Below, piece after piece: positions 1 to 64,000 of a DNA stretch of 64,000 nucleotides (position 1 is the stretch's first letter; every line of letters begins with the position of its first letter). The notes below the pieces were generated by a model. That model was not told where the DNA came from. It ran no database searches and saw nothing but the letters and a program-made list of their open reading frames with translations. The position numbers were made by a program, and so were the translations under genes. Origin of the DNA: Chryseolinea lacunae (GTDB lineage: Bacteria > Bacteroidota > Bacteroidia > Cytophagales > Cyclobacteriaceae); NCBI RefSeq assembly GCF_016735595.1, contig NZ_JAERRB010000001.1, forward strand, positions 992,001-1,056,000, given 5' to 3'.

Positions 1-173
1 GACGTTTCCAGAAAGCCCGTAGCCACCTGATAGAGCAACGGAGGAAAAAAGTTGTAGTTGTTCTGATCTACTACGGTGACTTTGAACTCGGGATTGTTGT
101 AGAGCGACTGGGCAAGGTTGATGCCGGCAAAGCCTCCGCCGACGATCACGACATGTTTGCTATATTCTTTCAT
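1..173 (-). CDS. Type II NADH dehydrogenase-like flavoprotein, N-terminal fragment
   Basis: The gene runs off the left edge; only the first 57 residues are visible, starting at the ATG at 171-173. The fragment begins MKEYSKHVVIVGGGFAGIN, a Rossmann FAD-binding fingerprint (GGGFAG), and then has a FFPPLLYQVATG stretch that is characteristic of the Ndh family of single-subunit NADH:quinone oxidoreductases. Members oxidise NADH at the inner membrane without pumping protons. The family call is from motifs; quinone binding and the C-terminal membrane helix cannot be checked because the rest lies outside the window. Another pyridine nucleotide-disulfide oxidoreductase is possible but less likely given the NYNFFPPLLYQ motif. 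Confidence 0.85.
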   Translation of the reverse strand, partial: MKEYSKHVVIVGGGFAGINLAQSLYNNPEFKVTVVDQNNYNFFPPLLYQVATGFLET

Positions 174-770
174 ATCAATACAAAATATATACTATAAATC
201 CGGTGAACACGTCAACGGACGAAACAAAATTCTCCTCTAACAGAAGCACATCTCACATTGCTTAGGCGTCACGTTGACACCCGTCTTGATAACGTTTTGC
301 ATGGTGATAAGATTTAGAAAACAAGATAATTTACCCACTCTTTTCACGCACGAATGCCCCGTCAGAACAAAGGTTGCATTGCTATCGTTAGCAATGAACA
401 ATGGCTGAACACACCGAAGTTGAGCAAGGTCAAGTCACGCTATAGGCAGGAATTTTCTTCTGTAAAATGGCCAAATCCTGCTACCTTCCGTATATATCCA
501 TCGTGATGTTTTCCCATACGAAAACCTTTATGGCTTTCGTTTTGTTATCCACGCGAGAGGAAGATTACGCGTCCAGTTCCCTGAAGCCTTTTCGCCGCGA
601 GCGAACAATCTGGCCCCAAAAACACGCCTCCCCTTTCTCGACACCTCACTTGAGCTCCCTGGTCACAGCATAAAACCGGCGGTATCTTTCACAAAGAAGA
701 TGCCCGGGCCGAGGCAAAGTGTGTCTTTTGAGCTACCTTATGAAGCAGAATAAAAAAAGAAAAAAGATAG
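174..770. other. Intergenic region without a recognised gene
   Basis: These 597 bases separate the divergent ndh-like gene and rpoD. The part next to ndh (about 174-205) is very A/T rich and probably holds its promoter, although I found no exact TAnnTTTG box. An open frame of 68 codons at 467-673 has no recognisable motif and no supported start. No tRNA-like cloverleaf, riboswitch or strong terminator was seen. Confidence 0.5.
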
Positions 771-1634
771 ATGAGACAGTTAAAAATCAGTAAACAGATC
801 ACCAACCGTGAAAGCCAATCGCTCGACAAGTATTTGCAGGAGATTGGGAAAGTGGATCTGATCACCTCCGAAGACGAGGTGGAGTTAGCCAAGCGTATCC
901 GCCAGGGCGACCCGATAGCCCTCGAAAAGCTCACCAAAGCCAACCTTCGTTTTGTGGTGTCGGTGGCCAAACAATATCAGAACAACGGCATGACCCTCGG
1001 CGACCTCATCAATGAAGGCAATGTGGGCCTCATCAAGGCGGCAAAGCGTTTCGATGAAACCCGTGGTTTCAAGTTCATATCCTATGCGGTGTGGTGGATC
1101 CGTCAGTCCATTCTGCAGGCACTGGCCGAGCAGTCGCGCATTGTGCGTTTGCCCCTGAACCGTGTGGGATCGCTCAACAAGATTTCGAAAACCTTATCGG
1201 AGCTGGAACAGAAATTTCAACGCGATCCGTCGAACGAAGAAGTGGCCACGGCCCTGGAAGTGTCTACAAAAGACGTGACCGACGCCATGATGCTGTCGGG
1301 CCGCCACGTGTCGATTGATGCGCCGTTTGTGCAGGGCGAAGAAAACAGCCTGCTCGACGTGATGGTGGATGGCAGCGAAGAAACCCCGGACTCGGGGTTG
1401 CTGGCCGATTCGCTGCAACGCGAAGTCGCCCGCGCGCTGGCCACGCTCACCGAACGCGAGTCGCAGGTGATCTCCTTCTACTTCGGCCTCAACGGATCGA
1501 ATGCCATGACGCTGGAAGAGATCGGCGAGATGTTGCACCTCACCCGCGAACGCGTGCGACAGATCAAAGAAAAAGCCACCCGACGCCTGCGACATACATC
1601 ACGCAGCAAATCGCTGAAAGCCTATCTGGGATAA
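771..1634 (+). CDS. rpoD: Primary RNA polymerase sigma factor (sigma-70/RpoD family)
   Basis: This is the vegetative sigma factor that directs core RNA polymerase to housekeeping promoters. The 287-residue protein has region 1.2 (about residues 17-47, [16 protein letters not shown]), region 2 with the RpoD box [14 protein letters not shown] and the -10-binding [15 protein letters not shown] (about 53-115), region 3, and region 4 with the helix-turn-helix [18 protein letters not shown] near the end. It lacks region 1.1 and the long non-conserved insert of proteobacterial RpoD, which is normal for the Bacteroidota primary sigma and explains the short length. A hairpin terminator follows 57 nt after the stop, so it is probably monocistronic. 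The sequence leaves little doubt about function. Confidence 0.97.
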
Positions 1635-1691
1635 CATGCGAAATGTGCCTGGAATTCCGGAGGATTAAATAGTATTCTTACCATAACGCAT

Positions 1692-1714
1692 AGCCGGTTT
1701 CTATAGAACCGGCT
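1692..1714 (+). terminator. Rho-independent terminator after rpoD
   Basis: A perfect 8-bp inverted repeat (AGCCGGTT / AACCGGCT) with a 7-nt loop is followed by the T-rich TCTTGCTTTTTAT. It sits 57 nt after the rpoD stop and before the next gene's promoter box. Confidence 0.85.
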
Positions 1715-1728
1715 TCTTGCTTTTTATC

Positions 1729-1736
1729 TATCTTTG
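1729..1736 (+). promoter_or_regulatory. Bacteroidota -7 promoter box (TATCTTTG) upstream of pgeF
   Basis: TATCTTTG matches the Bacteroidota TAnnTTTG -7 consensus exactly and lies 33 nt before the pgeF ATG at 1770, just after the rpoD terminator. No convincing TTG -33 box was found at 17-23 nt spacing, so the call rests on the -7 box and position. Confidence 0.5.
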
Positions 1737-1769
1737 AAACCATCGGGCATTTCCGGTCGAAGAAAAATT

Positions 1770-2543
1770 ATGAAGCGTATTCAAATCAACAAGCTGCACC
1801 TTTGGCAATTCGACACACTTACAAAAGAAAACGGTATCCGTCATTTTGTTACCGACCGCAGCACGAACGAAAACGGCGCCGAGTTCACCCTGAGTTATTC
1901 CAGCACACCCGACAAAGACCTGGTGCGTCGCAACCGGCACTTGCTGGCCGATGCCATGGGCGTGGCCGATGATCGGTTGTATATGCCCTCACAAATACAC
2001 AAGACCAACATTGTTCGCGTTACGTCACAAACACCCAAGGAAACATTGCTAGACACCGACGCACTCATCTCCAACGAGCGCGGGGTCTGCATTGCCGTGA
2101 TGTCGGCCGACTGTGTGCCCATTGTGCTGTTCGACAGAACGAACAACGCAGTGGGTGCTGTCCATTCGGGATGGCGCGGAACCGTGGCGCACATTCTGGA
2201 AAAAACTTTGCATGCCATGCACGAAGCTTTTGGCACCACGGGAGCAGATCTGGTGGCGGGCATTGGTCCCTCGGTGAGCCAAGATGCCTATGAAGTTGGC
2301 GAAGAAGTGGTGACGTCGGTGCACGCGGCGTTTGGCCACGAAAGCGGCCTCATGATTCCACAGCCCGAAGCCAAAGCCAAGCTGGACCTGTGGCGCGCCA
2401 ACGAGCTGCAACTGCTGGCCTTTGGTGTGGCGCCTCACAACATCGAAATCTCGAACCTTTGTTCGGTGAAAAACAACGTTCACTTTTTCTCGGCCCGCAA
2501 AGGCGACGCCGGGCGTTTTGCCGCCGGCATCATGTTGGTTTAG
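1770..2543 (+). CDS. pgeF: Peptidoglycan editing factor PgeF (multicopper-oxidase-like laccase fold)
   Basis: PgeF-family proteins (formerly YfiH/DUF152) are cytosolic zinc enzymes linked to removal of wrongly incorporated amino acids from peptidoglycan precursors; some members act on purine nucleosides. The three conserved metal/catalytic residues are visible: His77 in QIHKTN, Cys115 in SADCVP and His132 in VHSGWRGT, followed by the GIGPSVSQDAYEVG and FFSARKGDAGRFA motifs. I chose the ATG at 1770 (257 residues) over an in-frame ATG at 1734, because 1770 gives the normal family length and the upstream ATG overlaps the promoter box. The protein is complete and ordinary for the family; which of the reported activities it has cannot be told from sequence. 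Confidence 0.93.
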   Translation: MKRIQINKLHLWQFDTLTKENGIRHFVTDRSTNENGAEFTLSYSSTPDKDLVRRNRHLLADAMGVADDRLYMPSQIHKTNIVRVTSQTPKETLLDTDALISNERGVCIAVMSADCVPIVLFDRTNNAVGAVHSGWRGTVAHILEKTLHAMHEAFGTTGADLVAGIGPSVSQDAYEVGEEVVTSVHAAFGHESGLMIPQPEAKAKLDLWRANELQLLAFGVAPHNIEISNLCSVKNNVHFFSARKGDAGRFAAGIMLV

Positions 2544-2591
2544 GATGTCCCATAAATGAATAGTTAACCGCAGCCTGTCACGATAAGGTCA

Positions 2592-3485
2592 ATGAATTTA
2601 CTCGCTACAGATCACACGCCTGTCTACTGCCTCGACTCGTTCAGCAAAAAAGCAAACGATGCGTTGTTCTATATCGAAGACCTGCAAACCCACCTGCGCG
2701 AACATGCTTTTGTGAGCGAGCCACACCGGCACGATTTCTACCTGCTGTTGTATGTGACCCACGGCGGCGGCGAACACGTTATCGATTTTGAGAAATACAC
2801 CGTGAGCCCCGGATCCTATTTTGTGATGACACCCGGGCAGGTTCACGCCTGGAACCTGGAGCCCGGCACCGACGGCTACATTCTTTTTTTTGTGCCCGAG
2901 TTCTATCGCATGGCGTGGTCTGAAAACAGTCTGCTGGAATTTCCTTTCTTTCACTCGCTGCATCCCCACCCCCACATACTTTTGTCGCGCGATGCCGACG
3001 CGATGCCACATACAGTGATAACAGAAATGCACCGCGAGTTTCACCGTACTTCACCGGTTGACCTGCGACTCCTTAGAAGCTATCTCGATGTGGTGTTGCT
3101 GAAACTCTCACAACACTACCGCACCGAAACAAACCAGGTCGCGTCGCAGGGACTAACGTTCAAGCTGCGGAAGCTTGAAGAGATGATCGACGCACACTAC
3201 ACCACCCTGAAACAACCCCGCGACTATGCCGAAAGCATGCACCTGTCGGCGTCCTATCTCAACAATCTTTGCAAGAAGGCATTGGGCAAAACCCTGAGCG
3301 ACCTCATACACGAGCGTGTCATTCTGGAAGCGAAGCGCTACTTCGCTTATTCCGACCTGACGGTGGCCGAGATTGCCGCTGCCCTGAAGTTTTCGGAAAG
3401 CTCGTATTTCATCCGGTTTTTCAAAAAAGAGACCGGCCTCACCCCCGAGCAATTCAAAGAAAGTCTGATTCGTGCTATAAAATAG
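2592..3485 (+). CDS. AraC-family transcriptional regulator with N-terminal cupin domain
   Basis: The 297-residue protein has an AraC-type ligand-binding cupin in the first half (PHRHDFYLLLYVTHGGGEH and PGSYFVMTPGQVHAW are typical cupin strands) and a double helix-turn-helix AraC DNA-binding domain over the last 100 residues, ending in the signature KFSESSYFIRFFKKETGLTP. Such proteins are usually local activators that respond to a small molecule. It starts 48 nt after pgeF and precedes the DUF983 gene by 64 nt, all on one strand, so they could share a transcript, but there is no functional link I can name. The effector is unknown. Confidence 0.92.
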   Translation: MNLLATDHTPVYCLDSFSKKANDALFYIEDLQTHLREHAFVSEPHRHDFYLLLYVTHGGGEHVIDFEKYTVSPGSYFVMTPGQVHAWNLEPGTDGYILFFVPEFYRMAWSENSLLEFPFFHSLHPHPHILLSRDADAMPHTVITEMHREFHRTSPVDLRLLRSYLDVVLLKLSQHYRTETNQVASQGLTFKLRKLEEMIDAHYTTLKQPRDYAESMHLSASYLNNLCKKALGKTLSDLIHERVILEAKRYFAYSDLTVAEIAAALKFSESSYFIRFFKKETGLTPEQFKESLIRAIK

Positions 3486-3549
3486 CTAAACTGTCTTGCG
3501 CAAAAGTGGCCCATGGCCGTTTCATTTGTAGAACCAAATCATCATCGCC

Positions 3550-3942
3550 ATGCGCTTCAAGGATTCCACACTGTTCAGCATGCTCGCCATCCGGTGTCCC
3601 CGGTGTCACGAGGGCAAAATGTTTCCTGCGGGAACGCTCTATCATCCAGCCAAATTCATGGTCATGAACAAAACGTGTGCTTGCTGCAGCCAGCCGTTCG
3701 AGCCAGAACCGGGCTATTATTTCGGGGCGATGTTTGTGAGCTACGCCATCAACACAGCGTTCTTTGTGGCGGTGTGGGTAGCCTTGTCTGTTCTCACCAA
3801 AGAAGTGACCACAGCACAAATGATTGCCGTGTTGTTGATTGTTGTTTTTGGATTATTGCCCATCACCTTCCGCCTCTCGCGCGTGTTATGGATCAACATT
3901 TTTGTTCATTATGACCTGACGGCCGGAAAGCAGAAATGCTAA
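3550..3942 (+). CDS. DUF983 family membrane protein with zinc-ribbon cysteines
   Basis: A 130-residue protein with two cysteine pairs near the N-terminus (CPRCHEGKMF and CACC, about residues 15-47), a glycine/tyrosine-rich PEPGYYFGAMFVSY motif, and two hydrophobic helices (about 60-80 and 90-108). This arrangement of a small zinc ribbon followed by two membrane segments defines DUF983, common in Bacteroidota and Alphaproteobacteria. The role is not established; some genomes place it near cytochrome oxidase genes, but not here. It is complete. Confidence 0.88.
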   Translation: MRFKDSTLFSMLAIRCPRCHEGKMFPAGTLYHPAKFMVMNKTCACCSQPFEPEPGYYFGAMFVSYAINTAFFVAVWVALSVLTKEVTTAQMIAVLLIVVFGLLPITFRLSRVLWINIFVHYDLTAGKQKC

Positions 3943-3977
3943 TGCCACGCTTCTTAGCACGTCGTTAAAAAACAAGA

Positions 3978-4020
3978 ACGCCCGAGCGCAATCCCCGTAT
4001 TGAGAAATTGCCTCGGGCGT
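3978..4020 (-). terminator. Rho-independent terminator for the minus-strand SDR gene
   Basis: An outer 9-bp stem (ACGCCCGAG / CTCGGGCGT) encloses a second 5-bp stem (GCAAT / ATTGC). On the minus strand the hairpin is followed by TTCTTGTTTTTT, which fits termination of the SDR gene ending at 4044. Because a run of T also precedes the hairpin on the minus strand, termination of the converging plus-strand gene is less clear. Confidence 0.85.
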
Positions 4021-4043
4021 AAAAAAAAATACTAGCCTAACTA

Positions 4044-4808
4044 TTACAAGAACATTCCGCCCGACGCTTCGATACGTTGCGCCGTGATCCAGCGGGCATC
4101 CTCCGAACATAGAAACGCAACCACAGTACCAATGTCGTCGGGCACACCGGTGCGACCGAGGGCCGTGTGGGCTTCAATGTATTGAATGGCCTGGGGTGCA
4201 TGTTCAAAGATGTGTTTTGTGAAATCGGTTTGAATAATGCCGGGGGCCACAACGTTGGCGTTGATGCCGCGGGGTCCCACTTCTTTTGCCAGGTAGCGTG
4301 TGAACACCTCGATAGCACCTTTCATAGACGCATAGGCCGCGAACCCCGGTGTGGAGAAACGCGCAAGGCCCGTGGAGATGTTAACAATGCCGCCCTTGTC
4401 GTTCAGAAAGGGCAATGCCTTTTGCGTGAGAAAATAAACCCCTTTGAAGTGCACATTCAGCAAGGCGTCGAACGCTTCTTCTGTGGTGTCGGCGATGGAC
4501 GCGTTTGACTCGATGCCCGCGTTGTTCACCAGGAAATCGAACCGCTCGTGCCCCGTCTTCTCTTTCAGGTGCGTTGACACAGCCCCGAAGAAGGCATCGA
4601 ACGAATGGATGTCGGCCGTATCCAATTGAAAGGCGACAGCGTTTCTGCCGAGGGCCTTGATGTCGCCCACCGCGTTGTCTGCTTCTGCTTTGTTGCTCTT
4701 GTAGGTGATGATGATGTCGTTGCCTTTTTCGGCCAGTCGCATCGCCATGTTCTTGCCCAGCCCGCGGCTGCCGCCGGTAACGAGCGCAATCTTCTGTCTT
4801 GATTCCAT
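4044..4808 (-). CDS. Short-chain dehydrogenase/reductase (classical SDR)
   Basis: A 254-residue classical SDR. The nucleotide-binding TGGSRGLG motif (residues 11-18), the NNAG motif (LVNNAGIES), the active-site Ser in VNISTG, and the YxxxK pair (YASMKGA) are all present, followed by GINANVVAPG, typical of the 3-oxoacyl-ACP reductase/FabG-like branch. It will catalyse an NAD(P)H-dependent oxidation or reduction, but the substrate cannot be read from sequence. The start is the ATG at 4806-4808. Upstream lies a 193-nt gap with one copy of the 15-bp repeat. Confidence 0.92.
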   Translation of the reverse strand: MESRQKIALVTGGSRGLGKNMAMRLAEKGNDIIITYKSNKAEADNAVGDIKALGRNAVAFQLDTADIHSFDAFFGAVSTHLKEKTGHERFDFLVNNAGIESNASIADTTEEAFDALLNVHFKGVYFLTQKALPFLNDKGGIVNISTGLARFSTPGFAAYASMKGAIEVFTRYLAKEVGPRGINANVVAPGIIQTDFTKHIFEHAPQAIQYIEAHTALGRTGVPDDIGTVVAFLCSEDARWITAQRIEASGGMFL

Positions 4809-4947
4809 GTGATCTGATCTTTAAATGATGACACAAAGATCGACGGCACCAGCCCGGGCAGAATGGTGACAGTTTCAGGAAAAATGGTGAGCATTTCAGT
4901 ATTTTGACAGAAGCCCATTGAACCCGCGCTCAAAACACGGACGTTAT

Positions 4948-4962
4948 TGCAGGCTTGGGATG
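4948..4962 (-). repeat. 15-bp intergenic repeat CATCCCAAGCCTGCA, copy 1
   Basis: Read on the minus strand this is CATCCCAAGCCTGCA, identical to the copies at 32665-32679 and 48810-48824. It lies about 140 nt upstream of the SDR start, pointing along the direction of SDR transcription. Flanks are not conserved between copies. Confidence 0.7.
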
Positions 4963-5001
4963 GTCAGAAAATCAGGATGGTGTGATAGTGTGAAGTCACA
5001 C

Positions 5002-6225
5002 TTATGCCATAGCATCTTCCATGAGGCGGTGTATGCGCATCAGGCCATCAAACTCCTTCCGGATGGTGACGGTTATCTGCTCGGCCGAAAGATCAGCATC
5101 GCCGGGGCCAAAGTTTTTTCCGACTCTGAACGTGAAATAGCGGCCGTCGTCGCCGCGGGTGAATTCCCACAAGGCGTCTTCGTTGGGAAATGTATCGACA
5201 TGGCGCACATCGCCGGCCACTTCAATCCAATGCCCGGCGCCAAGTGCGACAAGTTGTTTGAAGAAGTTGGCACGAAACAACGGGTCCTTCAGTTGATCGT
5301 GCAGGTAGCGCCTCACTTCCACGCCGGGCGTTAACGGCTCAGACACCAGCCATATTCCAAAATCGCGTTGGCGGAGCACAAGCTGCAATTGCAGGCGCTC
5401 CACGGAGCTTCCCGAGCCATAGCACAACCAAAGTGTACGCAGGCGTTGGTCGCTGTGTTGATGCGGGTCCAGACTGCTCACGGCCTGCGGCGCGTCGTCA
5501 TCCTGTATCTTCAGCGTGGCCACGTGTGCCTTTACGGACTCATGCAGTTGAAGCAACTTCGACAACACACTCTCGCGTTGCGCGCGCAACTCGGTGGTGT
5601 CGTGCAACGCGCTGGCACTGGACAGCACCATGAAATCATCCTTCTTAAAATACTGAAGCTTGAACCGGATGCCCTCCCATTGAAATCCATAGGTGGTCAG
5701 GTCCATGAATTGTTTTTTATCGCGACGGTTGGCAATCTCGCGTTGCTTCATCATCGGATAGACCCGTTCATATTCGTCGATGATCGCTTCCGTGAGGGGC
5801 TCGGCAAATTCGAAATAGCCCACAAACCACGACTTCAGGTTTTCGATTTCTTTGGCGTCGGTAATTTTATAAAACGCTTCCTCCTGGTCTTTCAACCCTT
5901 CGAGCGTGAACGCACCGGAGCCGATGAAGGCCACAGACTTGCGAAAGGGAAGGTCGAAGATGTAGACATTGGCGTGGAAAGTATTGCGCGAATAAATCCG
6001 CGCTTCGATGCGGTCCGAAAAATGTGCCCATGTTCTGCGCAGCACGGCCGGCGACGTCAGCACATCGAGGCCGGTCACCAACTCCACTTTGCACTTTACC
6101 GGCAAACGGCCGATCACAAAATCAAAGGCAGGCTCCGAAACGGCGGCTGTGCCAATGAAGGCGCGTTCGGCTTGAACCAGAATTTTTTCATTGATGAGCG
6201 GAGCAGCAAGTTTCTTAACCAACAT
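5002..6225 (-). CDS. Phospholipase D-fold protein with a degenerate HKD motif and an unidentified C-terminal domain
   Basis: The N-terminal third resembles the PLD-like domain of BfiI/NgoFVII-type nucleases: a strand and loop FHANVYIFD (about residues 83-91) followed by AFIGSGAFTLEG. These match the HxKx4D...GSxN pattern of the PLD superfamily, but the catalytic Lys is Asn here and only one such motif is seen, as in dimeric PLD nucleases. The remaining 270 residues, including a late WEFTRGDDGRYFTFRVG segment, match no family I recognise. I take the ATG at 6223-6225 (407 residues) as start; an in-frame ATG 27 nt earlier is possible. It is monocistronic. A DNA-related function is a guess from the fold; the loss of Lys argues against normal phosphodiesterase activity. 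Confidence 0.6.
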   Translation of the reverse strand: MLVKKLAAPLINEKILVQAERAFIGTAAVSEPAFDFVIGRLPVKCKVELVTGLDVLTSPAVLRRTWAHFSDRIEARIYSRNTFHANVYIFDLPFRKSVAFIGSGAFTLEGLKDQEEAFYKITDAKEIENLKSWFVGYFEFAEPLTEAIIDEYERVYPMMKQREIANRRDKKQFMDLTTYGFQWEGIRFKLQYFKKDDFMVLSSASALHDTTELRAQRESVLSKLLQLHESVKAHVATLKIQDDDAPQAVSSLDPHQHSDQRLRTLWLCYGSGSSVERLQLQLVLRQRDFGIWLVSEPLTPGVEVRRYLHDQLKDPLFRANFFKQLVALGAGHWIEVAGDVRHVDTFPNEDALWEFTRGDDGRYFTFRVGKNFGPGDADLSAEQITVTIRKEFDGLMRIHRLMEDAMA

Positions 6226-6462
6226 AGGCGTATACACAAAACTAAAAACCAAATGTACTACAGCAACCGTTGATTACGACAACCCGTGTAGACATAATTC
6301 CTCAAACGCGATCTCATAGCGCGCTCCAGCGCTACGTCCACAATTGCTCCGGGCACCTCACACCAACCTTGCACGGGTGCTGGCTTTGGCATGAAATTTT
6401 GACGTGCATCGAAACATGTCCGACGAAGACGCGACGGCAAGTCGTCCTTCACCCATCCGCTT

Positions 6463-7638
6463 ATGACTCCAAAAAAGAAACGAAACATTCGCATCATCAT
6501 CCTTGTCGTGGTGGTCCTGATTGTGGTCGCACGGGTAATCTTGCCTTATGTGGTGCTGACCTATCTCAATAAAACCTTGGCGGACATGAAAGGCTATCGC
6601 GGCCATGTGGAGGATGTTGACATTGCACTGGTTCGCGGCGCCTACACCATCGACAGCATTTATCTGAACAAGGTGGATACGGTTCACAACCGGGAAACCC
6701 CATTCTTTGCCGCGAAGGCAATCGACTTGTCTGTAGAGTGGAAAGCGCTCTTTCATGGTTCCATTGTGGGCGAGCTGATTTTTGAACGCCCCATGGTTCG
6801 CTTCACAAAAGACAAAGTGGAACCCAAACAAATCCGGAACGACTCCTCCGGCTTCAAACAACTGCTCGACGATTTCATGCCGCTCGAAGTGAACCGCGTG
6901 GAAGTGAACGACGCGCAGCTTCAATACAAAGACGAGTTCTCGAAACCGAAGGTGGACATCTCGCTCACGCATGCCTATGCGCTGGCCAAGAACCTCCGGA
7001 ACAGCTACGACTCCACAGCGTTGCTACCGGCTTCGCTTGCGCTTCATGCCGATCTCTATGAAGGCAAACTTTCGGTGAATGCCAGGTTGAATCCGCTGGC
7101 GGACGAACCCACATTTGACGTGAACGCCGAACTGAAAAACACCAACCTGGTGAAGCTGAATGAATTTTTTCAGGCCTACGCAAAAATTGACGTGAACAAG
7201 GGCCGGTTTGGACTATACATCGAAGTGGCAGCCAAGCAGGGAAAATTTACCGGCTATGTGAAACCGCTCATCCAGGACCTCGATGTGTTGGGAAAAGAAG
7301 ATCGGAAGGACAATGTTTTTCAGAAGCTCTGGGAAGGCGTGGTGGGCACCGTGGGCACCATTTTCAAAAATCAATCGAAAGACCAGATCGCCACAAAAGT
7401 CGAATTTAAAGGCAATCTCAAAAATCCCGACACCAACGTGTGGACGGCGATTTACAACGTGCTGGAGAATGCCTTCATCCAGGCCCTTCAACCCTCCATC
7501 GATCGTGAAATAAACATCGCGTCGGTCGACACAAAAAAGGAAGAAAAGAAAAATTTTCTTCAGAAAATATTCGGTAAGAAAGACGATAAGGACAAAAAAG
7601 AAGACGAGAAAAAAGAGAAGAACAAAAAGAAGAGCTGA
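6463..7638 (+). CDS. DUF748 (AsmA-like) inner-membrane-anchored protein
   Basis: The 391-residue protein starts with a basic stretch and one transmembrane helix (about residues 9-30), followed by a long soluble region with repeated beta-strand patterns (for example VEDVDIALVRGAYTIDSIYL and FDVNAELKNTNLVKLNEFF) typical of DUF748, a relative of the AsmA/TamB bridge-like proteins of the envelope. The last 40 residues are an extreme Lys/Glu/Asp-rich tail. Such proteins are thought to act in the periplasm in lipid transport or outer membrane homeostasis; this is family knowledge, not evidence from this gene. An SDR gene follows after 33 nt and may be cotranscribed. Confidence 0.8.
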   Translation: MTPKKKRNIRIIILVVVVLIVVARVILPYVVLTYLNKTLADMKGYRGHVEDVDIALVRGAYTIDSIYLNKVDTVHNRETPFFAAKAIDLSVEWKALFHGSIVGELIFERPMVRFTKDKVEPKQIRNDSSGFKQLLDDFMPLEVNRVEVNDAQLQYKDEFSKPKVDISLTHAYALAKNLRNSYDSTALLPASLALHADLYEGKLSVNARLNPLADEPTFDVNAELKNTNLVKLNEFFQAYAKIDVNKGRFGLYIEVAAKQGKFTGYVKPLIQDLDVLGKEDRKDNVFQKLWEGVVGTVGTIFKNQSKDQIATKVEFKGNLKNPDTNVWTAIYNVLENAFIQALQPSIDREINIASVDTKKEEKKNFLQKIFGKKDDKDKKEDEKKEKNKKKS

Positions 7639-7671
7639 CACTCCCAATCATCCTAATTCAACAGAACCTTT

Positions 7672-8532
7672 ATGCAAAAGCAAGGCAAACCCAAACCTCT
7701 CCGCAAGCCACAGGCTCAACCCAGACCTGGCCATCAGGCCAGCATGAAACCGGTGCCCGATTCGATGCCCCGAAAATTCAGACAAGGAAAATTGGCCGGC
7801 AAGGTAGCGCTCATCACCGGTGGCGACAGCGGCATTGGCCGCGCCGTAGCAATGCTCTTTGCACAGGAAGGGGCGCGCGTAGCCATTGCCTATCTGAACG
7901 AACATGCCGACGCACGCGAAACCAAACGTCAGGTGGAAGTCCACACAGAATGCCTGCTCATTGCCGGCGATTTGCGTAAGGAAACGCATTGCAAAAAAGT
8001 GGTCGCCGAAACTGTGAAACGATTCGACAAAATTGACATACTGGTTAACAATGCGGCATTGCATTATGAAAAACAGAAGCTCGAAGAAATTTCGTCCAAA
8101 CAATTGATCAACACGTTTTCATCAAACATCTTCCCCTACTTCTGGGTCACGCAAGCGGCGTTGCCCCACATGCGCAAAGGCAGCAGCATCGTGAACACAT
8201 CATCGGTCACGGCTTACCGCGGAAGCGACGCGCTCATTGATTATGCATCCACCAAAGGTGCCATCGTTTCGTTCACACGAAGCCTTTCATCAAACCTGGT
8301 GAAGCGTGGCATCCGGGTAAACGGTGTTGCACCTGGCCCCATCTGGACGCCACTGATTGCCTCGTCGTTCAAACCCAAAAAGATCGCGAAGTTTGGAAGC
8401 GATGTTCCCATGGAACGCGCCGGCCAACCGGCCGAAATCGCTCCCTCCTACCTCTTCCTCGCCTGCGAAGACTCGGCATACATGACCGGACAATTTCTTC
8501 ATCCCAATGGCGGCGAAATTGTGAATGGCTAA
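7672..8532 (+). CDS. SDR family oxidoreductase (YghA/general stress-type)
   Basis: A 286-residue SDR with an N-terminal extension of about 40 residues rich in Pro, Gln and Lys ahead of the Rossmann fold, as in the glucose/ribitol dehydrogenase-like (YghA, GsiB-neighbour) subgroup. Motifs: TGGDSGIG (NAD(P) binding), VNNAA, the catalytic Ser in NTSSVTAY, YASTKGA (YxxxK), and VAPGPIWTPL. Stress-related SDRs of this group reduce aldehydes or ketones with NADPH, but the substrate here is unknown. It lies 33 nt after the DUF748 gene on the same strand. Confidence 0.9.
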   Translation: MQKQGKPKPLRKPQAQPRPGHQASMKPVPDSMPRKFRQGKLAGKVALITGGDSGIGRAVAMLFAQEGARVAIAYLNEHADARETKRQVEVHTECLLIAGDLRKETHCKKVVAETVKRFDKIDILVNNAALHYEKQKLEEISSKQLINTFSSNIFPYFWVTQAALPHMRKGSSIVNTSSVTAYRGSDALIDYASTKGAIVSFTRSLSSNLVKRGIRVNGVAPGPIWTPLIASSFKPKKIAKFGSDVPMERAGQPAEIAPSYLFLACEDSAYMTGQFLHPNGGEIVNG

Positions 8533-8646
8533 TTGAATCAAAACCTTTTCGGATACCTTCGCGTATAATAACTGCAATTACGAATAATATAAACTATCTT
8601 TAGACGAACTGGATTTCCAACCCTCATCTATGGACCTGAAAGCGAT

Positions 8647-11253
8647 ATGAGCGAACTCCCTATTGCCCCACCAAAATGGCCCCGCAAGCTCCTGAGATTC
8701 TTCCTGAAAGAAGAGTATATCGAAGAGGTTGAAGGCGATATGGAAGAACTATTCTACGACAACGTAGAACACCTTTCGCTGAAAAAAGCTAAGCGGATCT
8801 ATACGCTGGAGATGATAAGCCTGCTCAGGCCCATTCTGCTAAAGAACATCAAGCACGCATCCCCCCTAACACAATATCCTATGTTCAAAAACTACTTCAA
8901 GATCACTTCCCGGGTACTTTTAAAAAACCCGGTCAGTTCCTTCATCAATATTTTTGGATTGGCCATTGCCATCGGTTTTTGCACGCTCATCTATGCCTTC
9001 ACGCAGTGGACATTGACAAAAGACGAATTTCACAAGAACAAAAATGAAGTCTACCTGGCTACTCATTTTGCCGACATGGACGGCACACTCCAACAGATCG
9101 GATCTTCGCCAAGACCATTGGCCGAAATGCTGAAACAGGATTTTCCCGAAATCAAAAAAATCTGTCGCATCGACGAGGGCAACATCGTCATCAAATATAA
9201 TGACAACGTGTTCCATGAACGCGCACAGTTTGTGGACCCCACCTACCTGGAAATGCTGACGTTCCCTTTAAAATGGGGCACACAGCAATCGCTGGCCGAC
9301 ATCAATAGTATCATCATTAGCGAAGAGATGTCGGTTAAATATTTCGGACAGGAGAACCCGGTTGGGCTGGACGTTATGGTGATTTTTAATGAACACTATA
9401 GTAAACCTTTCAAAGTGACCGGTGTCGCAGAAACGTTTCCCAAAGCGAGGGCTATTGAATTTTCTTTTCTGATACCCTACGAAAATCTGCACCTTGCAGA
9501 CCCGGCCTACAACATGACCGACTGGAGCACGTCGTTGCAAGCCACCCTCATTCAAGTTGACAACCCGTCTGACCTGCACCGCATTGAGGCAAAAATGACA
9601 AAATATAAAGGCCTTCAAAATGAAACGCAGAACGACTGGAAAATCTCTTCCTTCGCCTTTGAACCCCTGGCAACGCTCTATGAAAAATCGGACAACATTC
9701 GAAACAGCATCTCGGGAAAAGGATACAAAAGCAACCTCAGATCCATTTTCTTTCTGTCGTTCATTGGCACGTTCATGCTCCTGCTGGCCTGCTTCAACTA
9801 CATCAACATTGCCATCGTTTCGGCAGCAAAACGCTTAAAAGAAATTGGCATCAGAAAATCGATTGGCGCCACCGATGGAAAAGTGACGATACAATTCCTG
9901 TCGGAAAATATCCTGCTCACGTTCTTCGCCATGTTGCTGGGTGTGGCGCTGGGAAAATTTGTGGTCATTCCATGGTTTGAACAGCTCAACGATTTTCAAA
10001 TGGAGTTTGCCTTGCTCGACAAAAATCTGTGGCTGTTCTTTTCCGCTGTGTTGCTGCTCACGGGCCTGATGTCGGGACTTTATCCGGCATACTATATATC
10101 CAGATTTCAAACGGCCAGAATTTTTAAGGGCACCGTGCAGTATGGCAAACAAAATCCCGCCACCAAAGTCTTCCTGGGATTTCAGTTGGTGCTGGCGTGT
10201 ATCTTGATTGTTAGCGCCGTGATGTTCACCCAGAACAGCGACTTCATAGCACAACAACCCTGGGGATACGAACCCGACAATACGCTATACGTGAATGTGC
10301 ACAACGACTTTGCCTTCGAACAAATGAAAGCCGCGATGGAGCAAAACCCGAACGTTACGCTTATCGCCGGAGCCGATCAACACATCGGCAAGAATCACAA
10401 CACGGCGGTGATCGAACTGCCGGAGCGCAAATATGAAGTGCAGGAGCTGGCGGTCGGCGCCAACTATATGGAAACAATGGGGCTACAATTTTTGGAAGGT
10501 CGCGCGTTCACCGATCACGATGGAAGCGATCTGCAAAATGTTGTCGTGAACGAGCTTCTCGTAAAAAACATGGCCTGGAAAAATCCCATTGGCCAACAGT
10601 TCAAAATGGACAGCATGACCTACGAAGTGATTGGCGTGGTGAAGAATTTTCAGAGCTATAGTTTCCGAACTCAAATCCAACCCACAGTATTAAAAGTTGC
10701 CCGTAAAGAAGATTTCCATTTCCTGGCCGCAAAAGTTCAGAACGGCACAGCCGTGGAAACTTACAAATCGCTGCAGGCACAATGGGCCAAACTTTTTCCG
10801 GAGATTCCCTTTCAGGGAGGACATCAGAAAGACGTGTGGGGTGGCTATTTTGAAACGATGAAAGTACATGGAAAATTCTGGCGCACCATTGCCTTCGTCG
10901 CCATCCTGCTGGCAAGCCTGGGGCTATACGGTTTGGTGACGCTCAACATCTCCGGCAGAATAAAAGAATTCAGTATCCGAAAAGTGCTTGGCGCAGAGAT
11001 ATCAAACATCACCTACGCTATTCTAAAACAATACGCCTTGCTGTTTTCCGTTGCCTTGCTCATCGGGGCTCCCATCAGCTATATACTGACAAAAAATCTC
11101 ATCGATCTGGCCTACATCTATCATGTGCCCATGAACAGCGCGGGCGTGGTTGTAGCCGTCACGATTTTGTTGCTGGTTTTGCTTACCGTGGTTCTCACAC
11201 AAGTTCGCCGGATTGCAAAATCCAACCCCGTGAGTGGATTAAAAACTGACTAG
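8647..11253 (+). CDS. MacB/FtsX-type ABC transporter permease with N-terminal permease-prefix domain
   Basis: An 868-residue membrane protein. Residues 1-75 form the permease-prefix domain (PRKLLRFFLKEEYIEEVEGDMEE), known in Bacteroidota to precede FtsX-like permeases. Then comes a duplicated FtsX layout: a first helix (about 97-118), a large periplasmic MacB_PCD domain, a block of three helices containing CFNYINIAIVSAAKRLKEIGIRKSIGA, a helix leading to a second periplasmic domain, and three final helices with IKEFSIRKVLGAE. The EIGIRK and FSIRK coupling-helix motifs are the usual contact sites for an ABC ATPase, none of which is encoded nearby. Unlike the permease at 61.2-63.8 kb it has no PadR gene before it. 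A TATCTTTAG box upstream suggests housekeeping-sigma transcription. The substrate is unknown. Confidence 0.9.
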   Translation: MSELPIAPPKWPRKLLRFFLKEEYIEEVEGDMEELFYDNVEHLSLKKAKRIYTLEMISLLRPILLKNIKHASPLTQYPMFKNYFKITSRVLLKNPVSSFINIFGLAIAIGFCTLIYAFTQWTLTKDEFHKNKNEVYLATHFADMDGTLQQIGSSPRPLAEMLKQDFPEIKKICRIDEGNIVIKYNDNVFHERAQFVDPTYLEMLTFPLKWGTQQSLADINSIIISEEMSVKYFGQENPVGLDVMVIFNEHYSKPFKVTGVAETFPKARAIEFSFLIPYENLHLADPAYNMTDWSTSLQATLIQVDNPSDLHRIEAKMTKYKGLQNETQNDWKISSFAFEPLATLYEKSDNIRNSISGKGYKSNLRSIFFLSFIGTFMLLLACFNYINIAIVSAAKRLKEIGIRKSIGATDGKVTIQFLSENILLTFFAMLLGVALGKFVVIPWFEQLNDFQMEFALLDKNLWLFFSAVLLLTGLMSGLYPAYYISRFQTARIFKGTVQYGKQNPATKVFLGFQLVLACILIVSAVMFTQNSDFIAQQPWGYEPDNTLYVNVHNDFAFEQMKAAMEQNPNVTLIAGADQHIGKNHNTAVIELPERKYEVQELAVGANYMETMGLQFLEGRAFTDHDGSDLQNVVVNELLVKNMAWKNPIGQQFKMDSMTYEVIGVVKNFQSYSFRTQIQPTVLKVARKEDFHFLAAKVQNGTAVETYKSLQAQWAKLFPEIPFQGGHQKDVWGGYFETMKVHGKFWRTIAFVAILLASLGLYGLVTLNISGRIKEFSIRKVLGAEISNITYAILKQYALLFSVALLIGAPISYILTKNLIDLAYIYHVPMNSAGVVVAVTILLLVLLTVVLTQVRRIAKSNPVSGLKTD

Positions 11254-11390
11254 GTATTGAAGACCCTGGATTGTTCAAGGGCTCTTCAATAGTTGCCGGA
11301 GCGACACTGTAATACAAAATCCATCGAACGGCTATAACAAAGGCCTGGCTTTTGTTTATTTGGTATGCAAATCCAAATAATCCTACTGCT

Positions 11391-11510
11391 ATGAACAATC
11401 TCTTTCGCGGACTTATTGCCGGCTATGGCGCTAAAAAACTGGGTGGCGGTTGCCTGGGAACAGTTTTAGTTTTCATCGTCATCTGGGTCGCCCTCGGTCA
11501 ATGTCAATAG
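11391..11510 (+). CDS. 39-residue predicted membrane microprotein
   Basis: A short frame from the ATG at 11391 to the TAG at 11508-11510 encodes 39 residues. It has a Gly-rich basic head (GYGAKKLGGGCLG) and a single hydrophobic helix (TVLVFIVIWVALG) ending in a Cys. The composition is that of a real single-pass membrane peptide rather than noise, and similar tiny Gly-Lys-Gly/hydrophobic proteins are known as unnamed proteins in Bacteroidota. It sits alone between convergent permease genes. Function unknown; expression is not proven. Confidence 0.55.
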   Translation: MNNLFRGLIAGYGAKKLGGGCLGTVLVFIVIWVALGQCQ

Positions 11511-11642
11511 AATCATCTCGCGCAGACAACCCTATGAACCCGGGGTTGTAGAAAAAATTCTACCCTGTTGCGTATTCTTCTTCCCAAATATCCATCCCGC
11601 TTTCAACCGGGATGGGTATTGAGTTGATGTCTCCACTCGCCG

Positions 11643-14051
11643 TCATTGCTCCTTGAGGCATTGGGTTGGGTTGACCTTGGCTGCGCGAATGGCCTGGCTT
11701 CCCACCGTGAGCCACGCAATGAACAACGCCGCCACGCTGGCGCCGGCAAAATAATACCACTCCAGGTCGATCTTGTAGGCAAAGTCCGACAGCCAGTTGC
11801 GCGTCATGAAATAACTCACAGGCACCGCCATCACAATGGCCGCCAACACAATTCTGGTGAAATCGCCCGACAACAAATAGACAATGCCGAATTCGCTTGA
11901 GCCCAGAATCTTTCGGATGCCAATCTCCTTTTGCCGACGCTCGGCCGTGAACGCCGCCAGACCAAACAAGCCCAGGCATGAAATGAGAATGGCCAGTGCC
12001 GCAAAATAACGCGACAGCTGCGACACACGCTGCTCCGACGCATAGAGCGCCTGATAGTCGTCGTCCAGAAACTTGTAGTCAAACGCGAGTCCCGGGTTTT
12101 GGTCCTGGTAGAGTGCTTGAAGCTGGGAAAGCGTCTCCGCTTCCTTGCCCGGTTTAATTTTCACCATGATGTTGCCGGGGCGTGTTTCCAATTGCAACAA
12201 GCAGGGTTTCATTTCTTCGAAGAGTGACTCGAAATGAAAATTTTTCGCGACACCAATAATCTCCCGTTCTTCGCCCCACACTTTTATGGTTTTGCCAACG
12301 GGTTCTTTCAACCCCATCATTTTTATAGCCGCTTCATTTAGTATTATCTTCTTGCGCTCACCGGTAAGACTTCGCGAGTATGAACGTCCCTCGGCGATTT
12401 GGATGCCCAGGGTTTCAATGAAGTCGAATCCAATTTCAAGATTCGAAAAACTTTTCTTGCTGTCTTCGTCGCCCGGCTCCCAATCCACACCGCCCATACC
12501 GCCGTGCGCACCCACAACGTCGTGATAGAAATTGGCCGCCGACGTAACATTGGGCAATTTGCGCACGCGTGTTAAAAACGTTTCAACGGTCCGCTCCATT
12601 CTACCACCCTCGTCAAAGAAAGCCGGATCGCCCGGGTTCTTCACCATAATCTCGAAGTGCACAACGTGCTCGCGGTCGTATCCCAGGTTTTTCGACTGCA
12701 CATAATCAATCTGCTTATACACTACCACCACCGACACAATGAGAATGATGGACATAGCAAACTGAAAAACAACAAGGCCCTTTCGCGCCCACACCTCGCC
12801 CACCGAACTATTGAGCCTGCCCTTCAGCACCGTGGCCGGTTTGAACCCGGAGAGATACAAGGCCGGATAGCTGCCTGAAAGAAGACCCGTAACAAACGTG
12901 ATACCCGCCATGGTCAGGATCAGGTTGGTATCTAAGTTCAGGGAAAGGTGTTTCCCGGTAACGATATTAAATTGTGGCAGCAGAATGTCGACCACCAGAA
13001 TGGCCACCGCCAGCGACAGGAAGGTCATGAACATGGACTCGCCCAGATACTGCAACACCAACGTGCGTCGTGCAGCACCCACCGCTTTCTTGATGCCAAT
13101 TTCCTTCACCCGTCGCGATGCCTTTGCCGTGGACAGGTTCATGAAATTGATACAGGCAATGGCCAGAATCACGATGGCGATCACGGAAAACAACCTCACA
13201 TATTCAATACGCCCGCCCACAGGCACGCCGTTTTCGAAACGACCGTATAAATAGCGATCGGCGTAGCGCTGAATCACCAGGGTGTTTTTGGTTGCTTTGT
13301 CTTTTCGCTGAATGAAGCCGGCAATTTTTTGCTGGAACGCCGTGGGGTCAACGCCATCGCGCAGCAACACAAAGGTGCTGGGGTCGCTGTTGGTCCACAA
13401 GTCAAGACCTGTGCGCGTGTCGAAAAACAAGGTGTAGTTCAACAGCATGTCGAACTTGCTGGAAGCGTTGGCAGGTAGATTCTTAAAAACGCCCGAGATG
13501 TGAAAGGATTGTGTGAACTGATCGCGCTCCCACGTCACAATTTTTCCCAAGGCATTCTCGGGCGACTGAAACAACTGCATGGCAAGGTCTTCGGAGATGG
13601 CGATGCTTGTCTTGTCGGCAAACAAATCCTTTTTTTCGCCTGCCACATAGGGAAGCGGAAACAATTTAAAATAATCGTTGCTCACAAACTGACCGCCCGC
13701 TTTCAGGGTGTTGGCCTCATAGCTCATGATGCCTTTTTCTGTGAACCACTCCGCCGGCACCACGCTGGCGGCATACTCCACTTCCGGCATTTCGTCGGCC
13801 AGGGCTTTTGCCAGAATACCTTGAGTGCCGGGGCCCGTTGCTATCTCGCGCGAGTCCACAAAGTTTTGCAGCACCTGATACAAACGCGTATCGTTTGCAT
13901 TGCCCTTGTTCACCTGCCACTCGTCGTTCACCCAAAGGTAAATCATGAGCGCGCACGCCAATCCCGACGACAGGCCCACCAGGTTAATGAAGAATGTGCT
14001 CTTAAACCTTTTGAAATTCCGATAGATCAGAAGAAAGTTGTGGCGTAACAT
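11643..14051 (-). CDS. MacB/FtsX-type ABC transporter permease, third gene of a tandem trio
   Basis: An 802-residue permease without a prefix domain. It starts with LLIYRNFKRFKSTFFINLVGLSSGLACALM (first helix about residues 20-42) and has the duplicated layout of two periplasmic MacB_PCD domains and two FtsX helix sets, with the coupling motifs RRVKEIGIKKAVGAARR and RRQKEIGIRKILGSS and the conserved C-terminus NPTQCLKEQ. It is clearly paralogous to the next two genes upstream and lies 48 nt after the stop of the second one, so the three are probably one transcript. No ATPase gene is nearby. Such permeases are usually part of mechanotransmission or efflux complexes, but cargo cannot be inferred. 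Confidence 0.9.
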   Translation of the reverse strand: MLRHNFLLIYRNFKRFKSTFFINLVGLSSGLACALMIYLWVNDEWQVNKGNANDTRLYQVLQNFVDSREIATGPGTQGILAKALADEMPEVEYAASVVPAEWFTEKGIMSYEANTLKAGGQFVSNDYFKLFPLPYVAGEKKDLFADKTSIAISEDLAMQLFQSPENALGKIVTWERDQFTQSFHISGVFKNLPANASSKFDMLLNYTLFFDTRTGLDLWTNSDPSTFVLLRDGVDPTAFQQKIAGFIQRKDKATKNTLVIQRYADRYLYGRFENGVPVGGRIEYVRLFSVIAIVILAIACINFMNLSTAKASRRVKEIGIKKAVGAARRTLVLQYLGESMFMTFLSLAVAILVVDILLPQFNIVTGKHLSLNLDTNLILTMAGITFVTGLLSGSYPALYLSGFKPATVLKGRLNSSVGEVWARKGLVVFQFAMSIILIVSVVVVYKQIDYVQSKNLGYDREHVVHFEIMVKNPGDPAFFDEGGRMERTVETFLTRVRKLPNVTSAANFYHDVVGAHGGMGGVDWEPGDEDSKKSFSNLEIGFDFIETLGIQIAEGRSYSRSLTGERKKIILNEAAIKMMGLKEPVGKTIKVWGEEREIIGVAKNFHFESLFEEMKPCLLQLETRPGNIMVKIKPGKEAETLSQLQALYQDQNPGLAFDYKFLDDDYQALYASEQRVSQLSRYFAALAILISCLGLFGLAAFTAERRQKEIGIRKILGSSEFGIVYLLSGDFTRIVLAAIVMAVPVSYFMTRNWLSDFAYKIDLEWYYFAGASVAALFIAWLTVGSQAIRAAKVNPTQCLKEQ

Positions 14052-14099
14052 AGGATGAATTTAGAATCAGTTTTTAGTTCGCAAGGTTATGCTGTCGAC

Positions 14100-16460
14100 T
14101 TATTGTTCCTTCAAACATTTTGTAGGATTGACCCGGGCCGCTTTCATCGCCTGCACACCCACCGTGAGCCAGGCAATGCAAAGCACCATCACACCGGCCG
14201 ACACAAAATACCACACGCTCAACGTTGTGCGATAAGCAAAACCTTTCAACCAAGTGTTTGCCATAAAAAAGCTTATCGGCAGTGCGATCACCACCGAAGT
14301 GAGTACAATCTTTGTAAAGTCTTTCGACAACAACATAACGATGCCCGTCACGCTGGAACCCAATACCTTTCGAATGCCAATCTCTTTCACCCGACGCTCC
14401 GCAGTGAACGTCACCAGCCCAAACAGACCCAGGCAGGAAATGAGAATGGCAAGTGCCGCAAAATATTTCGACAGCGTGGCCACCCGCTGCTCTGACGCAT
14501 ACAGCTTTTGATAGTCTTCGTCCACAAAGCTGAATTCGAACGTGAAGCCAGGGTTGATGCGCTGATGAATCGCTTCAAGTCCTTTTAACGCCTCCTTTTC
14601 TTTTGCGGCGTCAACTTTGATCATAACATTCCACGTGCCGCCCGGCGCGACGCGCAGGAAAAGTGGTTTCACATTCACGTGCAACGATTCAAAATTAAAG
14701 TCCTTCACCACGCCGACAATTTCCATTGGATCGCCCCACAACTTCACGGTTTGACCAACCGGATTCTGCAGCCCCATGAACCGGATCGCTGCTTCATTGA
14801 AAATGATGCGCGCCGTGTCGTTAAAATTTTTGGAGAAAAAACGACCCTCGGCCATGGTAAGACCCATGGTCTCCATCATGCCATAATTCACCGTCATGTT
14901 TTCAAATTCCGTCTTGTCGTCGGGGTTTCGGGTGGGCCATTCCACGCCATACGTTCCGCTGTTGTGGCCCATCAGGTTGTGGCCAATGCTGGATGCGTTA
15001 ATTACGCCGGGAACATTTTTCACTTCCGTCAGAAACGTTTCAAGCGTGTTGTCATCATAAAGCGAACCGGTGCGTGTTATGTTAATGATGTTGTCTTTGC
15101 TATAGCCCAGGTCTCTGCTTTGCACATATTCAATTTGTTTGTAGACTACCACAACCGACACGATAAAAATGATGGAGAGCGAAAACTGAAAAACCACAAG
15201 GCCCGTGCGTGCCCATTGTTCGCCCAGCGACGACACCATTTTTCCCTTCAATACCAGCGCCGGGTTGAAGCCCGAAAGATAGATGGCCGGATAACTTCCC
15301 GCCAGCAGCCCCGCAAACAACGCAATGCCCAACAGCGAAAGAACCAACGGTACATCAAACTGAAGGACAATATGTTTTGCCGTGATGATGTTAAACTGTG
15401 GCAACAACAGGTCCACCAACAACACCGCCAGCAGCAACGAAAGCAAGCTCATCAATATAGATTCGCCAAGATATTGCATCACCAGCACGTTGCGTCCCGC
15501 GCCGACGGCCTTTTTAACGCCCACTTCCTTGATGCGGCGTGAAGCTTTGGCCGTTGACAAGTTCATGAAGTTGATGCAGGCAATCACGAGAATAAAGATG
15601 GCAATGATGGAAAATAATTTCACATAGGTTATTCTCCCCCCGGCCTGCACACCGTTTTCATACTTTCCATAGAGATACACATCCCGGAACGGAACCAGGA
15701 ACGGTGTGCGGTGTGTGATTTTCTTCTCTGTCTTTTTCGAAATGTAGTCTGCAAACTTGGCGTTGAAGGCATTCACGTCTGCGCCTTTTTTCAGCAGCAC
15801 ATAGCCAAACGTTCCCGTGTTTCCCCATTCGCGAACCCATTCGTTGTTGTCTCTGAATTTCTCGAACGGAATTATATACTCCATCTGGAGTGTTGAGTTT
15901 GCAGGCATCTTTTTAAAAACTCCCGTCACCAGGTAGGTAGCGTCGTGATCATACAGAATCGACTTGCCCACCACGTTGTCGGTAGTATTGAAGAGTTGAA
16001 CGGCGAGCGCGTCGCTAATCACAATGGAATTTTTGTCAACAAGCACCTGCCCTGCATCGCCCTGCAGCAACGGAAAGGAAAACATTTTGAAGATGTCTTT
16101 TCCGGCGAAGCCACCCTCCACCTGTATGGATCGTTCACCCACGGTGAGCAAGGAGCGATTCGACGACGTGAGGTTAACGGCATACTCCACTTCGGGCATG
16201 TCCTGCGGAATGGTCTCCCCCAACGAACCAGACGTGGTGTAGGATGTCCAGATACCTTCCGACTTCACGCGATTTTCAATCACATGATATAGCCGGTCCG
16301 ATTTTTCATGAAAGGCATTCATGGCCCATTCGTCTTTCACCCACAGATAGATCAGCACGGTGCACGTCAATCCTGTGGAAAGGCCAATAAGGTTTATGAA
16401 GAATGTATTTTTAAAACGTTTGAAGTTCCGGTATATGAGAAGTAGACTGTGCTTTATCAT
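14100..16460 (-). CDS. MacB/FtsX-type ABC transporter permease, second gene of the trio
   Basis: A 786-residue paralogue of its neighbours. Predicted helices lie at about residues 20-42, 284-303, 345-365, 385-405, 430-450, 670-690, 725-742 and 755-775, with periplasmic domains after the first and fifth. Motifs: INFMNLSTAKASRRIKEVG and ERRVKEIGIRKVLGSS (coupling helices), NPTKCLKEQ at the C-terminus. It starts 61 nt after the stop of the first gene of the trio and ends 48 nt before the third, with no promoter or terminator seen in either gap. Substrate unknown; partner ATPase must be encoded elsewhere. Confidence 0.9.
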   Translation of the reverse strand: MIKHSLLLIYRNFKRFKNTFFINLIGLSTGLTCTVLIYLWVKDEWAMNAFHEKSDRLYHVIENRVKSEGIWTSYTTSGSLGETIPQDMPEVEYAVNLTSSNRSLLTVGERSIQVEGGFAGKDIFKMFSFPLLQGDAGQVLVDKNSIVISDALAVQLFNTTDNVVGKSILYDHDATYLVTGVFKKMPANSTLQMEYIIPFEKFRDNNEWVREWGNTGTFGYVLLKKGADVNAFNAKFADYISKKTEKKITHRTPFLVPFRDVYLYGKYENGVQAGGRITYVKLFSIIAIFILVIACINFMNLSTAKASRRIKEVGVKKAVGAGRNVLVMQYLGESILMSLLSLLLAVLLVDLLLPQFNIITAKHIVLQFDVPLVLSLLGIALFAGLLAGSYPAIYLSGFNPALVLKGKMVSSLGEQWARTGLVVFQFSLSIIFIVSVVVVYKQIEYVQSRDLGYSKDNIINITRTGSLYDDNTLETFLTEVKNVPGVINASSIGHNLMGHNSGTYGVEWPTRNPDDKTEFENMTVNYGMMETMGLTMAEGRFFSKNFNDTARIIFNEAAIRFMGLQNPVGQTVKLWGDPMEIVGVVKDFNFESLHVNVKPLFLRVAPGGTWNVMIKVDAAKEKEALKGLEAIHQRINPGFTFEFSFVDEDYQKLYASEQRVATLSKYFAALAILISCLGLFGLVTFTAERRVKEIGIRKVLGSSVTGIVMLLSKDFTKIVLTSVVIALPISFFMANTWLKGFAYRTTLSVWYFVSAGVMVLCIAWLTVGVQAMKAARVNPTKCLKEQ

Positions 16461-16521
16461 GCGATTCAGTATTTAAAATCCGTAATGATGAAATGTGTAC
16501 GCGTTGCTTTGATGAACGCCA

Positions 16522-18894
16522 TTATTGTTCTTTCAGACAATTCACGGGATTGATACGTGCAGCTTTAAAAGCTTGCGCGCTCACCGTGAGCCACGCCACA
16601 CCCAACGCCAGCGCACCGGCACCAATGAAATACCACCACTTCAGTTCAATGCGATAGGCGAATTCATTGAGCCAGTAGTTTGCCAGCAGGTAGCTCAACG
16701 GCAACCCGATAATGATAGACAGCAACACAATCTTTGTGAAGTCGGACGTGAGCAAGTAGATAATGTTCGCCTCGCTGGAACCCAACACTTTCCGGATCCC
16801 CATTTCCTTACGACGACGTTCGGCGGTGAATGTGGCAAGTCCAAACAACCCGAGACAGGAAATGAGCACCGCCAGGCCCGCGAAATAGCGCGACAAAATC
16901 GACACGCGCTTTTCAGCCACATAATGCACCTGATAGTCCTGGTCGAGAAATTTATAGTCGAATGAAAATCCAGGATTGAATGTCGCATAGAATTTTGAAA
17001 GTCGCGACAGCGCTTCCTGCGTGTTCCCGTTTTCCAGCTTCACCATGATGCGTAAATTTTCTTCAGGGTTATAGCGAAACAGCAAAGGCTTCACGTTTTC
17101 ATGCAACGACTCGAAATGAAAATTCTTCACCACACCAATGATCTGCATTTTCTTTCCCCACATCTCGATGTCCTTGCCCACAGGATCGTTCAGCCCCATC
17201 ACATCGATGGCGGCTTCGTTGAAGATGATCTTGGAGCGTTCGTCGCCAAAGCGTTCGGAGAACGAGCGACCGGCAACAACGGTCACGCCCAGCGTTTCCA
17301 GAAGATCGTAGTTCGCGCTCACGTTTTCGAACGGGATGATGTCGGCCGGATTTTTTCCCTCCCATTGCAGCCCGGTGGTATAGTTTTCGGAACGCACAAT
17401 GCCATGCGATGTGCTGGACGCATTTGCCACACCGGGTATTTTCTTTACCTCCGCCAAAAAGGTCGACAGACTCTCGTTCACTTTGCCTTCGGGCTTGAAG
17501 AAGATCAGATTGTTTTTATCGTATCCCAGATTTTTATTTTGAACGAATTCAATCTGCTTATACACCACCAACACGGCAACAATGAAAATGACGGATAGTG
17601 AGAATTGAAAAACTACCAGTCCCCGGCGTGCCCACAACTCGCCGACCGACGTGTTCAGCTTTCCCTTCAACACTGTGGCGGGATTGAAACCGGAGAGGTA
17701 CAAGGCAGGATAACTGCCGGCCAACAATCCGGTCATCACAGCGATGCCCGTCAGGCCGCCCACCATGGTCCAGTTAAAACTCAGCGACAGTTGTTTGCCC
17801 GTCATGTTGTTAAACAACGGCAGCAACAAATCGACCGCAAGAATTGAAACTGCGAGGGCCAGAAATGTCATAAGCATAGACTCTGACAAATGTTGAATGA
17901 TCAGCGTTTTGCGGGCCGCACCAATGGCCTTTCTCACGCCTACTTCCTTGATGCGCGTGGCCGCTTGTGCCGTTGACAAGTTCATGAAATTGATGCACGC
18001 AATAACCAGAATAAAAATAGCGATGATCGAAAACAATCGCACATACTCGATGCGACCACCGGCCTCCACACCACCTTCATAGCGACCGTGCAGATAACGA
18101 TCGGAGTAGCGTTTCAAAAACAACGTGACATGCGACTCGGGATCTTTCTTTTTTATGAAGCCTGCTATCTTTTCGCTTACGGCTTCGTTATGTGTGCCTT
18201 CCTTCAGCAACGCATAGGTGTTGCTGCCGAAGTTTCCCCACGACAATCCATTTTCGCCCACCACGTCCTTGTAAATTTCAAACGATAGGGCAAATTCAAA
18301 TTTATCAGAAGCATTCAACGGCAACGTTTCAAAGACACCGCTCACGGTGAATTGTTTCTTCATGCCCATCAGCTCCCAGTCAATCGTCTTTCCCACCGCA
18401 CCCGCGATGCTGCCGAATAATCTCTTTGCCAGAACATCAGAAACAACTACGGCGCTTTTGTCGGCGAGAACCGTGTTCCCGTCACCTTGCAGGAACGTAT
18501 AGGAAAATAATTTGAAATAGTTCACGCTCACAAACTGGCCCACGGCGCTCACGTGCTTTGAGCCAGTGCCAATAGAAAACTCATACGGATCTTTGAAGCC
18601 AACTGAAGAGGCGATGTATTCCATCTCCGGAATTTCCTGCTCCAGAGCGGCACCCAGAATCGCCGGCGTAGACGACGATGTTTCAATGCCTTCGGCCATT
18701 TTCTTGAACGTCATCACCGAAAATATGCGGTCATCGTTTGCCCGGAACTTGTCGAATGCCAGCTCGTCGCTTACCCAAAGAAAGATGAGAATGGCGCACG
18801 CCAGCCCTGCCGACAGACCAATGAGATTGATGAAGAACGTGCTTCTGAAGCGTTTGAAATTACGGAAGACGAGGAGCAGATTGTGTCGTATCAT
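16522..18894 (-). CDS. MacB/FtsX-type ABC transporter permease, first gene of the trio
   Basis: A 790-residue permease with the same architecture: first helix about 20-42, INFMNLSTAQAATRIKEVG and ERRRKEMGIRKVLGSS coupling motifs, and the NPVNCLKEQ C-terminus. It is the promoter-proximal gene of the three-permease run and is divergent from the sigma-54 activator gene at 19135. A TGGCACG -24 element lies about 64 nt upstream of its ATG, so the trio may be the direct target of that activator. This control is inferred from location and motif. Substrate unknown. Confidence 0.9.
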   Translation of the reverse strand: MIRHNLLLVFRNFKRFRSTFFINLIGLSAGLACAILIFLWVSDELAFDKFRANDDRIFSVMTFKKMAEGIETSSSTPAILGAALEQEIPEMEYIASSVGFKDPYEFSIGTGSKHVSAVGQFVSVNYFKLFSYTFLQGDGNTVLADKSAVVVSDVLAKRLFGSIAGAVGKTIDWELMGMKKQFTVSGVFETLPLNASDKFEFALSFEIYKDVVGENGLSWGNFGSNTYALLKEGTHNEAVSEKIAGFIKKKDPESHVTLFLKRYSDRYLHGRYEGGVEAGGRIEYVRLFSIIAIFILVIACINFMNLSTAQAATRIKEVGVRKAIGAARKTLIIQHLSESMLMTFLALAVSILAVDLLLPLFNNMTGKQLSLSFNWTMVGGLTGIAVMTGLLAGSYPALYLSGFNPATVLKGKLNTSVGELWARRGLVVFQFSLSVIFIVAVLVVYKQIEFVQNKNLGYDKNNLIFFKPEGKVNESLSTFLAEVKKIPGVANASSTSHGIVRSENYTTGLQWEGKNPADIIPFENVSANYDLLETLGVTVVAGRSFSERFGDERSKIIFNEAAIDVMGLNDPVGKDIEMWGKKMQIIGVVKNFHFESLHENVKPLLFRYNPEENLRIMVKLENGNTQEALSRLSKFYATFNPGFSFDYKFLDQDYQVHYVAEKRVSILSRYFAGLAVLISCLGLFGLATFTAERRRKEMGIRKVLGSSEANIIYLLTSDFTKIVLLSIIIGLPLSYLLANYWLNEFAYRIELKWWYFIGAGALALGVAWLTVSAQAFKAARINPVNCLKEQ

Positions 18895-18958
18895 AAAAAT
18901 GCTTTTGCAGGAAAGTCAACGCCGGCGTGTTCATCCACACCGCGTCGGGGTGATGGTA

Positions 18959-18974
18959 AACACGGGCCGTGCCA
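18959..18974 (-). promoter_or_regulatory. Candidate sigma-54 (-24/-12) promoter for the permease trio
   Basis: On the minus strand the sequence TGGCACGGCCCGTGTT has a perfect TGGCACG -24 element and, at the correct 10-nt distance from GG, a GT in place of the usual GC of the -12 element. It lies 64 nt before the ATG of the first permease and next to a sigma-54 activator gene. The GT at -12 weakens the call. Confidence 0.45.
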
Positions 18975-19134
18975 TGATAATAATGGCGGATTGCGGGCTA
19001 AATTTCAACGTTTTTCTGGCCATCCCTGCATTCACTGCCCATCCATAGAAAAGATTGTGTCCAATTATGGGCACTTTTTATGGTTTTTTGATGACAGGGC
19101 AATAGTTTTATTCTTTCTAGAAGCAGACAAGAGA

Positions 19135-20508
19135 ATGTGTAAATCCGCAGGACGCATATTGCTGGTCGACGACGACGAATTTGTATTGCTGTCTGTTAAA
19201 CTTTTGCTGGAGCCGCATTTTGCCAGCGTGAAAACCACAAACAACCCCGAACGCATCCCGGCCTTGTTCGAACAGGAACAGTTTGATGTGGTGGTGCTCG
19301 ACATGAACTTCCGGCACGGCGACACCACGGGCAACCAGGGTTTGTTCTGGCTCCGAAAAATTCTGAGCCTTCACCCCGACACACAAATTATCCTGCTCAC
19401 GGCCTACGGCGACATCCAACTGGCCGTTGACTCTATTAAAGAGGGCGCATTGGATTTTATTGTGAAGCCCTGGCAAAACGAAAAGCTTCTCACCACCGTG
19501 AAGACGGCCAACGTGGTGAGCCAGGAGAAAAAGAATGTGAAGTTGCTGAAGTCACAACAGAAGTCGCTGGTCTCGGCCTTGCGCCAGGCTCATGAACCGC
19601 TCATTGGAAATTCGCCAGCACTCAACGCCATTCGCAAAACCATCGACAAGGTGGCACCCACCGAAGCCGAAGTGCTCATCCTGGGTCAGAACGGCACGGG
19701 CAAAGAAGTGATTGCCCGCGAAATACACGCGCGCTCCAAACGCGCCGACGGAATTTTTATGGCCGTAGATGTGGGATCGCTCAGCGAATCATTATTCGAA
19801 AGCGAATTGTTCGGCCACCGCAAGGGCGCGTTCACCGACGCCAAAGAAGACCGCATCGGCCGCTTCGAAGCCGCCGCGGGTGGCACGTTGCTGCTCGACG
19901 AAATCGGAAATTTATCATTGCCGCTGCAAGCCAAACTGCTCACCGTCTTGCAACATAAAAAGGTGACCCGTCTCGGCACGCACGAGCCCATCGCCCTCGA
20001 TGTGCGCATCGTCTGCGCCACCAACTGCAACCTGCACGCCATGGTGAGCGACGGAAAATTCCGAGAAGATCTGCTCTATCGTATCAACACCGTGGAGATG
20101 ACCGTGCCACCCCTCCACGATCGTGCAGAAGACATTCCCCTGATCGCGACACATTTTCTGAAAAAGTTTTCGGCAAAATACCAGAAGCCCTATCTCAAAC
20201 TTTCCGAAGCCGCGCTGGCGCAACTGCAAGGCTACCGGTGGCCGGGCAACATCCGTGAACTGCAACATGCCGTGGAGCGCGCCGTCATCATGTGCGAAGG
20301 AGAAGAACTTCTTCCCGACGACTTTGGCCGCGATCCGCAAAAGGTGCAGGGCGAGTTTTCGTTCGAGCGGCTCAACCTCGAACAGCTTGAAGCGTGGGCT
20401 ATCCGAAAAGCCATTGCCAAACATCATGGCAACATCAGCCATGCGGCCGAAGAATTGGGTCTGTCGCGTGGCGCACTATACCGGAGAATTGAAACCTATG
20501 GTATTTAA
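19135..20508 (+). CDS. Sigma-54-dependent response regulator (NtrC family)
   Basis: A 457-residue activator starting at the ATG at 19135 (the frame is open further upstream but only this start gives a normal receiver domain). Receiver domain: acidic DDD at 12-14, phospho-acceptor Asp56, Lys111 in VKPW. AAA+ domain: Walker A GQNGTGKE (184-191), Walker B LLLDEI (252-257). The sigma-54-contacting loop reads GAFTDA (231-236) instead of GAFTGA. The C-terminus carries a Fis-type HTH (NISHAAEELGLSRGALYRRI). On phosphorylation it should activate sigma-54 promoters. The kinase gene overlaps its 3' end by 11 nt, and the permease trio is divergent. The rpoN gene is not in the window. Confidence 0.93.
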   Translation: MCKSAGRILLVDDDEFVLLSVKLLLEPHFASVKTTNNPERIPALFEQEQFDVVVLDMNFRHGDTTGNQGLFWLRKILSLHPDTQIILLTAYGDIQLAVDSIKEGALDFIVKPWQNEKLLTTVKTANVVSQEKKNVKLLKSQQKSLVSALRQAHEPLIGNSPALNAIRKTIDKVAPTEAEVLILGQNGTGKEVIAREIHARSKRADGIFMAVDVGSLSESLFESELFGHRKGAFTDAKEDRIGRFEAAAGGTLLLDEIGNLSLPLQAKLLTVLQHKKVTRLGTHEPIALDVRIVCATNCNLHAMVSDGKFREDLLYRINTVEMTVPPLHDRAEDIPLIATHFLKKFSAKYQKPYLKLSEAALAQLQGYRWPGNIRELQHAVERAVIMCEGEELLPDDFGRDPQKVQGEFSFERLNLEQLEAWAIRKAIAKHHGNISHAAEELGLSRGALYRRIETYGI

Positions 20509-21835
20509 AAAATTCAGGATCAACATCGTTCTTCGTGTGGCGCTGCTCACCGCGTGCATTTTGTTGCTGGCGTGGTGCGTGGTGCAGCAGCGATACCTGC
20601 GCAGTGCTTACCTCGGCGTCGCGCTTGTCGTGATCCTGGTGGAATTGGTGTGGTACATCGACCGCTTCAACCGCGACATGAAGGTGTTCATGACCAGCCT
20701 GCTGCAACGCGACTTCACCACCCATTTTCAATCGACCGGACGCGGCAAAAGCCAGGACGATTTGTATGAAACATTAAATCAGATATCCGAAGCCTTCAAA
20801 AAGATCAGCACCGAACGCGAAACGCAATTCCGCTACCTCGAAATGCTGGTGGAACACGTGCGCGTCAGCATCCTCAGCATCGACGCCGACGGGAATGTGC
20901 ATCTCGCTAACCAGGCGCTAAAAAATCTGCTACAGAAAAACATTCTCCCCAACATCAAAGCGCTGGAATTGTTTGGAGACGCGTTTGTGAACACGCTGCG
21001 CGAAATTCGCTCGGGTGAAACCTTGCTGGTGAAACTGCGGGTGAATCAGGAATTGCTTCAATTGTCGCTGCACGCCGCAGAGTTCAAACTGCAGGGGCGC
21101 TACTACAAACTCATCTCCATGCAAAACATCCGCAGCGAACTCGACGCGCGCGAAGTAGAAGCCTGGCAAAAGCTCATCCGCGTGCTGGGTCACGAAATCA
21201 TGAACTCGGTGTCGCCCATCACATCGCTCAGCGCCACCCTGCACGGAATGGTCACACAAAATCAACAGGTTCTGGAAATACCCGGAAACACCTTGTTCGA
21301 ATCGTTAGACAAAGGGTTGGAAGCCATCAAAATCCGTAGCGAAGGGCTTTACAATTTCACACAAACCTATCGCAAGCTCACAGGCATTCCCAAACACGCG
21401 CCACTGCAAACCGATCTCAAAAAAATTGTGGCCCGTGTGCAATTGCTGCTGCAATCCAAACTGGCTGACAACGGCGTGACGCTCTCCGTACACCAGGTCG
21501 ATGTCAGCGTTTTTGTTGACCCCGAACTAATGGAACACGTGCTCATCAATCTTATCCTGAACGCCATCGACGCTTTGGCCAACACAAAAAATCCCGTCAT
21601 CGAAATCAAAACATCACAACACCAAAAAGGAAACACCTGCATCCACGTGATCGACAACGGCGAAGGCATGGACGACGCCACGCTCGAAAAAATATTCATC
21701 CCCTTCTTCACCACGCGCAAGCATGGATCGGGCATCGGCCTGGCCATCACCAAACAAATCCTACAGCTGCACCGGGCCGACATTCAGGTGATCAGCGAAG
21801 CCGGCAACGGCACGGAATTTAAGATTCTTTTATAA
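20498..21835 (+). CDS. Membrane sensor histidine kinase (NtrB/NtrY-like) paired with the NtrC regulator
   Basis: 445 residues starting at the ATG at 20498, which overlaps the end of the regulator gene by 11 nt, a sign of translational coupling. Two transmembrane helices near the N-terminus (about 12-30 and 37-54) are separated by only a few residues, so there is almost no periplasmic sensor; a cytoplasmic PAS-like region follows (about 112-215). The H-box is LIRVLGHEIMNSVSPI with His232, followed by N-box (LINLILNAIDAL), G1 (DNGEGMD), F-box (FIPFFTTRKHGSG) and G2 (GIGLAI). It should phosphorylate Asp56 of the upstream-encoded regulator. The signal is unknown; the layout suggests an intracellular or membrane cue. 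Confidence 0.93.
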   Translation: MVFKKFRINIVLRVALLTACILLLAWCVVQQRYLRSAYLGVALVVILVELVWYIDRFNRDMKVFMTSLLQRDFTTHFQSTGRGKSQDDLYETLNQISEAFKKISTERETQFRYLEMLVEHVRVSILSIDADGNVHLANQALKNLLQKNILPNIKALELFGDAFVNTLREIRSGETLLVKLRVNQELLQLSLHAAEFKLQGRYYKLISMQNIRSELDAREVEAWQKLIRVLGHEIMNSVSPITSLSATLHGMVTQNQQVLEIPGNTLFESLDKGLEAIKIRSEGLYNFTQTYRKLTGIPKHAPLQTDLKKIVARVQLLLQSKLADNGVTLSVHQVDVSVFVDPELMEHVLINLILNAIDALANTKNPVIEIKTSQHQKGNTCIHVIDNGEGMDDATLEKIFIPFFTTRKHGSGIGLAITKQILQLHRADIQVISEAGNGTEFKILL

Positions 21836-21844
21836 CGGAATTCA

Positions 21845-22285
21845 CTACACCACTTTTTCCCACGTAACTGTAAACACGGTTTCGCCGGTTTGGGTTGGAA
21901 CAGGAGGCGTGCTCACCTGCAAAATATTGTCCTTCACCGTAGCGAAGCGAACCTGTTCCATTCCCAGCCAGTTGGGAAAGAGGCTGCCTTCCACCACGTG
22001 CACAATCTCGCCGGGCTGTCGTTCAAAATATCTTCCGAAGTAGGCGAGGTAGCTGAGAAAGGCGCCCTTCGCCTCCTCAGCCGTCCCGCTGTTAATACCA
22101 TCGGATGCAAATCGTTTTCGATCGTTGCGCATCAATTGCGCATTCATGTTGCCTGCTTCGTCATACATCAACACCCCCGTAGCGTCTTTTCCAAAGTAGT
22201 CAATCAGTTCGCCATGTTCTCCTGTGAACGTCCACGAGATCAGCTTCCAGGTGCCCACCACCTTGTCTTTCACCGACTCTCGCAT
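21845..22285 (-). CDS. Lipocalin-like domain protein, downstream of the PKS
   Basis: A 146-residue protein of the bacterial lipocalin-like group: it opens with VVGTWKLISWTF (the GxW-type start of the barrel), has GVLMYDEAGNMNAQLM and ends FTVTWEKVV. Small proteins of this type appear as single-domain binders or, in some secondary-metabolite clusters, as possible cyclases or ligand carriers. Its ATG lies 3 nt after the PKS stop on the same strand, so the two are almost surely cotranscribed. A role in handling the polyketide product is inferred only from this. It converges on the histidine kinase gene with a 9-nt gap. Confidence 0.8.
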   Translation of the reverse strand: MRESVKDKVVGTWKLISWTFTGEHGELIDYFGKDATGVLMYDEAGNMNAQLMRNDRKRFASDGINSGTAEEAKGAFLSYLAYFGRYFERQPGEIVHVVEGSLFPNWLGMEQVRFATVKDNILQVSTPPVPTQTGETVFTVTWEKVV

Positions 22286-22288
22286 GGC

Positions 22289-25200
22289 CTATGCTGGTTG
22301 GTTGATGGTTTGCAACGAACCTTGATGCGCCAACGTTTTTTGAATCGTGGCCGTAACAAACGCAGCGTCCTGCTCAACGTAACGGTGTCCTCCGGGACGC
22401 GACACCAGGGCAAACGACTTGGTCGTCTCCTGCTCCCACTGTTCCACTTGCTGATGTGTTACACGCGGGTCGCTCTGACCGTGAAAGGCGACAATCGAAA
22501 CGGGCAATGCATCTTCACGCACATAGTGATAGTTGTTGAGCAACTCCAGGTCTGCGCGCAGAATGCGGATGAGTATTTGTTGCAACTCCAGGTCCTCCAC
22601 ATTTTCGATGGCCACGTGCGGGAACATTTCCGCCAATTCGCCATCCGACAACTGGTGATTCACCGTGCGTTTGTCGTACGAGAAAAGACTGGGTGTGGAT
22701 GACACAAAAAGTTTTTCGGGCAGGGCAAGTTTATTTTTGCGCAGGGCGCGGATGGTTTCGAATGCCACCAGTCCGCCCATGCTATGACCAAAGAAGGCAA
22801 AGGGCTTATCCATCAGTGCAGTCAACGCGGGCAACACACCTTGCAACAGATCTTCCAATCTGCGGTAAGGCTGCTCCGCCCAACGCTTGCCGCGACCGGG
22901 CAATTCCAGCGCTACAATTTCGAATGTGTTGTCAAATTGTTCTTCCCATCCATGATAAAGCGACGCACTGCCGCCAGCGTCGTGGAAACAAATCAACCGG
23001 CGTGTGGCCGAAGGGTTTGGCCGTGTCACTACGAACCACTCGTGTTCCACGGCAGGCTTGGGTTGGGCTACCGCGCTGTGTTTTACCAGGTCTTCGATCA
23101 GGCGCTGCTCCGCGGTCTGGGTACGCAGGTTGCCAAAGAGGAACGTGGCATATTCGCGGATGCTGGGGTGCGACCAGAACATGGCCACAGACAGTTTCAG
23201 TTCCAGGCTCTTCTCCAACAAGTTTCTCAATTGGATGGCCATGAGCGAATCCACACCAAGTCCTTTAAAGGTCATGGTGTTGCCGATGCGCGATGCAGGC
23301 ATCTTGATAATCTTGCTCACGTGGCGCGTGATCAGTTGTTCGAGTGCGTCCTTGCGTTCGCGTTCGTCGGCCAGCAGCGTGTAGGTTTCCAGGAAGCTGG
23401 TTTCTTTTTGTGACACCACGTCCTTGGTCTCCATGAGGCCTTTGAAATAGTTGGTACGTGCCAGGGCCGAGTAGTACGATCCCATTTGCGCCGCGTCAAT
23501 TTTCATGATGCCGATTTGTGTGAGGTCGTGTGCGGCAATGGTGTCGTAGACCTCCATGGCATCCTGCATCACGATGGGTTCGAAGCCTTCGGCGCGTGCA
23601 TATTTTTCAAGCTCGGTTTCGTTGGCCACCATGCCCACGTCTTTGATCACACCCCAGTTGATGCTTTGCGCCGTAAGGCCGCTTTGTCTGCGGCGATGTG
23701 CCAGCACATCCAGGAAACTGTTCGCTGCCACATAGCTTGCCTGACCGCTGAGGCCGATGAGCGAAGAAGCCGACGAGAACAGGATGAAACATTCCAACGG
23801 CAGGTGCTGTGTGAGCATGTGCAAATTCCAGGCTCCTTTCACTTTTGGCGCCAGGGTTTCCATAAATTCAATCTCTGTTATTTTGTCGATGGCTTTCGCC
23901 TCGATAACACCGGCGGCATGAATCACACCCTTCAGCGGCGGCATGGTGTCGCCTATATTTTCGATAACCGATTTCAACTGGTCGGTGTGGCTGGTGTCGG
24001 CCTGGAATATTTTAAAATGACAACCTTGCGATTCGTAAGCAAGCATTTTGTTCATTACCGAATCAGACGCCGCACCGGTGCGACTCAGCAACGCGAAGTG
24101 ACGGGCACCGCGTTTGATCATCCACTCAATGAACACAAAGCCAAGTCCTCTGAAACCCGTCACAAGGTATGTTCCGTTTTCCGAGAAGCGTGCCGGCGAC
24201 TGTTGTGTGGCTGGCGTCATGGTTCCGGTAAAGGTTCTCAGGCGGGGCACATATTGCGTGCGGCCACGCAGGGCGATTTCGCGCTCTTCGGTAAGGTCTT
24301 CCTGCATCAATTGAAGAACCTGATCCAGCTCTTCCATCATCGGGTTAAAGCTGAGGTCGTAGCGCTTGCCTTCATACTGCGGCAATTCGTTGCTGATCAC
24401 GCGCACCAGACCCGAAAGGGCACCGTGCACCACTTGCGTGTGATGCTTGTCGTTGCCCACCATCTGCATGCCGTTGGTGACCACGGCCAGCTTCGGCGTT
24501 TTGGACACAATGCGCGACGTGATCTCCTGCATCGTATAAAGCAAACTGATGCTGCCGTATACCTGTTCGCCTTCCAACTCGTCGGCGGTTAATTCACGCT
24601 CACTTGAAGGATAGTAGATACCTCCCATGTGTAGGATACCGTCTATGGCCTGACCGTCGTGCAAAAGATCTTTCACCAGGCGTGCGTAGTCTTCTTTGTC
24701 GGCATAGTTCAGTTTGTATTCAACACTACCCGTTTCGTCTTGCGCTTTGCCAAAGGCGCGATCGGGTGTTACGTGAATGAGGTGCAAGCCTGCGGGGTCG
24801 ATCTTTTCAAGAAGGATGCGGCTCAGTCCATACACATCGCCAAACACAATCCAGCTTTCGGGTTTGCTTTTCACCGCCATTGGTTTTTTCGCGAAGGTGC
24901 GTTCCGTCCACGCGATGTCATAGAGCCAGTTCTTCACTTTCTCGTTCTCGCGGCGGATGAGGTCTGCATCAAGAATTTTTCCTTGCAGTCCCGACACTTT
25001 CAGCACCACACTGTCTTGAGCACCAAAAATCACGAGGTCGGCTTTCACGGTCAATGTGCCACGCTCGTTGTCGATCTTGGCAGGATAAAGCCGCGCTTCA
25101 CCACGAACCGGCAAAGAATAGTCAACCTTGCCCAACAATTGCACCTCGTCTACCGAAGTGAGAAACGTGGTGCGATCGGACGACGCGTTCTGCTGTTGCG

Positions 25201-28200
25201 CCACCGTGAGGAACAACGGTTGGAAGCAAGCATCCAGCAACGCGGGATGCAAGGCATAGCGATGGCCATTCTGACGAATGCTGTCTTCGGGCGTCACAAC
25301 AAACGACACATAGGTGTCTTCGCCATGCTGTTCCGTCGCCAATTCGGTCAGGCCTTGAAAATATTTTCCGTATTGCAGACCCAGACTGGTCAGTGATTGG
25401 TAATAAGCTTTTATGTCTACGGGTGCTGCCGCATCGGTGAAGTGCACCAAGCGGTCTTTGTTCACCAGCGATCCGGTATACATGGTCAACTCGCCATCGG
25501 CCAGCAATGTCCATCCCGATTTATCGCCTTGTGGTGCTTTGGCAAAGAACTTAAAAACGTTGTTGCCGTTTTCGTCTTCCACCATGCGCAGCTGCACGGT
25601 TTTGCTCTCCCCTTCTTCGAGGCTCACCGACTGAATGAAATTGAGCTTGCGAATAACAGGAATGCCGGCGCCGTGAATTTCCGATGCCGCTTCCAGAATA
25701 ATTTCCACATAGCCGGCGCCTGGGAACACAGGGGTAGCGTTCACCTGGTGGTCGGCCAGATACGGATATTTGCCCAGGCTGACCTGTGTCTCCCAATACC
25801 GAAGATGATCCAGACCGGCCAGCGTTAAATGTTGGCCCAGCAAGGGGTAGCGAAGGCCGGAGTTTTTGTCGCGTTGTTCGGCCGAGCGATCTTCCAGCGC
25901 ATAGGTGTCGCGTTGGAATGGGTAGTGCGGCAGCGTGATGTCGGGAGCGGTTTCGGTTCCATAGAAATCACTCCAGTTCACGGTAAAGCCTTTTGTATAA
26001 AGCTCACCCAGGTTTTTGACTAACGTTTCCTGCTCGGGTTTTTCGCGTAGCAACGAGGGCACCGTGATCACTTTTGCTTTTCCAAATTCTGCACATTCGT
26101 TCACCGCGTTGGTCAGCACAGGGTGTGGGCTGCATTCAATGAACACCACATGCTGGTCTTCCATCAGTTGCTGCATCACGGCCGAGAACTGCACAGTGTT
26201 GCGCAGGTTGGTCACCCAATAGTCGGCGTTCATTTCCTGGCCTTCCATGCGGCGCGCCTGCACCGTGGAGTATACCGGAATTTCACCGGCCATCGGCTTC
26301 ACAAAATGCAATGCCTGACGCAGGTCTTCTTTCAACGGATCCATCTGCTGACTGTGTGATGCCACGTCAACTTTCACCATGCGACCAAAGAGCCCTTTGC
26401 TTTCAAGTTCGTGCAAAAGTTGTTCGATCGACTGCTTGTCGCCGGCCACTACGGTTGACTTGGGACTATTGGACACGGCCACCGACAATGCGGGGTAGCG
26501 TTGAATCATTTCTTCGGCCGATGCTTTATTCAGTTCGGTCACCGCCATGGCACCCCCTTGTCCACTCACTTTTTTCATGAGACGGCTGCGGGTGCAGATA
26601 ATGTTAGCAGCATCATCAAGGCTGATGGTTCCGGCAACACATGCTGCGGCCACCTCCCCCATGCTGTGACCAACCACAGCCTGCGGGCGAATGCCCCACG
26701 ACATCCACATTTTTGCCAAAGCAATCTGCACGGCGCACAACGCAGGTTGAATCACATTGATTTCATTCAGGCGGCTCTTCTCGGCCGTGGCCTGCAACTG
26801 TTCAATGAGCGACCAGTCGGTGAATTTGGCAAATGCCTTGTCGCACGCCTCAATGGTCTTGCGGAACACGGGTTCCTTCTCCATAAGTTCTTTGGCCATG
26901 CCAAGCCACTGCGATCCCTGACCCGGAAACACAAACACCACTTTGTCTTCAGCCGTGAGCGCTTGTGCACCGGTGAGTTCTTGTTCCTCCTTCAGGAAGT
27001 CGTCGAGCGCTGTGAGCACTTCTTCCTTTGTATCGCCCGAAATGTTGATGCGCAGATCGAAGTTGGGTTTCAGCAACGCCGTGGCCACACACAGATCGTG
27101 GAAGGCTTCGTTGGAAAGTTCTTTTATTTTATCGCTATATTCCTTCGCCAGGTTCTTCAGCGCTTTGGGCGACTTGGCCGACAGCGGAAGGCTGTAGCGG
27201 ATGTTTTCAAGATCGATAACTTTCGCCGAAGGTTCGTCTCTGTATTCTTCAATGATGGTGTGGGCATTAGTGCCGCCCCAGCCAAACGAGTTCACACCGG
27301 CTTTCAGTTTCTCGCCGTTCTTCACGGGCCATTGACCCAATTCGTTTTGAACCTGCAACTTCAGCTCGTCGAACGCGATGGCCGGGTTGGGGTTCTTGAA
27401 GTTCAAACTTGGCGGCAACATTTTGTTTTGAATCGACAACACCACCTTGATAAGTCCGGCCATGCCGGCGGCGGCTTCGAGGTGACCGATGTTGGTTTTC
27501 ACCGAACCCACGCGAAGTTTGTTTTTGCGATTGGATCTGAAAAATTCTCCCAGCGCGCGCGTCTCGGTGGGGTCGCCCAGCTTGGTGCCCGTGCCGTGCG
27601 CTTCTATATAATGTATGTCTTCCGGAGCAATGCCCGAACCGGCATAGGCCTCCGTGAGCACTTGCTTTTGACCGGCGATGCTGGTGGCGGGCAAGTTGAC
27701 GTTGAAACCATTGTTGTTCATGGCCGAGCCTTTCACTACAGCGTAGATCTTGTTGCCATCGCGCTCGGCATCGGACAGGCGCTTCAACAGCAACACTCCG
27801 GCACCTTCGCCACGCACAAAACCATCGGCGCCTTCATCGAAGGTGCTGCACTTTCCTTTTTTAGATAGTCCGCCAAACTTCGAGAGCAAAACGTTTTGAT
27901 CGGGATCGAGAATGTGGTTGATGCCGGCGGCGACAGCAAGTTCGGTACTGCCATCCCACAGACTTTGACACGCCAGATGCAAGGCCACAAGCGACGATGA
28001 GCAGCCGGTGTCCATCACCAGACTGGGACCTGTGAACCCAAACGCAAACGACACGCGGTTCGCGATGATGTTTGAGGATTGGCCCACGGCAGAGTGCGAT
28101 GTGACCGGCGCATTTTTATGTTTACGCAGATGTTCGAAGTCGTTCCAGATGTTGCCCACATAAACGCCAACCTTTCCACCCTGCACCTGCTGGTATGGGA

Positions 28201-28552
28201 TGGTTGAGTTCTCGATGGCCTGCCACACCAATTCAAGCATCAGTTTTTGCGAGGGGTTCATTTCGGCTGCTTCGGCCGGCGAGATATTGAAGAACAACGA
28301 ATCAAAGTCATGAATATCTTCCAACATCGACGCGTGGCGTTGGTGGGACTTACCTTGTGCGCTGGGATCCGGATCGTAGTAGTCGTCGTTGTTCCAGCGC
28401 GACTTTGGTATTTCGGTGATGGTATCCCTACCTTCACAAAGAAGTTTCCAAAAGGCTTGCAAGGTTTCAGCTTGGGGGAAACGGCACGACATGCCGACGA
28501 TGGCGATGGGGTCTTTCATAACTTGGGGTTGATGGTGATGAGGTGTCTTCAT
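22289..28552 (-). CDS. Single-gene type I polyketide synthase, KS-AT-DH-KR-ACP-TE
   Basis: A 2087-residue megasynthase with one full module and its own release domain. KS (about 13-440): Cys184 in DTGCSSS, His319 in EAHGTGT, His357 in NIGHLEA. AT (about 538-860): Ser630 in GHSMGE, with VASH at 730-733. DH (about 900-1200): His935, where the motif is HQVNATPVFP (Ala for the usual Gly), and Asp1107/Gln1111 in LLDACFQ. KR structural and catalytic parts (about 1230-1690): TGFRGLG cofactor site, Ser1594, Tyr1607. ACP: Ser1769 in GVDSLMAI. TE (about 1845-2075): Ser1924 in GHSMGG, Asp2028, His2056, closest to stand-alone type II TEs. There is no ER, methyltransferase or loading domain. The order up to ACP is that of iterative aromatic or partially reducing PKSs such as NcsB and MdpB. 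Iteration and product are inferred or unknown. A divergent PPTase gene supplies the activating enzyme. Confidence 0.95.
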   Translation of the reverse strand: MKTPHHHQPQVMKDPIAIVGMSCRFPQAETLQAFWKLLCEGRDTITEIPKSRWNNDDYYDPDPSAQGKSHQRHASMLEDIHDFDSLFFNISPAEAAEMNPSQKLMLELVWQAIENSTIPYQQVQGGKVGVYVGNIWNDFEHLRKHKNAPVTSHSAVGQSSNIIANRVSFAFGFTGPSLVMDTGCSSSLVALHLACQSLWDGSTELAVAAGINHILDPDQNVLLSKFGGLSKKGKCSTFDEGADGFVRGEGAGVLLLKRLSDAERDGNKIYAVVKGSAMNNNGFNVNLPATSIAGQKQVLTEAYAGSGIAPEDIHYIEAHGTGTKLGDPTETRALGEFFRSNRKNKLRVGSVKTNIGHLEAAAGMAGLIKVVLSIQNKMLPPSLNFKNPNPAIAFDELKLQVQNELGQWPVKNGEKLKAGVNSFGWGGTNAHTIIEEYRDEPSAKVIDLENIRYSLPLSAKSPKALKNLAKEYSDKIKELSNEAFHDLCVATALLKPNFDLRINISGDTKEEVLTALDDFLKEEQELTGAQALTAEDKVVFVFPGQGSQWLGMAKELMEKEPVFRKTIEACDKAFAKFTDWSLIEQLQATAEKSRLNEINVIQPALCAVQIALAKMWMSWGIRPQAVVGHSMGEVAAACVAGTISLDDAANIICTRSRLMKKVSGQGGAMAVTELNKASAEEMIQRYPALSVAVSNSPKSTVVAGDKQSIEQLLHELESKGLFGRMVKVDVASHSQQMDPLKEDLRQALHFVKPMAGEIPVYSTVQARRMEGQEMNADYWVTNLRNTVQFSAVMQQLMEDQHVVFIECSPHPVLTNAVNECAEFGKAKVITVPSLLREKPEQETLVKNLGELYTKGFTVNWSDFYGTETAPDITLPHYPFQRDTYALEDRSAEQRDKNSGLRYPLLGQHLTLAGLDHLRYWETQVSLGKYPYLADHQVNATPVFPGAGYVEIILEAASEIHGAGIPVIRKLNFIQSVSLEEGESKTVQLRMVEDENGNNVFKFFAKAPQGDKSGWTLLADGELTMYTGSLVNKDRLVHFTDAAAPVDIKAYYQSLTSLGLQYGKYFQGLTELATEQHGEDTYVSFVVTPEDSIRQNGHRYALHPALLDACFQPLFLTVAQQQNASSDRTTFLTSVDEVQLLGKVDYSLPVRGEARLYPAKIDNERGTLTVKADLVIFGAQDSVVLKVSGLQGKILDADLIRRENEKVKNWLYDIAWTERTFAKKPMAVKSKPESWIVFGDVYGLSRILLEKIDPAGLHLIHVTPDRAFGKAQDETGSVEYKLNYADKEDYARLVKDLLHDGQAIDGILHMGGIYYPSSERELTADELEGEQVYGSISLLYTMQEITSRIVSKTPKLAVVTNGMQMVGNDKHHTQVVHGALSGLVRVISNELPQYEGKRYDLSFNPMMEELDQVLQLMQEDLTEEREIALRGRTQYVPRLRTFTGTMTPATQQSPARFSENGTYLVTGFRGLGFVFIEWMIKRGARHFALLSRTGAASDSVMNKMLAYESQGCHFKIFQADTSHTDQLKSVIENIGDTMPPLKGVIHAAGVIEAKAIDKITEIEFMETLAPKVKGAWNLHMLTQHLPLECFILFSSASSLIGLSGQASYVAANSFLDVLAHRRRQSGLTAQSINWGVIKDVGMVANETELEKYARAEGFEPIVMQDAMEVYDTIAAHDLTQIGIMKIDAAQMGSYYSALARTNYFKGLMETKDVVSQKETSFLETYTLLADERERKDALEQLITRHVSKIIKMPASRIGNTMTFKGLGVDSLMAIQLRNLLEKSLELKLSVAMFWSHPSIREYATFLFGNLRTQTAEQRLIEDLVKHSAVAQPKPAVEHEWFVVTRPNPSATRRLICFHDAGGSASLYHGWEEQFDNTFEIVALELPGRGKRWAEQPYRRLEDLLQGVLPALTALMDKPFAFFGHSMGGLVAFETIRALRKNKLALPEKLFVSSTPSLFSYDKRTVNHQLSDGELAEMFPHVAIENVEDLELQQILIRILRADLELLNNYHYVREDALPVSIVAFHGQSDPRVTHQQVEQWEQETTKSFALVSRPGGHRYVEQDAAFVTATIQKTLAHQGSLQTINQPA

Positions 28553-28634
28553 ATAAAATATCTTGCTATCGTGAAATAATAATCGAATGTACTTACACCT
28601 ATGACATCAGTTTTTTTAACAACCGGCGAAACAT

Positions 28635-28729
28635 TACCCCCAAACCTTTTTCAGTGAATTGGCTGCTTCATAAAATATTTTTAATCGTACTCCCCGAATC
28701 CGGGGGTACATCAATGACCACCCCAAACC
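28635..28729. promoter_or_regulatory. Possible control region between PKS and PPTase, with palindrome and C-run repeats
   Basis: The 204-nt divergent gap contains an imperfect palindrome at 28687-28709 (GTACTCCCCG then AATC then CGGGGGTAC) and two copies of ACCCC(C)AAACC at 28635-28646 and 28719-28729. The palindrome is related in layout to those at 31445-31466 and 48913-48932. The TACYCCC half-sites look like NarL/LuxR-type heptamers (TACYYMT). A shared regulator site for both divergent genes is an inference. Confidence 0.4.
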
Positions 28730-28756
28730 ATTGCATAACCCGTTCGTGTTAACATC

Positions 28757-29398
28757 ATGATAACTGCTGCCATCTTCGATTCGAGAGTGTATTCTGAATT
28801 ACCACGGGTTCAAACGCTTAAGGAAAAACTCCATCCCATGTTGTATCCTGAAACTGAATACGCGTTTGAGAATGAGTTACTTATTAGCCTTGTCTCGCGA
28901 TTGCTCTTGCAGCGGCTTTTGGAAAAAAAAGGTATTTCAATTCAAAAGTTACATATTCACAAAGGACGCTATGGCAAGCCGCTGCTTACTTCTTCCCTGG
29001 AATTCTCAATCGCGCATGCCGCAGGTGTGGCGATATGCCTGGTTTCGGATGAGGGCGCCGTGGGGGTTGACGTGGAACTGATCCGCAGCATTCCTGTTGA
29101 CGAGTACAAGACAAGCTTCACGCACGACGAGTGGCACCTGATACAGGAAGATCCAACCCCCCAATCATTTTTCAACTTGTGGACACGCAAAGAGAGCTTG
29201 TTGAAGCTGCATGGCTTCGGGATGCAGGTGCCCTTGCGCCAGGTGGATGTGCTCCACCTCACGGGCAGTATTTATGCGGAAGACATTATATATAGAGGCG
29301 TGTTCGTGCGCCTTGACATCGAGGACTACGTATGTCACGCCTGTGTCCCGGAAAAAGACAGTATTCCGCGCATCGAGATTGTGGCTGTAGAATTATAA
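28757..29398 (+). CDS. Sfp-type 4'-phosphopantetheinyl transferase
   Basis: This 213-residue enzyme transfers the phosphopantetheine arm of coenzyme A to a carrier-protein serine. The family motifs are in order: GRYGKPLL (about 70-77), FSIAHAAG (83-90), the Mg-binding GVDVE (Asp105, Glu107) and the WTRKESLLK helix (142-150). The gene is divergent from the PKS and shares its 204-nt upstream region, so the natural partner is Ser1769 of the PKS ACP, though it may also serve other carrier proteins. The last 40 residues after the KESLLK helix are ordinary for the family. Confidence 0.93.
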   Translation: MITAAIFDSRVYSELPRVQTLKEKLHPMLYPETEYAFENELLISLVSRLLLQRLLEKKGISIQKLHIHKGRYGKPLLTSSLEFSIAHAAGVAICLVSDEGAVGVDVELIRSIPVDEYKTSFTHDEWHLIQEDPTPQSFFNLWTRKESLLKLHGFGMQVPLRQVDVLHLTGSIYAEDIIYRGVFVRLDIEDYVCHACVPEKDSIPRIEIVAVEL

Positions 29399-29551
29399 CC
29401 CCACTCCCATCTTCAGACCTCATCCCAATCCTGATTGTGGAAAACTTTTTTGGGCTTCGCTTTTTTTTGTTTCTGTTGAGTACGCTATCTTCCCTCGTTA
29501 TTATAAATTTTCTTGGCCATTATTTTATTAGCTGTAACCCAACAAACAATT

Positions 29552-29938
29552 ATGCAGTCTTTATTTAAAGCAAAGAACATTGAGATCAGTTACGATCCAC
29601 AGAACAAGTATCTCTATTGTAACTGGCTTGGATTTCAAAACAAGGAATCCATTGTAAAATCCGGTGGCATTATCCTGGAGCTGTTGCAGCAGAAAGGGGT
29701 AAGCAAAGTTCTGAATGACAATTCCCAGGTCACAGGCCCCTGGCAGGAAGCAGCCGACTGGACAGCGTCGGTGTGGTTTCCACAAATGATCGAAAGTGGT
29801 CTACAGCATTTCGCCTGGGTTTTCTCTCCCAACATCTTTTCCGAACTGTCGGCAAAAAAAGCCATGCCGTCGTCCGGCATTGTCAAGTCTTTTAACTCGT
29901 ACAACGACGCTTTGAGCTGGCTGTTGCTACAAAAGTAG
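29552..29938 (+). CDS. SpoIIAA/STAS-like small cytosolic protein of unknown role
   Basis: A 128-residue protein starting at the ATG at 29552. The pattern IEISYDPQNKYLYCNWLGFQ, then a helix with SGGIILELLQQKGVSKVLNDNSQVTG, and a later FSYNDALSWLL-like end (residues FNSYNDALSWLL) resembles the SpoIIAA-like/STAS-like fold seen in many Bacteroidota proteins. There are no catalytic motifs. The gene stands alone 153 nt after the PPTase. No function can be assigned. Confidence 0.7.
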   Translation: MQSLFKAKNIEISYDPQNKYLYCNWLGFQNKESIVKSGGIILELLQQKGVSKVLNDNSQVTGPWQEAADWTASVWFPQMIESGLQHFAWVFSPNIFSELSAKKAMPSSGIVKSFNSYNDALSWLLLQK

Positions 29939-30367
29939 GTCGTCACGAGACAGGTGCTGCGGCGATTGGAGTGTCTTGCGAATACACGGCACCTTCTCGT
30001 CGCAGTATTGATTTTTAATCTTACGCGTTTGTTTTCTCTCATCCTCAATTCCAACTTGATGGATAACGATATTTCTATGTCGTCACAGAATACATTACAC
30101 CACGCAGTTGTTGGTCATCCTCTAGGCCACGGCACTACACAAGAAAATAGTCAGTTCTCATAATCCCTTGTGCACACATGCTTCACCAGACTATTGTAGG
30201 TCGTGGATGCTCTTTCATTTTTTTCCTTACGATAGTCATGGATAAAAAAAGCCCAGCGTGCTGGGCGAGCACGCTGGGCTGGGAAGGATCATGAAAATGC
30301 CGGTGAGCGCCGGACTAACGTTTCAGGATACACATTAACTTCTTTGGGTTGAAGGGAAGCCATCCAC
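29939..30367. other. Intergenic stretch with a minus-strand terminator
   Basis: Apart from the strong terminator at 30250-30280, this 429-nt region holds only short frames. One of 34 codons (30059-30163) encodes a His/Gln-rich peptide with no recognised motif; it is listed among rejected items. No RNA gene was seen. Confidence 0.45.
30250..30280 (-). terminator. Strong rho-independent terminator for the 89-residue protein gene
   Basis: A perfect 13-bp inverted repeat (AGCCCAGCGTGCT / AGCACGCTGGGCT) with a 5-nt loop is followed on the minus strand by seven T. It lies 88 nt after the stop at 30368 and supports that gene as real and transcribed. Confidence 0.92.
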
Positions 30368-30637
30368 TTATCGGATAAGATCTTTCCATTTGTTGAGAAC
30401 GTGCTGTTTCTTCAGCTTGAGCTTGGTCTCGTCCAGATACTCAACATGTTTATCAGCACTGATCTCCACTTTAAACACTTTGGCAGGCATTTGGGTAACC
30501 AGCTCAAGCACGGTTCCCTCTCGTCCGTCAAGAAGTGTTATCGTGTCTCGTTTGCGAATGAGTTGTTTCATTTGTTCGGTTTTTCTTTTAGTGAGCACCA
30601 TGGGGTTGGAGCTTTCTAATCGATTTACCTGGTTCAT
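30368..30637 (-). CDS. Small basic protein with an SH3-like beta pattern, unknown function
   Basis: Up to 89 residues, with internal ATG codons at residues 13 and 23 that might be the true start. The core RDTITLLDGREGTVLELVTQ followed by VFKVEISADKHVEYLDETKLKL has the alternation of a small SH3-like/DUF4926-type barrel, in which a GREGTV turn is typical. The protein is Lys-rich and has no membrane segment. A perfect terminator follows its stop, and the upstream gap separates it from the divergent ECF sigma gene. Function unknown. Confidence 0.6.
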   Translation of the reverse strand: MNQVNRLESSNPMVLTKRKTEQMKQLIRKRDTITLLDGREGTVLELVTQMPAKVFKVEISADKHVEYLDETKLKLKKQHVLNKWKDLIR

Positions 30638-30865
30638 TCTCTCTCAAACAGGTTCAAAAATTGTACCGTCTACACGGCTAGTAGTGATGCGTGAATTAGG
30701 GATCGTTCATAGTGTTAGGATTTAGGGTTCAGTGCTATAGCACACGATTTTCACCCTACCCCCAACATGACCGAAAAGAATCTAATATTCCCAAATCAGA
30801 ACGAAGTTTATCCAGTATTGGGAATACTTCAAGCTGTTGCGTTCAAAACTTAAAACCCAAAGCCG

Positions 30866-31435
30866 GTGAAAAATTCATCGATCGAAGAATTTCAAAACAT
30901 TTTCCGCAAGCACCACAAAGGGATGTGCGACATGGCTTGCAACATCGTGGGCGATGCCGATGCCGCCAAAGATATTGTGCAGGAAGTGTTTATGAAGCTG
31001 TGGACCAACCGCGAACGCCTGGACCTTGACGGCCCCATTAAACACTACCTGGCAAAAGCCACCGCACACACCGCCTACAATCACCTGCGCTTCAATAAGA
31101 AAATACATCGCCTCGACGACCACATCACCGAAGATACGCTGGTGGCCTACACCGGCACCGAAACCCTGGAGTTCCAGGAATTTGAACGAAAAGTCAAAGA
31201 AGCCATCGATAAGCTTCCACCCCAATGCAGAACCGTGTATGTGCTGAGCCGCCAGGAAAATATGAAATACCAGGAGATTGCCGACGTGATGGGGCTTTCA
31301 CTCAAAACGGTTGAAAATCAAATGGGCATTGCACTCGACAAGCTCCGGGGTGCATTAAAACCCTTCATGACCATCAAATCGCTGGCGGTCGTCATCCTCA
31401 TTGTATTGACATTTTGCCTGGCGAAAGCCTATTAA
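30866..31435 (+). CDS. ECF-type RNA polymerase sigma factor (FecI-like) with C-terminal hydrophobic helix
   Basis: 189 residues beginning at a GTG (30866-30868); there is no upstream ATG that fits. Region 2 (about 5-75) contains DAAKDIVQEVFMKLW, and region 4 (about 110-170) contains KLPPQCRTVYVLSRQENMKYQEIADVMGLSLKTVENQM. The last 20 residues form a hydrophobic segment (SLAVVILIVLTFCLA), seen in part of the Bacteroidota ECF family. The FecR-like anti-sigma gene begins 72 nt downstream, with a C-run/G-run palindrome between them. Unlike most such pairs, no TonB-dependent receptor gene follows, so the regulon is unknown. Confidence 0.93.
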   Translation: MKNSSIEEFQNIFRKHHKGMCDMACNIVGDADAAKDIVQEVFMKLWTNRERLDLDGPIKHYLAKATAHTAYNHLRFNKKIHRLDDHITEDTLVAYTGTETLEFQEFERKVKEAIDKLPPQCRTVYVLSRQENMKYQEIADVMGLSLKTVENQMGIALDKLRGALKPFMTIKSLAVVILIVLTFCLAKAY

Positions 31436-31444
31436 AAAAATATA

Positions 31445-31466
31445 TTACCCCCACCTTTGGGGGTAA
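31445..31466. repeat. Perfect inverted repeat between sigma and anti-sigma genes
   Basis: TTACCCCC / GGGGGTAA, an 8-bp perfect stem with a 6-nt loop (ACCTTT). No T-run follows, so it is not a typical terminator; it may be a protein-binding palindrome or an RNA hairpin that tunes anti-sigma translation. Confidence 0.6.
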
Positions 31467-31507
31467 CCCCTCCTTAATGTGCTATTGATCAGAAGGGTTG
31501 AATCACC

Positions 31508-32614
31508 ATGAACACGGACCTTAACTTAACGTTGGAAAAAATATCCGCCTATCTGTCGGGGCAACTCACCGCGGCGGAACGCGAAACGTTCGAAACATGG
31601 CTGAACGCCTCTGACGAAAACCGCCAGCTTTTTCACGACACCAAGATTATCTGGGAGGCGTCTAACATCCGGCACACCGTGCGCCACGCCGACACCGAAG
31701 CAGAGCTGACGAAGTTTATGCAACGTATTCGCGAGACCGACGCAGCACGCGACAGCAAAATCGTTCACCTCTTTAAAGAACGTCCCTGGATTTGGAAGGT
31801 CGCGGCCACCCTGCTCTTCACGGTGCTGGCTTCTTACGTGCTTTTCTTTCACGGCTCCACAACCGAATTTGACTTGTCGAGTGGCAATCGCGTGATGATG
31901 GTCTATCTGCCCGACAGCACCAAAGTATGGCTCAACACCAACAGTCGCATTTCATACACAAAAGATTTCCATGGACCGCTGCGGTGGGTATACCTGGAAG
32001 GGGAAGCCTATTTTCAGGTGACGCCCAACCCAAACCGACCGTTTGAAGTAATCACCAAAAACACCCTGACGCGCGTGCTGGGCACTTCCTTCAATGTGAA
32101 CGTAGAAGATACGCTCACCACCCTGTCGGTGGCGGAGGGGAAAGTGCTTTTCGGAAACGTAGAAAATCCCAAAGGCGGCCTGGTGTTGACAAAGAAAGAG
32201 TCGGCGTCCTACAGCTCAACGTCTCACATGCTGGAACGGTCGTCCACCCCGGCCCTGCACATCGGTGCCTGGCGGGAGAAAAACAATCCAGACTATGAAC
32301 AGGAAGCACGTGGCATCGCCACCTATCTCAGCCATCGCCACACTTGGAAGAAAAACCCCATCCACCAATCGGTGATTGAGGGTGAGCTCAAAAACACGGC
32401 GGCCATTGTGACCTATAAAAACATCGTGCTCCGGGTCTCATATGCCAAAGCCGGCGGCGCCGAAAGAACCACGCACCTCACCATTTCAGAACCGGTACAC
32501 CCGGGCGAAACGATTGACTATAAACGACGCCTGCTCGACATCTTCACCGAAACAGCCTACGTGAACATCACGATAGAGTCGGCGGAAGTTGTGCTGGACG
32601 ATCGCACTCCATAA
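31508..32614 (+). CDS. FecR-like anti-sigma factor with an atypical C-terminal domain
   Basis: A 368-residue protein. Residues 1-75 form the cytoplasmic anti-sigma domain (ISAYLSGQLTAAERETFETWL), then a membrane helix (about 97-113, WKVAATLLFTVLASYVLFF), then the periplasmic FecR domain (GNRVMMVYLPDSTKVWLNTNSRISY ... VLGTSFNVN). After about residue 265 it does not continue with the usual DUF4974 domain; instead there is a segment VIEGELKNTAAIVTYKNIVL ... PVHPGETIDYKRRL that resembles FxLyD-type beta domains of secreted proteins. It should hold the upstream-encoded sigma factor inactive until a periplasmic signal arrives. The swapped C-terminus may mean a different signal partner. Confidence 0.88.
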   Translation: MNTDLNLTLEKISAYLSGQLTAAERETFETWLNASDENRQLFHDTKIIWEASNIRHTVRHADTEAELTKFMQRIRETDAARDSKIVHLFKERPWIWKVAATLLFTVLASYVLFFHGSTTEFDLSSGNRVMMVYLPDSTKVWLNTNSRISYTKDFHGPLRWVYLEGEAYFQVTPNPNRPFEVITKNTLTRVLGTSFNVNVEDTLTTLSVAEGKVLFGNVENPKGGLVLTKKESASYSSTSHMLERSSTPALHIGAWREKNNPDYEQEARGIATYLSHRHTWKKNPIHQSVIEGELKNTAAIVTYKNIVLRVSYAKAGGAERTTHLTISEPVHPGETIDYKRRLLDIFTETAYVNITIESAEVVLDDRTP

Positions 32615-33021
32615 GCACAACCTGATTACGCCATGGCTATACGCCACGGGGACATGTAACAGAGCATCCCAAGCCTGCATCGGGAGCCGTGCGTCAACAT
32701 CACTTGACCACGTTGTCATTCACGATCTGTCCTCCATTGCCCCGTGAGGAAAAGCAAAACGTAACATTTTGTTAAAATGCCCTACAACTGCCTCTTGCAC
32801 GGTGAGCCGTAAGAGATGTTTCTGACGTAGATTATCGTTTGCACCCGCCCTGAATGGCTCTTCCCTGTTTTCCGTATTCGTGCATCCTTCTGTGTGCACG
32901 TCGCGTTGAACGTGAGGCTCCGCCGGCCCTTTTTTGGATTTTGCGTTGAAATAGGCTGGTCAATGGGGCAAAATCACGGGCGAAGCTTTATTTTTAAGCT
33001 GTAAAAACTACCCTCACCGCA
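32615..33021. other. Intergenic stretch holding repeat copy 2
   Basis: This 407-nt gap lies between the anti-sigma gene and the acyltransferase. It contains the 15-bp repeat at 32665-32679 but no frame with coding character, no clear terminator and no RNA gene that I can recognise. Confidence 0.45.
32665..32679 (+). repeat. 15-bp intergenic repeat CATCCCAAGCCTGCA, copy 2
   Basis: Exact copy of the sequences at 4948-4962 (minus) and 48810-48824 (plus). It is about 50 nt after the anti-sigma gene and 340 nt before the acyltransferase gene. Confidence 0.7.
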
Positions 33022-34197
33022 ATGTTTGAAATTTTGAACAGGCTTCCCGATCGGTTGAAACGGATCACTACCGGCACCGAGCTTATCCGGGAAATTGACG
33101 GCCTTCGTTTCATTGCCATCTTCACGGTCCTCATCCAGCACCTTCACGAGCGTTTTGTTCGCAACACGGTTATCCAGTTTGCCACCCCCGTAGAAGACAA
33201 CGTGCTTGCTTTTGTGGCCACCCGCGGTTTTGTTGGGGTTTATGTTTTTTTCATCATCAGCGGTTTCATCCTCTGCCTGCCCTTTGCCGCCAAACGTATG
33301 GCCGGGGCCACCGAGATGAAACTGAAAAACTATTATGTGCGTCGCCTCACCCGCCTCGAACCTCCCTACATCATCTGGATGTCGATCATGTTTGTCGCGT
33401 TCATCTTTTTCAAGCACCAGAGCTTTACCGAGTATTTGCCCCACTATTTTGCCAACCTCACCTATACCCACGGTCTCATCTACCAGGGCTGGTCGCTCAT
33501 CAACCCGGCCACGTGGACGCTGGAAGTGGAAGTGCAATTCTATGTGCTGGCGCCGTTCATGGCCTGGGGATTTTTCTCCATCAAAAACAAAGTCGTGCGC
33601 CGTGCGACCATGGTGGCATTCATCTTCGTGTTCATGGTGGTGCAGCAATATTTTGAATTCTTCCGCCTGCCGTGGTACCTGACCGTGCTGGGATATCTTC
33701 ACTATTTTCTCACCGGCTTCATCATTACCGACATTTATTTGTGCGACTGGAAAGTGCGCCCCCGGCGAAACACGATCTACGACTTTGTGGCCCTTGCCGC
33801 GCTGGTGATTGTGATCATGATCTGGGACTGGGAGTTTAACTTTGTGGACCGCCTTGCCGAAGCAGTACTGTTCTTTGTGTTCTTCTATGCCGTGTTCCGC
33901 GGAAATTACGCCAACCGCTTTGTGACCAACCGCTGGATCATGTCCATTGGAGGCATGTGCTACACCATCTATCTTTTGCACTTGCCCCTGGCCGAGTTCC
34001 TGATGATTCTCACACGGAAACTGCAAATCACCAACTACTATGAAGTGAACATCCTGGTGCAGGCGCTCATCTTCCTGCCGCTGGTGTTTGTGGTGAGTGT
34101 GATCAGCTTCCTGCTGTTCGAAAAACCATTCATGAACAAGGACTGGCCCAAAGTGGTGCTGGACCTTTTTAAATCAAAAACCCGGAGCACTTTATAA
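33022..34197 (+). CDS. Acyltransferase family 3 membrane protein (OafA/NodX-like)
   Basis: A 391-residue integral membrane protein with about ten hydrophobic helices. The N-terminal IREIDGLRFIAIFTVLIQHLHERF contains the conserved RxxDxLR...H pattern of acyltransferase-3 enzymes, and RRLTRLEPPYIIW matches the second conserved R/P motif. These enzymes move acetyl or other acyl groups onto sugars of surface polysaccharides. It lies upstream of a small membrane peptide and an O-antigen-ligase-like gene on the same strand (212-nt gap with its own promoter-like box), so modification of a surface glycan is likely. Acceptor unknown. Confidence 0.9.
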   Translation: MFEILNRLPDRLKRITTGTELIREIDGLRFIAIFTVLIQHLHERFVRNTVIQFATPVEDNVLAFVATRGFVGVYVFFIISGFILCLPFAAKRMAGATEMKLKNYYVRRLTRLEPPYIIWMSIMFVAFIFFKHQSFTEYLPHYFANLTYTHGLIYQGWSLINPATWTLEVEVQFYVLAPFMAWGFFSIKNKVVRRATMVAFIFVFMVVQQYFEFFRLPWYLTVLGYLHYFLTGFIITDIYLCDWKVRPRRNTIYDFVALAALVIVIMIWDWEFNFVDRLAEAVLFFVFFYAVFRGNYANRFVTNRWIMSIGGMCYTIYLLHLPLAEFLMILTRKLQITNYYEVNILVQALIFLPLVFVVSVISFLLFEKPFMNKDWPKVVLDLFKSKTRSTL

Positions 34198-34295
34198 AAG
34201 CTTTCCGGCATTGAGTCGCCAGCCAAATCCTGATAAAAGCAGCTGAACCAGGTTGGTCGGGCAAGCCGCCGCGTGGTTTTCGGGAATGAAGGCCG

Positions 34296-34327
34296 TTGAT
34301 TAAGTGCGGGGCAAATCGTTATCTTTG
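34296..34327 (+). promoter_or_regulatory. Bacteroidota promoter upstream of the microprotein/ligase operon
   Basis: TTG at 34296-34298 and TATCTTTG at 34320-34327 are 21 nt apart, matching the TTG / TAnnTTTG promoter form of Bacteroidota. The -7 box ends 81 nt before the ATG at 34409. Confidence 0.6.
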
Positions 34328-34408
34328 AAGGCTGCATACCAGCCGGTCCTTTGGAGGACCGAACACAAACTCTCCGCAACCACCGGGAGCCCGACACGCG
34401 AAACGCAC

Positions 34409-34516
34409 ATGAACGACGAGAACAAAATCGGCTTTGATAAAATACACAAGGTTGTCCTCATTGTGGTGGGTGCTGCCACGTCGTTGTTTTTCTTCTATAA
34501 AATTCTGTTCGGCTAA
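34409..34516 (+). CDS. 35-residue membrane microprotein coupled to the O-antigen-ligase-like gene
   Basis: The peptide MNDENKIGFDKIHKVV... has a charged head and one hydrophobic helix of about 18 residues (VVLIVVGAATSLFFFYKIL). Its TAA stop overlaps the next ATG by one base (TAATG), a translational-coupling arrangement that argues strongly it is a real gene. A Bacteroidota-type promoter lies upstream. It may be a small partner of the ligase/polymerase or a leader peptide. No homologue is recognised. Confidence 0.65.
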   Translation: MNDENKIGFDKIHKVVLIVVGAATSLFFFYKILFG

Positions 34517-35994
34517 TGTCAACCCGGTTCTATACGCTCAAGGATTCCTGGATCGTGCCATGCCTGCTGATCCTGGCCAACGTGGGGTTGCTGTTTCTCA
34601 CCAATCTTTTTGGTATTGTCATCAACGTGCTAGTGATTGGCATCATTGGTTTCATCTCCATTTTCTACTTCTCTTATAAATATCCGCGCTACAACATATT
34701 CTTTCTGCTGGGCGCTGCTTTTCTCATACCGTTTTTTATCAAAGCCTTTGGGCTTTTTGGCATTCCGGTGGGTGAAGCCATTCAGGGACTTTGTTTTGTG
34801 ATTCTGCTCACCCTCACGTTGAACGGGCGCATCGGGGGCATAAAAACTCTTCCGGGCATTCTGTTGTGCATTTGGGTGTTCTACCTGTTCCTCGAACTGC
34901 TCAACCCCAGTGCCACGTCGCGTGTTGCCGGGGCGTTGGCACTGCGGGGCTACATCCCGCTCATCTCGGCATTCTTCATCGTCTATGGCTCAACCGAAAC
35001 CAAAAGCGATGTGCATCTATTTTATATCGCCTGGTTCAGCCTTGGCCTGATCTGCGGCATGTATGGACTGTATCAGGAGTTTGCCGGCCTGCCGGGGTTT
35101 GACTATGCGTGGGCCAGCAGCGACGAAAACCTGTACGGCGCATTGTTCACCTGGGGTCGTCTTCGAAAATTCTCATTCTTCTTTTCACCTTCCGAGTTCG
35201 GCATGGTGATGGCCATCACGGGCGTGGCGGCGTTTATCATCTTCTTCTACGAGACAAAGCTGCGGCTGCGCATTTTGTCGGCCGTGACGTGTGTGGTTTG
35301 TTTGTGGTCCATGCTCTACACCGGATCGCGCACAGCTATGGTGATGTTGCCGTTGGGCATGGCGATCTTTGCCGGCATCACATTGAACCGGAAAGTCATC
35401 ATCGTGGTGATGTGTTTTATGCTTGCAGGCACGGCCGTCATGTTTGGCCCTTCGTCGGGCGCCGTCTATGTGATGAGTACGGCCTTCTCGGGCACCGACG
35501 ATCCCTCCATGAACGTGCGTCTGCGAAACCAACAAACCATACGCGCCTACATTCGCGCCAACCCGATCGGCTTTGGTTTAGGTAGCACAGGATATCTGGG
35601 GATGAAATATTCCCCGCACACCTTCATCGGTTCTTTCCCGCCGGATTCGGAGTATGTAAAAATCGGAATTGAAACGGGCTGGGTTGGGTTGCTCTTGTGG
35701 TGCACGCTCACCGCCATTCTGTTTGGCTATGGCGTGTCGGTCTATTTCAAAACACGCGACCCCGTGTGGCGTTCGGTGGTGGTGATTGCACTCACCGTAT
35801 TTTTCATGATGATTGTGGGCCTTTATCCGCAGGAAGTGTTCTTCATTTCACAGGTGCTTTCGTTCCTCTACACAGCCATGCTTGGACTGCTGGCAAAAAT
35901 CAACGGACGTGTGACTGCTCAGGAACCTAAGCCAAAAGACTCTTTTGACGAGACCTCTGAAATTGACGACGTCGTCTTGCATGACGCATCCTGA
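34516..35994 (+). CDS. O-antigen ligase/polymerase-like membrane protein (Wzy_C family)
   Basis: A 492-residue protein with at least ten transmembrane helices and a large periplasmic loop in the second half. The Wzy_C-type motif is visible: LYTGSRTAMVMLPLG, then the loop with MNVRLRNQQTIRAYIRANPIGFGLGSTGYLG and a PDSEYVKIGIETGWVGLLLW segment that carries the conserved late Glu. Such proteins join or polymerise lipid-linked sugar chains at the outer face of the inner membrane. The start overlaps the stop of the microprotein gene. Whether it ligates O-antigen, polymerises an exopolysaccharide or glycosylates proteins cannot be told. Confidence 0.88.
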   Translation: MSTRFYTLKDSWIVPCLLILANVGLLFLTNLFGIVINVLVIGIIGFISIFYFSYKYPRYNIFFLLGAAFLIPFFIKAFGLFGIPVGEAIQGLCFVILLTLTLNGRIGGIKTLPGILLCIWVFYLFLELLNPSATSRVAGALALRGYIPLISAFFIVYGSTETKSDVHLFYIAWFSLGLICGMYGLYQEFAGLPGFDYAWASSDENLYGALFTWGRLRKFSFFFSPSEFGMVMAITGVAAFIIFFYETKLRLRILSAVTCVVCLWSMLYTGSRTAMVMLPLGMAIFAGITLNRKVIIVVMCFMLAGTAVMFGPSSGAVYVMSTAFSGTDDPSMNVRLRNQQTIRAYIRANPIGFGLGSTGYLGMKYSPHTFIGSFPPDSEYVKIGIETGWVGLLLWCTLTAILFGYGVSVYFKTRDPVWRSVVVIALTVFFMMIVGLYPQEVFFISQVLSFLYTAMLGLLAKINGRVTAQEPKPKDSFDETSEIDDVVLHDAS

Positions 35995-36037
35995 TGCCCC
36001 GATTCGCCCCATCACTGTTCTGCTTGCCCTTGCTGTT

Positions 36038-37186
36038 TTATTTCTGAAGCGTTAGTCGCTGCGCCTGTTGTTGTGCTTTCAGCGCCAGCTCGGTAGCGAG
36101 AAAACAATGCGCTTGCGACATAGCCGTTTCTGTGCGATGCAATATATCCTGCACCAATTGTTCGCCATAAGGCAACGGCTCTGCACTGCAGTCGATGTAG
36201 CGTGTTTCTTTTTGATCGACCAGGAAGAGGTGATTGCCACCGGCTCTGCCGCCGATATCAACATTCTTGCGCAGCTCAATGAAACCATCGGTGCCCAGAA
36301 TGGTGAGGCGGCCATCGCCCCAGGTGTTGAGACCGTCGGGTGTGAACCAGTCCACACGGATATAGCCCGAGCCCTTGTTGCCACGCAACGTCACATCACC
36401 AAAATCTTCGAAGTCCGGATATTGTGGATAGTGCACATTGCCCACCTGCGACGCCACCACGCTGGCTTGGGTTGAGCCCGTGAAGAACAGGAACTGATCG
36501 AATTGATGCGAACCGATATCACACAGAATTCCGCCGTAACGGTTCTTGTCAAAAAACCATTCGGGCCGCGACTTAAGGTTGATGCGATGCGGACCCAGCC
36601 CGATAGTTTGAACAACTTGTCCGATGGCACCGGCTTTCACCAACTCTCCGGCTTTGATGGTGGCCCGGTTTTCGAGGCGCTCGCTATACATGATGGAATA
36701 GATCCGCTTTGTTTCTTGTTGCACCTTTCGCACATCTGCCAGTTGCTGCAGGGTTGTGATGCCCGGTTTGTCTACCATAAAATCTTTTCCATGCTGCATC
36801 ACCGCGATGCCCAACAGTGCACGATCGGAGGGAATGGAAGCGCTCACCACAAGCTGTATGGACTTATCTTCCAGAATTTCCTTCTCGGAACGCGCCGCTT
36901 TTGCCTGCGGATATTTCTTGGCAAACGCCTCACCCAAATCCTGCTCTTTGGCATAGAATGACACCAACTCCCCGCCACCACGCATCACGGCCTCCACCTG
37001 GCTGTAGATGTGACCATGGTTGAGCCCGATCACCGAAAAGCGGATAGCGCCCGCAGCTTTTGCGATAGTTCCTTTTGTATTCATTTCCGAAGGTCGCGAC
37101 AAAGTTGTTGCGGGCAGCGCCGCTAATCCTGCTGCCGTTGTCAGGGTATGTTGAAGGAATTTACGTCTGTTCGATTTCATAGGCAC
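36038..37186 (-). CDS. Gfo/Idh/MocA family oxidoreductase with Tat signal
   Basis: A 382-residue NAD(P)-dependent oxidoreductase of the Gfo/Idh/MocA type. The N-terminus has a twin-arginine export signal (SNRRKFLQHTLTTAAGLAALPA), so the protein is probably folded and exported with its cofactor to the periplasm. The Rossmann start (IRFSVIGLNHGHIYSQ) is a variant form; the catalytic lysine motif VDKPG and the DIGSHQFDQ motif are present. These enzymes act on sugars, inositols or their derivatives. Exported members are common in Bacteroidota sugar metabolism. Convergent with the ligase gene; no pathway partner nearby. Confidence 0.88.
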   Translation of the reverse strand: MPMKSNRRKFLQHTLTTAAGLAALPATTLSRPSEMNTKGTIAKAAGAIRFSVIGLNHGHIYSQVEAVMRGGGELVSFYAKEQDLGEAFAKKYPQAKAARSEKEILEDKSIQLVVSASIPSDRALLGIAVMQHGKDFMVDKPGITTLQQLADVRKVQQETKRIYSIMYSERLENRATIKAGELVKAGAIGQVVQTIGLGPHRINLKSRPEWFFDKNRYGGILCDIGSHQFDQFLFFTGSTQASVVASQVGNVHYPQYPDFEDFGDVTLRGNKGSGYIRVDWFTPDGLNTWGDGRLTILGTDGFIELRKNVDIGGRAGGNHLFLVDQKETRYIDCSAEPLPYGEQLVQDILHRTETAMSQAHCFLATELALKAQQQAQRLTLQK

Positions 37187-37366
37187 ATGGGGTGTTTACT
37201 ACGATAATAGAACATTCGCAGAAAATAATCAACGGAAATATAGACGAGTGATAGGCGAGGCACTGCGATTAACTTAGTGCACAACCACCATTAGCATAGG
37301 TAAGCTACTTTCTCTCGAAGAGTTCTTTCGAAAGAAGACTGTATTGTTACTGTCGATGAACAGCGA

Positions 37367-37690
37367 TTAATTCGGGCTTGATTTCCCCTCGAACTTTTTC
37401 AGGATTGTGCGATCAATGTAAAACGTTCCAAAGGGAATGAAACTTGCCACCAGCACTTTCCATGTGGTGGTCATGAATTTCCATTTATACTCCACAGCCA
37501 CACCAATCGCCAGAAACACAAAGAGAATGAACAACACACCATGCACGGGACCAATGGCTTTCACCACGGTTGGATTGCCCATGCTATACTTCAACGGCAC
37601 GCCGATGAATACCAATAGCACCAGCGAAATGCCTTCCAGAAAAGCGACCAACCGAAGTCGTCCAAGAGATGAATTGAAATAGTGTTTCAT
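37367..37690 (-). CDS. DUF3817 family small membrane protein
   Basis: 107 residues with three hydrophobic helices. The FLEGISLVLLVFIGVPLKY start, the GPVHGVLFILFVF helix and the late FIPFGTFYIDRTILKK match the DUF3817 (YdzA-like) family. Its role is unknown; members are often annotated as integral membrane proteins. It begins 6 nt after the preceding membrane protein gene, so both form one transcript. Confidence 0.85.
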   Translation of the reverse strand: MKHYFNSSLGRLRLVAFLEGISLVLLVFIGVPLKYSMGNPTVVKAIGPVHGVLFILFVFLAIGVAVEYKWKFMTTTWKVLVASFIPFGTFYIDRTILKKFEGKSSPN

Positions 37691-37696
37691 AGTGTG

Positions 37697-38161
37697 TTAG
37701 AAAGGTCGGATAAAAGGTCGATGTGCCCACGGTGAAAAGGGCCATGGAATGGCCAGCAATATAACGACGAGGGCCACGGAAAACCAAACCAGCATGGTCC
37801 TGAATTTTTCGATATCGTTTGTTCTTCGTTTCGCCAACGCAGACCCTACGGTGATCAGCACCACGGCACAAAACATGGCGCCAATGTGCACGATGGTGAA
37901 AAAGATACCATCGGCCTGCACCTGCGCATGTTTCCACGCGGCGAACTGCGCCTTCATGAACGGGCTGGTGAAATACAAATAAAATCCAGCCATCAATTGA
38001 AGATGCGCGATGGTGGCTGTCCAGTGCCGCGCGGCATTGTCGCGGGGGCTGAAGGGTTGTTGTTTTGCATAGCCCCATGCGGCGCGGACGATGGCGTAGA
38101 CCAAACTGACTAACACCAGCCAGCGAAAGCATGAGTGAAAGAGAATGACAAATGAATACAT
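37697..38161 (-). CDS. Four-helix membrane protein, unknown function
   Basis: A 154-residue integral membrane protein with about four helices. It has His residues in or near helices (FHSCFRWLVL, HLQLMAGFYLYF, TIVHIGAMFCAV), reminiscent of small heme-binding cytochrome b-like proteins, but no established motif fits. It precedes the DUF3817 gene by 6 nt and follows the AraC gene by 66 nt on the same strand. A redox or quinone-linked role would be speculation. Confidence 0.7.
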   Translation of the reverse strand: MYSFVILFHSCFRWLVLVSLVYAIVRAAWGYAKQQPFSPRDNAARHWTATIAHLQLMAGFYLYFTSPFMKAQFAAWKHAQVQADGIFFTIVHIGAMFCAVVLITVGSALAKRRTNDIEKFRTMLVWFSVALVVILLAIPWPFSPWAHRPFIRPF

Positions 38162-38227
38162 ACGCGATACGAATGACGTAAAGGAAAAAAAGAAGGGAAT
38201 GCCAGGTTAGGATCACCGCCGCCTTTT

Positions 38228-39142
38228 TCAGGACTTTTCAATCCGCTTGCGAAAAGCAACCGGTGTTAGCCCTTCGTGTTTTTTGAACAGTCGTGTGAAA
38301 TAAGAAGGATCCAGAAACCCGACGTCTTCTGCAATGGCCGCGATGGAGAGGTCGCTTTGGTGCAACAATACTTTCGCCTCAAGCACAATGGCCTCGTCTA
38401 TCCATTTGGTGGGCGATTTGCCGGTGACGGCCTTCACCGCTTTGTTGAGGTGGTTGGGACTGATGTTAAGGAAAGCAGCGTAGTCACTCACGCGATGATG
38501 GGTGCGAAGGTTTTTGAACAAGAGTTCTTTAAACCGGTTGGTCAGCTGCGCAGCTTGCGTTTGAGTAGCCCTGGCAACGGTGGTGTGGGCTTCTTTCAAT
38601 TCACAGAGCAACGCGATAAAATTCGATTGAATAATATCGCGGTGGGTGAGTCCGTGTTGTTTGTACTCCTGCAAAATTCTTCTGAACAACTGCTCTACGT
38701 GTTTCGCAGACGCGGGTTGAAGTGTGATGCAGGGATTCGCCCATGGTTTCAGAAATTCAAAATCCTTCAGCAACGCGTTCTTGCCAAACTTTCCGATCAC
38801 ACTGTCGTCGTGAAAATTGCAGAGATAACCTTTGTTGATGTCGCGGTGGCGGAACGAAAACACCTGGCCTGCCGGCACCACAAAACATTGTCCTTTAAAA
38901 ATCTTGTGGGTGTCGCTGCCGATGCTCATGATGGCCTCGCCGGAAGTGAGGTAGATCAGCGAATGCGACGTGGCGCGCACCGGTGGAACGGGCAGCTTGA
39001 TCACGCGCAGCATCTCCTCCACAAGCACGATAAAAAACTTATCAAAGCCCGACTTCATCATGCTGTCAAGAGAAGCCTCTTGTTGCATGAAGTTGTCGCG
39101 AAACGACCCGGTGCTGTACGTTTTTATTTTGGGCTTTGTCAC
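38228..39142 (-). CDS. AraC-family transcriptional regulator
   Basis: 304 residues: an N-terminal cupin-type sensing domain (FKGQCFVVPAGQVFSFRHRD) and a C-terminal AraC DNA-binding domain (VSDYAAFLNISPNHLNKAVKAVTG and AEDVGFLDPSYFTRLFKKHEG). The gene lies 24 nt after an NAD-dependent oxidoreductase gene on the same strand and is followed by two membrane protein genes, so a small operon 40033-37367 is likely. It may control that operon. The effector is unknown. Confidence 0.92.
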   Translation of the reverse strand: MTKPKIKTYSTGSFRDNFMQQEASLDSMMKSGFDKFFIVLVEEMLRVIKLPVPPVRATSHSLIYLTSGEAIMSIGSDTHKIFKGQCFVVPAGQVFSFRHRDINKGYLCNFHDDSVIGKFGKNALLKDFEFLKPWANPCITLQPASAKHVEQLFRRILQEYKQHGLTHRDIIQSNFIALLCELKEAHTTVARATQTQAAQLTNRFKELLFKNLRTHHRVSDYAAFLNISPNHLNKAVKAVTGKSPTKWIDEAIVLEAKVLLHQSDLSIAAIAEDVGFLDPSYFTRLFKKHEGLTPVAFRKRIEKS

Positions 39143-39166
39143 AGCGATCTATCAAACGGGGTGCAT

Positions 39167-40033
39167 TCAATCATTTTTTGTGCGCAAAAATTTCACGATG
39201 GCCATCACATCTTCTTCGCCGAGGCCGGCCTTCACGGCATCCTGATAGCTACTATGCACGGGCGCGAACATGGGCGACTGCAGGTGTGCGTCCTTCATAA
39301 GGCGGAGATCTTTGGCCATGAGCTTGAGCGCGAACGCCGGTGGAAATGCCTGGCTCAGGATGGACGGTGTTTTGCCTTTCACGGCTGCGCTTGCAAAAGC
39401 GCCCTCGTTCATGATGGTGAGCATGTCGTCGGCCTTCACACCGTTTGCTTCGGCAAACAACACGGCCTCGGCCACGCCCTGCAACACGAGGGCCACATAG
39501 TAGTTCATGGCCAGCTTCGCATAGCTTCCTGCGCCGGACTCGCCAAGGTGAAGCGACAATTTGCCAATGACATCGAACAAAGGTTTGGCCGTTTCGTAGG
39601 CGTCGCGCGGGCCGGCGGCGAGAATGATGAGCGTGCCGTCTTGTGCGGGCTTCACGCTGCCCGAAACGGGTGCTTCCAAAAAACGCATGCCTTTGCTCTG
39701 ACATAGCGCCGCCAAATAGCGAGAGGTGTCTGGCGACACGGTGCTCATGTCGATGATCAGTTTTCCAGAATGGCCGTGCGTGAGCAATCCGCCCTGGCCT
39801 TCGAACACGCTTTTCACCGCCGCGTCGTCAGACACCATGGTGAACACCACGTCGCATTGCGTCATCAGTTGCTCCATGCTTTCGGCGGTTCGGGCACCGG
39901 CGTCGACCACTTCGGCGTCTTTGCCGGCGGTGCGATTATAGACTTCTACCGCATAACCCGCCTTCAACAAATTTTTGACGATGGGCGTACCCATCTTGCC
40001 CAGCCCAATCCAACCTAGTTTGAGTGTATTCAT
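39167..40033 (-). CDS. 3-hydroxyisobutyrate dehydrogenase-family NAD(P) oxidoreductase
   Basis: A 288-residue beta-hydroxyacid dehydrogenase. Motifs: LGWIGLGKMGTPIVKNL (nucleotide binding), EAPVSGSVKPAQDGTL (substrate-binding signature) and GAGSYAKLAMNYY with the catalytic lysine. The family includes 3-hydroxyisobutyrate, tartronate semialdehyde and glyoxylate/succinic semialdehyde reductases; the substrate is not determinable here. An AraC regulator gene follows after 24 nt. Confidence 0.92.
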   Translation of the reverse strand: MNTLKLGWIGLGKMGTPIVKNLLKAGYAVEVYNRTAGKDAEVVDAGARTAESMEQLMTQCDVVFTMVSDDAAVKSVFEGQGGLLTHGHSGKLIIDMSTVSPDTSRYLAALCQSKGMRFLEAPVSGSVKPAQDGTLIILAAGPRDAYETAKPLFDVIGKLSLHLGESGAGSYAKLAMNYYVALVLQGVAEAVLFAEANGVKADDMLTIMNEGAFASAAVKGKTPSILSQAFPPAFALKLMAKDLRLMKDAHLQSPMFAPVHSSYQDAVKAGLGEEDVMAIVKFLRTKND

Positions 40034-40163
40034 GCGTCCTTGTTTTCAGTGTCGAAGGTAAACACTGTCGTGGAAACTATTGCCATGCGTGGCGGGAGAG
40101 ACCTTATAAAAAAATTGAATGCCGGCAAAAAAAACAGCATCCCGCCGCCGTGGGAAAGAAAAC

Positions 40164-40424
40164 TTATTGATAGAGACTGAAGATGGAATCGGCTGGCTTG
40201 TTTTCCATGGGCAACACTTCTGCATGAAATCCAAAAGCACCCAGTAGGGCAATGATCTCGTGGCATTGCACGGTGCCACCAAAAGATTTGACACGCAGAA
40301 TTTTGTCGCAGTCTTCCAGGTCGAACGTGACGCGGTACTCCACAAACGTTTCATGAATGCGGTCAATGAGCATGTTTGCCACGCTGCGGTCGTGAACATT
40401 GGTCTTGAAAACTTCGATCATCAT
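40164..40424 (-). CDS. HMA-fold-like small protein without CxxC, paralogue 1
   Basis: 86 residues. The pattern IEVFKTNV, a helix with ANMLIDRIHETF, YRVTFDLEDCDKILRV, then HEIIALLGAFGFHAEVLP mimics the babbabb order of ferredoxin-like/heavy-metal-associated domains, but the metal-binding CxxC is missing. The protein at 42602-42829 shares the same blocks (FKT, the DxxDKxLRV core, a closing GF/GY hydrophobic strand). A metal chaperone role is therefore unlikely. Function unknown. Confidence 0.7.
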   Translation of the reverse strand: MMIEVFKTNVHDRSVANMLIDRIHETFVEYRVTFDLEDCDKILRVKSFGGTVQCHEIIALLGAFGFHAEVLPMENKPADSIFSLYQ

Positions 40425-40464
40425 TTACGAGTCCGTTTGAATGATTATAGAGTTCAATGAAAAT

Positions 40465-40498
40465 GACGGCAAGCACACAAAGGATATGACTTGCCGTC
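40465..40498 (-). terminator. Probable terminator for the VOC gene
   Basis: A perfect 9-bp inverted repeat (GACGGCAAG / CTTGCCGTC) with a 16-nt loop, 8 nt after the VOC stop; on the minus strand ATTTTC follows. The short T-run makes it moderate. Confidence 0.65.
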
Positions 40499-40505
40499 GG
40501 GTTCT

Positions 40506-40937
40506 TTATTTGTTTTGGTTTGTGTCGTGATTAATCATCCACGACACGCCAAACTTGTCGATCACCATGCCGAAGTAGGCTCCCCAGAACATATTCTCCA
40601 GGGGCATGGTCACATTTCCGCCAGCCGAAAGTCCGTTGAACAGTTTGTCTGCTTCCGCCTTGCTGTCGGGGCTGAGGCAGAGGTGAAGGTTGTTGCCTGT
40701 GTGCACGGTCTGTCCCATCGACTCCAGTGCATCCGTCGCCATCAGTATGTTGCCATTACCAATAGGTAACGCCACGTGCATGATTTTGTTCTGATCTTCG
40801 GGCTTCATCTTTGCGCCGTCGGGCGTGTCCTTGAAACGCTGCACCATCAGGAACTCCCCGCCAAAAACGGACTTGTAAAAATTGAACGCTTCTTCGGTGT
40901 TGCCTGGAAAATTGAGATACGGATTTAACGTTACCAT
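40506..40937 (-). CDS. VOC/PhnB-like protein
   Basis: A 143-residue glyoxalase-fold protein of the PhnB/3-demethylubiquinone-methyltransferase-like group. It starts with LNPYLNFPGNTEEAFNFYKSVFGG, the standard opening, and has MPLENMFWGAYFGMVIDKFGVSWMINH near the end, the family signature. Such proteins are metal- or ligand-binding and rarely characterised. It is a single gene with its own hairpin terminator. A second PhnB-like gene is at 55221-55640. Confidence 0.9.
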   Translation of the reverse strand: MVTLNPYLNFPGNTEEAFNFYKSVFGGEFLMVQRFKDTPDGAKMKPEDQNKIMHVALPIGNGNILMATDALESMGQTVHTGNNLHLCLSPDSKAEADKLFNGLSAGGNVTMPLENMFWGAYFGMVIDKFGVSWMINHDTNQNK

Positions 40938-41162
40938 AGTTTTATATTTTTAGGTGGGTTATAATTTCTCTTTCACTGATGACTATCAACACCACAAAGG
41001 TATGCCTGCTGGCAAAACTCCAGGGTGTTGAACGCGGCAAATAACGGGGTGAATTGCGACACTTTTGAAAACGGTGTGCCGACTTATAGAAGTGGTATTC
41101 GAAAATGATATTTCTTTTGTGAAAATGCAAGCCGCCCGGAATGCCGCTGCACAAAATACTGG

Positions 41163-41546
41163 CTACAACACCAATTGTCGATACAGCCGCGCCAGCATTT
41201 CCTCCGCGTCGTCGCAGAGGCCGGGATGAACTTTCGACGTTTGTAAAATGGTGCTGCGCGTGGCCGTGAGCCAGCGGAAACGCTCGGCCATAGAAAGCCT
41301 GCCGATGGTTCCGGCATCGTCACCTCCACGACAGATGCGCTCGAATGAATGGATGTGGTGTTTCAGTTCTTCGAAGTCGAGATCACAACACAAGGCGCCC
41401 AGCCGTTCTTCATCGAGCAGACAGCGTGCTTCCAAAAACTTTTGTTTGGCGCAAAACAAAATCACACCCACGTTGAGAAACTCTTCGCGCTCAACTTTGG
41501 GCACCACCCGGATGACGGCGTATTCAAATAAGAGCTGCTCTTGCAT
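41163..41546 (-). CDS. DUF3037 protein, partner of the HipA-like kinase
   Basis: A 127-residue protein that opens with FEYAVIRVVPKVEREEFLNVGVILFC, the defining block of DUF3037. Its ATG overlaps the end of the HipA-like gene by 23 nt, which implies translational coupling. DUF3037 genes are repeatedly found next to HipA-like genes, but the role of the domain is not known; it could modulate or be the substrate of the kinase. Complete. Confidence 0.88.
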   Translation of the reverse strand: MQEQLLFEYAVIRVVPKVEREEFLNVGVILFCAKQKFLEARCLLDEERLGALCCDLDFEELKHHIHSFERICRGGDDAGTIGRLSMAERFRWLTATRSTILQTSKVHPGLCDDAEEMLARLYRQLVL

Positions 41547-42321
41547 ATTGCGCTTCCTTTACAAAAAAATCGGCATTGGCTACGCGGTTCACTAAAAACT
41601 GCGTGTAGGCATTCCGGTGTTCAAGTGTTGTGGCAAACGGCGACCCTTCGGTGGTCAGCCATTCTTCGGGTATTAGTGACACAATGTTTTGAATCCTTTC
41701 TTTGGTCAGCAGCGGCACAAACGTTTCGCTCACTTTGTCGAGGGCTTTGGCCTGGAGCAGTAGCACGTGGTTCTTCACCAGGGGGAAAGGTTTTTGCGGG
41801 TCGCTCCAATCGTTCCAGCTGTGGTGAAAATAGAGTGCAGCACCGTGATCGATGAGCCACAGCTCTTTGTGCCACCACAGCATGTTGGTGTTGCGCGCGG
41901 TGCGGTCCACATTCATCAGCAAACAATCAAGCCACACAATTTGTGACGCCAGCGGGTCGTCTATTCGTGTGGCGAGTGGATCGAACGTGATGGACCCCGA
42001 CAGATAATGCAGTGCAAGATTCAATCCCACACTGGCTTTCAGCAAGTCTTGTATTTCTTCGTCGCCCTCAATGCGTCCGAAGGCGACGTCGAGGTTAGCG
42101 AAAACAATTTCGGGAACACGCAGCCCCAGGAGCCGTGCTATTTCGCCACCGATGAGTTCGGCAATGAGCGCCTTCGTGCCCTGGCCGGCGCCGCGAAACT
42201 TGAGCACATACAGAAACTGATCGTCGGCTTCGGCAATAGCCGGCAGCGATCCGCCTTCGCGCAGTGGCGTCACATAGCGGGTCACGTTGACGGTCCGAAG
42301 CTGGAGTTCTTCATCCTTCAT
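41524..42321 (-). CDS. HipA-like protein kinase (HipA_2 type)
   Basis: The best start is the ATG at 42319-42321, giving 265 residues; an in-frame ATG 69 nt earlier is possible but adds residues not typical of the family. The N-terminus LRTVNVTRYVTPLREGGSLPAI and FLYVLKFRGAGQGTKALIAE hold the ATP-binding lysine region. The catalytic loop MNVDRTARNTNML has the Asp and Asn of HipA-like kinases, and IDHGAALYF supplies the DxG metal motif. HipA relatives phosphorylate tRNA synthetases or other targets and can act as toxins, but no HipB-like antitoxin is here. A DUF3037 gene overlaps its end. Confidence 0.82.
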   Translation of the reverse strand: MKDEELQLRTVNVTRYVTPLREGGSLPAIAEADDQFLYVLKFRGAGQGTKALIAELIGGEIARLLGLRVPEIVFANLDVAFGRIEGDEEIQDLLKASVGLNLALHYLSGSITFDPLATRIDDPLASQIVWLDCLLMNVDRTARNTNMLWWHKELWLIDHGAALYFHHSWNDWSDPQKPFPLVKNHVLLLQAKALDKVSETFVPLLTKERIQNIVSLIPEEWLTTEGSPFATTLEHRNAYTQFLVNRVANADFFVKEAQYARAALI

Positions 42322-42601
42322 AAGCGGCAAGTGCCTGGCAGGGTTAACGCTGGAGCCCGGCAAATTTCCTAAAAGTACATCGAAAAGCATTACACTTCAT
42401 TCGGCCATACACCCAACGTTCGAAAAAAATCTGGACCGGCCCGGATCATCACGCGGTCATCCAACCCTGCGGTCCATACGCTTCCTATTGTCCCGATCAT
42501 ATTTTCTATTGTATCGTTCATGTTTATTGGGATGACGAGGTGCTGTCATCCACAAATCCATCCACGGCTTTTGTACCTTCCCATCATAACACCTGAAGCT
42601 T

Positions 42602-42829
42602 ATGACCGCACCTGCTTTTATATCCATCTTCAAAACGTCGCTGCAAAGCGAAGCCGATAAGCTATCCATTGAACCTCACCTGGGCAGGATTGAGGGCGTG
42701 CGGCGTTGGAGTGTGGACCTGAGTGATGCCGACAAGGTGTTGCGCGTGGTTTCTGAAAAAGATGTTTGCCACGACATCATGGTGGTGAGCCGTGCGCTAG
42801 GATATTTCTGCGACATTCTTCGCGACTAG
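42602..42829 (+). CDS. HMA-fold-like small protein without CxxC, paralogue 2
   Basis: 75 residues with the same block order as the protein at 40164-40424: FISIFKTSLQ, VDLSDADKVLRVV, HDIMVVSRALGYFCDIL. There is no CxxC. The Asp-Lys-Val/Ile-Leu-Arg-Val core is the strongest shared feature. It converges with the flavoprotein gene, 4 nt from its stop. Two such paralogues 2 kb apart suggest a local duplication. Function unknown. Confidence 0.7.
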   Translation: MTAPAFISIFKTSLQSEADKLSIEPHLGRIEGVRRWSVDLSDADKVLRVVSEKDVCHDIMVVSRALGYFCDILRD

Positions 42830-42833
42830 TCCG

Positions 42834-44189
42834 CTATGCCTGTGGTGCGATGGAAAGGTTTGATTTCAAAAAATCGTTCACAAATTTCTGTTCCGGATCG
42901 TATTGTTTCATCAGCTGCCTGAAATCGTCGAGGCGTTCGATGCGCGACTGAAGCACGGCGGGTGTTAGCGTGAACAGTTTTCCCCAGTGTGGTCTTGGAT
43001 TGAAGGGTGCCAGTTGCTCTTCGATGAGGGGGAGCAACGCCATCACACCATCCCGGTTCTGCTTCCATGTGGTGTGTAAGGCCACGCAAGGTTTCTTATA
43101 GCAGGGACTCATCCAGAAGTTGTCGGCATCGATGGTGCGTATTTCGGAGATGAAGATGTGCGGCGCTATTTTTTCATGCAGTGTTTCCATGGCCATCATG
43201 GCGGCATAGCCGTGTTCGAGGGGCACAAAAAATTCTGACTGCAATTCCTTGCCTGCGCTGGGTGTGAATCCCATTTTAAAATGCGGCAAACGTTCGAACC
43301 ACGGACCGGGTACCCCCATCTGCTCGGTGCAATTGCCGGCGGGCTGATCTTCGATGGGATGCATATTTTGTGTAGCGGCTTTGGCTCCAAAAAATTCCGG
43401 CGCTATCGTCACAGGTTGCCCGGCCGTGACGCGGCTTTTTATCCAGACTTCATTCACATTCTTATTTTTCCAGTCGGTGAACAAACTCACGCTGTAGCCG
43501 CTGGACATGATGGCTTCAAAATTCTTTTCCAGCGCAGCCATGGGCAGATTCCGATACACAACCTGCTGAACATCGAAGGTGGGTTGCAACGCCAGGGTCA
43601 TTTTTGTCACGATGCCCAGCGCGCCGAGGCCTACCACTGCGCCCTGAAACCGATCGCCGTCTTGTGCCGACAAATTCACCACCTCTCCTGCGCCGTTCAC
43701 AAATTCGAGGGCCACGACTTGTGTAGACAGGTTGCCGTTCTTCACACCCGAGCCGTGCGTGGCAGTGGCACACGATCCGGCCACCGAAATGTGCGGCAGC
43801 GACGCCAGGTTGTGAAGGGCAAAGCCGTTGTCGTGCAGATGCTGGCAAAGTTCTCCATACTTGATGCCCGCTTCCACCGTCACCGTTTGGCCAGCCTTGT
43901 CCAGCGACACAATCCGGTTGAGGTTGCTGGTGGAGATTTGCGCGGCATTGCTGTCGGCAATGGTGTTGAACGAATGGCGCGAGCCCAGGCCGCGAACTTT
44001 CGCACACTGTTTCACCGCCTCCTGCACGGCCTCGACCGTGGCCGGATAAAAAACATTGCTGGTGCTATACTCCAGGTTTCCCGACCAGTTCGACAAAGGT
44101 TTGCCGTCGGGCGTGCAACCCGCCAGGCGCGACAGAGCCGTGCCCGCCACGAGGGCCGTAGAGGTTTTCAGAAACGATCGTTTGTCCAT
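42834..44189 (-). CDS. Alditol/aldonolactone oxidase-like FAD enzyme, exported
   Basis: A 451-residue VAO-family flavoprotein starting at the ATG at 44187-44189. The N-terminal segment KRSFLKTSTALVAGTALSRLAGC looks like an export signal with a possible lipobox Cys, but has KR rather than RR. The FAD domain includes RGLGSRHSFN, in which His72 corresponds to the covalently flavinylated His of alditol oxidase, and SVAGSCATATHGSG. The C-terminus has the ALO-type HWGKLFT. Relatives oxidise alditols or sugar lactones with oxygen, giving hydrogen peroxide. Substrate is inferred only at family level. Confidence 0.87.
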   Translation of the reverse strand: MDKRSFLKTSTALVAGTALSRLAGCTPDGKPLSNWSGNLEYSTSNVFYPATVEAVQEAVKQCAKVRGLGSRHSFNTIADSNAAQISTSNLNRIVSLDKAGQTVTVEAGIKYGELCQHLHDNGFALHNLASLPHISVAGSCATATHGSGVKNGNLSTQVVALEFVNGAGEVVNLSAQDGDRFQGAVVGLGALGIVTKMTLALQPTFDVQQVVYRNLPMAALEKNFEAIMSSGYSVSLFTDWKNKNVNEVWIKSRVTAGQPVTIAPEFFGAKAATQNMHPIEDQPAGNCTEQMGVPGPWFERLPHFKMGFTPSAGKELQSEFFVPLEHGYAAMMAMETLHEKIAPHIFISEIRTIDADNFWMSPCYKKPCVALHTTWKQNRDGVMALLPLIEEQLAPFNPRPHWGKLFTLTPAVLQSRIERLDDFRQLMKQYDPEQKFVNDFLKSNLSIAPQA

Positions 44190-44406
44190 GAGGGTGTTGT
44201 TGAGGTGTGAACGCAGCAAGGGTTATGGAACCCCGTAGACAAAGATGCAAAAAACGTCGCGCTATTTCCGTGCAGGCTGGCGTAATTCTGTCCGCCTAAA
44301 TTTATCCATAGTCCATCGCCAGAAACCGCTTATATAGGAATGCCTCGCGGGTGTTCATTTTTTGGTATCTTTCCTTATTAACATTACCAACACAAACCTT
44401 CCGCTC

Positions 44407-45027
44407 ATGAAAACTGCACACGCTTCTTTTCTTTTATTACTGCTCTTGTGCGTATGCACCGCCGCACAAGACAAACCTGCCAAAACCGGCGAATGGATCA
44501 GCCTCTTCGACGGCAAAACCTTCAACGGCTGGAAGGCCAATGAAAACAAAGGCACATTCACCATTGCCGACGGCATGATTGTGGTTCATGGCGACCGCGC
44601 GCATTTGTTTTACGAAGGCGCTGTCATGAATCATAACTTCAAGAATTTCGAATTCAAAGTAAGTGTCATGACCACCCCCGGATCCAACTCGGGCATTTTC
44701 ATACACACCGCCTATCAGGAAGAAGGCTGGCCTTCGAAGGGCTACGAAATCCAGGTGAACCAAACGCACACCGACTGGCGCAAAACGGGAAGCCTATACG
44801 CCATCCAGGATGTGAAAGAAGCGACGGCAAAAGACAATGAATGGTACACCGAAAGCGTGACAGTGCAAGGAAAGAAAATCACCATCAAGGTAAACGACAA
44901 GGTGATCAACGAATATACCGAAGGCGAAAACGGAAAATTGTCGAGCGGCACCTTTGCCCTACAGGGTCACGATCCAAAAAGCAAGGTATTCTTCAAAGAT
45001 GTGATGGTGAAACCCCTGCCCGACTAG
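44407..45027 (+). CDS. Secreted DUF1080 (3-keto-disaccharide hydrolase family) protein
   Basis: 206 residues starting at the ATG at 44407 with a Sec signal peptide (SFLLLLLLCVCTAAQ). The mature part is a concanavalin-like jelly roll: ISLFDGKTFNGWKANEN, NFEFKVSVMTTPGSNSGIFIHT, GYEIQVNQTH, GTFALQGHD, VFFKDVMVKPL. This is the DUF1080 family, some members of which cleave 3-keto-sugars made by Gfo/Idh/MocA-type enzymes in Bacteroidota. The exported Gfo/Idh protein at 36038-37186 could in principle be a partner, but the genes are 7 kb apart and unlinked. Confidence 0.9.
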   Translation: MKTAHASFLLLLLLCVCTAAQDKPAKTGEWISLFDGKTFNGWKANENKGTFTIADGMIVVHGDRAHLFYEGAVMNHNFKNFEFKVSVMTTPGSNSGIFIHTAYQEEGWPSKGYEIQVNQTHTDWRKTGSLYAIQDVKEATAKDNEWYTESVTVQGKKITIKVNDKVINEYTEGENGKLSSGTFALQGHDPKSKVFFKDVMVKPLPD

Positions 45028-45042
45028 TTCGCTTTCACAAAC

Positions 45043-46092
45043 TCAAGGCGCCATAAACTTCAGCAACACGTCTTCCATTTCTTTGAGCGACGGCGTGGCA
45101 AAAACTTCCTGCTCCACCATCAGCAGGTGTTTGGAATAATAGTCAGGATTCTCCGTAATTTCTTTCGGGGTGAAGGCCGGCGAGCAAACAATCATGTGAT
45201 ATTGCTCGTCGGCCACGTCGTAGACCACAAACGGCGCCATGATGTTGGCGTGCGGGTTGGTGTATTGCAACATCACCGGATAGTCGAACAACTCAAAGTC
45301 TTTCAACTCGGGAATGAGGTTGGCATCAAAATACTCATACTTCAACACCTTGCAATCGGGGTAGCCCTCGCCCAGGCGGTCGCGCAGTTCTTGCAGCTTG
45401 TCGCACATGATTCGGAACGGAATGTGCGCGGGCGAAAATTCACGAATCGATAGCCACTGCTGTGAGGCAAACTCCAAATACTGGAGCGAGCGCTTGCCGA
45501 TAGTAAGCTTGTAGTCGAAATAGGAATAGCCCGGCACAAAATAGCCGGGATAAAAAAACTCGAAGCCCCGGTTTCTGCAAAAATCCATTTTCAGGTAGAT
45601 GAGAAATTTGCCAAGGCTGTATTTTTTATACAACGGATCATAGACCGATGTGATGCCCATGCCGCTGGTAGCCCCCACGTCGAAGAAGCCAACGGCGATG
45701 AGCTTGTCGCCATCGCGCACCGTCACTTCGTAGGTGTGATAGATATTTTGCGCGATGCTTTTTCCGAACAAAAGCTGGTGGAGCGATGCCGACGGTTCGA
45801 AGGCCAGGGGTTGCCGGTAGCGTACATACAAATCTTCCTGCTCCAGCGTGAGCGAGGCCGGGCCGATGTGCACCTGAAACTGTTTGTTTTGCCTGGCCAG
45901 TTTTGCCTGCGTGCTGTCGCGCGATGCTTCGTCGAGTCTCACCCGCAGCCACAGGGCGCTGTACATTTGCTGGTGAAAATGGAGGAAGTTTGTCGTGAAA
46001 ATGCCCTGCCCCATCCTGAACCAGCCCCGCTCAAGGTACGCATCGAGTTCGTGAGGTTCTAGGTGTTCAGGAAAATGAACCTGTGCGTGCAT
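45043..46092 (-). CDS. Ate1/Bpt-like aminoacyl-tRNA-protein transferase homologue
   Basis: 349 residues from the ATG at 46090-46092. The N-terminal LERGWFRMGQGIFTTNFL resembles the N-terminal block of arginyl/leucyl-tRNA-protein transferases, although its Cys residues are missing. The central GITSVYDPLYKKYSLGKFLIYLKMDFCRNRGFEFFYPGY matches the GNAT-fold C-terminal domain (SLG...CxxRG...YxGY). The C-terminal third has no familiar motif. The classic enzymes attach Leu or Arg to protein N-termini to mark them for degradation; whether this protein does so is uncertain. Convergent with DUF1080. Confidence 0.7.
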   Translation of the reverse strand: MHAQVHFPEHLEPHELDAYLERGWFRMGQGIFTTNFLHFHQQMYSALWLRVRLDEASRDSTQAKLARQNKQFQVHIGPASLTLEQEDLYVRYRQPLAFEPSASLHQLLFGKSIAQNIYHTYEVTVRDGDKLIAVGFFDVGATSGMGITSVYDPLYKKYSLGKFLIYLKMDFCRNRGFEFFYPGYFVPGYSYFDYKLTIGKRSLQYLEFASQQWLSIREFSPAHIPFRIMCDKLQELRDRLGEGYPDCKVLKYEYFDANLIPELKDFELFDYPVMLQYTNPHANIMAPFVVYDVADEQYHMIVCSPAFTPKEITENPDYYSKHLLMVEQEVFATPSLKEMEDVLLKFMAP

Positions 46093-46363
46093 AGGCGTAG
46101 GGTGAGCGCAAAAAGTGAGTATACATGTCGGGAAACCCTTCAATCGTCCAAATATAATTCTCCGGGCTTGATTTTCGTGTGCCTCGCCGACACACATTTC
46201 GCGTCCCTGTCTTTTCTGAACACGGCAACCCCCGACTGTTTACCTTCTGAAGCACGCCGGAACAGGTTGGTGTTTGGTTGCAGGATTTACCGTAAAATAT
46301 ATAGCTTAAGGTTTTAAACCCTGCCCACTCGGGGGCGTCTAAGAAAAAACAAATGATCGACAC

Positions 46364-47242
46364 ATGAAACTGAAAACCATTCTTGTTCTTCTATACACCG
46401 CTGCTGCGCCGCTTTCGCTCTGGGCGCAAACGGGTGCCCAGGATTCAACGGGCCTTCCAGGCGACAATTTCAGCCTCGAAGGCGCGCTCGAAATGTTCAA
46501 AAAAGCCGGCTCGCCCGAAGAGTTTGAGCGCCTCATCAACACCGAAAACAACGCCGTGAACAACCTCGACCTGAACGGTGACGGCGAAACCGACTACATC
46601 AAAGTGATCGACAAAAAAGAAGGCGATGCCCATGCCTTCATCCTGCAAGACGCCGTGTCGGAATCTGAAAGCCAGGATGTGGCCGTGATTGAAGTGGAGA
46701 AGAAAGGCAACGACAACGCCGTGCTGCAAATCGTGGGCGATGAAGACATCTATGGCGAGCAAATCATTGTAGAGCCCAAACCCGCAGAAGCCGCCCAACC
46801 TGCTCCTGCACAAGCAACGCCCGCACCCGCCAGCAACGTAACGGTGAATGTGTGGGCCTGGCCTGCCGTGCGCTATGTGTATGGACCATCGTATGTGGTG
46901 TGGGCTTCGCCGTGGGCCTGGCGGGCGCGTCCCGTGTGGTGGCGCCCCTGGCATCCGGTGCGTTGGCATGTGTTCTACGGCTACCGCGCGGTCTATCGCC
47001 CTCACTATGTTGTGGTGCCCCACCACCGGGTGGTCTATGCGCACCGTGTGTACCGGCCCGTGCGCACCACGTCGGTGATTGTTCACAACCGTCATCAGGC
47101 GTCTGTGAATCACTACCGTGCCACGCGCACAACGCGCACCGTAACCGGTCCACGCGGTGGGCACGTAAAAACTACGCGCACCACAGTGCACGGCAAGCGT
47201 GGTGGTCGCACCAGAACTACACGGGTGCGTACCCGAAACTAA
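46364..47242 (+). CDS. Secreted two-part protein: acidic EF-hand-like N-half, Trp/His/Arg-rich C-half
   Basis: A 292-residue protein with a Sec signal peptide (ILVLLYTAAAPLSLWAQ). Residues about 25-135 are acidic and contain NNLDLNGDGETDYIKVID, a Ca-binding DxNxDG loop as in EF-hand/dockerin proteins. A Pro/Ala linker follows (about 137-160). The C-terminal half is unusual: VYGPSYVVWASPWAWRARPVWWRPWHPVRW and many His/Arg/Tyr repeats, ending in a strongly basic GRTRTTRVRTRN. The opposite charges of the halves suggest self-association or binding of polyanions at the cell surface. No known function. Confidence 0.8.
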   Translation: MKLKTILVLLYTAAAPLSLWAQTGAQDSTGLPGDNFSLEGALEMFKKAGSPEEFERLINTENNAVNNLDLNGDGETDYIKVIDKKEGDAHAFILQDAVSESESQDVAVIEVEKKGNDNAVLQIVGDEDIYGEQIIVEPKPAEAAQPAPAQATPAPASNVTVNVWAWPAVRYVYGPSYVVWASPWAWRARPVWWRPWHPVRWHVFYGYRAVYRPHYVVVPHHRVVYAHRVYRPVRTTSVIVHNRHQASVNHYRATRTTRTVTGPRGGHVKTTRTTVHGKRGGRTRTTRVRTRN

Positions 47243-47292
47243 AAACGTTTTTCAGAAAGCAAGCGGAGCCGAATGACAAAGGTCGCTCCGTG

Positions 47293-48213
47293 TTATTTGA
47301 ACTGCGCGTCAAGAAATGCGAAAAGCTTGGCGCGCACTTCTTCTGCGTCAAACATCTCTCCATAGTGCGGGGCGCCTTTCACATAGGTCAGCTCGCTCTT
47401 CACACCGGCCACGTCCAGATACGACTTCAGCAGATAGGATTGCACGGGCGGCACGTCCTGATCTTTCTCGCCATGCACAATAAAAAACGGCGGGTCGTTC
47501 TTATCAACATAGGTGACGGGGCTGGCCTGCTTGCTGATGTCGGGGCGATTCAGGGGCGATGCACCCAACAGCAGACCAACAGGGGTTTTGTCGGGCGTTG
47601 TGCTTACCACGTTAACGTCGGCAGCGCCATAGAACAGGAGGAAGTCGCTGGGTCCGTAAAAATCGAGAACCGCTTTGATAACGAAGGAAGGTTTCTTGCC
47701 TCCAGCATAAAACTCAGGAATGGTGCTGTTGCGCGACAACGCCAGCAACGACGCCAGGTGGCCGCCGGCCGAAAATCCCATCAACACAAATTTGGACTTA
47801 TCGAGCTTGTATTTGCCGGCGTTGGCATGAAGGTATTCCACGGCCTGGTTGCAGTCCTGAATCTGTGCCGGAAAGGCGGCCGTGGTGCTGTGGCGATAGT
47901 CGATGGAGGCCAAGGCATAGCCTTTGTCGAGCATGGTTTTGATGGTGGTTTTCATATAGCCCATGTCGGCATACTTGTCGTTGAGCATCCAGGCGCCACC
48001 GTGCACCCAGATGACCAGCGGTGTGTTGGCCGTGGCTTTTGCGGGAAGATAAATATCAAGTTGATGTTTCTTCAACGTGTCGCCAGCATAGGCAATATTC
48101 TGGTGCATGATTGTGCCGGCGGGGAAGATGGCTTTGATGCGCTCGGGCTGCGCCACCACACACAAGCTGGCAAAGACAAACAGGAGGCTGACGCCCATCG
48201 AAACAGTTTTCAT
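47293..48213 (-). CDS. Secreted alpha/beta-hydrolase (BD-FAE/esterase-lipase type)
   Basis: A 306-residue enzyme with a signal peptide (VSLLFVFASLCVVAQ). The oxyanion motif VIWVHGGAW, nucleophile elbow MGFSAGGHLAS, acid in HGEKDQDVP and His in GAPHYGEM are all present and in order. The HGGAW/GxSAGG form is typical of the hormone-sensitive-lipase-like and feruloyl/acetyl-xylan esterase relatives. Substrate unknown; it may remove acyl groups from sugars. Confidence 0.92.
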   Translation of the reverse strand: MKTVSMGVSLLFVFASLCVVAQPERIKAIFPAGTIMHQNIAYAGDTLKKHQLDIYLPAKATANTPLVIWVHGGAWMLNDKYADMGYMKTTIKTMLDKGYALASIDYRHSTTAAFPAQIQDCNQAVEYLHANAGKYKLDKSKFVLMGFSAGGHLASLLALSRNSTIPEFYAGGKKPSFVIKAVLDFYGPSDFLLFYGAADVNVVSTTPDKTPVGLLLGASPLNRPDISKQASPVTYVDKNDPPFFIVHGEKDQDVPPVQSYLLKSYLDVAGVKSELTYVKGAPHYGEMFDAEEVRAKLFAFLDAQFK

Positions 48214-48302
48214 AGGGATTTTTTTAGCTATTGAAAGCTAACCAAAACACTGGTGAAAAAAGGCAAGGGACGGACTTTTTGTGATGAGAGGACGAGAATC
48301 CC

Positions 48303-48728
48303 TCAGAGCAATTTGTAGGTGTGGGTGGAGCGGAGGTTTCGCAGAATAGATTCGATGTCCTCGCGCAGCTTGGCATAGTGCGTGGCTTTGCAGAGGTAGT
48401 CGGAGGCTCCCAACTCAAAGCAGTCTTTCACCTCCTGTTCGGCATTGGCTGTGGAATACATCACCACGGGCAGGGCCTTGAGGGTGTGGTCGCGACGAAT
48501 TTCAGATAGACATTCCTTGCCGTTGATGAGCGGCATGTTGATGTCCAGAAAAACGATGTCGGGCAGCACGTTGGCTTCGCGCAGCATTCTTAGCGCCTGC
48601 AGTCCATCGGAGGCAAAAAGTACAACGATAGACCGGTCAATGTCGCGCAGAATCTCCTGAAAGAGCTCGATGTCGTCTGCATCGTCATCGGCATACAACA
48701 CACAAATCGCTTTGTCCATCTTTGTCAC
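48303..48728 (-). CDS. Receiver-only response regulator
   Basis: A 141-residue protein that is only a CheY-like receiver: acidic ADDDADD near residues 14-20, phospho-acceptor Asp in PDIVFLDINMP, conserved Thr in YSTAN, and Lys in YLCKATH. The ILYADDD...DIELF opening is that of the Rcp1-type single-domain regulators that partner with phytochrome-like or hybrid kinases in Bacteroidota. No kinase is nearby. It could act as a phosphate shuttle. An in-frame ATG at residue 4 is an alternative start. Confidence 0.92.
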   Translation of the reverse strand: MTKMDKAICVLYADDDADDIELFQEILRDIDRSIVVLFASDGLQALRMLREANVLPDIVFLDINMPLINGKECLSEIRRDHTLKALPVVMYSTANAEQEVKDCFELGASDYLCKATHYAKLREDIESILRNLRSTHTYKLL

Positions 48729-48809
48729 AGCAACATGGGCGCTTGGTTCGAAGAAAGCTCATGTCGCCCGAAAATAATGGAATTAGAAAATGAAATACAA
48801 GCGGTCGCC

Positions 48810-48824
48810 CATCCCAAGCCTGCA
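48810..48824 (+). repeat. 15-bp intergenic repeat CATCCCAAGCCTGCA, copy 3
   Basis: Exact match to the other two copies; it lies about 80 nt upstream of the response regulator start, in the opposite orientation to that gene. Confidence 0.7.
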
Positions 48825-48912
48825 TAATTTTCGCAAAGTCACACCGTAATCGATGCTTATGCCTTCTGGAGTGTTAACACGACTGTTGTTTCAACACATC
48901 AGGAGCACAACA

Positions 48913-48932
48913 TACCCCTGCTATCCGGGGGT
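48913..48932. promoter_or_regulatory. C-run/G-run palindrome (TACCCCT...GGGGGT)
   Basis: TACCCCT, 7 nt, GGGGGT. It shares with the PKS-PPTase palindrome the ATCCGGGGGT right arm and the 11-nt distance from TAC to GGGGGT. It lies in the gap between the response regulator and the 63-residue protein gene. Confidence 0.4.
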
Positions 48933-48953
48933 GATGCTCACGCAAAGGTCGCA

Positions 48954-49145
48954 TCACTTCTCCTTTTGCTTGCGATGCCGTTCCTGCTGGGCAGCCGATT
49001 CGTTGCCCTCGCGCACCTTCTGCGGTGTGCCGGTTTCCTTACGCGACGTGTCGTAGGACGTGAATTTGCGATCGTTGCCTTTGTCGCCTTTTGTAGACGG
49101 TGTTTTCACATCGTGATCGTTCGGGTTTACGGGTTTTGTTTTCAT
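48954..49145 (-). CDS. 63-residue hydrophilic, probably disordered protein
   Basis: The sequence is nearly all Lys, Asp, Asn, Thr, Gln, Glu and Arg (opening MKTKPVNPNDHDVK, ending QQERHRKQKEK), with no hydrophobic core. It is probably intrinsically disordered. Small proteins of this kind are frequent in Bacteroidota and often stress-induced, but no motif supports that here. The reading frame has coding-like composition and a normal ATG; the existence of the gene is likely but not certain. Confidence 0.5.
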   Translation of the reverse strand: MKTKPVNPNDHDVKTPSTKGDKGNDRKFTSYDTSRKETGTPQKVREGNESAAQQERHRKQKEK

Positions 49146-49294
49146 ACGGAGAACCCGCTACAAATTCGTGCCATGGCGGCGAAGGCATCGCTGGCATTTG
49201 TTGGCTGTTTCTATTCAGGTGCTGGGGATAATGGGTGGTACGGTTGTGTAAGAATTGCCTCAGCCAAGGCGTAGGACAAGTCTTGATCGGATAT

Positions 49295-50506
49295 TTAAAA
49301 CCCAGTAAAATTTGATTGGTATTCACCTTTAGCCAATTGCTCATTAAAGGCATCCCCCAATTCATGAATGATCTTAATTTGCTCTTCGGCCAACGGGCCA
49401 AAACTTTCCTCGGGCATAAGAACCACAATCTTATCCTCCGGTCTTAACCAAAGGCTGAATTTGTGATTCTTGTAGTGAATGATCATCATATTGCTGCTGT
49501 ATTGTCCACCTGGATGAATGGCTTCTTTGGTTAACCCAAGTTGTTGCAAAATGAAATCAGCAAAGACTTGTTGCATTTCATTGTTTACAGGCGTGAGTTG
49601 GTAGACCACGTTCTTATCGGCGTACCTACCTTGCCAGAAGGGCAGAACATCATACTGTCTTACCTGCAATCTGTAATGATTGTCTTTGTCCATTACCCAT
49701 TCGAAGTAGGTCTTGAACCATTCGCGGTTATCGTAGTTCAACTCAATAGACCGTGTGAGCGTGCGGTCATAAGGAACGAGGTATTCGCTTTTTGTAGCGT
49801 AGTCATCATAGACAATCATGCCGTATATATAAGCAGGACCCTCTACGGTTTTGCCGCCCATAAAAACAAGATTTTTTTTATCGGGCGAAACGGCGACCAC
49901 TCCTCCTGCCGACATAAAATAATAGTCGTCAACAACTCTTTTTTGATTTTGCAGTGTTGTCATCTTCAGGTCGGGTATGTGAAGCAACAATTGTTTATTG
50001 ATCAGCAGGTAGTCTCCTCCCTTCAGTGTATCTACTCTTTTTAAGTCAGAGTCCATATACACGGGAATGGGCACCCCAGGCTGTCCGTCCTGTTCGTCCA
50101 GGAATTGAAAGCCGGCAAAATCGCTATCCTGCGTATGCAAAGTTTTCACAACGGCCTCACCATTCTCTTCATTGATCATGAAGAGGCTCTGACTTCCGGC
50201 AATGAGTGTTGGCTTTGGAGCGCCTTCCAGAACATAGACCCGCCACAAATGCGAATAGCCCGTGTTTCCCTGAAGTTCATTCGGATATTCAACGATCTTG
50301 TCCTTATGCCATACCGAATACCGGATGGTGCTTTGCTTGACTATTCCGTAGTTCGCATTAAACGTCTGGCCCGACACGGTCTCTGCTTTGACGGTGAAAG
50401 GACCATAGTTCAAAATGGTTTCAATTTTACGCTTACTTCTGAAGGCAAATGAAGTTAAAAGAACGACCAATAAAACAAGCGCGGAGAGGATGAGAAGGAT
50501 TTTCAT
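49295..50506 (-). CDS. Membrane-anchored protein of unknown function
   Basis: 403 residues from the ATG at 50504-50506 (an earlier in-frame ATG adds 7 residues). One N-terminal helix (ILLILSALVLLVVLLTSFAF) anchors a long soluble domain. This has repeating short strands (for example RYSVWHKDKIVEYP, LWRVYVLEGAPKPTLIAGSQSLFMIN, GGVVAVSPDKKNLVFMGG) that would fit a beta-propeller. No enzyme motif found. Codon use and composition are less GC-rich than neighbours, so transfer is possible. Confidence 0.7.
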   Translation of the reverse strand: MKILLILSALVLLVVLLTSFAFRSKRKIETILNYGPFTVKAETVSGQTFNANYGIVKQSTIRYSVWHKDKIVEYPNELQGNTGYSHLWRVYVLEGAPKPTLIAGSQSLFMINEENGEAVVKTLHTQDSDFAGFQFLDEQDGQPGVPIPVYMDSDLKRVDTLKGGDYLLINKQLLLHIPDLKMTTLQNQKRVVDDYYFMSAGGVVAVSPDKKNLVFMGGKTVEGPAYIYGMIVYDDYATKSEYLVPYDRTLTRSIELNYDNREWFKTYFEWVMDKDNHYRLQVRQYDVLPFWQGRYADKNVVYQLTPVNNEMQQVFADFILQQLGLTKEAIHPGGQYSSNMMIIHYKNHKFSLWLRPEDKIVVLMPEESFGPLAEEQIKIIHELGDAFNEQLAKGEYQSNFTGF

Positions 50507-50686
50507 TTGCGATGTGTCGCACGTCATTTCAACGCGCGCTTCATTAACGGAGGAAGTGGCGTTCGGGTTTTACCGTACTGTATCCCAATTTCAGGGAGAC
50601 AGCCGTATCGTTGCGTTAAATAACCATGCTCCTCAACGCGCAAAAGATTTATACGTTCAGAGTCATAAACCCCAAATCCCAGCGCT

Positions 50687-51001
50687 ATGATAACCCGAAT
50701 CTGGCACGGCCGAACCCGCACATCGGATGCCGAAAAGTATCTTGATTTCCTACTGACTGCAGGCACACGCGAATATCTGGACACCTCCGGCAACCTGTCG
50801 GTGCGCGTCTGGAAAAAGCTTGACCCAGACTGCTGCCACTTCTGGACCGTGACCGAGTGGACCGACGTGGCCGCCATCAAAGCGTTTGCCGGAGAAGACT
50901 ATGAACGGGCCAAGTATTATCCTGAAGACGATGGTGTGCTATTGGAGTTTGAGGAAAAGGTGGAACACTATGAATCGTTTCGGGTGTCGCAGCCGTCGTA
51001 G
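50687..51001 (+). CDS. ABM/dimeric alpha-beta barrel domain protein
   Basis: A 104-residue protein with the fold of antibiotic biosynthesis monooxygenase-like proteins: TRIWHGRTRTSDAEKYLDFL, a strand SVRVWKK, FWTVTEWTDVAAIKAFAGEDYERAKYYPEDDG. The last motif is common to cytosolic ABM-like proteins of unknown substrate. No catalytic residue can be assigned. It is a single gene, divergent from the preceding one and convergent with the next. Confidence 0.85.
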   Translation: MITRIWHGRTRTSDAEKYLDFLLTAGTREYLDTSGNLSVRVWKKLDPDCCHFWTVTEWTDVAAIKAFAGEDYERAKYYPEDDGVLLEFEEKVEHYESFRVSQPS

Positions 51002-51041
51002 AAGGATTTTATATTGGGATACTATGCAGGCAACGTCGATA

Positions 51042-52193
51042 CTAGTCTCCCGTGAATGTGTTTGAGAATTTTCTGACAAATGATGTGTTTTTAAAGGCAA
51101 GGGTATAGTCCGGCACTTGTGTCAGCAGTTTAGTGCTCCCGTCATTTCGGATCAGGACATGACAGTCCGCACAAAACATTTCCGGATAACGCGCCGATAA
51201 ATCTGAAACGGCTTTCGAGCCCTGAAACTTGCCGTTGGGTTTTCTTGCTGTGATATTGATGAAAACGACTTTCCCATGAAAGGGTGAAAGCGCGTCGTGC
51301 TGAAGTCGGTAGGACGATGATCCCTGGCCTGTGTGCTTGCCGCCAACGATGTAAAGAAACTTCGTGATGCCATCGTTGTGTAGACTCAGAAGTTTTTGAT
51401 ATATGATGGCATCGCGATAGCCATAGTGTGTGTCTTTATAGTTGAACGTATATTGGGAGATCAGATCTTGCATCATTGTTTTCACCATCCCGACGTTTGG
51501 TCCAAAGATGGTCTTGTATTGATCCGGGTGAACGGCCACATCAGCCAGCACTGCTTCGGCCGCTTTCCGGCATTTGTCTTTATCGTAGTAATAAAAGACA
51601 TTGAGCGCATCAAACTTGTTTCGGTGTGATGACTTCTCTTCGAAAATCTCCCGAAACGAACGTAGCCCCGATGGAAGCGCCGTTGTTTCCTGCTCCTTCA
51701 GCAAAACATTTATAGCAAGAACCACCGATTCCTGTTTTATTTCAATGTCGGCACTCCTGAGTTTTATTTTTTGATCGTCGGAAAGCTGTTCATTCCATTG
51801 CGCCAATTCTTTGAGAAACTGTTGATGTTCGATTCCCCAATAAAAAGTATGTCTCACAATCTCCCGTAGCAACACGGTGTCCTGTGTGTCCAGATATCGA
51901 TTAACCAAAAACGCCGTACTGGTGCCTCCTTCAATAGCAAGAACCCGCGTGCCATTAAGCTTATGAAGATGCTGAAGGAATTTGAGCGTGGCCCGAGGCA
52001 TGTCGATTCGATTGTGGACGTCTTCGCCGATAATCACCACATTATTATTCCCGACATCAAAGATTGCCAGGCCCGATGAAGACTCATTGTAGCCGACATT
52101 CAAAACGGCAATTGGGGCAACGGCCTGACCGAACACAAAGAAGCTGTTCAGGCAAGCGATAAAAAGGATTGCATGTGCCGTAATTTTCGTCAT
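51042..52193 (-). CDS. Secreted erythromycin-esterase/ChaN-like superfamily protein
   Basis: A 383-residue protein with a signal peptide (AILFIACLNSFFVFGQ). The motifs IIGEDVHNRIDMPRATLKFL and RVLAIEGGTSTAFLVN place Glu, His and Glu as in the EreA/ChaN/TIKI superfamily (ExxH ... E), and YGYRDAIIYQKLL matches the later helix. These proteins include macrolide esterases and heme-binding or protease-like members, and the sequence is too divergent to assign an activity. Resistance to macrolides should not be inferred. Confidence 0.65.
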   Translation of the reverse strand: MTKITAHAILFIACLNSFFVFGQAVAPIAVLNVGYNESSSGLAIFDVGNNNVVIIGEDVHNRIDMPRATLKFLQHLHKLNGTRVLAIEGGTSTAFLVNRYLDTQDTVLLREIVRHTFYWGIEHQQFLKELAQWNEQLSDDQKIKLRSADIEIKQESVVLAINVLLKEQETTALPSGLRSFREIFEEKSSHRNKFDALNVFYYYDKDKCRKAAEAVLADVAVHPDQYKTIFGPNVGMVKTMMQDLISQYTFNYKDTHYGYRDAIIYQKLLSLHNDGITKFLYIVGGKHTGQGSSSYRLQHDALSPFHGKVVFINITARKPNGKFQGSKAVSDLSARYPEMFCADCHVLIRNDGSTKLLTQVPDYTLAFKNTSFVRKFSNTFTGD

Positions 52194-52302
52194 AGGAAAG
52201 AGAGGTTACGTGGATAACGTAAATTCTGTAATCCTTAGTATGAGTACTTAAAATCTAAAAAGAATACGCTGGTCCTTCGGGCATCGTCGGGGAACAACAC
52301 CA

Positions 52303-53058
52303 TCACAAATCAATGCACCGATCAAATCCAAACCCCACATGCTCTCCATATTTCAGATAACCCAATTGATTACTTGTTAACGTCGAGTCACCAATCTTAA
52401 AATCGGGAACGCCCTGGTGATGGTGGCCGTATATCCAATACTGGGCTTTGCTGGCTTCAATCAGATCGAATAGCTCCACGGCGAACGCTTCGTTCAGGGC
52501 GCTGGCGCGAAACTTTTCGGGATAGTTCATGAGGGTGGGTACGTGGTGGGTGATGACCACTGTTTTTTGTGCGGGTTGTTTGAGGGCCTCCGTCAAAAAT
52601 GTTTTGCTGGCATCGTGCAGTCTGTTGAATGACGCGGGCAGGAAATTTTTTCCGTGGTCCTGAATCACGAGAAAGTCGGACATGGCCTGGTGCACGAGGT
52701 GTTCGTTTTCCGGGGAGATGTGCGACCAGAGTGTGGTGCAGATCAGTTTCACGTCTTTGTGTTGCACCACGGTGTCGTTCACCAGGGTCACGTTGCTGCG
52801 GATGGCTTCGCGCACGGGGCCGGTGCGGTCTTTGCAGTCGGCGTGATAGTATTCGTGATTGCCGGGAATCCAGTAGGTGTGTTCAAAATGATCGGCCACA
52901 AAGTCGAAGAAGGGTTGTTCTTTCTTCAGGCGTGAGAAGGGCATGATGTCACCGGCCAGCAACAGGATTTCGCCTTTGGGTATGAGCGGATTGTTTTTCA
53001 GAAAATTGTTATTCTCTGAGAACTCCAGGTGCAGGTCGGAACAGTATTGAATGGTCAT
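52303..53058 (-). CDS. Calcineurin-like metallophosphoesterase
   Basis: 251 residues with the metal-binding series SDLHLEF (DxH), LAGDIMP (GD), IPGNHEYYH (GNHE), VITHHVPT (H) and IYGHHHQG (GHxH). It should hydrolyse a phosphomono- or diester with two bound metals. Small stand-alone members of this group have varied substrates, including nucleotides and cyclic nucleotides; none can be chosen. Divergent from the NmrA-like gene (136-nt gap). Confidence 0.93.
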   Translation of the reverse strand: MTIQYCSDLHLEFSENNNFLKNNPLIPKGEILLLAGDIMPFSRLKKEQPFFDFVADHFEHTYWIPGNHEYYHADCKDRTGPVREAIRSNVTLVNDTVVQHKDVKLICTTLWSHISPENEHLVHQAMSDFLVIQDHGKNFLPASFNRLHDASKTFLTEALKQPAQKTVVITHHVPTLMNYPEKFRASALNEAFAVELFDLIEASKAQYWIYGHHHQGVPDFKIGDSTLTSNQLGYLKYGEHVGFGFDRCIDL

Positions 53059-53194
53059 GAAAACAAATGTAGTTCACCCCGCTACAATCCGGGTGTTTGC
53101 AACGATAAGATTTAAATAAAAACAGGACGTGTCGGTTTTGTTCAATTTTCGGGTGTTCGCAGCGGCCACCTTTGAAGAAAAAAACATAAACGCC

Positions 53195-54034
53195 ATGAAC
53201 AAAAAAATGCCATTGATCCTGGGCGGTACCGGCAAAACCGGAAGCCGTATTTTGAAACGCCTTCGCGACCGCGGCATCGCCGCACAAACCGGCTCACGCA
53301 CCGCCACCCCGCCGTTCGATTGGGAAGACCGCACCACGTGGTCGCTGTGTCTGCAAAACGCCAACAAGGTCTACATCGCTTTTCAACCCGACCTCGCCGT
53401 GCCTGGCGCCGTGGAAACCATTCAGGCTTTTGCCAACACCGCCGCCACCTTGGGCGTTGAACACCTGGTGTTACTGTCGGGCCGCGGTGAACCGGAAGCA
53501 CAACAGTGTGAAGACGCAGTGAAAGCGTCGGGGGTGGCGTGGACCATTCTTCGGGCCAGCTGGTTTTGTCAAAACTTCAGCGAAGGTTATCTCGCCGATT
53601 CTATTCGTGAAGGGTTTCTCGCGCTGCCCGCGGGCGCCGTTGGCGAACCCTTTGTGGATGCCGACGACATTGCCGATGTGGCCATGGCCGCACTGACAGA
53701 AAAAGGTCATCTCGGAAAACTCTATGAACTCACCGGCCCACGTCTCATCTCCTTCGCGCAAGCGGTAGACGAAATTGCGCAGGCCACCGGCATACCTATT
53801 CGCTATGAACAAGTTTCGCAGCAGGATTTTGCCACCGCGCTCGCCGAACAACAGGTGCCCCGGGAATATATTAGCCTTCTCTCCTATCTATTCAACGAAG
53901 TGCTCGATGGCCGCAATGCATCACTCGCCCACGGCGTGGAGCAGGCGTTGAACAGAAAGCCAACCGACTTTCGTGTCTACATCGAAAAGGTAATGAAGAA
54001 TCACCCGTGGCACGATCGCGTGAACGAGGTGTGA
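53195..54034 (+). CDS. NmrA-like atypical SDR (NAD(P)H-binding)
   Basis: A 279-residue protein starting at the ATG at 53195. LILGGTGKTGSRILKRL is the GxxGxxG cofactor site; VLLSGRGEPEAQQCEDAVKASGVAWTILRASWFCQNF and VDADDIADVAMAAL are the usual atypical-SDR/NmrA blocks. YxxxK is absent, as in this subgroup. Members are often redox sensors or quinone/ketone reductases. No partner gene nearby. Confidence 0.88.
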   Translation: MNKKMPLILGGTGKTGSRILKRLRDRGIAAQTGSRTATPPFDWEDRTTWSLCLQNANKVYIAFQPDLAVPGAVETIQAFANTAATLGVEHLVLLSGRGEPEAQQCEDAVKASGVAWTILRASWFCQNFSEGYLADSIREGFLALPAGAVGEPFVDADDIADVAMAALTEKGHLGKLYELTGPRLISFAQAVDEIAQATGIPIRYEQVSQQDFATALAEQQVPREYISLLSYLFNEVLDGRNASLAHGVEQALNRKPTDFRVYIEKVMKNHPWHDRVNEV

Positions 54035-54059
54035 GATTGATTCAGAACTTGATAGCAAG

Positions 54060-54088
54060 CAGCGGCACGCCGATATCGGGTGTCGCTG
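54060..54088. terminator. Long hairpin between convergent genes
   Basis: CAGCGGCAC and GTGTCGCTG pair with one G-U wobble and enclose the self-complementary CCGATATCGG. It sits between the 3' ends of the NmrA-like and GlxA-like genes. No T-run follows on either strand, so its action as a terminator is uncertain. Confidence 0.5.
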
Positions 54089-54094
54089 CCACGG

Positions 54095-55078
54095 CTAGGC
54101 TACCATTTCCAGCTTGTTGAATTTGTTCCGGTATTCCACCGGGGTGAGGCCCGTTATTTTTTTGAACACGGTGCGGAAGGCCTTGGTGTCGGTGTAGCCC
54201 ACGTCATAGATCACCTCGTTGATGTTCTTGCGGCTGGTTTCGAAGTCGCGCTTGGCGGCTTCGATCTTGATGCGCTGCACGTATTCCATCACGGTGTTGC
54301 CCGTGGCTTTTTTGAAACGCCGTTCGAAGCTGCGGCGGCCAAAGGCAAATTTGTCAGACAGTTCGTCTACGGTGAGTTTGTCGTGGTAGTTGCCTTCAAT
54401 AAATTGTTGCACTTGTTTGATGGGCTCGTCCTGATGCGTTTTCTGTCCTTCGAAAATAATGAAGGGCGACTGACTCATGCGGTCGATGTCGATGGCATAG
54501 CCTTTGGAGGCCAGCACGGCAATGTCGCGGCCTGCATATTTTTCGATGAGGTAGAGCAGGAGGTTCAGGTAGGAATATGCGCCGCCGCTGGTGTAGATGC
54601 CGTCGGCTTCGGTGATGATCTTGTTGTCCATCAGGTTCACGTTGGGATACATGTCGCGAAACGCCGCGGCCATCTTCCAGTGCGTGGTGCACGGCTTGCC
54701 GTTGAGCAACCCTGTTGACGCGAGAAAGAACGCAGCGATGCACAGACTGGCCACTTCGGCACCCTGTTGGTATTGCTTTTGTATCCAGGGCACAAACTCC
54801 GCGTTACGTGCGGCCGCTTCTTTCTGATCGCCGTGCAAAGAAGGGATTATGATGAGGTCGGTTTTCTTCACCTCGTCGATCAACACATCGGGTGTGATAA
54901 TAAAAAGACCGTTGCGTTGGCTGGTTCCTTTTTCGAGGCCCACCAGTTGCACGGTGAACATGGGCGCACGTCCCATTTCTCCCAAAAAAGAATTCACCTC
55001 CGAAAGAATCTGGTGGCTGCCTTCGATGTTGACGAGGCTGGTGTGGCCGCGGGGAACGAGAATGGATATGTGCTTCAT
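54095..55078 (-). CDS. GlxA-family regulator: DJ-1/PfpI domain plus AraC HTH
   Basis: 327 residues from the ATG at 55076-55078. The first 190 residues form a DJ-1/PfpI-like domain (TDLIIIPSLHGDQKEAAAR, GAEVASLCIAAFFLASTGLLNG with Cys at the nucleophile elbow, TSGGAYSYLNLLLYLIEKY). An AraC DNA-binding domain follows (VDELSDKFAFGRRSFERRFKKATG and DVGYTDTKAFRTVFKKITG). GlxA-type proteins regulate amine/carnitine or stress genes in other groups; the effector here is unknown. It is divergent from a PhnB-like gene. Confidence 0.92.
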   Translation of the reverse strand: MKHISILVPRGHTSLVNIEGSHQILSEVNSFLGEMGRAPMFTVQLVGLEKGTSQRNGLFIITPDVLIDEVKKTDLIIIPSLHGDQKEAAARNAEFVPWIQKQYQQGAEVASLCIAAFFLASTGLLNGKPCTTHWKMAAAFRDMYPNVNLMDNKIITEADGIYTSGGAYSYLNLLLYLIEKYAGRDIAVLASKGYAIDIDRMSQSPFIIFEGQKTHQDEPIKQVQQFIEGNYHDKLTVDELSDKFAFGRRSFERRFKKATGNTVMEYVQRIKIEAAKRDFETSRKNINEVIYDVGYTDTKAFRTVFKKITGLTPVEYRNKFNKLEMVA

Positions 55079-55220
55079 GTTTGTAAAGATAAACGAATGC
55101 GAACGCACAAAGATTATGACTGTCGTAATTTGCCTTTTAATTGACGGAATCGCCCCCCGTAAACTGCGTCAATGTCTGCAATTTTGTGTCGGGGTCGTCA
55201 TAAAAAAACCGGCCTCAAGC

Positions 55221-55640
55221 ATGGCAGCCATTCATTCATACCTGACCTTTTCCGGAAATTGCTTTGAAGCGATGACCTTCTATCAGGAATGTCTTGGCGG
55301 CGAGCTGGTGATGCAGACGGTTGGCGAATCGCCGCTGGCCGCGCGGTTGCCGTCGCACATGAAAAACTATGTGCTTAACGCGGTGCTCACCAACGAAACG
55401 CTTGTGCTCATGGGATCTGACATGGTGCCTGAGCCGGGGCTTTCGAAAGGCAACGCCGTGTCGATGATGCTGCATTGCAACAGCGAGGCCGAAGCGAAAC
55501 AATTCTACTCCCGGCTTTCGGAGCAGGGCAAGCAAACGCATCCGCTGGAGCAAACCTTTTGGGGCGCGTTCTGTGGTGATCTCACCGACAAATTCGGCAA
55601 TCACTGGATGCTGCAGTTCGATAGACCGGAGCCGGCATAA
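55221..55640 (+). CDS. VOC/PhnB-like protein
   Basis: A 139-residue PhnB-like protein from the ATG at 55221: IHSYLTFSGNCFEAMTFYQECLGG, MLHCNSEAEAKQFYSRLSEQG, LEQTFWGAFCGDLTDKFGNHWML. It is related to the VOC gene at 40506-40937 but only in the shared family blocks. A DoxX gene and a DHFR-fold gene follow on the same strand with 67- and 55-nt gaps. Confidence 0.9.
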   Translation: MAAIHSYLTFSGNCFEAMTFYQECLGGELVMQTVGESPLAARLPSHMKNYVLNAVLTNETLVLMGSDMVPEPGLSKGNAVSMMLHCNSEAEAKQFYSRLSEQGKQTHPLEQTFWGAFCGDLTDKFGNHWMLQFDRPEPA

Positions 55641-55707
55641 TGGGCATTCCAAATTTTTATATTTTAACTCTGAACCTTAAATTACACTAACCACAACCCA
55701 ACGTCAC

Positions 55708-56091
55708 ATGAAACGCATCAACATCATCTACTGGATTGTTACAGGCTTATTTGCCGCCTTCATGATTTTCTCGTCCACTTCCAACATCGTGAGTTCGCCC
55801 GAAGCGGTGGCCATGCTGCACGATCAACTGGGCTACCCCACCTATTTCATTCCCTTCATCGGTGTGGCCAAGTTGCTGGGCAGCATCACCATCCTGGTTC
55901 CCGGTTTTCCGCGATTGAAAGAGTGGGCCTATTCCGGATTGCTGTTCGACCTGATCGGCGCTACCTATTCGTTCTACTCCATCGGCGAGCCGGTCTCCGC
56001 ATGGTCACCCATGTTTATTTTCATCGGCTTTGGTTTTGCGTCCTACCTGTTGTATCACAAACGCGCTGCCATGAAGGCCGCACAGGCGTAG
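55708..56091 (+). CDS. DoxX-like membrane protein
   Basis: 127 residues with four hydrophobic helices. The block LGYPTYFIPFIGVAKLLGSITILVPGFPRLKEWAYSGL is the DoxX_2 signature. DoxX proteins are poorly characterised, with links to thiosulfate:quinone oxidation in archaea and redox stress in actinobacteria. Adjacent PhnB-like and DHFR-fold genes make a common small Bacteroidota gene set, without a known joint function. Confidence 0.92.
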   Translation: MKRINIIYWIVTGLFAAFMIFSSTSNIVSSPEAVAMLHDQLGYPTYFIPFIGVAKLLGSITILVPGFPRLKEWAYSGLLFDLIGATYSFYSIGEPVSAWSPMFIFIGFGFASYLLYHKRAAMKAAQA

Positions 56092-56146
56092 GCCGTTCAT
56101 CACCATCATCGCTCTTCGCGAAACAACCATCGACCACATCATCCAT

Positions 56147-56716
56147 ATGAGAAAGACCATTGCCCTTCTCCACACCACGCTCGACGGCTTTCTGGCCGGA
56201 CCCAACGGTGAAATGGACTGGATACAATACGACGAAGAGATTCAGGATCACGTGGCCGCAAAAATGCACGGCATCGACACCGTGTTCTACGGCCGCGTGA
56301 CCTACGACATGATGGTGGACTTCTGGCCCGCCGAAGCAAACAACCCCGACGCCACCCCCTATCATCGCGAACATGCACGCTGGATTGGCGAAACCACAAA
56401 AATTGTGTTCACCAAAACGATGAAAGAAGCCACGTGGCAAAACACGGTGCTGATACACGACAACATTCCAAAAGAAGTGGAGCGCCTCAAAGCCCTTCCC
56501 GGCAAAGACATGCTCATTATCGGCAGCGCCTCCATTGCCCGCTTCTTTTTACAAAAAGGTTTGCTGGATGAACTGTGGCTGAACATCAACCCCGTGATTC
56601 TTGGCAAAGGCATTGATTTGTATAAAGACCTGCCGCAGAAAATAAACCTCACCTGTCTCGAGGCAAAGAAGTTTGCCTGCGGCGTGGTGGGATATTGTTA
56701 TCGCGTTGAGCGGTGA
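56147..56716 (+). CDS. DHFR/RibD C-terminal-fold reductase
   Basis: A 189-residue member of the RibD_C/dihydrofolate-reductase-like family: LHTTLDGFLAGPNGEMDW, DTVFYGRVTYDMM, TKIVFTKT, KDMLIIGSASIARFFLQKGLLDELWLNINPVILGKG. These are NADPH-binding, but small stand-alone members like this one (YyaP/YwjB type) are not essential folate or riboflavin enzymes and their substrates are unknown. Confidence 0.9.
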   Translation: MRKTIALLHTTLDGFLAGPNGEMDWIQYDEEIQDHVAAKMHGIDTVFYGRVTYDMMVDFWPAEANNPDATPYHREHARWIGETTKIVFTKTMKEATWQNTVLIHDNIPKEVERLKALPGKDMLIIGSASIARFFLQKGLLDELWLNINPVILGKGIDLYKDLPQKINLTCLEAKKFACGVVGYCYRVER

Positions 56717-56778
56717 TGAATTTACCACGGTTTGCGTGACGTATTCTTTTGCTATCTTGAGCGAGATACTTGCAAGTC

Positions 56779-57429
56779 ATGAAACACGTTGGACTTTTTC
56801 TTTATCTCATTCTCCTATTCTCCTGCGAAGGCATTGTCCGTTTTGAAGAGCCTCAACCCGAAGGCGTGAAAGCAGAGGTATCCGTTCCCAAAAAGTTGAC
56901 CGGTACCTACCAGCTTTTTGATAGCCCCAAAAGCGAATTAATCATCACACGCGAGCGTGTCATTCAAAAAATCACCGTAGACACAACCTTCCGCTTCTCC
57001 AGCCTGGATTCTGCCGACCGCATCCAAATACTGGAAGACGCAGCCAGGGATAGCTTGAAAAATGATCCGACATTCTTCACAAAAATTGTAGGCGACACGG
57101 TCTACGGCCATTTCGGTTTTGTAGACACGCTCCTCAGCATTCCGGACGGCGATGTGCTCAAAAAATTTAAGGGGTATTATTTACTAAACAGCTGTCGGGG
57201 AGAAAACAGCTGGTATGTCACTAAACTGGGCGTTGTGAAAGCCGGGCTCGTACTGGGCAACATTTCTACGGGGCAGGATCTGAAAAGCCTGCAGGCGCTA
57301 ACCAATGCCCCCTCCGACACCATCTATACCTTTCGCCCCACACGCCGCCAGTTCAAAAAATTTATAAATGAACATGGCGATCGACTTCAAACTCTGTACG
57401 TGAAAGTCCCCGCACGTCAAAAGCACTAG
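56779..57429 (+). CDS. Predicted lipoprotein, unknown function
   Basis: 216 residues from the ATG at 56779. The signal peptide LFLYLILLFSC ends in a lipobox (LFSC), so it should be lipid-anchored on the periplasmic or outer side. The mature protein has strands such as LTGTYQLFDSPKSELIITRERVIQK and DTVYGHFGFVDTLLSIPDGDVLKKFKGYYLLN. No known domain is recognised. A YwqK-like gene follows after 79 nt on the same strand. Confidence 0.75.
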   Translation: MKHVGLFLYLILLFSCEGIVRFEEPQPEGVKAEVSVPKKLTGTYQLFDSPKSELIITRERVIQKITVDTTFRFSSLDSADRIQILEDAARDSLKNDPTFFTKIVGDTVYGHFGFVDTLLSIPDGDVLKKFKGYYLLNSCRGENSWYVTKLGVVKAGLVLGNISTGQDLKSLQALTNAPSDTIYTFRPTRRQFKKFINEHGDRLQTLYVKVPARQKH

Positions 57430-57508
57430 CATGAAAATTATTTGTCCATAATCTCGTATTTTGCATACGTGTAGGTCGTGCATCCGCATCGCCCGACTAT
57501 TCCTGGTT

Positions 57509-58492
57509 ATGAAAAAGATTATCCTTGTCCTTTTGCTAAACACGAGCTGGGTTGGGTTGACCAGCGCCCAGCAGACCGTGCTCAAATACCCGCATTGCAA
57601 CTGCGTTGAAAAAATTACGCTCACCGAAACCGAACCCAAGAAACCCAACGGTCCCTATGAGTGGGTCTGCAACGAGGTGGTGGTGGAGAAGGGACAGTAT
57701 AAAGATGGCGTCAAGGACGGTCAGTGGACCAACAAGAGCGGCAAGGGTGTGGTGATTGCCCGCATCGACTATGACAGCGGCAAGTTAAACGGCGACTATG
57801 AACTGTTTCACTCCGACGGCACCACAAAACTGGTGGCCCACTTCGATCATGGCGCCCCCGAAGGCACGTGGCAATATTTCAACACACAAGGTAAAATCAT
57901 CAAGACGGGCGCCTACCACGCCGGCAAGCCCGTGGGCCTGTGGACGATCTACGACAAGCTTGGACGCAAAGCGCTGCTCGACTACGACTTCGACCAAACC
58001 TCGATGGCTCCCGGCAGCGTGAATCCATACTACAAAAACGACATCATGATTCACGACGATCAAAGCGGCGAATATGTGATCCTCTATTATCCCGATCGCA
58101 CGCCCCGCGCCGAGATTCAACCGCTGGGCGGCTACTTGCTGGCCAATGACTATTTTGTTCAATACTTCACCATTCCGCCGGTGATGATGGATACGTATGT
58201 TAAATACGATTTCGTGGCCAGCGTAGCCGTGGACCACAACGTGGTGAAAGACATCAACGTGCTGTTTCGCGAAACGATGCCCTACTACCCACACGCTCCC
58301 TCCTTTCCCTACATCGTGTCCACAAACGGTGCGGGGAAATTGCAACGCGTCACGCACAGTGTGCTGAACCTGAAATACCTTCGCTCCAAAATCCAGGAAA
58401 CGCTTTTGCTGATGGGACCCTGGCTGGGCACCACATCCACGCCGGTAGAAATTCACGTTCCGTTTGTGCTGAACGACCTCAAGAAATTTTAA
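57509..58492 (+). CDS. Secreted MORN-like/YwqK-family repeat protein
   Basis: 327 residues from the ATG at 57509, with a signal peptide (ILVLLLNTSWVGLTSAQ). The N-terminal half has four MORN/YwqK-like repeats of the form GxYxxGxxxGxW (GQYKDGVKDGQWTNKSG, GKLNGDYELFHSDG, GAPEGTWQYFNTQG, GKPVGLWTIYDKLG). The second half has no recognised domain and reads as a beta-rich module. Despite the old label toxin-antitoxin antitoxin for YwqK proteins, there is no toxin gene here. A terminator follows. Confidence 0.85.
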   Translation: MKKIILVLLLNTSWVGLTSAQQTVLKYPHCNCVEKITLTETEPKKPNGPYEWVCNEVVVEKGQYKDGVKDGQWTNKSGKGVVIARIDYDSGKLNGDYELFHSDGTTKLVAHFDHGAPEGTWQYFNTQGKIIKTGAYHAGKPVGLWTIYDKLGRKALLDYDFDQTSMAPGSVNPYYKNDIMIHDDQSGEYVILYYPDRTPRAEIQPLGGYLLANDYFVQYFTIPPVMMDTYVKYDFVASVAVDHNVVKDINVLFRETMPYYPHAPSFPYIVSTNGAGKLQRVTHSVLNLKYLRSKIQETLLLMGPWLGTTSTPVEIHVPFVLNDLKKF

Positions 58493-58528
58493 TAGCGACT
58501 TGACGGATTCCTATCCGCTCAACCAAAG

Positions 58529-58563
58529 CCTGCGCCCACAACGAAATCGTTGCGAAGCGCAGG
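58529..58563 (+). terminator. Rho-independent terminator after the YwqK-like gene
   Basis: A stem CCTGCGC / GCGCAGG with an inner AACGA/TCGTT stem is followed by GGTTTTCTTT. It lies 37 nt after the YwqK-like stop and just before the converging permease stop. Confidence 0.85.
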
Positions 58564-58571
58564 GGTTTTCT

Positions 58572-60980
58572 TTACTCTGACTTTAAACTTTTCACGGGAT
58601 TCATCCGGGCTGCTTTAATGGACTGATAGCTCACCGTGAGCAACGTGATAACTACGGCACCGGCACTTGCCAGGGCAAACGTCCACCACGACAGATCGGT
58701 GCGGTAGGTATAGTGCTGCAACCAGTTTTGCAAGGCGAAGTAGGCTATGGGCACTGCCACCACACACGAGATGATGGTGAGCATAACAAAGTCTTTCGAA
58801 AGCATGCGCCACAGGCCAAACACCGAAGCGCCCACCACCTTGCGTATGCCGATCTCTTTGGTGCGCTGCTCCGACACAAACGACGCCAATCCGAAAAGAC
58901 CCAGACAGCTGATGAAAATGGCGAACACCGCGAACACGGAAGCCAGTTTGCCCACACGCTCTTCGGCGGCAAACTTCAGCGCAAATTGCTGGTCGGCAAA
59001 CGTGTAGTCGAACGGCGCCGACGGTATCACTTTCTTGAACACGCCTTCAATTTTCGGAAGGGCTTCGGCCACGCTCACGCGGGGATCGATCTTGATGCTG
59101 AACCAGCCATGCCATCCCTGCAGGAAATAAACCGTGGGTTCCACCAGTTCAAACGGCGATCCCATCACCATGTCTTTCATGACGCCGAGAATTCTATAAT
59201 CGCGATCCACATTGTAGGCCTCATTTTTCCAATGCATGATTTGCCCTACGGGATCTTTGATGTTCATGTATTTCACCGCCGCTTCGTTCAACACAAAGCC
59301 GCTGGAGTCGGACGCAAACTGATCGGAGAAATCGCGACCCGCCACAAACTGCCAGCCCACGGTGGTGCCAAAAGTTTGCGACACCGACAGCGTGGCAAAG
59401 TTCGCTTCCAGGTTTGGATCTTTTCCTTGCCAGGTGAAGCCGCCATTGCCCGACCACACATCGGTGACGCGCCCACCCGAGGTGGCGATCTCCTTCACCA
59501 CACCGGTTTTCTTCAACTCGTTTCGCAGCACTTCGGTTTGAGAATAGAACTCGTCTGTTTTTCGTTGCACCATCACCAGACCTTCGCGGTCGTAGCCCGT
59601 GGGCCGGTCTTTCGCAAACATCACCTGCTTGTAGATGATCATGGTGCCGATGATGAGCGCAATGGATATGCTGAATTGCATCACCACCAAAACCTTGCGG
59701 GGCAACGACGCCATTCGTCCTATGCGAAACGAGCCTTTCAATGCGGCGGTGGCATTGAACGACGACAGATAGAATGCCGGGTAACTTCCCGACAACAATC
59801 CGGTGATGGCCACGAACAGCGCGCTGCTCACCCAAAACCAGGTCTGTCCCCAGGGCATGTGCATGGCTTTGCCCGTGATGTTGTTGAACCACGGCAGGGC
59901 AAGACCTATCAAGGCAAGGCTGAGAAAAAACGCCAGGCCCACCACCAAAAACGACTCACTAAAAAACTGTCCGATCAACTGGCGCCGCAGCGACCCGATC
60001 GATTTTCGGATGCCCACTTCCTTCGCGCGTTTTTCCGAACGGGCCGTGCTCAGGTTCATGAAGTTTATGCACGCCAGCAGCAACACAAAACCTCCGATGG
60101 CTCCGATGATGCGCACGGCTTGTATGGGACCATTCTCGAGCGTCCCACGCTTGAAGGCAGAATACAAATGCCAGTCAGCCATGGGATGGAGCATTACCAC
60201 GGGGTTGTACTTCACTTCTTCCTGCATGGCTGGCATTTTCCGGATCACTTTCAATTCGGCCTCGCGTATGTTTTCGTTCACACGTTCCAGGGTTGTGTTC
60301 GGTGCTATCTCCGCATAGATAAACAGAAAATGATTGGACCATCCTTGGTCCTTCATCCAGCCGTTGGTGATCATCTTGAGCGACCAGGGAAGAATGACCT
60401 TCACGCTTTCAAAATTGCTGTTGTAGGGCAGGTCTTCATAAACACCCGTCACCTTCACATCGGTTTCGGTGTCGATCTGAATCATTTTATTCAAAGGCTC
60501 CGCGTCGCCAAACAACGCCTTGGCTGCCGACGCCGACATAAGTATGGAATGCGGGTCGTTCAGCCCCGAGCGTGTGCCGCTCAGCATTTTCAACGACAGC
60601 ATTTCGGCCGCACCGGCGCCCATGTAGGCGCCCGATTGCGAAATGGTTTTGTCGCCCAGGGTCAGCAGGTTGTCGGATTGCTGGCTTGGCACAATGTGTT
60701 TGAAGTTGGCGGCGTAGTTCGTTTCCAGTTCTTCGATCAACGGAAAGGGCAAATGCCGTTGGCCTGTGTAGAACTTGCCTTCGAAGTTTCCACCCTTCAT
60801 GATCTGCACGATGCGCGGGTAATTTTCATGAACCTTGTTGAACGATAACTCATCGACGACCCACAGGCCGATGAGAATGGCCACGGTCATGCCCGCTGCC
60901 AGCCCGCCGATGTTGATGAACGAGTAGCCGGGATTCTTCCGAAGATTCCGCAGGGCGATGGAAAGATAATTTCGAATCAT
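58572..60980 (-). CDS. MacB/FtsX-type ABC transporter permease with a sigma-54-like promoter
   Basis: An 802-residue permease without a prefix domain, more distant from the trio than they are from each other. First helix about 20-42 (SFINIGGLAAGMTVAILIGLWV); coupling motifs EKRAKEVGIRKSIGS and EQRTKEIGIRKVVGAS; C-terminal NPVKSLKSE. It is the only gene of its transcript as far as can be seen. A strong candidate -24/-12 element at 61044-61059 lies 63 nt before its ATG, close to the 64 nt seen for the trio. Substrate and ATPase partner unknown. Confidence 0.9.
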   Translation of the reverse strand: MIRNYLSIALRNLRKNPGYSFINIGGLAAGMTVAILIGLWVVDELSFNKVHENYPRIVQIMKGGNFEGKFYTGQRHLPFPLIEELETNYAANFKHIVPSQQSDNLLTLGDKTISQSGAYMGAGAAEMLSLKMLSGTRSGLNDPHSILMSASAAKALFGDAEPLNKMIQIDTETDVKVTGVYEDLPYNSNFESVKVILPWSLKMITNGWMKDQGWSNHFLFIYAEIAPNTTLERVNENIREAELKVIRKMPAMQEEVKYNPVVMLHPMADWHLYSAFKRGTLENGPIQAVRIIGAIGGFVLLLACINFMNLSTARSEKRAKEVGIRKSIGSLRRQLIGQFFSESFLVVGLAFFLSLALIGLALPWFNNITGKAMHMPWGQTWFWVSSALFVAITGLLSGSYPAFYLSSFNATAALKGSFRIGRMASLPRKVLVVMQFSISIALIIGTMIIYKQVMFAKDRPTGYDREGLVMVQRKTDEFYSQTEVLRNELKKTGVVKEIATSGGRVTDVWSGNGGFTWQGKDPNLEANFATLSVSQTFGTTVGWQFVAGRDFSDQFASDSSGFVLNEAAVKYMNIKDPVGQIMHWKNEAYNVDRDYRILGVMKDMVMGSPFELVEPTVYFLQGWHGWFSIKIDPRVSVAEALPKIEGVFKKVIPSAPFDYTFADQQFALKFAAEERVGKLASVFAVFAIFISCLGLFGLASFVSEQRTKEIGIRKVVGASVFGLWRMLSKDFVMLTIISCVVAVPIAYFALQNWLQHYTYRTDLSWWTFALASAGAVVITLLTVSYQSIKAARMNPVKSLKSE

Positions 60981-61043
60981 GATGATGTATGGTAAAGTGT
61001 TACAGAATCAAAAGACAAAGACTAAAGACTACACCCGGCACCT

Positions 61044-61059
61044 TGCCAAACCTGTGCCA
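61044..61059 (-). promoter_or_regulatory. Candidate sigma-54 (-24/-12) promoter of the permease gene
   Basis: TGGCACAGGTTTGGCA on the minus strand matches TGGCACGN4TTGCA at 10 of 12 fixed positions, including both invariant pairs GG and GC with 10 nt between them. It is 63 nt from the permease ATG. Confidence 0.6.
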
Positions 61060-61151
61060 GCCGTGAAACCGTTGCCTGCGAACGTCATGCGCGTATGTGA
61101 TACCCGCATATGTTCAAAGGCGACCCGATGCTGTGCGGATTCGATCACACC

Positions 61152-63806
61152 CTACTCCGACCTCAGTCCGTTCACCGGCTTGGCCATGCCCGCGCGAATG
61201 GACTGATAGCTGATGGTGACCAACGCGATCATCACGGCCATCACACCCCCCAGCACAAAAACATCCCATGTGATTTCGATCCTGTAGGTGAAATCTTCCA
61301 GCCAGTGTTTCATCATGTACCATGCGAGCGGCGCGGCAATCACGATAGAAATAAACACCAGCTTCACAAAATTGAGCGTGAGCAACCGGAAGATGTTTTT
61401 GAGCGATGCACCCAGCACCAGCCGGATGCTGATTTCTTTTCCGCGCTGCTCGATCATGAACGACGACAGGGCAAACAATCCCAGACACGCCACAATGATG
61501 GCCAGCACAGCAAACGTTGTGAAGATGTGCCCCATGCGCTGCACGTCTTCATACATACGACCAAAGCTGTCGTCGAGGAACGCATAACGAATGGGTTGAT
61601 GCGGCGATATTTTTTTCCAGATGTCTTTGATAGAGGCAATCGACGCCGCGAGGTTGCCGGGTTTTATTTTTACCGAAACAATGCTCGGACTGTTCCCCAA
61701 TTTCAACAGCAACGGATCAATCTTGCCCCGCATGGTGTCGAAGTTAAAGTCTTCTACAACCCCAACAATCGTGAACACTTCCCAGTTTTGTATGCGTTTG
61801 CCTACGGGATCGGTCAGCCCCAGTTCCTTTGCCATGCGTTGGTTGATGACGACGGCCGAAGAATCGGAAGCCATTTCCCTGGAGAAATCGCGACCCGCTA
61901 CAATCTTCATCCCCATGGTTTTCACATAGTCGTGGTCGACCACCCAAAACTGACCACCCACCGACTTGTCTACATTCTGGCGACCTTCAACATAGAAGCC
62001 GTTGCCATTTCGTTTGGTGCCGCTGATGGGCAGGTAGTCACTCACCGTCACACTCTGCACCGACGACAATTCCAGCAATTCACTTTTTAAGGTGCTCACT
62101 TTTTTGCCCAGCGTGTTTGTGCCCTGCAACAGCAGCACCTGCTCCTTGTCAAAGCCGACATCGCGCGTTAATATGTAGTTTACCTGGCGATAGATAATAA
62201 ACGTGGAAATGATGAGGACGATGGACGTGGTGAACTGAAAGACCACCAGCACACTTCGTGTGGTGGCATTCTTGCTGCCGCGACTCACGTTTCCTTTCAA
62301 CACCTGGATAGGTCTGAACGACGACAAGTAGAAAGACGGATAGAGGCCCGCCAGGATACCGATGGCCAGGCAAGAACTTAACAGCAAAGGCACCAACCAC
62401 CATTCGCCCCAGGGAAAGACGAGCGATTTAGCCGCCAGCACATTGAAATAGGGCAACAGTGCCCACGCCAGCAAAATGCCAAACGCAAACGACAGCACAC
62501 TGAACAACACGGACTCGATGAGAAACTGATTCACGATGTTGCTGCGATAGGATCCCACAGTTTTGCGCAGCCCCACTTCCTTGGCCCGGTTGGCCGACTT
62601 GGCTGTTGACAGGTTCACAAAGTTGATGCAGGCAATGATGAGGATGAACGCCGCCACACCTCCAAACAACCAGACAAAGCGGATGTCGCCGTGTGAGATC
62701 GGGTCCTGGATGCCCGCATTGCGCAGGTGTATGTCGGTGACGGGCTGCAATTCATAGTGAATGGCTTCCGCCATTTTTTTGGCTTCCGAGCGTCCCTGGT
62801 TCAGCCACAGCGGCAAGAGATATTTGCTCACCACCTTATCCATCTTGTGGGCAAGTTCTTTCGGGTCGGTGCCGGGGCGCAACAGCAGGTAGGTAGGATA
62901 GTTGTTGGCTCCCCAATAATTCTGTTCGCCCTCCCAGAACTCGCGTCCTTTCATGGTCACGAAAAACTGAAAGTGCAGGTGTGAGTTTTTCGGAAAGTCT
63001 TCGATGACGCCCCCGATCTTGAATGGTCCTTCACGATCGTTGTTCACCACCATGAGCTTGCCTACGGGATTTTCGTTCGGAAAATATTTCTCGGCACGGC
63101 TCCGTGTAATCACCATCGTCTTGGGTTGATCGAGGCAATGGGCGAGGTTGCCATAGACCATGGGCACTTTCATGATTTCAAGCAGCTCCTGATCGGCAAA
63201 GACAAATCCTTCTTCGAACGTGTTCTCGGTCTGATCGTCGCGGCGAATCTGGTTGCTGCCGGCACCAAACAGTTCGCTGGAATTGTAGCGTCCTGCTTTT
63301 TCGATTTCGGGATAATCTTCCTTGATGGAGTTGGCAAACGGCGCCTGCATCCACACACCGCGATTTATTTCTCCATTGTCGTTATACACCTCCACCACAC
63401 GATATATGCGGTTGGCGTCGGGATACTGAAGGTCGTAGCTCAGCTCGTCGCGAATGAACAGGGCAATGAGCAGACACGCCGCGATGCCCAGGGCAAACCC
63501 TCCGATCTTGACGAAGGAATACATTTTTTGTTTGACCAGATTTCGCCATCCGATCTTGAAATAGTTTTGAAACATGGCGTAATGAATTAAGGATAGAATC
63601 GATTTTCGAATGGCGAAGGGACGCATGTAGTGCATCACTTCATACCAGTAGTGAAGCTTCGCGCGAAAGGGCGATGTTTGCTTCAACTTCAGTTTGTAGG
63701 TTTCAAACAAGTCGCCTTCCACTTCTTCGGCAAGGTCGCTGCGAAGAAAAAACAACAGCAGCCGACGGGCGGCACGCGGGGGCGACAACTGTTTTTTCTC
63801 CTTCAT
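61152..63806 (-). CDS. MacB/FtsX-type ABC transporter permease with permease-prefix domain, behind PadR
   Basis: An 884-residue permease with an N-terminal prefix domain (RRLLLFFLRSDLAEEVEGDLFETYK), as in the protein at 8647-11253. The rest follows the duplicated FtsX plan: coupling motifs NRAKEVGLRKTVGSYRS and EQRGKEISIRLVLGAS, C-terminal KPVNGLRSE. Its ATG is 9 nt after the stop of the PadR-type regulator, so they are cotranscribed. PadR plus prefix-permease pairs are widespread in Bacteroidota and suggest drug- or envelope-stress-responsive expression. Substrate unknown. Confidence 0.92.
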   Translation of the reverse strand: MKEKKQLSPPRAARRLLLFFLRSDLAEEVEGDLFETYKLKLKQTSPFRAKLHYWYEVMHYMRPFAIRKSILSLIHYAMFQNYFKIGWRNLVKQKMYSFVKIGGFALGIAACLLIALFIRDELSYDLQYPDANRIYRVVEVYNDNGEINRGVWMQAPFANSIKEDYPEIEKAGRYNSSELFGAGSNQIRRDDQTENTFEEGFVFADQELLEIMKVPMVYGNLAHCLDQPKTMVITRSRAEKYFPNENPVGKLMVVNNDREGPFKIGGVIEDFPKNSHLHFQFFVTMKGREFWEGEQNYWGANNYPTYLLLRPGTDPKELAHKMDKVVSKYLLPLWLNQGRSEAKKMAEAIHYELQPVTDIHLRNAGIQDPISHGDIRFVWLFGGVAAFILIIACINFVNLSTAKSANRAKEVGLRKTVGSYRSNIVNQFLIESVLFSVLSFAFGILLAWALLPYFNVLAAKSLVFPWGEWWLVPLLLSSCLAIGILAGLYPSFYLSSFRPIQVLKGNVSRGSKNATTRSVLVVFQFTTSIVLIISTFIIYRQVNYILTRDVGFDKEQVLLLQGTNTLGKKVSTLKSELLELSSVQSVTVSDYLPISGTKRNGNGFYVEGRQNVDKSVGGQFWVVDHDYVKTMGMKIVAGRDFSREMASDSSAVVINQRMAKELGLTDPVGKRIQNWEVFTIVGVVEDFNFDTMRGKIDPLLLKLGNSPSIVSVKIKPGNLAASIASIKDIWKKISPHQPIRYAFLDDSFGRMYEDVQRMGHIFTTFAVLAIIVACLGLFALSSFMIEQRGKEISIRLVLGASLKNIFRLLTLNFVKLVFISIVIAAPLAWYMMKHWLEDFTYRIEITWDVFVLGGVMAVMIALVTISYQSIRAGMAKPVNGLRSE

Positions 63807-63815
63807 AGTGTTTGG

Positions 63816-64000
63816 TTATGACAATGACTTCTGTAAACCCTTGAGGGTTGCAAATCCGGGAAACTGTTTCCAAAGCGAAATCCTGAAATCGCGCGCTTCG
63901 GCCAACACTTTGCGGCCGTAGGCGGTGATGGTATAGATGCGCTTGCGCCGACCGCCCCGTTCGGCAGTGGCTTCACCCATTTTCGAGTTCACAAACCCTT
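63816..64000 (-). CDS. PadR-family transcriptional regulator, C-terminal part
   Basis: The gene enters from the right edge; only the last 61 residues are visible. They contain GFVNSKMGEATAERGGRRKR followed by IYTITAYGRKVLAEAR, the beta-wing and following helix of PadR winged-helix proteins, and end at the TAA at 63816-63818. The N-terminal recognition helix is outside the window. The permease gene starts 9 nt downstream, so this is probably its autoregulated repressor. Confidence 0.88.
   Translation of the reverse strand, partial: GFVNSKMGEATAERGGRRKRIYTITAYGRKVLAEARDFRISLWKQFPGFATLKGLQKSLS

Follow-up and report, generated by a model that had tools for sequence, protein, structure and literature searches.

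A single-gene type I polyketide synthase (PKS) of Chryseolinea lacunae belongs to a family in which a small lipocalin gene follows the synthase at every examined locus of a thioesterase-bearing member. Because PKS and lipocalin are same-strand neighbors in all 36 such loci, their adjacency is not a matter of chance. The cassette is this pair plus two frequent companions, a 4′-phosphopantetheinyl transferase (PPTase) and a STAS-like protein. Our best explanation, to which we give an even chance, is a self-contained cassette in which one synthase repeatedly extends and partially reduces a chain, a built-in thioesterase (TE) releases it, and the lipocalin binds or cyclizes it.

Results

Organization of the locus

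The stretch of DNA analyzed (64 kb; hereafter, the window) contains one PKS gene and three small companion genes.

21845..22285, minus strand: Lipocalin_5 protein, 146 aa (Pfam PF13924 and a predicted β-barrel; downstream of the PKS on the same strand in 36/36 loci)
22289..28552, minus strand: type I PKS, 2087 aa, KS-AT-DH-KR-ACP-TE (ORF, Pfam and catalytic residues; two congeners have syntenic copies at 77% identity)
28757..29398, plus strand, divergent from the PKS: PPTase, 213 aa (Pfam; homolog beside 21/36 family PKSs)
29552..29938 (ORF listed from 29513), plus strand: STAS/SpoIIAA-like protein, 128 aa from the ATG (predicted fold; strong homolog beside 26/36 PKSs)

The first-pass annotation had placed the PKS, the PPTase and a lipocalin-like gene 3 nt away from the PKS; these ORF positions hold, with 22286–22288 separating the PKS stop from the lipocalin gene. 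Its coordinates for the locus left out the lipocalin, and its gene list the STAS-like gene. The lipocalin scores 111.9 bits against PF13924 (Lipocalin_5; curated cut-off 25) and belongs to that family. The PPTase scores 48 bits against PF01648 (ACPS; cut-off 25), which places it in the superfamily. No signal peptide was seen by eye on the lipocalin. Sigma-70-like promoter sites in the window were not above chance (4 found, 5.5 expected), and the Bacteroidota-like promoter pattern TTTG-TAnnTTTG had a single match there, outside the cassette and at chance level. Terminator-like sites in the window numbered 20 against 10.4 expected, the majority of them inside genes.

Domains and catalytic residues of the synthase

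The synthase is one polypeptide, a type I PKS with a fused release domain, encoded on the minus strand as follows.

27233..28513, minus strand: KS, residues 14–440 (Pfam 14–385), active site DTGCSSS, C184/H319/H357
25988..26938, minus strand: AT, residues 539–855, motifs GHSMG and VASH, S630/H733
24968..25846, minus strand: DH, residues 903–1195, dyad H935/D1107
24215..24931, minus strand: structural half of KR, residues 1208–1446 (approximate limits), with PF21394 and NF047870 matches within
23642..24175, minus strand: catalytic KR, residues 1460–1637, tetrad K1570/S1594/Y1607/N1611, atypical loop TGFRGLGF
23138..23335, minus strand: ACP, residues 1740–1805, S1769
22364..22999, minus strand: TE, residues 1852–2063, type II-like triad S1924/D2028/H2056

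Pfam matches and active-site residues agree with the order KS-AT-DH-KR-ACP-TE read at first pass, and with the absence of a loading module and an ER: Pfam found no ER family in the window PKS and no second domain set able to form a loading module. The residues checked in KS, AT, ACP and TE are conserved in 36/36 family members. The AT motifs are mixed (GHSMG, VASH and INVIQPA); VASH and INVIQPA are methylmalonyl-type motifs.

Distribution of the family

The PKS is single-copy in the window genome. Six genomes of the genus were searched, and the same three (the window's, G001 and G002) carry both the PKS and a high-scoring lipocalin. The copies in the two congeners retain the adjoining two-component and permease-like genes in synteny. 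Across the GTDB family, 68 of 390 genomes match the PKS at E ≤ 1e-150. We examined all 37 whose best match reached at least 1073 bits; the remaining 31 score below 900 bits. These 37 genomes comprise 32 TE-bearing members with readable loci, four with TE-less synthases, and one (G008) in which the PKS gene is broken by stops at a contig end, with the downstream side off the contig. The TE-less synthases (L090, L094, L095 and L096; 1872–1892 aa) gave no TE match when aligned and lack a lipocalin; they are distant on the tree and served as the outgroup.

The working set thus consists of 36 TE-bearing PKSs: that of the window, 31 more from the 390 family genomes, three (G436, G479 and G577) from a further two families of the order, and one flavobacterial member (L043, from Sinomicrobium). 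Two duplicates were removed: Chryseotalea L041, equal to L072, and the Chryseolinea serpens record L042, equal to L017. A phylum-wide sample of 395 genomes gave three matches at E ≤ 1e-280, the window's and two outside this count (ORFs of 1914 and 2193 aa).

Conservation of the partner genes

The lipocalin gene lies downstream of the PKS on the same strand in 36/36 loci and never more than 390 nt away; in 28 of them it overlaps the PKS or lies within 30 nt of it. The overlaps in L017 and L075 resemble over-long ORF starts. A strong STAS-like homolog adjoins the cassette in 26/36, downstream of the lipocalin in 23 (that of L111 ended by the contig) and beyond the PPTase in the three of Chryseolinea. 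Five loci (L086, L087, L097, L099 and L103) have only a weak, opposite-strand STAS-like homolog, and in another five (L043, L079, L113, L101 and L102) the gene is missing from the ORF list, L101 and L102 offering less than 700 nt for the search. The genome of L079 (G295) has an 80-residue STAS-like match. A PPTase homolog stands beside 21/36 synthases, weakly matching in L091–L093 (18–29 bits), and in some of the remaining 15 loci the available DNA was short. When ORFs from 40 loci were clustered, no gene beyond these four occurred in more than eight; the most frequent extra cluster, present in eight, resembles, as judged by eye, a TonB-dependent (SusC-type) receptor. The trio of PKS, lipocalin and PPTase proposed at first pass therefore survives as a pair: the PKS–lipocalin association is constant, the PPTase is present in only 21/36 loci, and the STAS-like gene is kept better.

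Genome-wide searches used lipocalin and STAS-like profiles made from cassette members, so that high scores at cassettes are expected. Of the 390 family genomes, 32 scored 187.8–229.3 bits with the lipocalin profile, always beside the PKS, and the next place scored 121.5 bits; no family genome without the PKS carries a lipocalin of cassette grade. The STAS-like profile reached at least 186 bits in 25 genomes, 24 of them PKS carriers. The exception, G290, keeps the STAS-like gene amid what are probably the PKS-flanking gene families of group g42 (judged from gene starts), but PKS and lipocalin are missing and look to have been lost jointly. The constant adjacency, the lack of PKS-free genomes with a cassette lipocalin, and G290 together rule out a chance neighbor.

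Reductive domains vary while the lipocalin is constant

The first-pass description of the synthase as partially reducing fits the window genome, where the KR tetrad is complete, but it does not extend to the whole family: 10/36 members lack a KR with a complete tetrad. The KR is deleted in seven (PKS of 1559–1587 aa; Pfam, run on three of them, found no KR), and its tyrosine is lost in three (L113, L084 and L085). The K-S-Y-N tetrad is complete in the other 26 of the 29 KR-bearing members. The DH dyad is intact in 26/26 KR-complete members and broken in 9/10 of those with a KR broken or absent, L113 being the KR-broken member that does not follow the pattern. In some relatives, the synthase is probably non-reducing.

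On the KS-AT tree, KR loss requires four changes and DH loss three. The linkage between the two losses is not significant over these 3–4 independent pairs (same direction in 2/3; sign test, p = 0.5). A single KR loss uniting all ten KR-broken members in one clade was rejected (p = 5.6e-79). A clade of the seven KR-deleted members was not (p = 0.215), which implies one or two deletions. Six of the rows form a KR-deleted clade, which the tree places, with moderate support (SH-aLRT 87), as the sister group of the Chryseolinea synthases.

The lipocalin is kept where KR and DH are gone. Most likely, therefore, its target is some feature found in both reduced and non-reduced products, and not a product of reduction.

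A model for the cassette

In our preferred model of a self-contained, iterating synthase, the PPTase would arm the ACP of the single-module enzyme, which would prime and extend its own chain over several rounds. The KR and DH would reduce and dehydrate some of the β-keto groups, as their intact residues and their joint loss in relatives suggest. The C-terminal type II-like TE would then free a short, partly unsaturated chain. The spacing of the genes suggests that the lipocalin is probably made from the PKS transcript, and the protein would bind or cyclize the chain during its growth or after release. For the STAS-like protein, a role in regulation, scaffolding or protein interaction is probable. 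Several observations count against this model. The KR glycine loop is short in 29/29 KR-bearing members, and the link between KR and DH loss comes from few events. The invariant residues of the lipocalin are mostly common to five plasmid PF13924 proteins, four of which lie beside unrelated genes. The four TE-less synthases, of nearly equal score, do without a lipocalin.

A stronger claim, which we put forward tentatively and would sooner expect to fail than to hold, is that the lipocalin forms an indispensable part of a new PKS family, as a subunit with a catalytic or templating role. It would capture the chain at the TE and set its folding and closure, serving reduced and non-reduced chains alike as KR and DH are gained or lost in evolution. 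The readings considered here and below overlap, and the likelihoods we attach to them do not sum to one.

Structures of the lipocalin and the STAS-like protein

The predicted structure of the lipocalin (pLDDT 94.5) matches lipocalin-family structures. The top entry among the best 50 of 921 PDB matches is a lipocalin family protein of Bacteroides ovatus (E = 4.3e-5, TM 0.53). Residues G11, W13, R56, Y82, P104, N105 and R113 are invariant in the cassette and also present in 5/5 plasmid PF13924 proteins, and W106 in 4/5, which indicates a pocket of the general-family type. W18 and F138 seem more cassette-specific. This comparison was based on the five plasmid proteins; slices at the weaker paralogs L012–L015 were set aside (L013 has stops). 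A general tie between Lipocalin_5 proteins and PKSs was considered but not supported: of 101 matched plasmid records, five places were inspected, one beside a PKS and four not.

A fold like that of ligand-binding lipocalins would also suit a carrier that stands outside synthesis and protects the producer from, or transports, a bioactive product, and the gene does follow the PKS whatever the reductive state. We think this rather unlikely, given the lack of a visible signal peptide and of any neighbor cluster, beyond the four genes, in more than 8/40 loci.

The model of the STAS-like protein (pLDDT 95.7) was compared with known structures using Foldseek. SpoIIAA-like proteins matched best (E = 2.9e-4, TM 0.56), and other SpoIIAA/RsbS matches had TM values of 0.62–0.74. 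The window protein matched no Pfam family at E ≤ 1, PF11964 included; PF11964 is matched by 6/29 aligned STAS-like members.

Affinities of the KS and TE domains

In a tree of 32 KSs that includes PikAI and otherwise uncharacterized PKSs, the 14 family KSs sampled (of 36) form one clade with 100% support. The clade is distinct from two KSs of a multi-PKS Nostoc locus and from other Bacteroidota PKSs. Nearest to it are the PikAI KS and one KS from contig C25 of the window genome. The closest solved single KS is likewise the first of PikAI, at 455 bits. Its active site aligns as DSGQSSS, with Gln replacing Cys, and we take it to be a loading-type KS. Such kinship would fit a synthase that primes itself. 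An apparently better match, 7zma (667 bits), was discarded, as its score is the sum over two KS domains (315 and 356 bits).

One objection foreseen at first pass was that the KS might fall in a modular clade with a partner module nearby. The KS forms its own clade, and no second PKS gene lies beside it: a KS search of the window's own genome gave no second KS-bearing place within the window, and no second PKS ORF was found at the fetched family loci (flanks of about 0.5–10 kb, some ended by contig ends). A modular PKS with a missing partner is thus not supported. Further large KS genes do occur on contig C25, so a partner may exist elsewhere in the genome.

The first-pass impression that the TE most resembles stand-alone type II enzymes was borne out by its nearest solved relatives, which are type II thioesterases of that kind (96–120 bits) with Asp and His residues that align with those of the domain. 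A further match to the domain, at 89.9 bits, is the thioesterase of a medium-chain fatty acid synthase (4xjv).

The last match is one of three that would suit a chain elongator like mycocerosic acid synthase (MAS), loaded in trans with an acyl starter and lengthening a lipid, with the lipocalin carrying the fatty substrate or product. MAS is also the top full-length relative of the PKS in the PDB (800.5 bits), and the AT motifs VASH and INVIQPA are of methylmalonyl type. We nevertheless consider an elongator unlikely. The window PKS has no ER, no ligase was recognized by eye among neighbor clusters of at least four loci, and the KS is nearer to the first KS of PikAI than to that of MAS (349 bits).

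Is the KR functional?

In all 29 KR-bearing members the KR glycine loop is one residue short of the canonical TGGxGxLG found in the four outgroup PKSs; the same gap is seen against the EryAI KR. The first-pass annotation did not mention this altered loop. NADPH binding by the KR may therefore be poor. The window KR combines a complete tetrad with an atypical NADPH loop. Between the congeners L016 and L017, dN/dS is 0.056 for KR, 0.057 for TE and 0.018 for KS. When the window is compared with L016, the KR value of 0.115 is the highest of six measurable domains; dS exceeds 1 in this and many other pairs, making the values rough.

If the KR were dead family-wide, the synthase would be non-reducing everywhere, and KR and DH would be scaffold in the course of being shed. 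The short loop in 29/29, the seven deletions and three lost tyrosines spread over four changes on the tree, and the raised value against L016 all point this way. They are opposed by the complete tetrad in 26/29, by the low KR dN/dS between L016 and L017, and by the intact DH dyad in all 26 tetrad-complete members. We judge a family-wide dead KR to be unlikely; the simpler statement that the KR is plainly dead was considered and set aside, as the selection figures conflict (0.056 versus 0.115).

Correlated divergence of the partners

Distances between PKSs correlate with those between lipocalins (r = 0.845, n = 36), between PPTases (r = 0.909, n = 21) and between STAS-like proteins (r = 0.636, n = 31; 0.805, n = 25, when KR-less members are omitted), with 0/2000 permutations as high in each comparison. 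Common descent alone can also produce such congruence. That PKS and lipocalin are adjacent by descent only and functionally unlinked would accord with this congruence and with the syntenic neighborhood within the genus, but is highly improbable, as the pair is kept in 36/36 loci with differing other neighbors, spans one flavobacterium as well as three families of the order, and is jointly absent in G290.

Comparison with known systems

Our search of the open-licence literature by title found no publication on this cassette, on Chryseolinea PKSs, or on PF13924 in polyketide clusters, which is weak evidence of absence. The cassette is apparently undescribed; its enzyme is of a known kind, and its constant partner is unusual. 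Bacteroidota polyketides are, to our knowledge, little explored, and the PKS and lipocalin point to an unstudied natural-product assembly pair. One synthase, the enzyme that activates it, a fused release domain and a constant partner make a minimal cassette, small enough for one-step reconstruction in E. coli. Members with KR and DH complete, KR broken and KR deleted, all with the lipocalin, form a natural series, which offers a direct test of the role of a lipocalin in polyketide assembly; it also informs how synthases shed reductive domains.

MdpB, NcsB and ChlB1 are bacterial iterative aromatic PKSs of the 6-methylsalicylate kind, with the single-module order KS-AT-DH-KR-ACP that the present synthase shares. 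The KR-less members of the present family recall the split between orsellinate and 6-methylsalicylate synthases. We know of no fused TE in NcsB or MdpB, whereas a fused type II-like TE (36/36) and an adjacent lipocalin set the present family apart from these enzymes. In maduropeptin biosynthesis, MdpB acts with a CoA ligase, a methyltransferase and an acyltransferase, MdpB1–B3 (PMC10951976). No such set was seen by eye among the neighbor clusters of the present loci.

Compared with MAS (PDB 9d2y), its top full-length match among solved structures, the present PKS has a TE and no ER, and its KS is nearer to the first KS of PikAI. The closest relatives of the TE are type II thioesterases (RifR; PDB 3qmv/3qmw, labelled Thioesterase); here, the domain is fused to the C terminus of the synthase.

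Fungal PKS clusters contain the lipocalin-type Diels-Alderases Fsa2 and CghA, which were initially seen as binders of hydrophobic chains and later shown to be cyclases (PMC9055775). Lipocalin-family proteins are tied to PKS genes in both settings. The present protein is a predicted single barrel of 146 aa, and neither Fsa2 nor CghA is named in the best 50 of its 921 PDB matches. The domain list KS, AT, DH, KR, ACP and TE is also tabulated for PKS entries of sea urchin, coral and amphioxus (PMC4604110, table). Those proteins are eukaryotic, and in these entries the authors mark at least one domain with an asterisk.

On a Brasilonema plasmid (L119), too, a PKS gene is succeeded after 22 nt by a Lipocalin_5 gene, and next comes a gene for a stand-alone thioesterase. 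Unlike the window PKS, that synthase contains a methyltransferase, shows no KR match, is preceded by an NRPS gene, and has its KS on a distant branch; its pairing with Lipocalin_5 seemingly arose independently of the present cassette.

Neighbors and Variants of the Cassette

Two groups of genes near the window cassette are shared with the two other Chryseolinea genomes that carry a family PKS.

18883-21835 (+), genes for a sigma-54 response regulator and a histidine kinase, adjoining the lipocalin gene
11643-18894 (-), a tandem array of three permease-like genes related to one another (786-802 aa), which by eye resemble FtsX/MacB

The regulator and kinase genes are syntenic in both congeners at 71-84% identity, and the homologues of the permease-like genes are likewise syntenic. 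A homologue of the window sigma-54 response regulator was also found upstream of the PKS at a further locus, L073. At three loci (L091-L093), the STAS-like gene downstream of the lipocalin is doubled in tandem rather than single. The Sinomicrobium locus has an additional open reading frame.

L043 8586-9584, ORF upstream of the KR-less family PKS

The start of its product appears to resemble that of a terpene synthase.

An apparent loss and a case of decay were also seen. At L124 (G290:C296), a STAS-like gene (7802-8257) is kept, the PKS and lipocalin are both absent, and the STAS-like gene sits amid gene families that flank the PKS at other loci. At L125 (G008:C254, 1-5927), a family PKS is broken by stops into several open pieces and adjoined by a divergent PPTase-like ORF; the copy lies where its contig ends and is in decay.

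Related Genes outside the Family

A KS search of the Chryseolinea lacunae genome located a second region of large KS-bearing genes outside the window (G000:C25, about 476000-530000; L018-L020), with open frames of 2054, 3693, and 1855 aa. The region also has a thioesterase-like stretch. In the tree of 32 KSs, the L018 KS is among the non-family KSs nearest to that of the cassette.

A cyanobacterial NRPS-PKS cluster on the Brasilonema plasmid pBOCT1 (L119, 3831-9438) also contains a Lipocalin_5 gene, which starts 22 nt past a methyltransferase-containing PKS gene and is followed by a stand-alone thioesterase gene. This is a second PKS-lipocalin pairing, seemingly independent of the family cassette.
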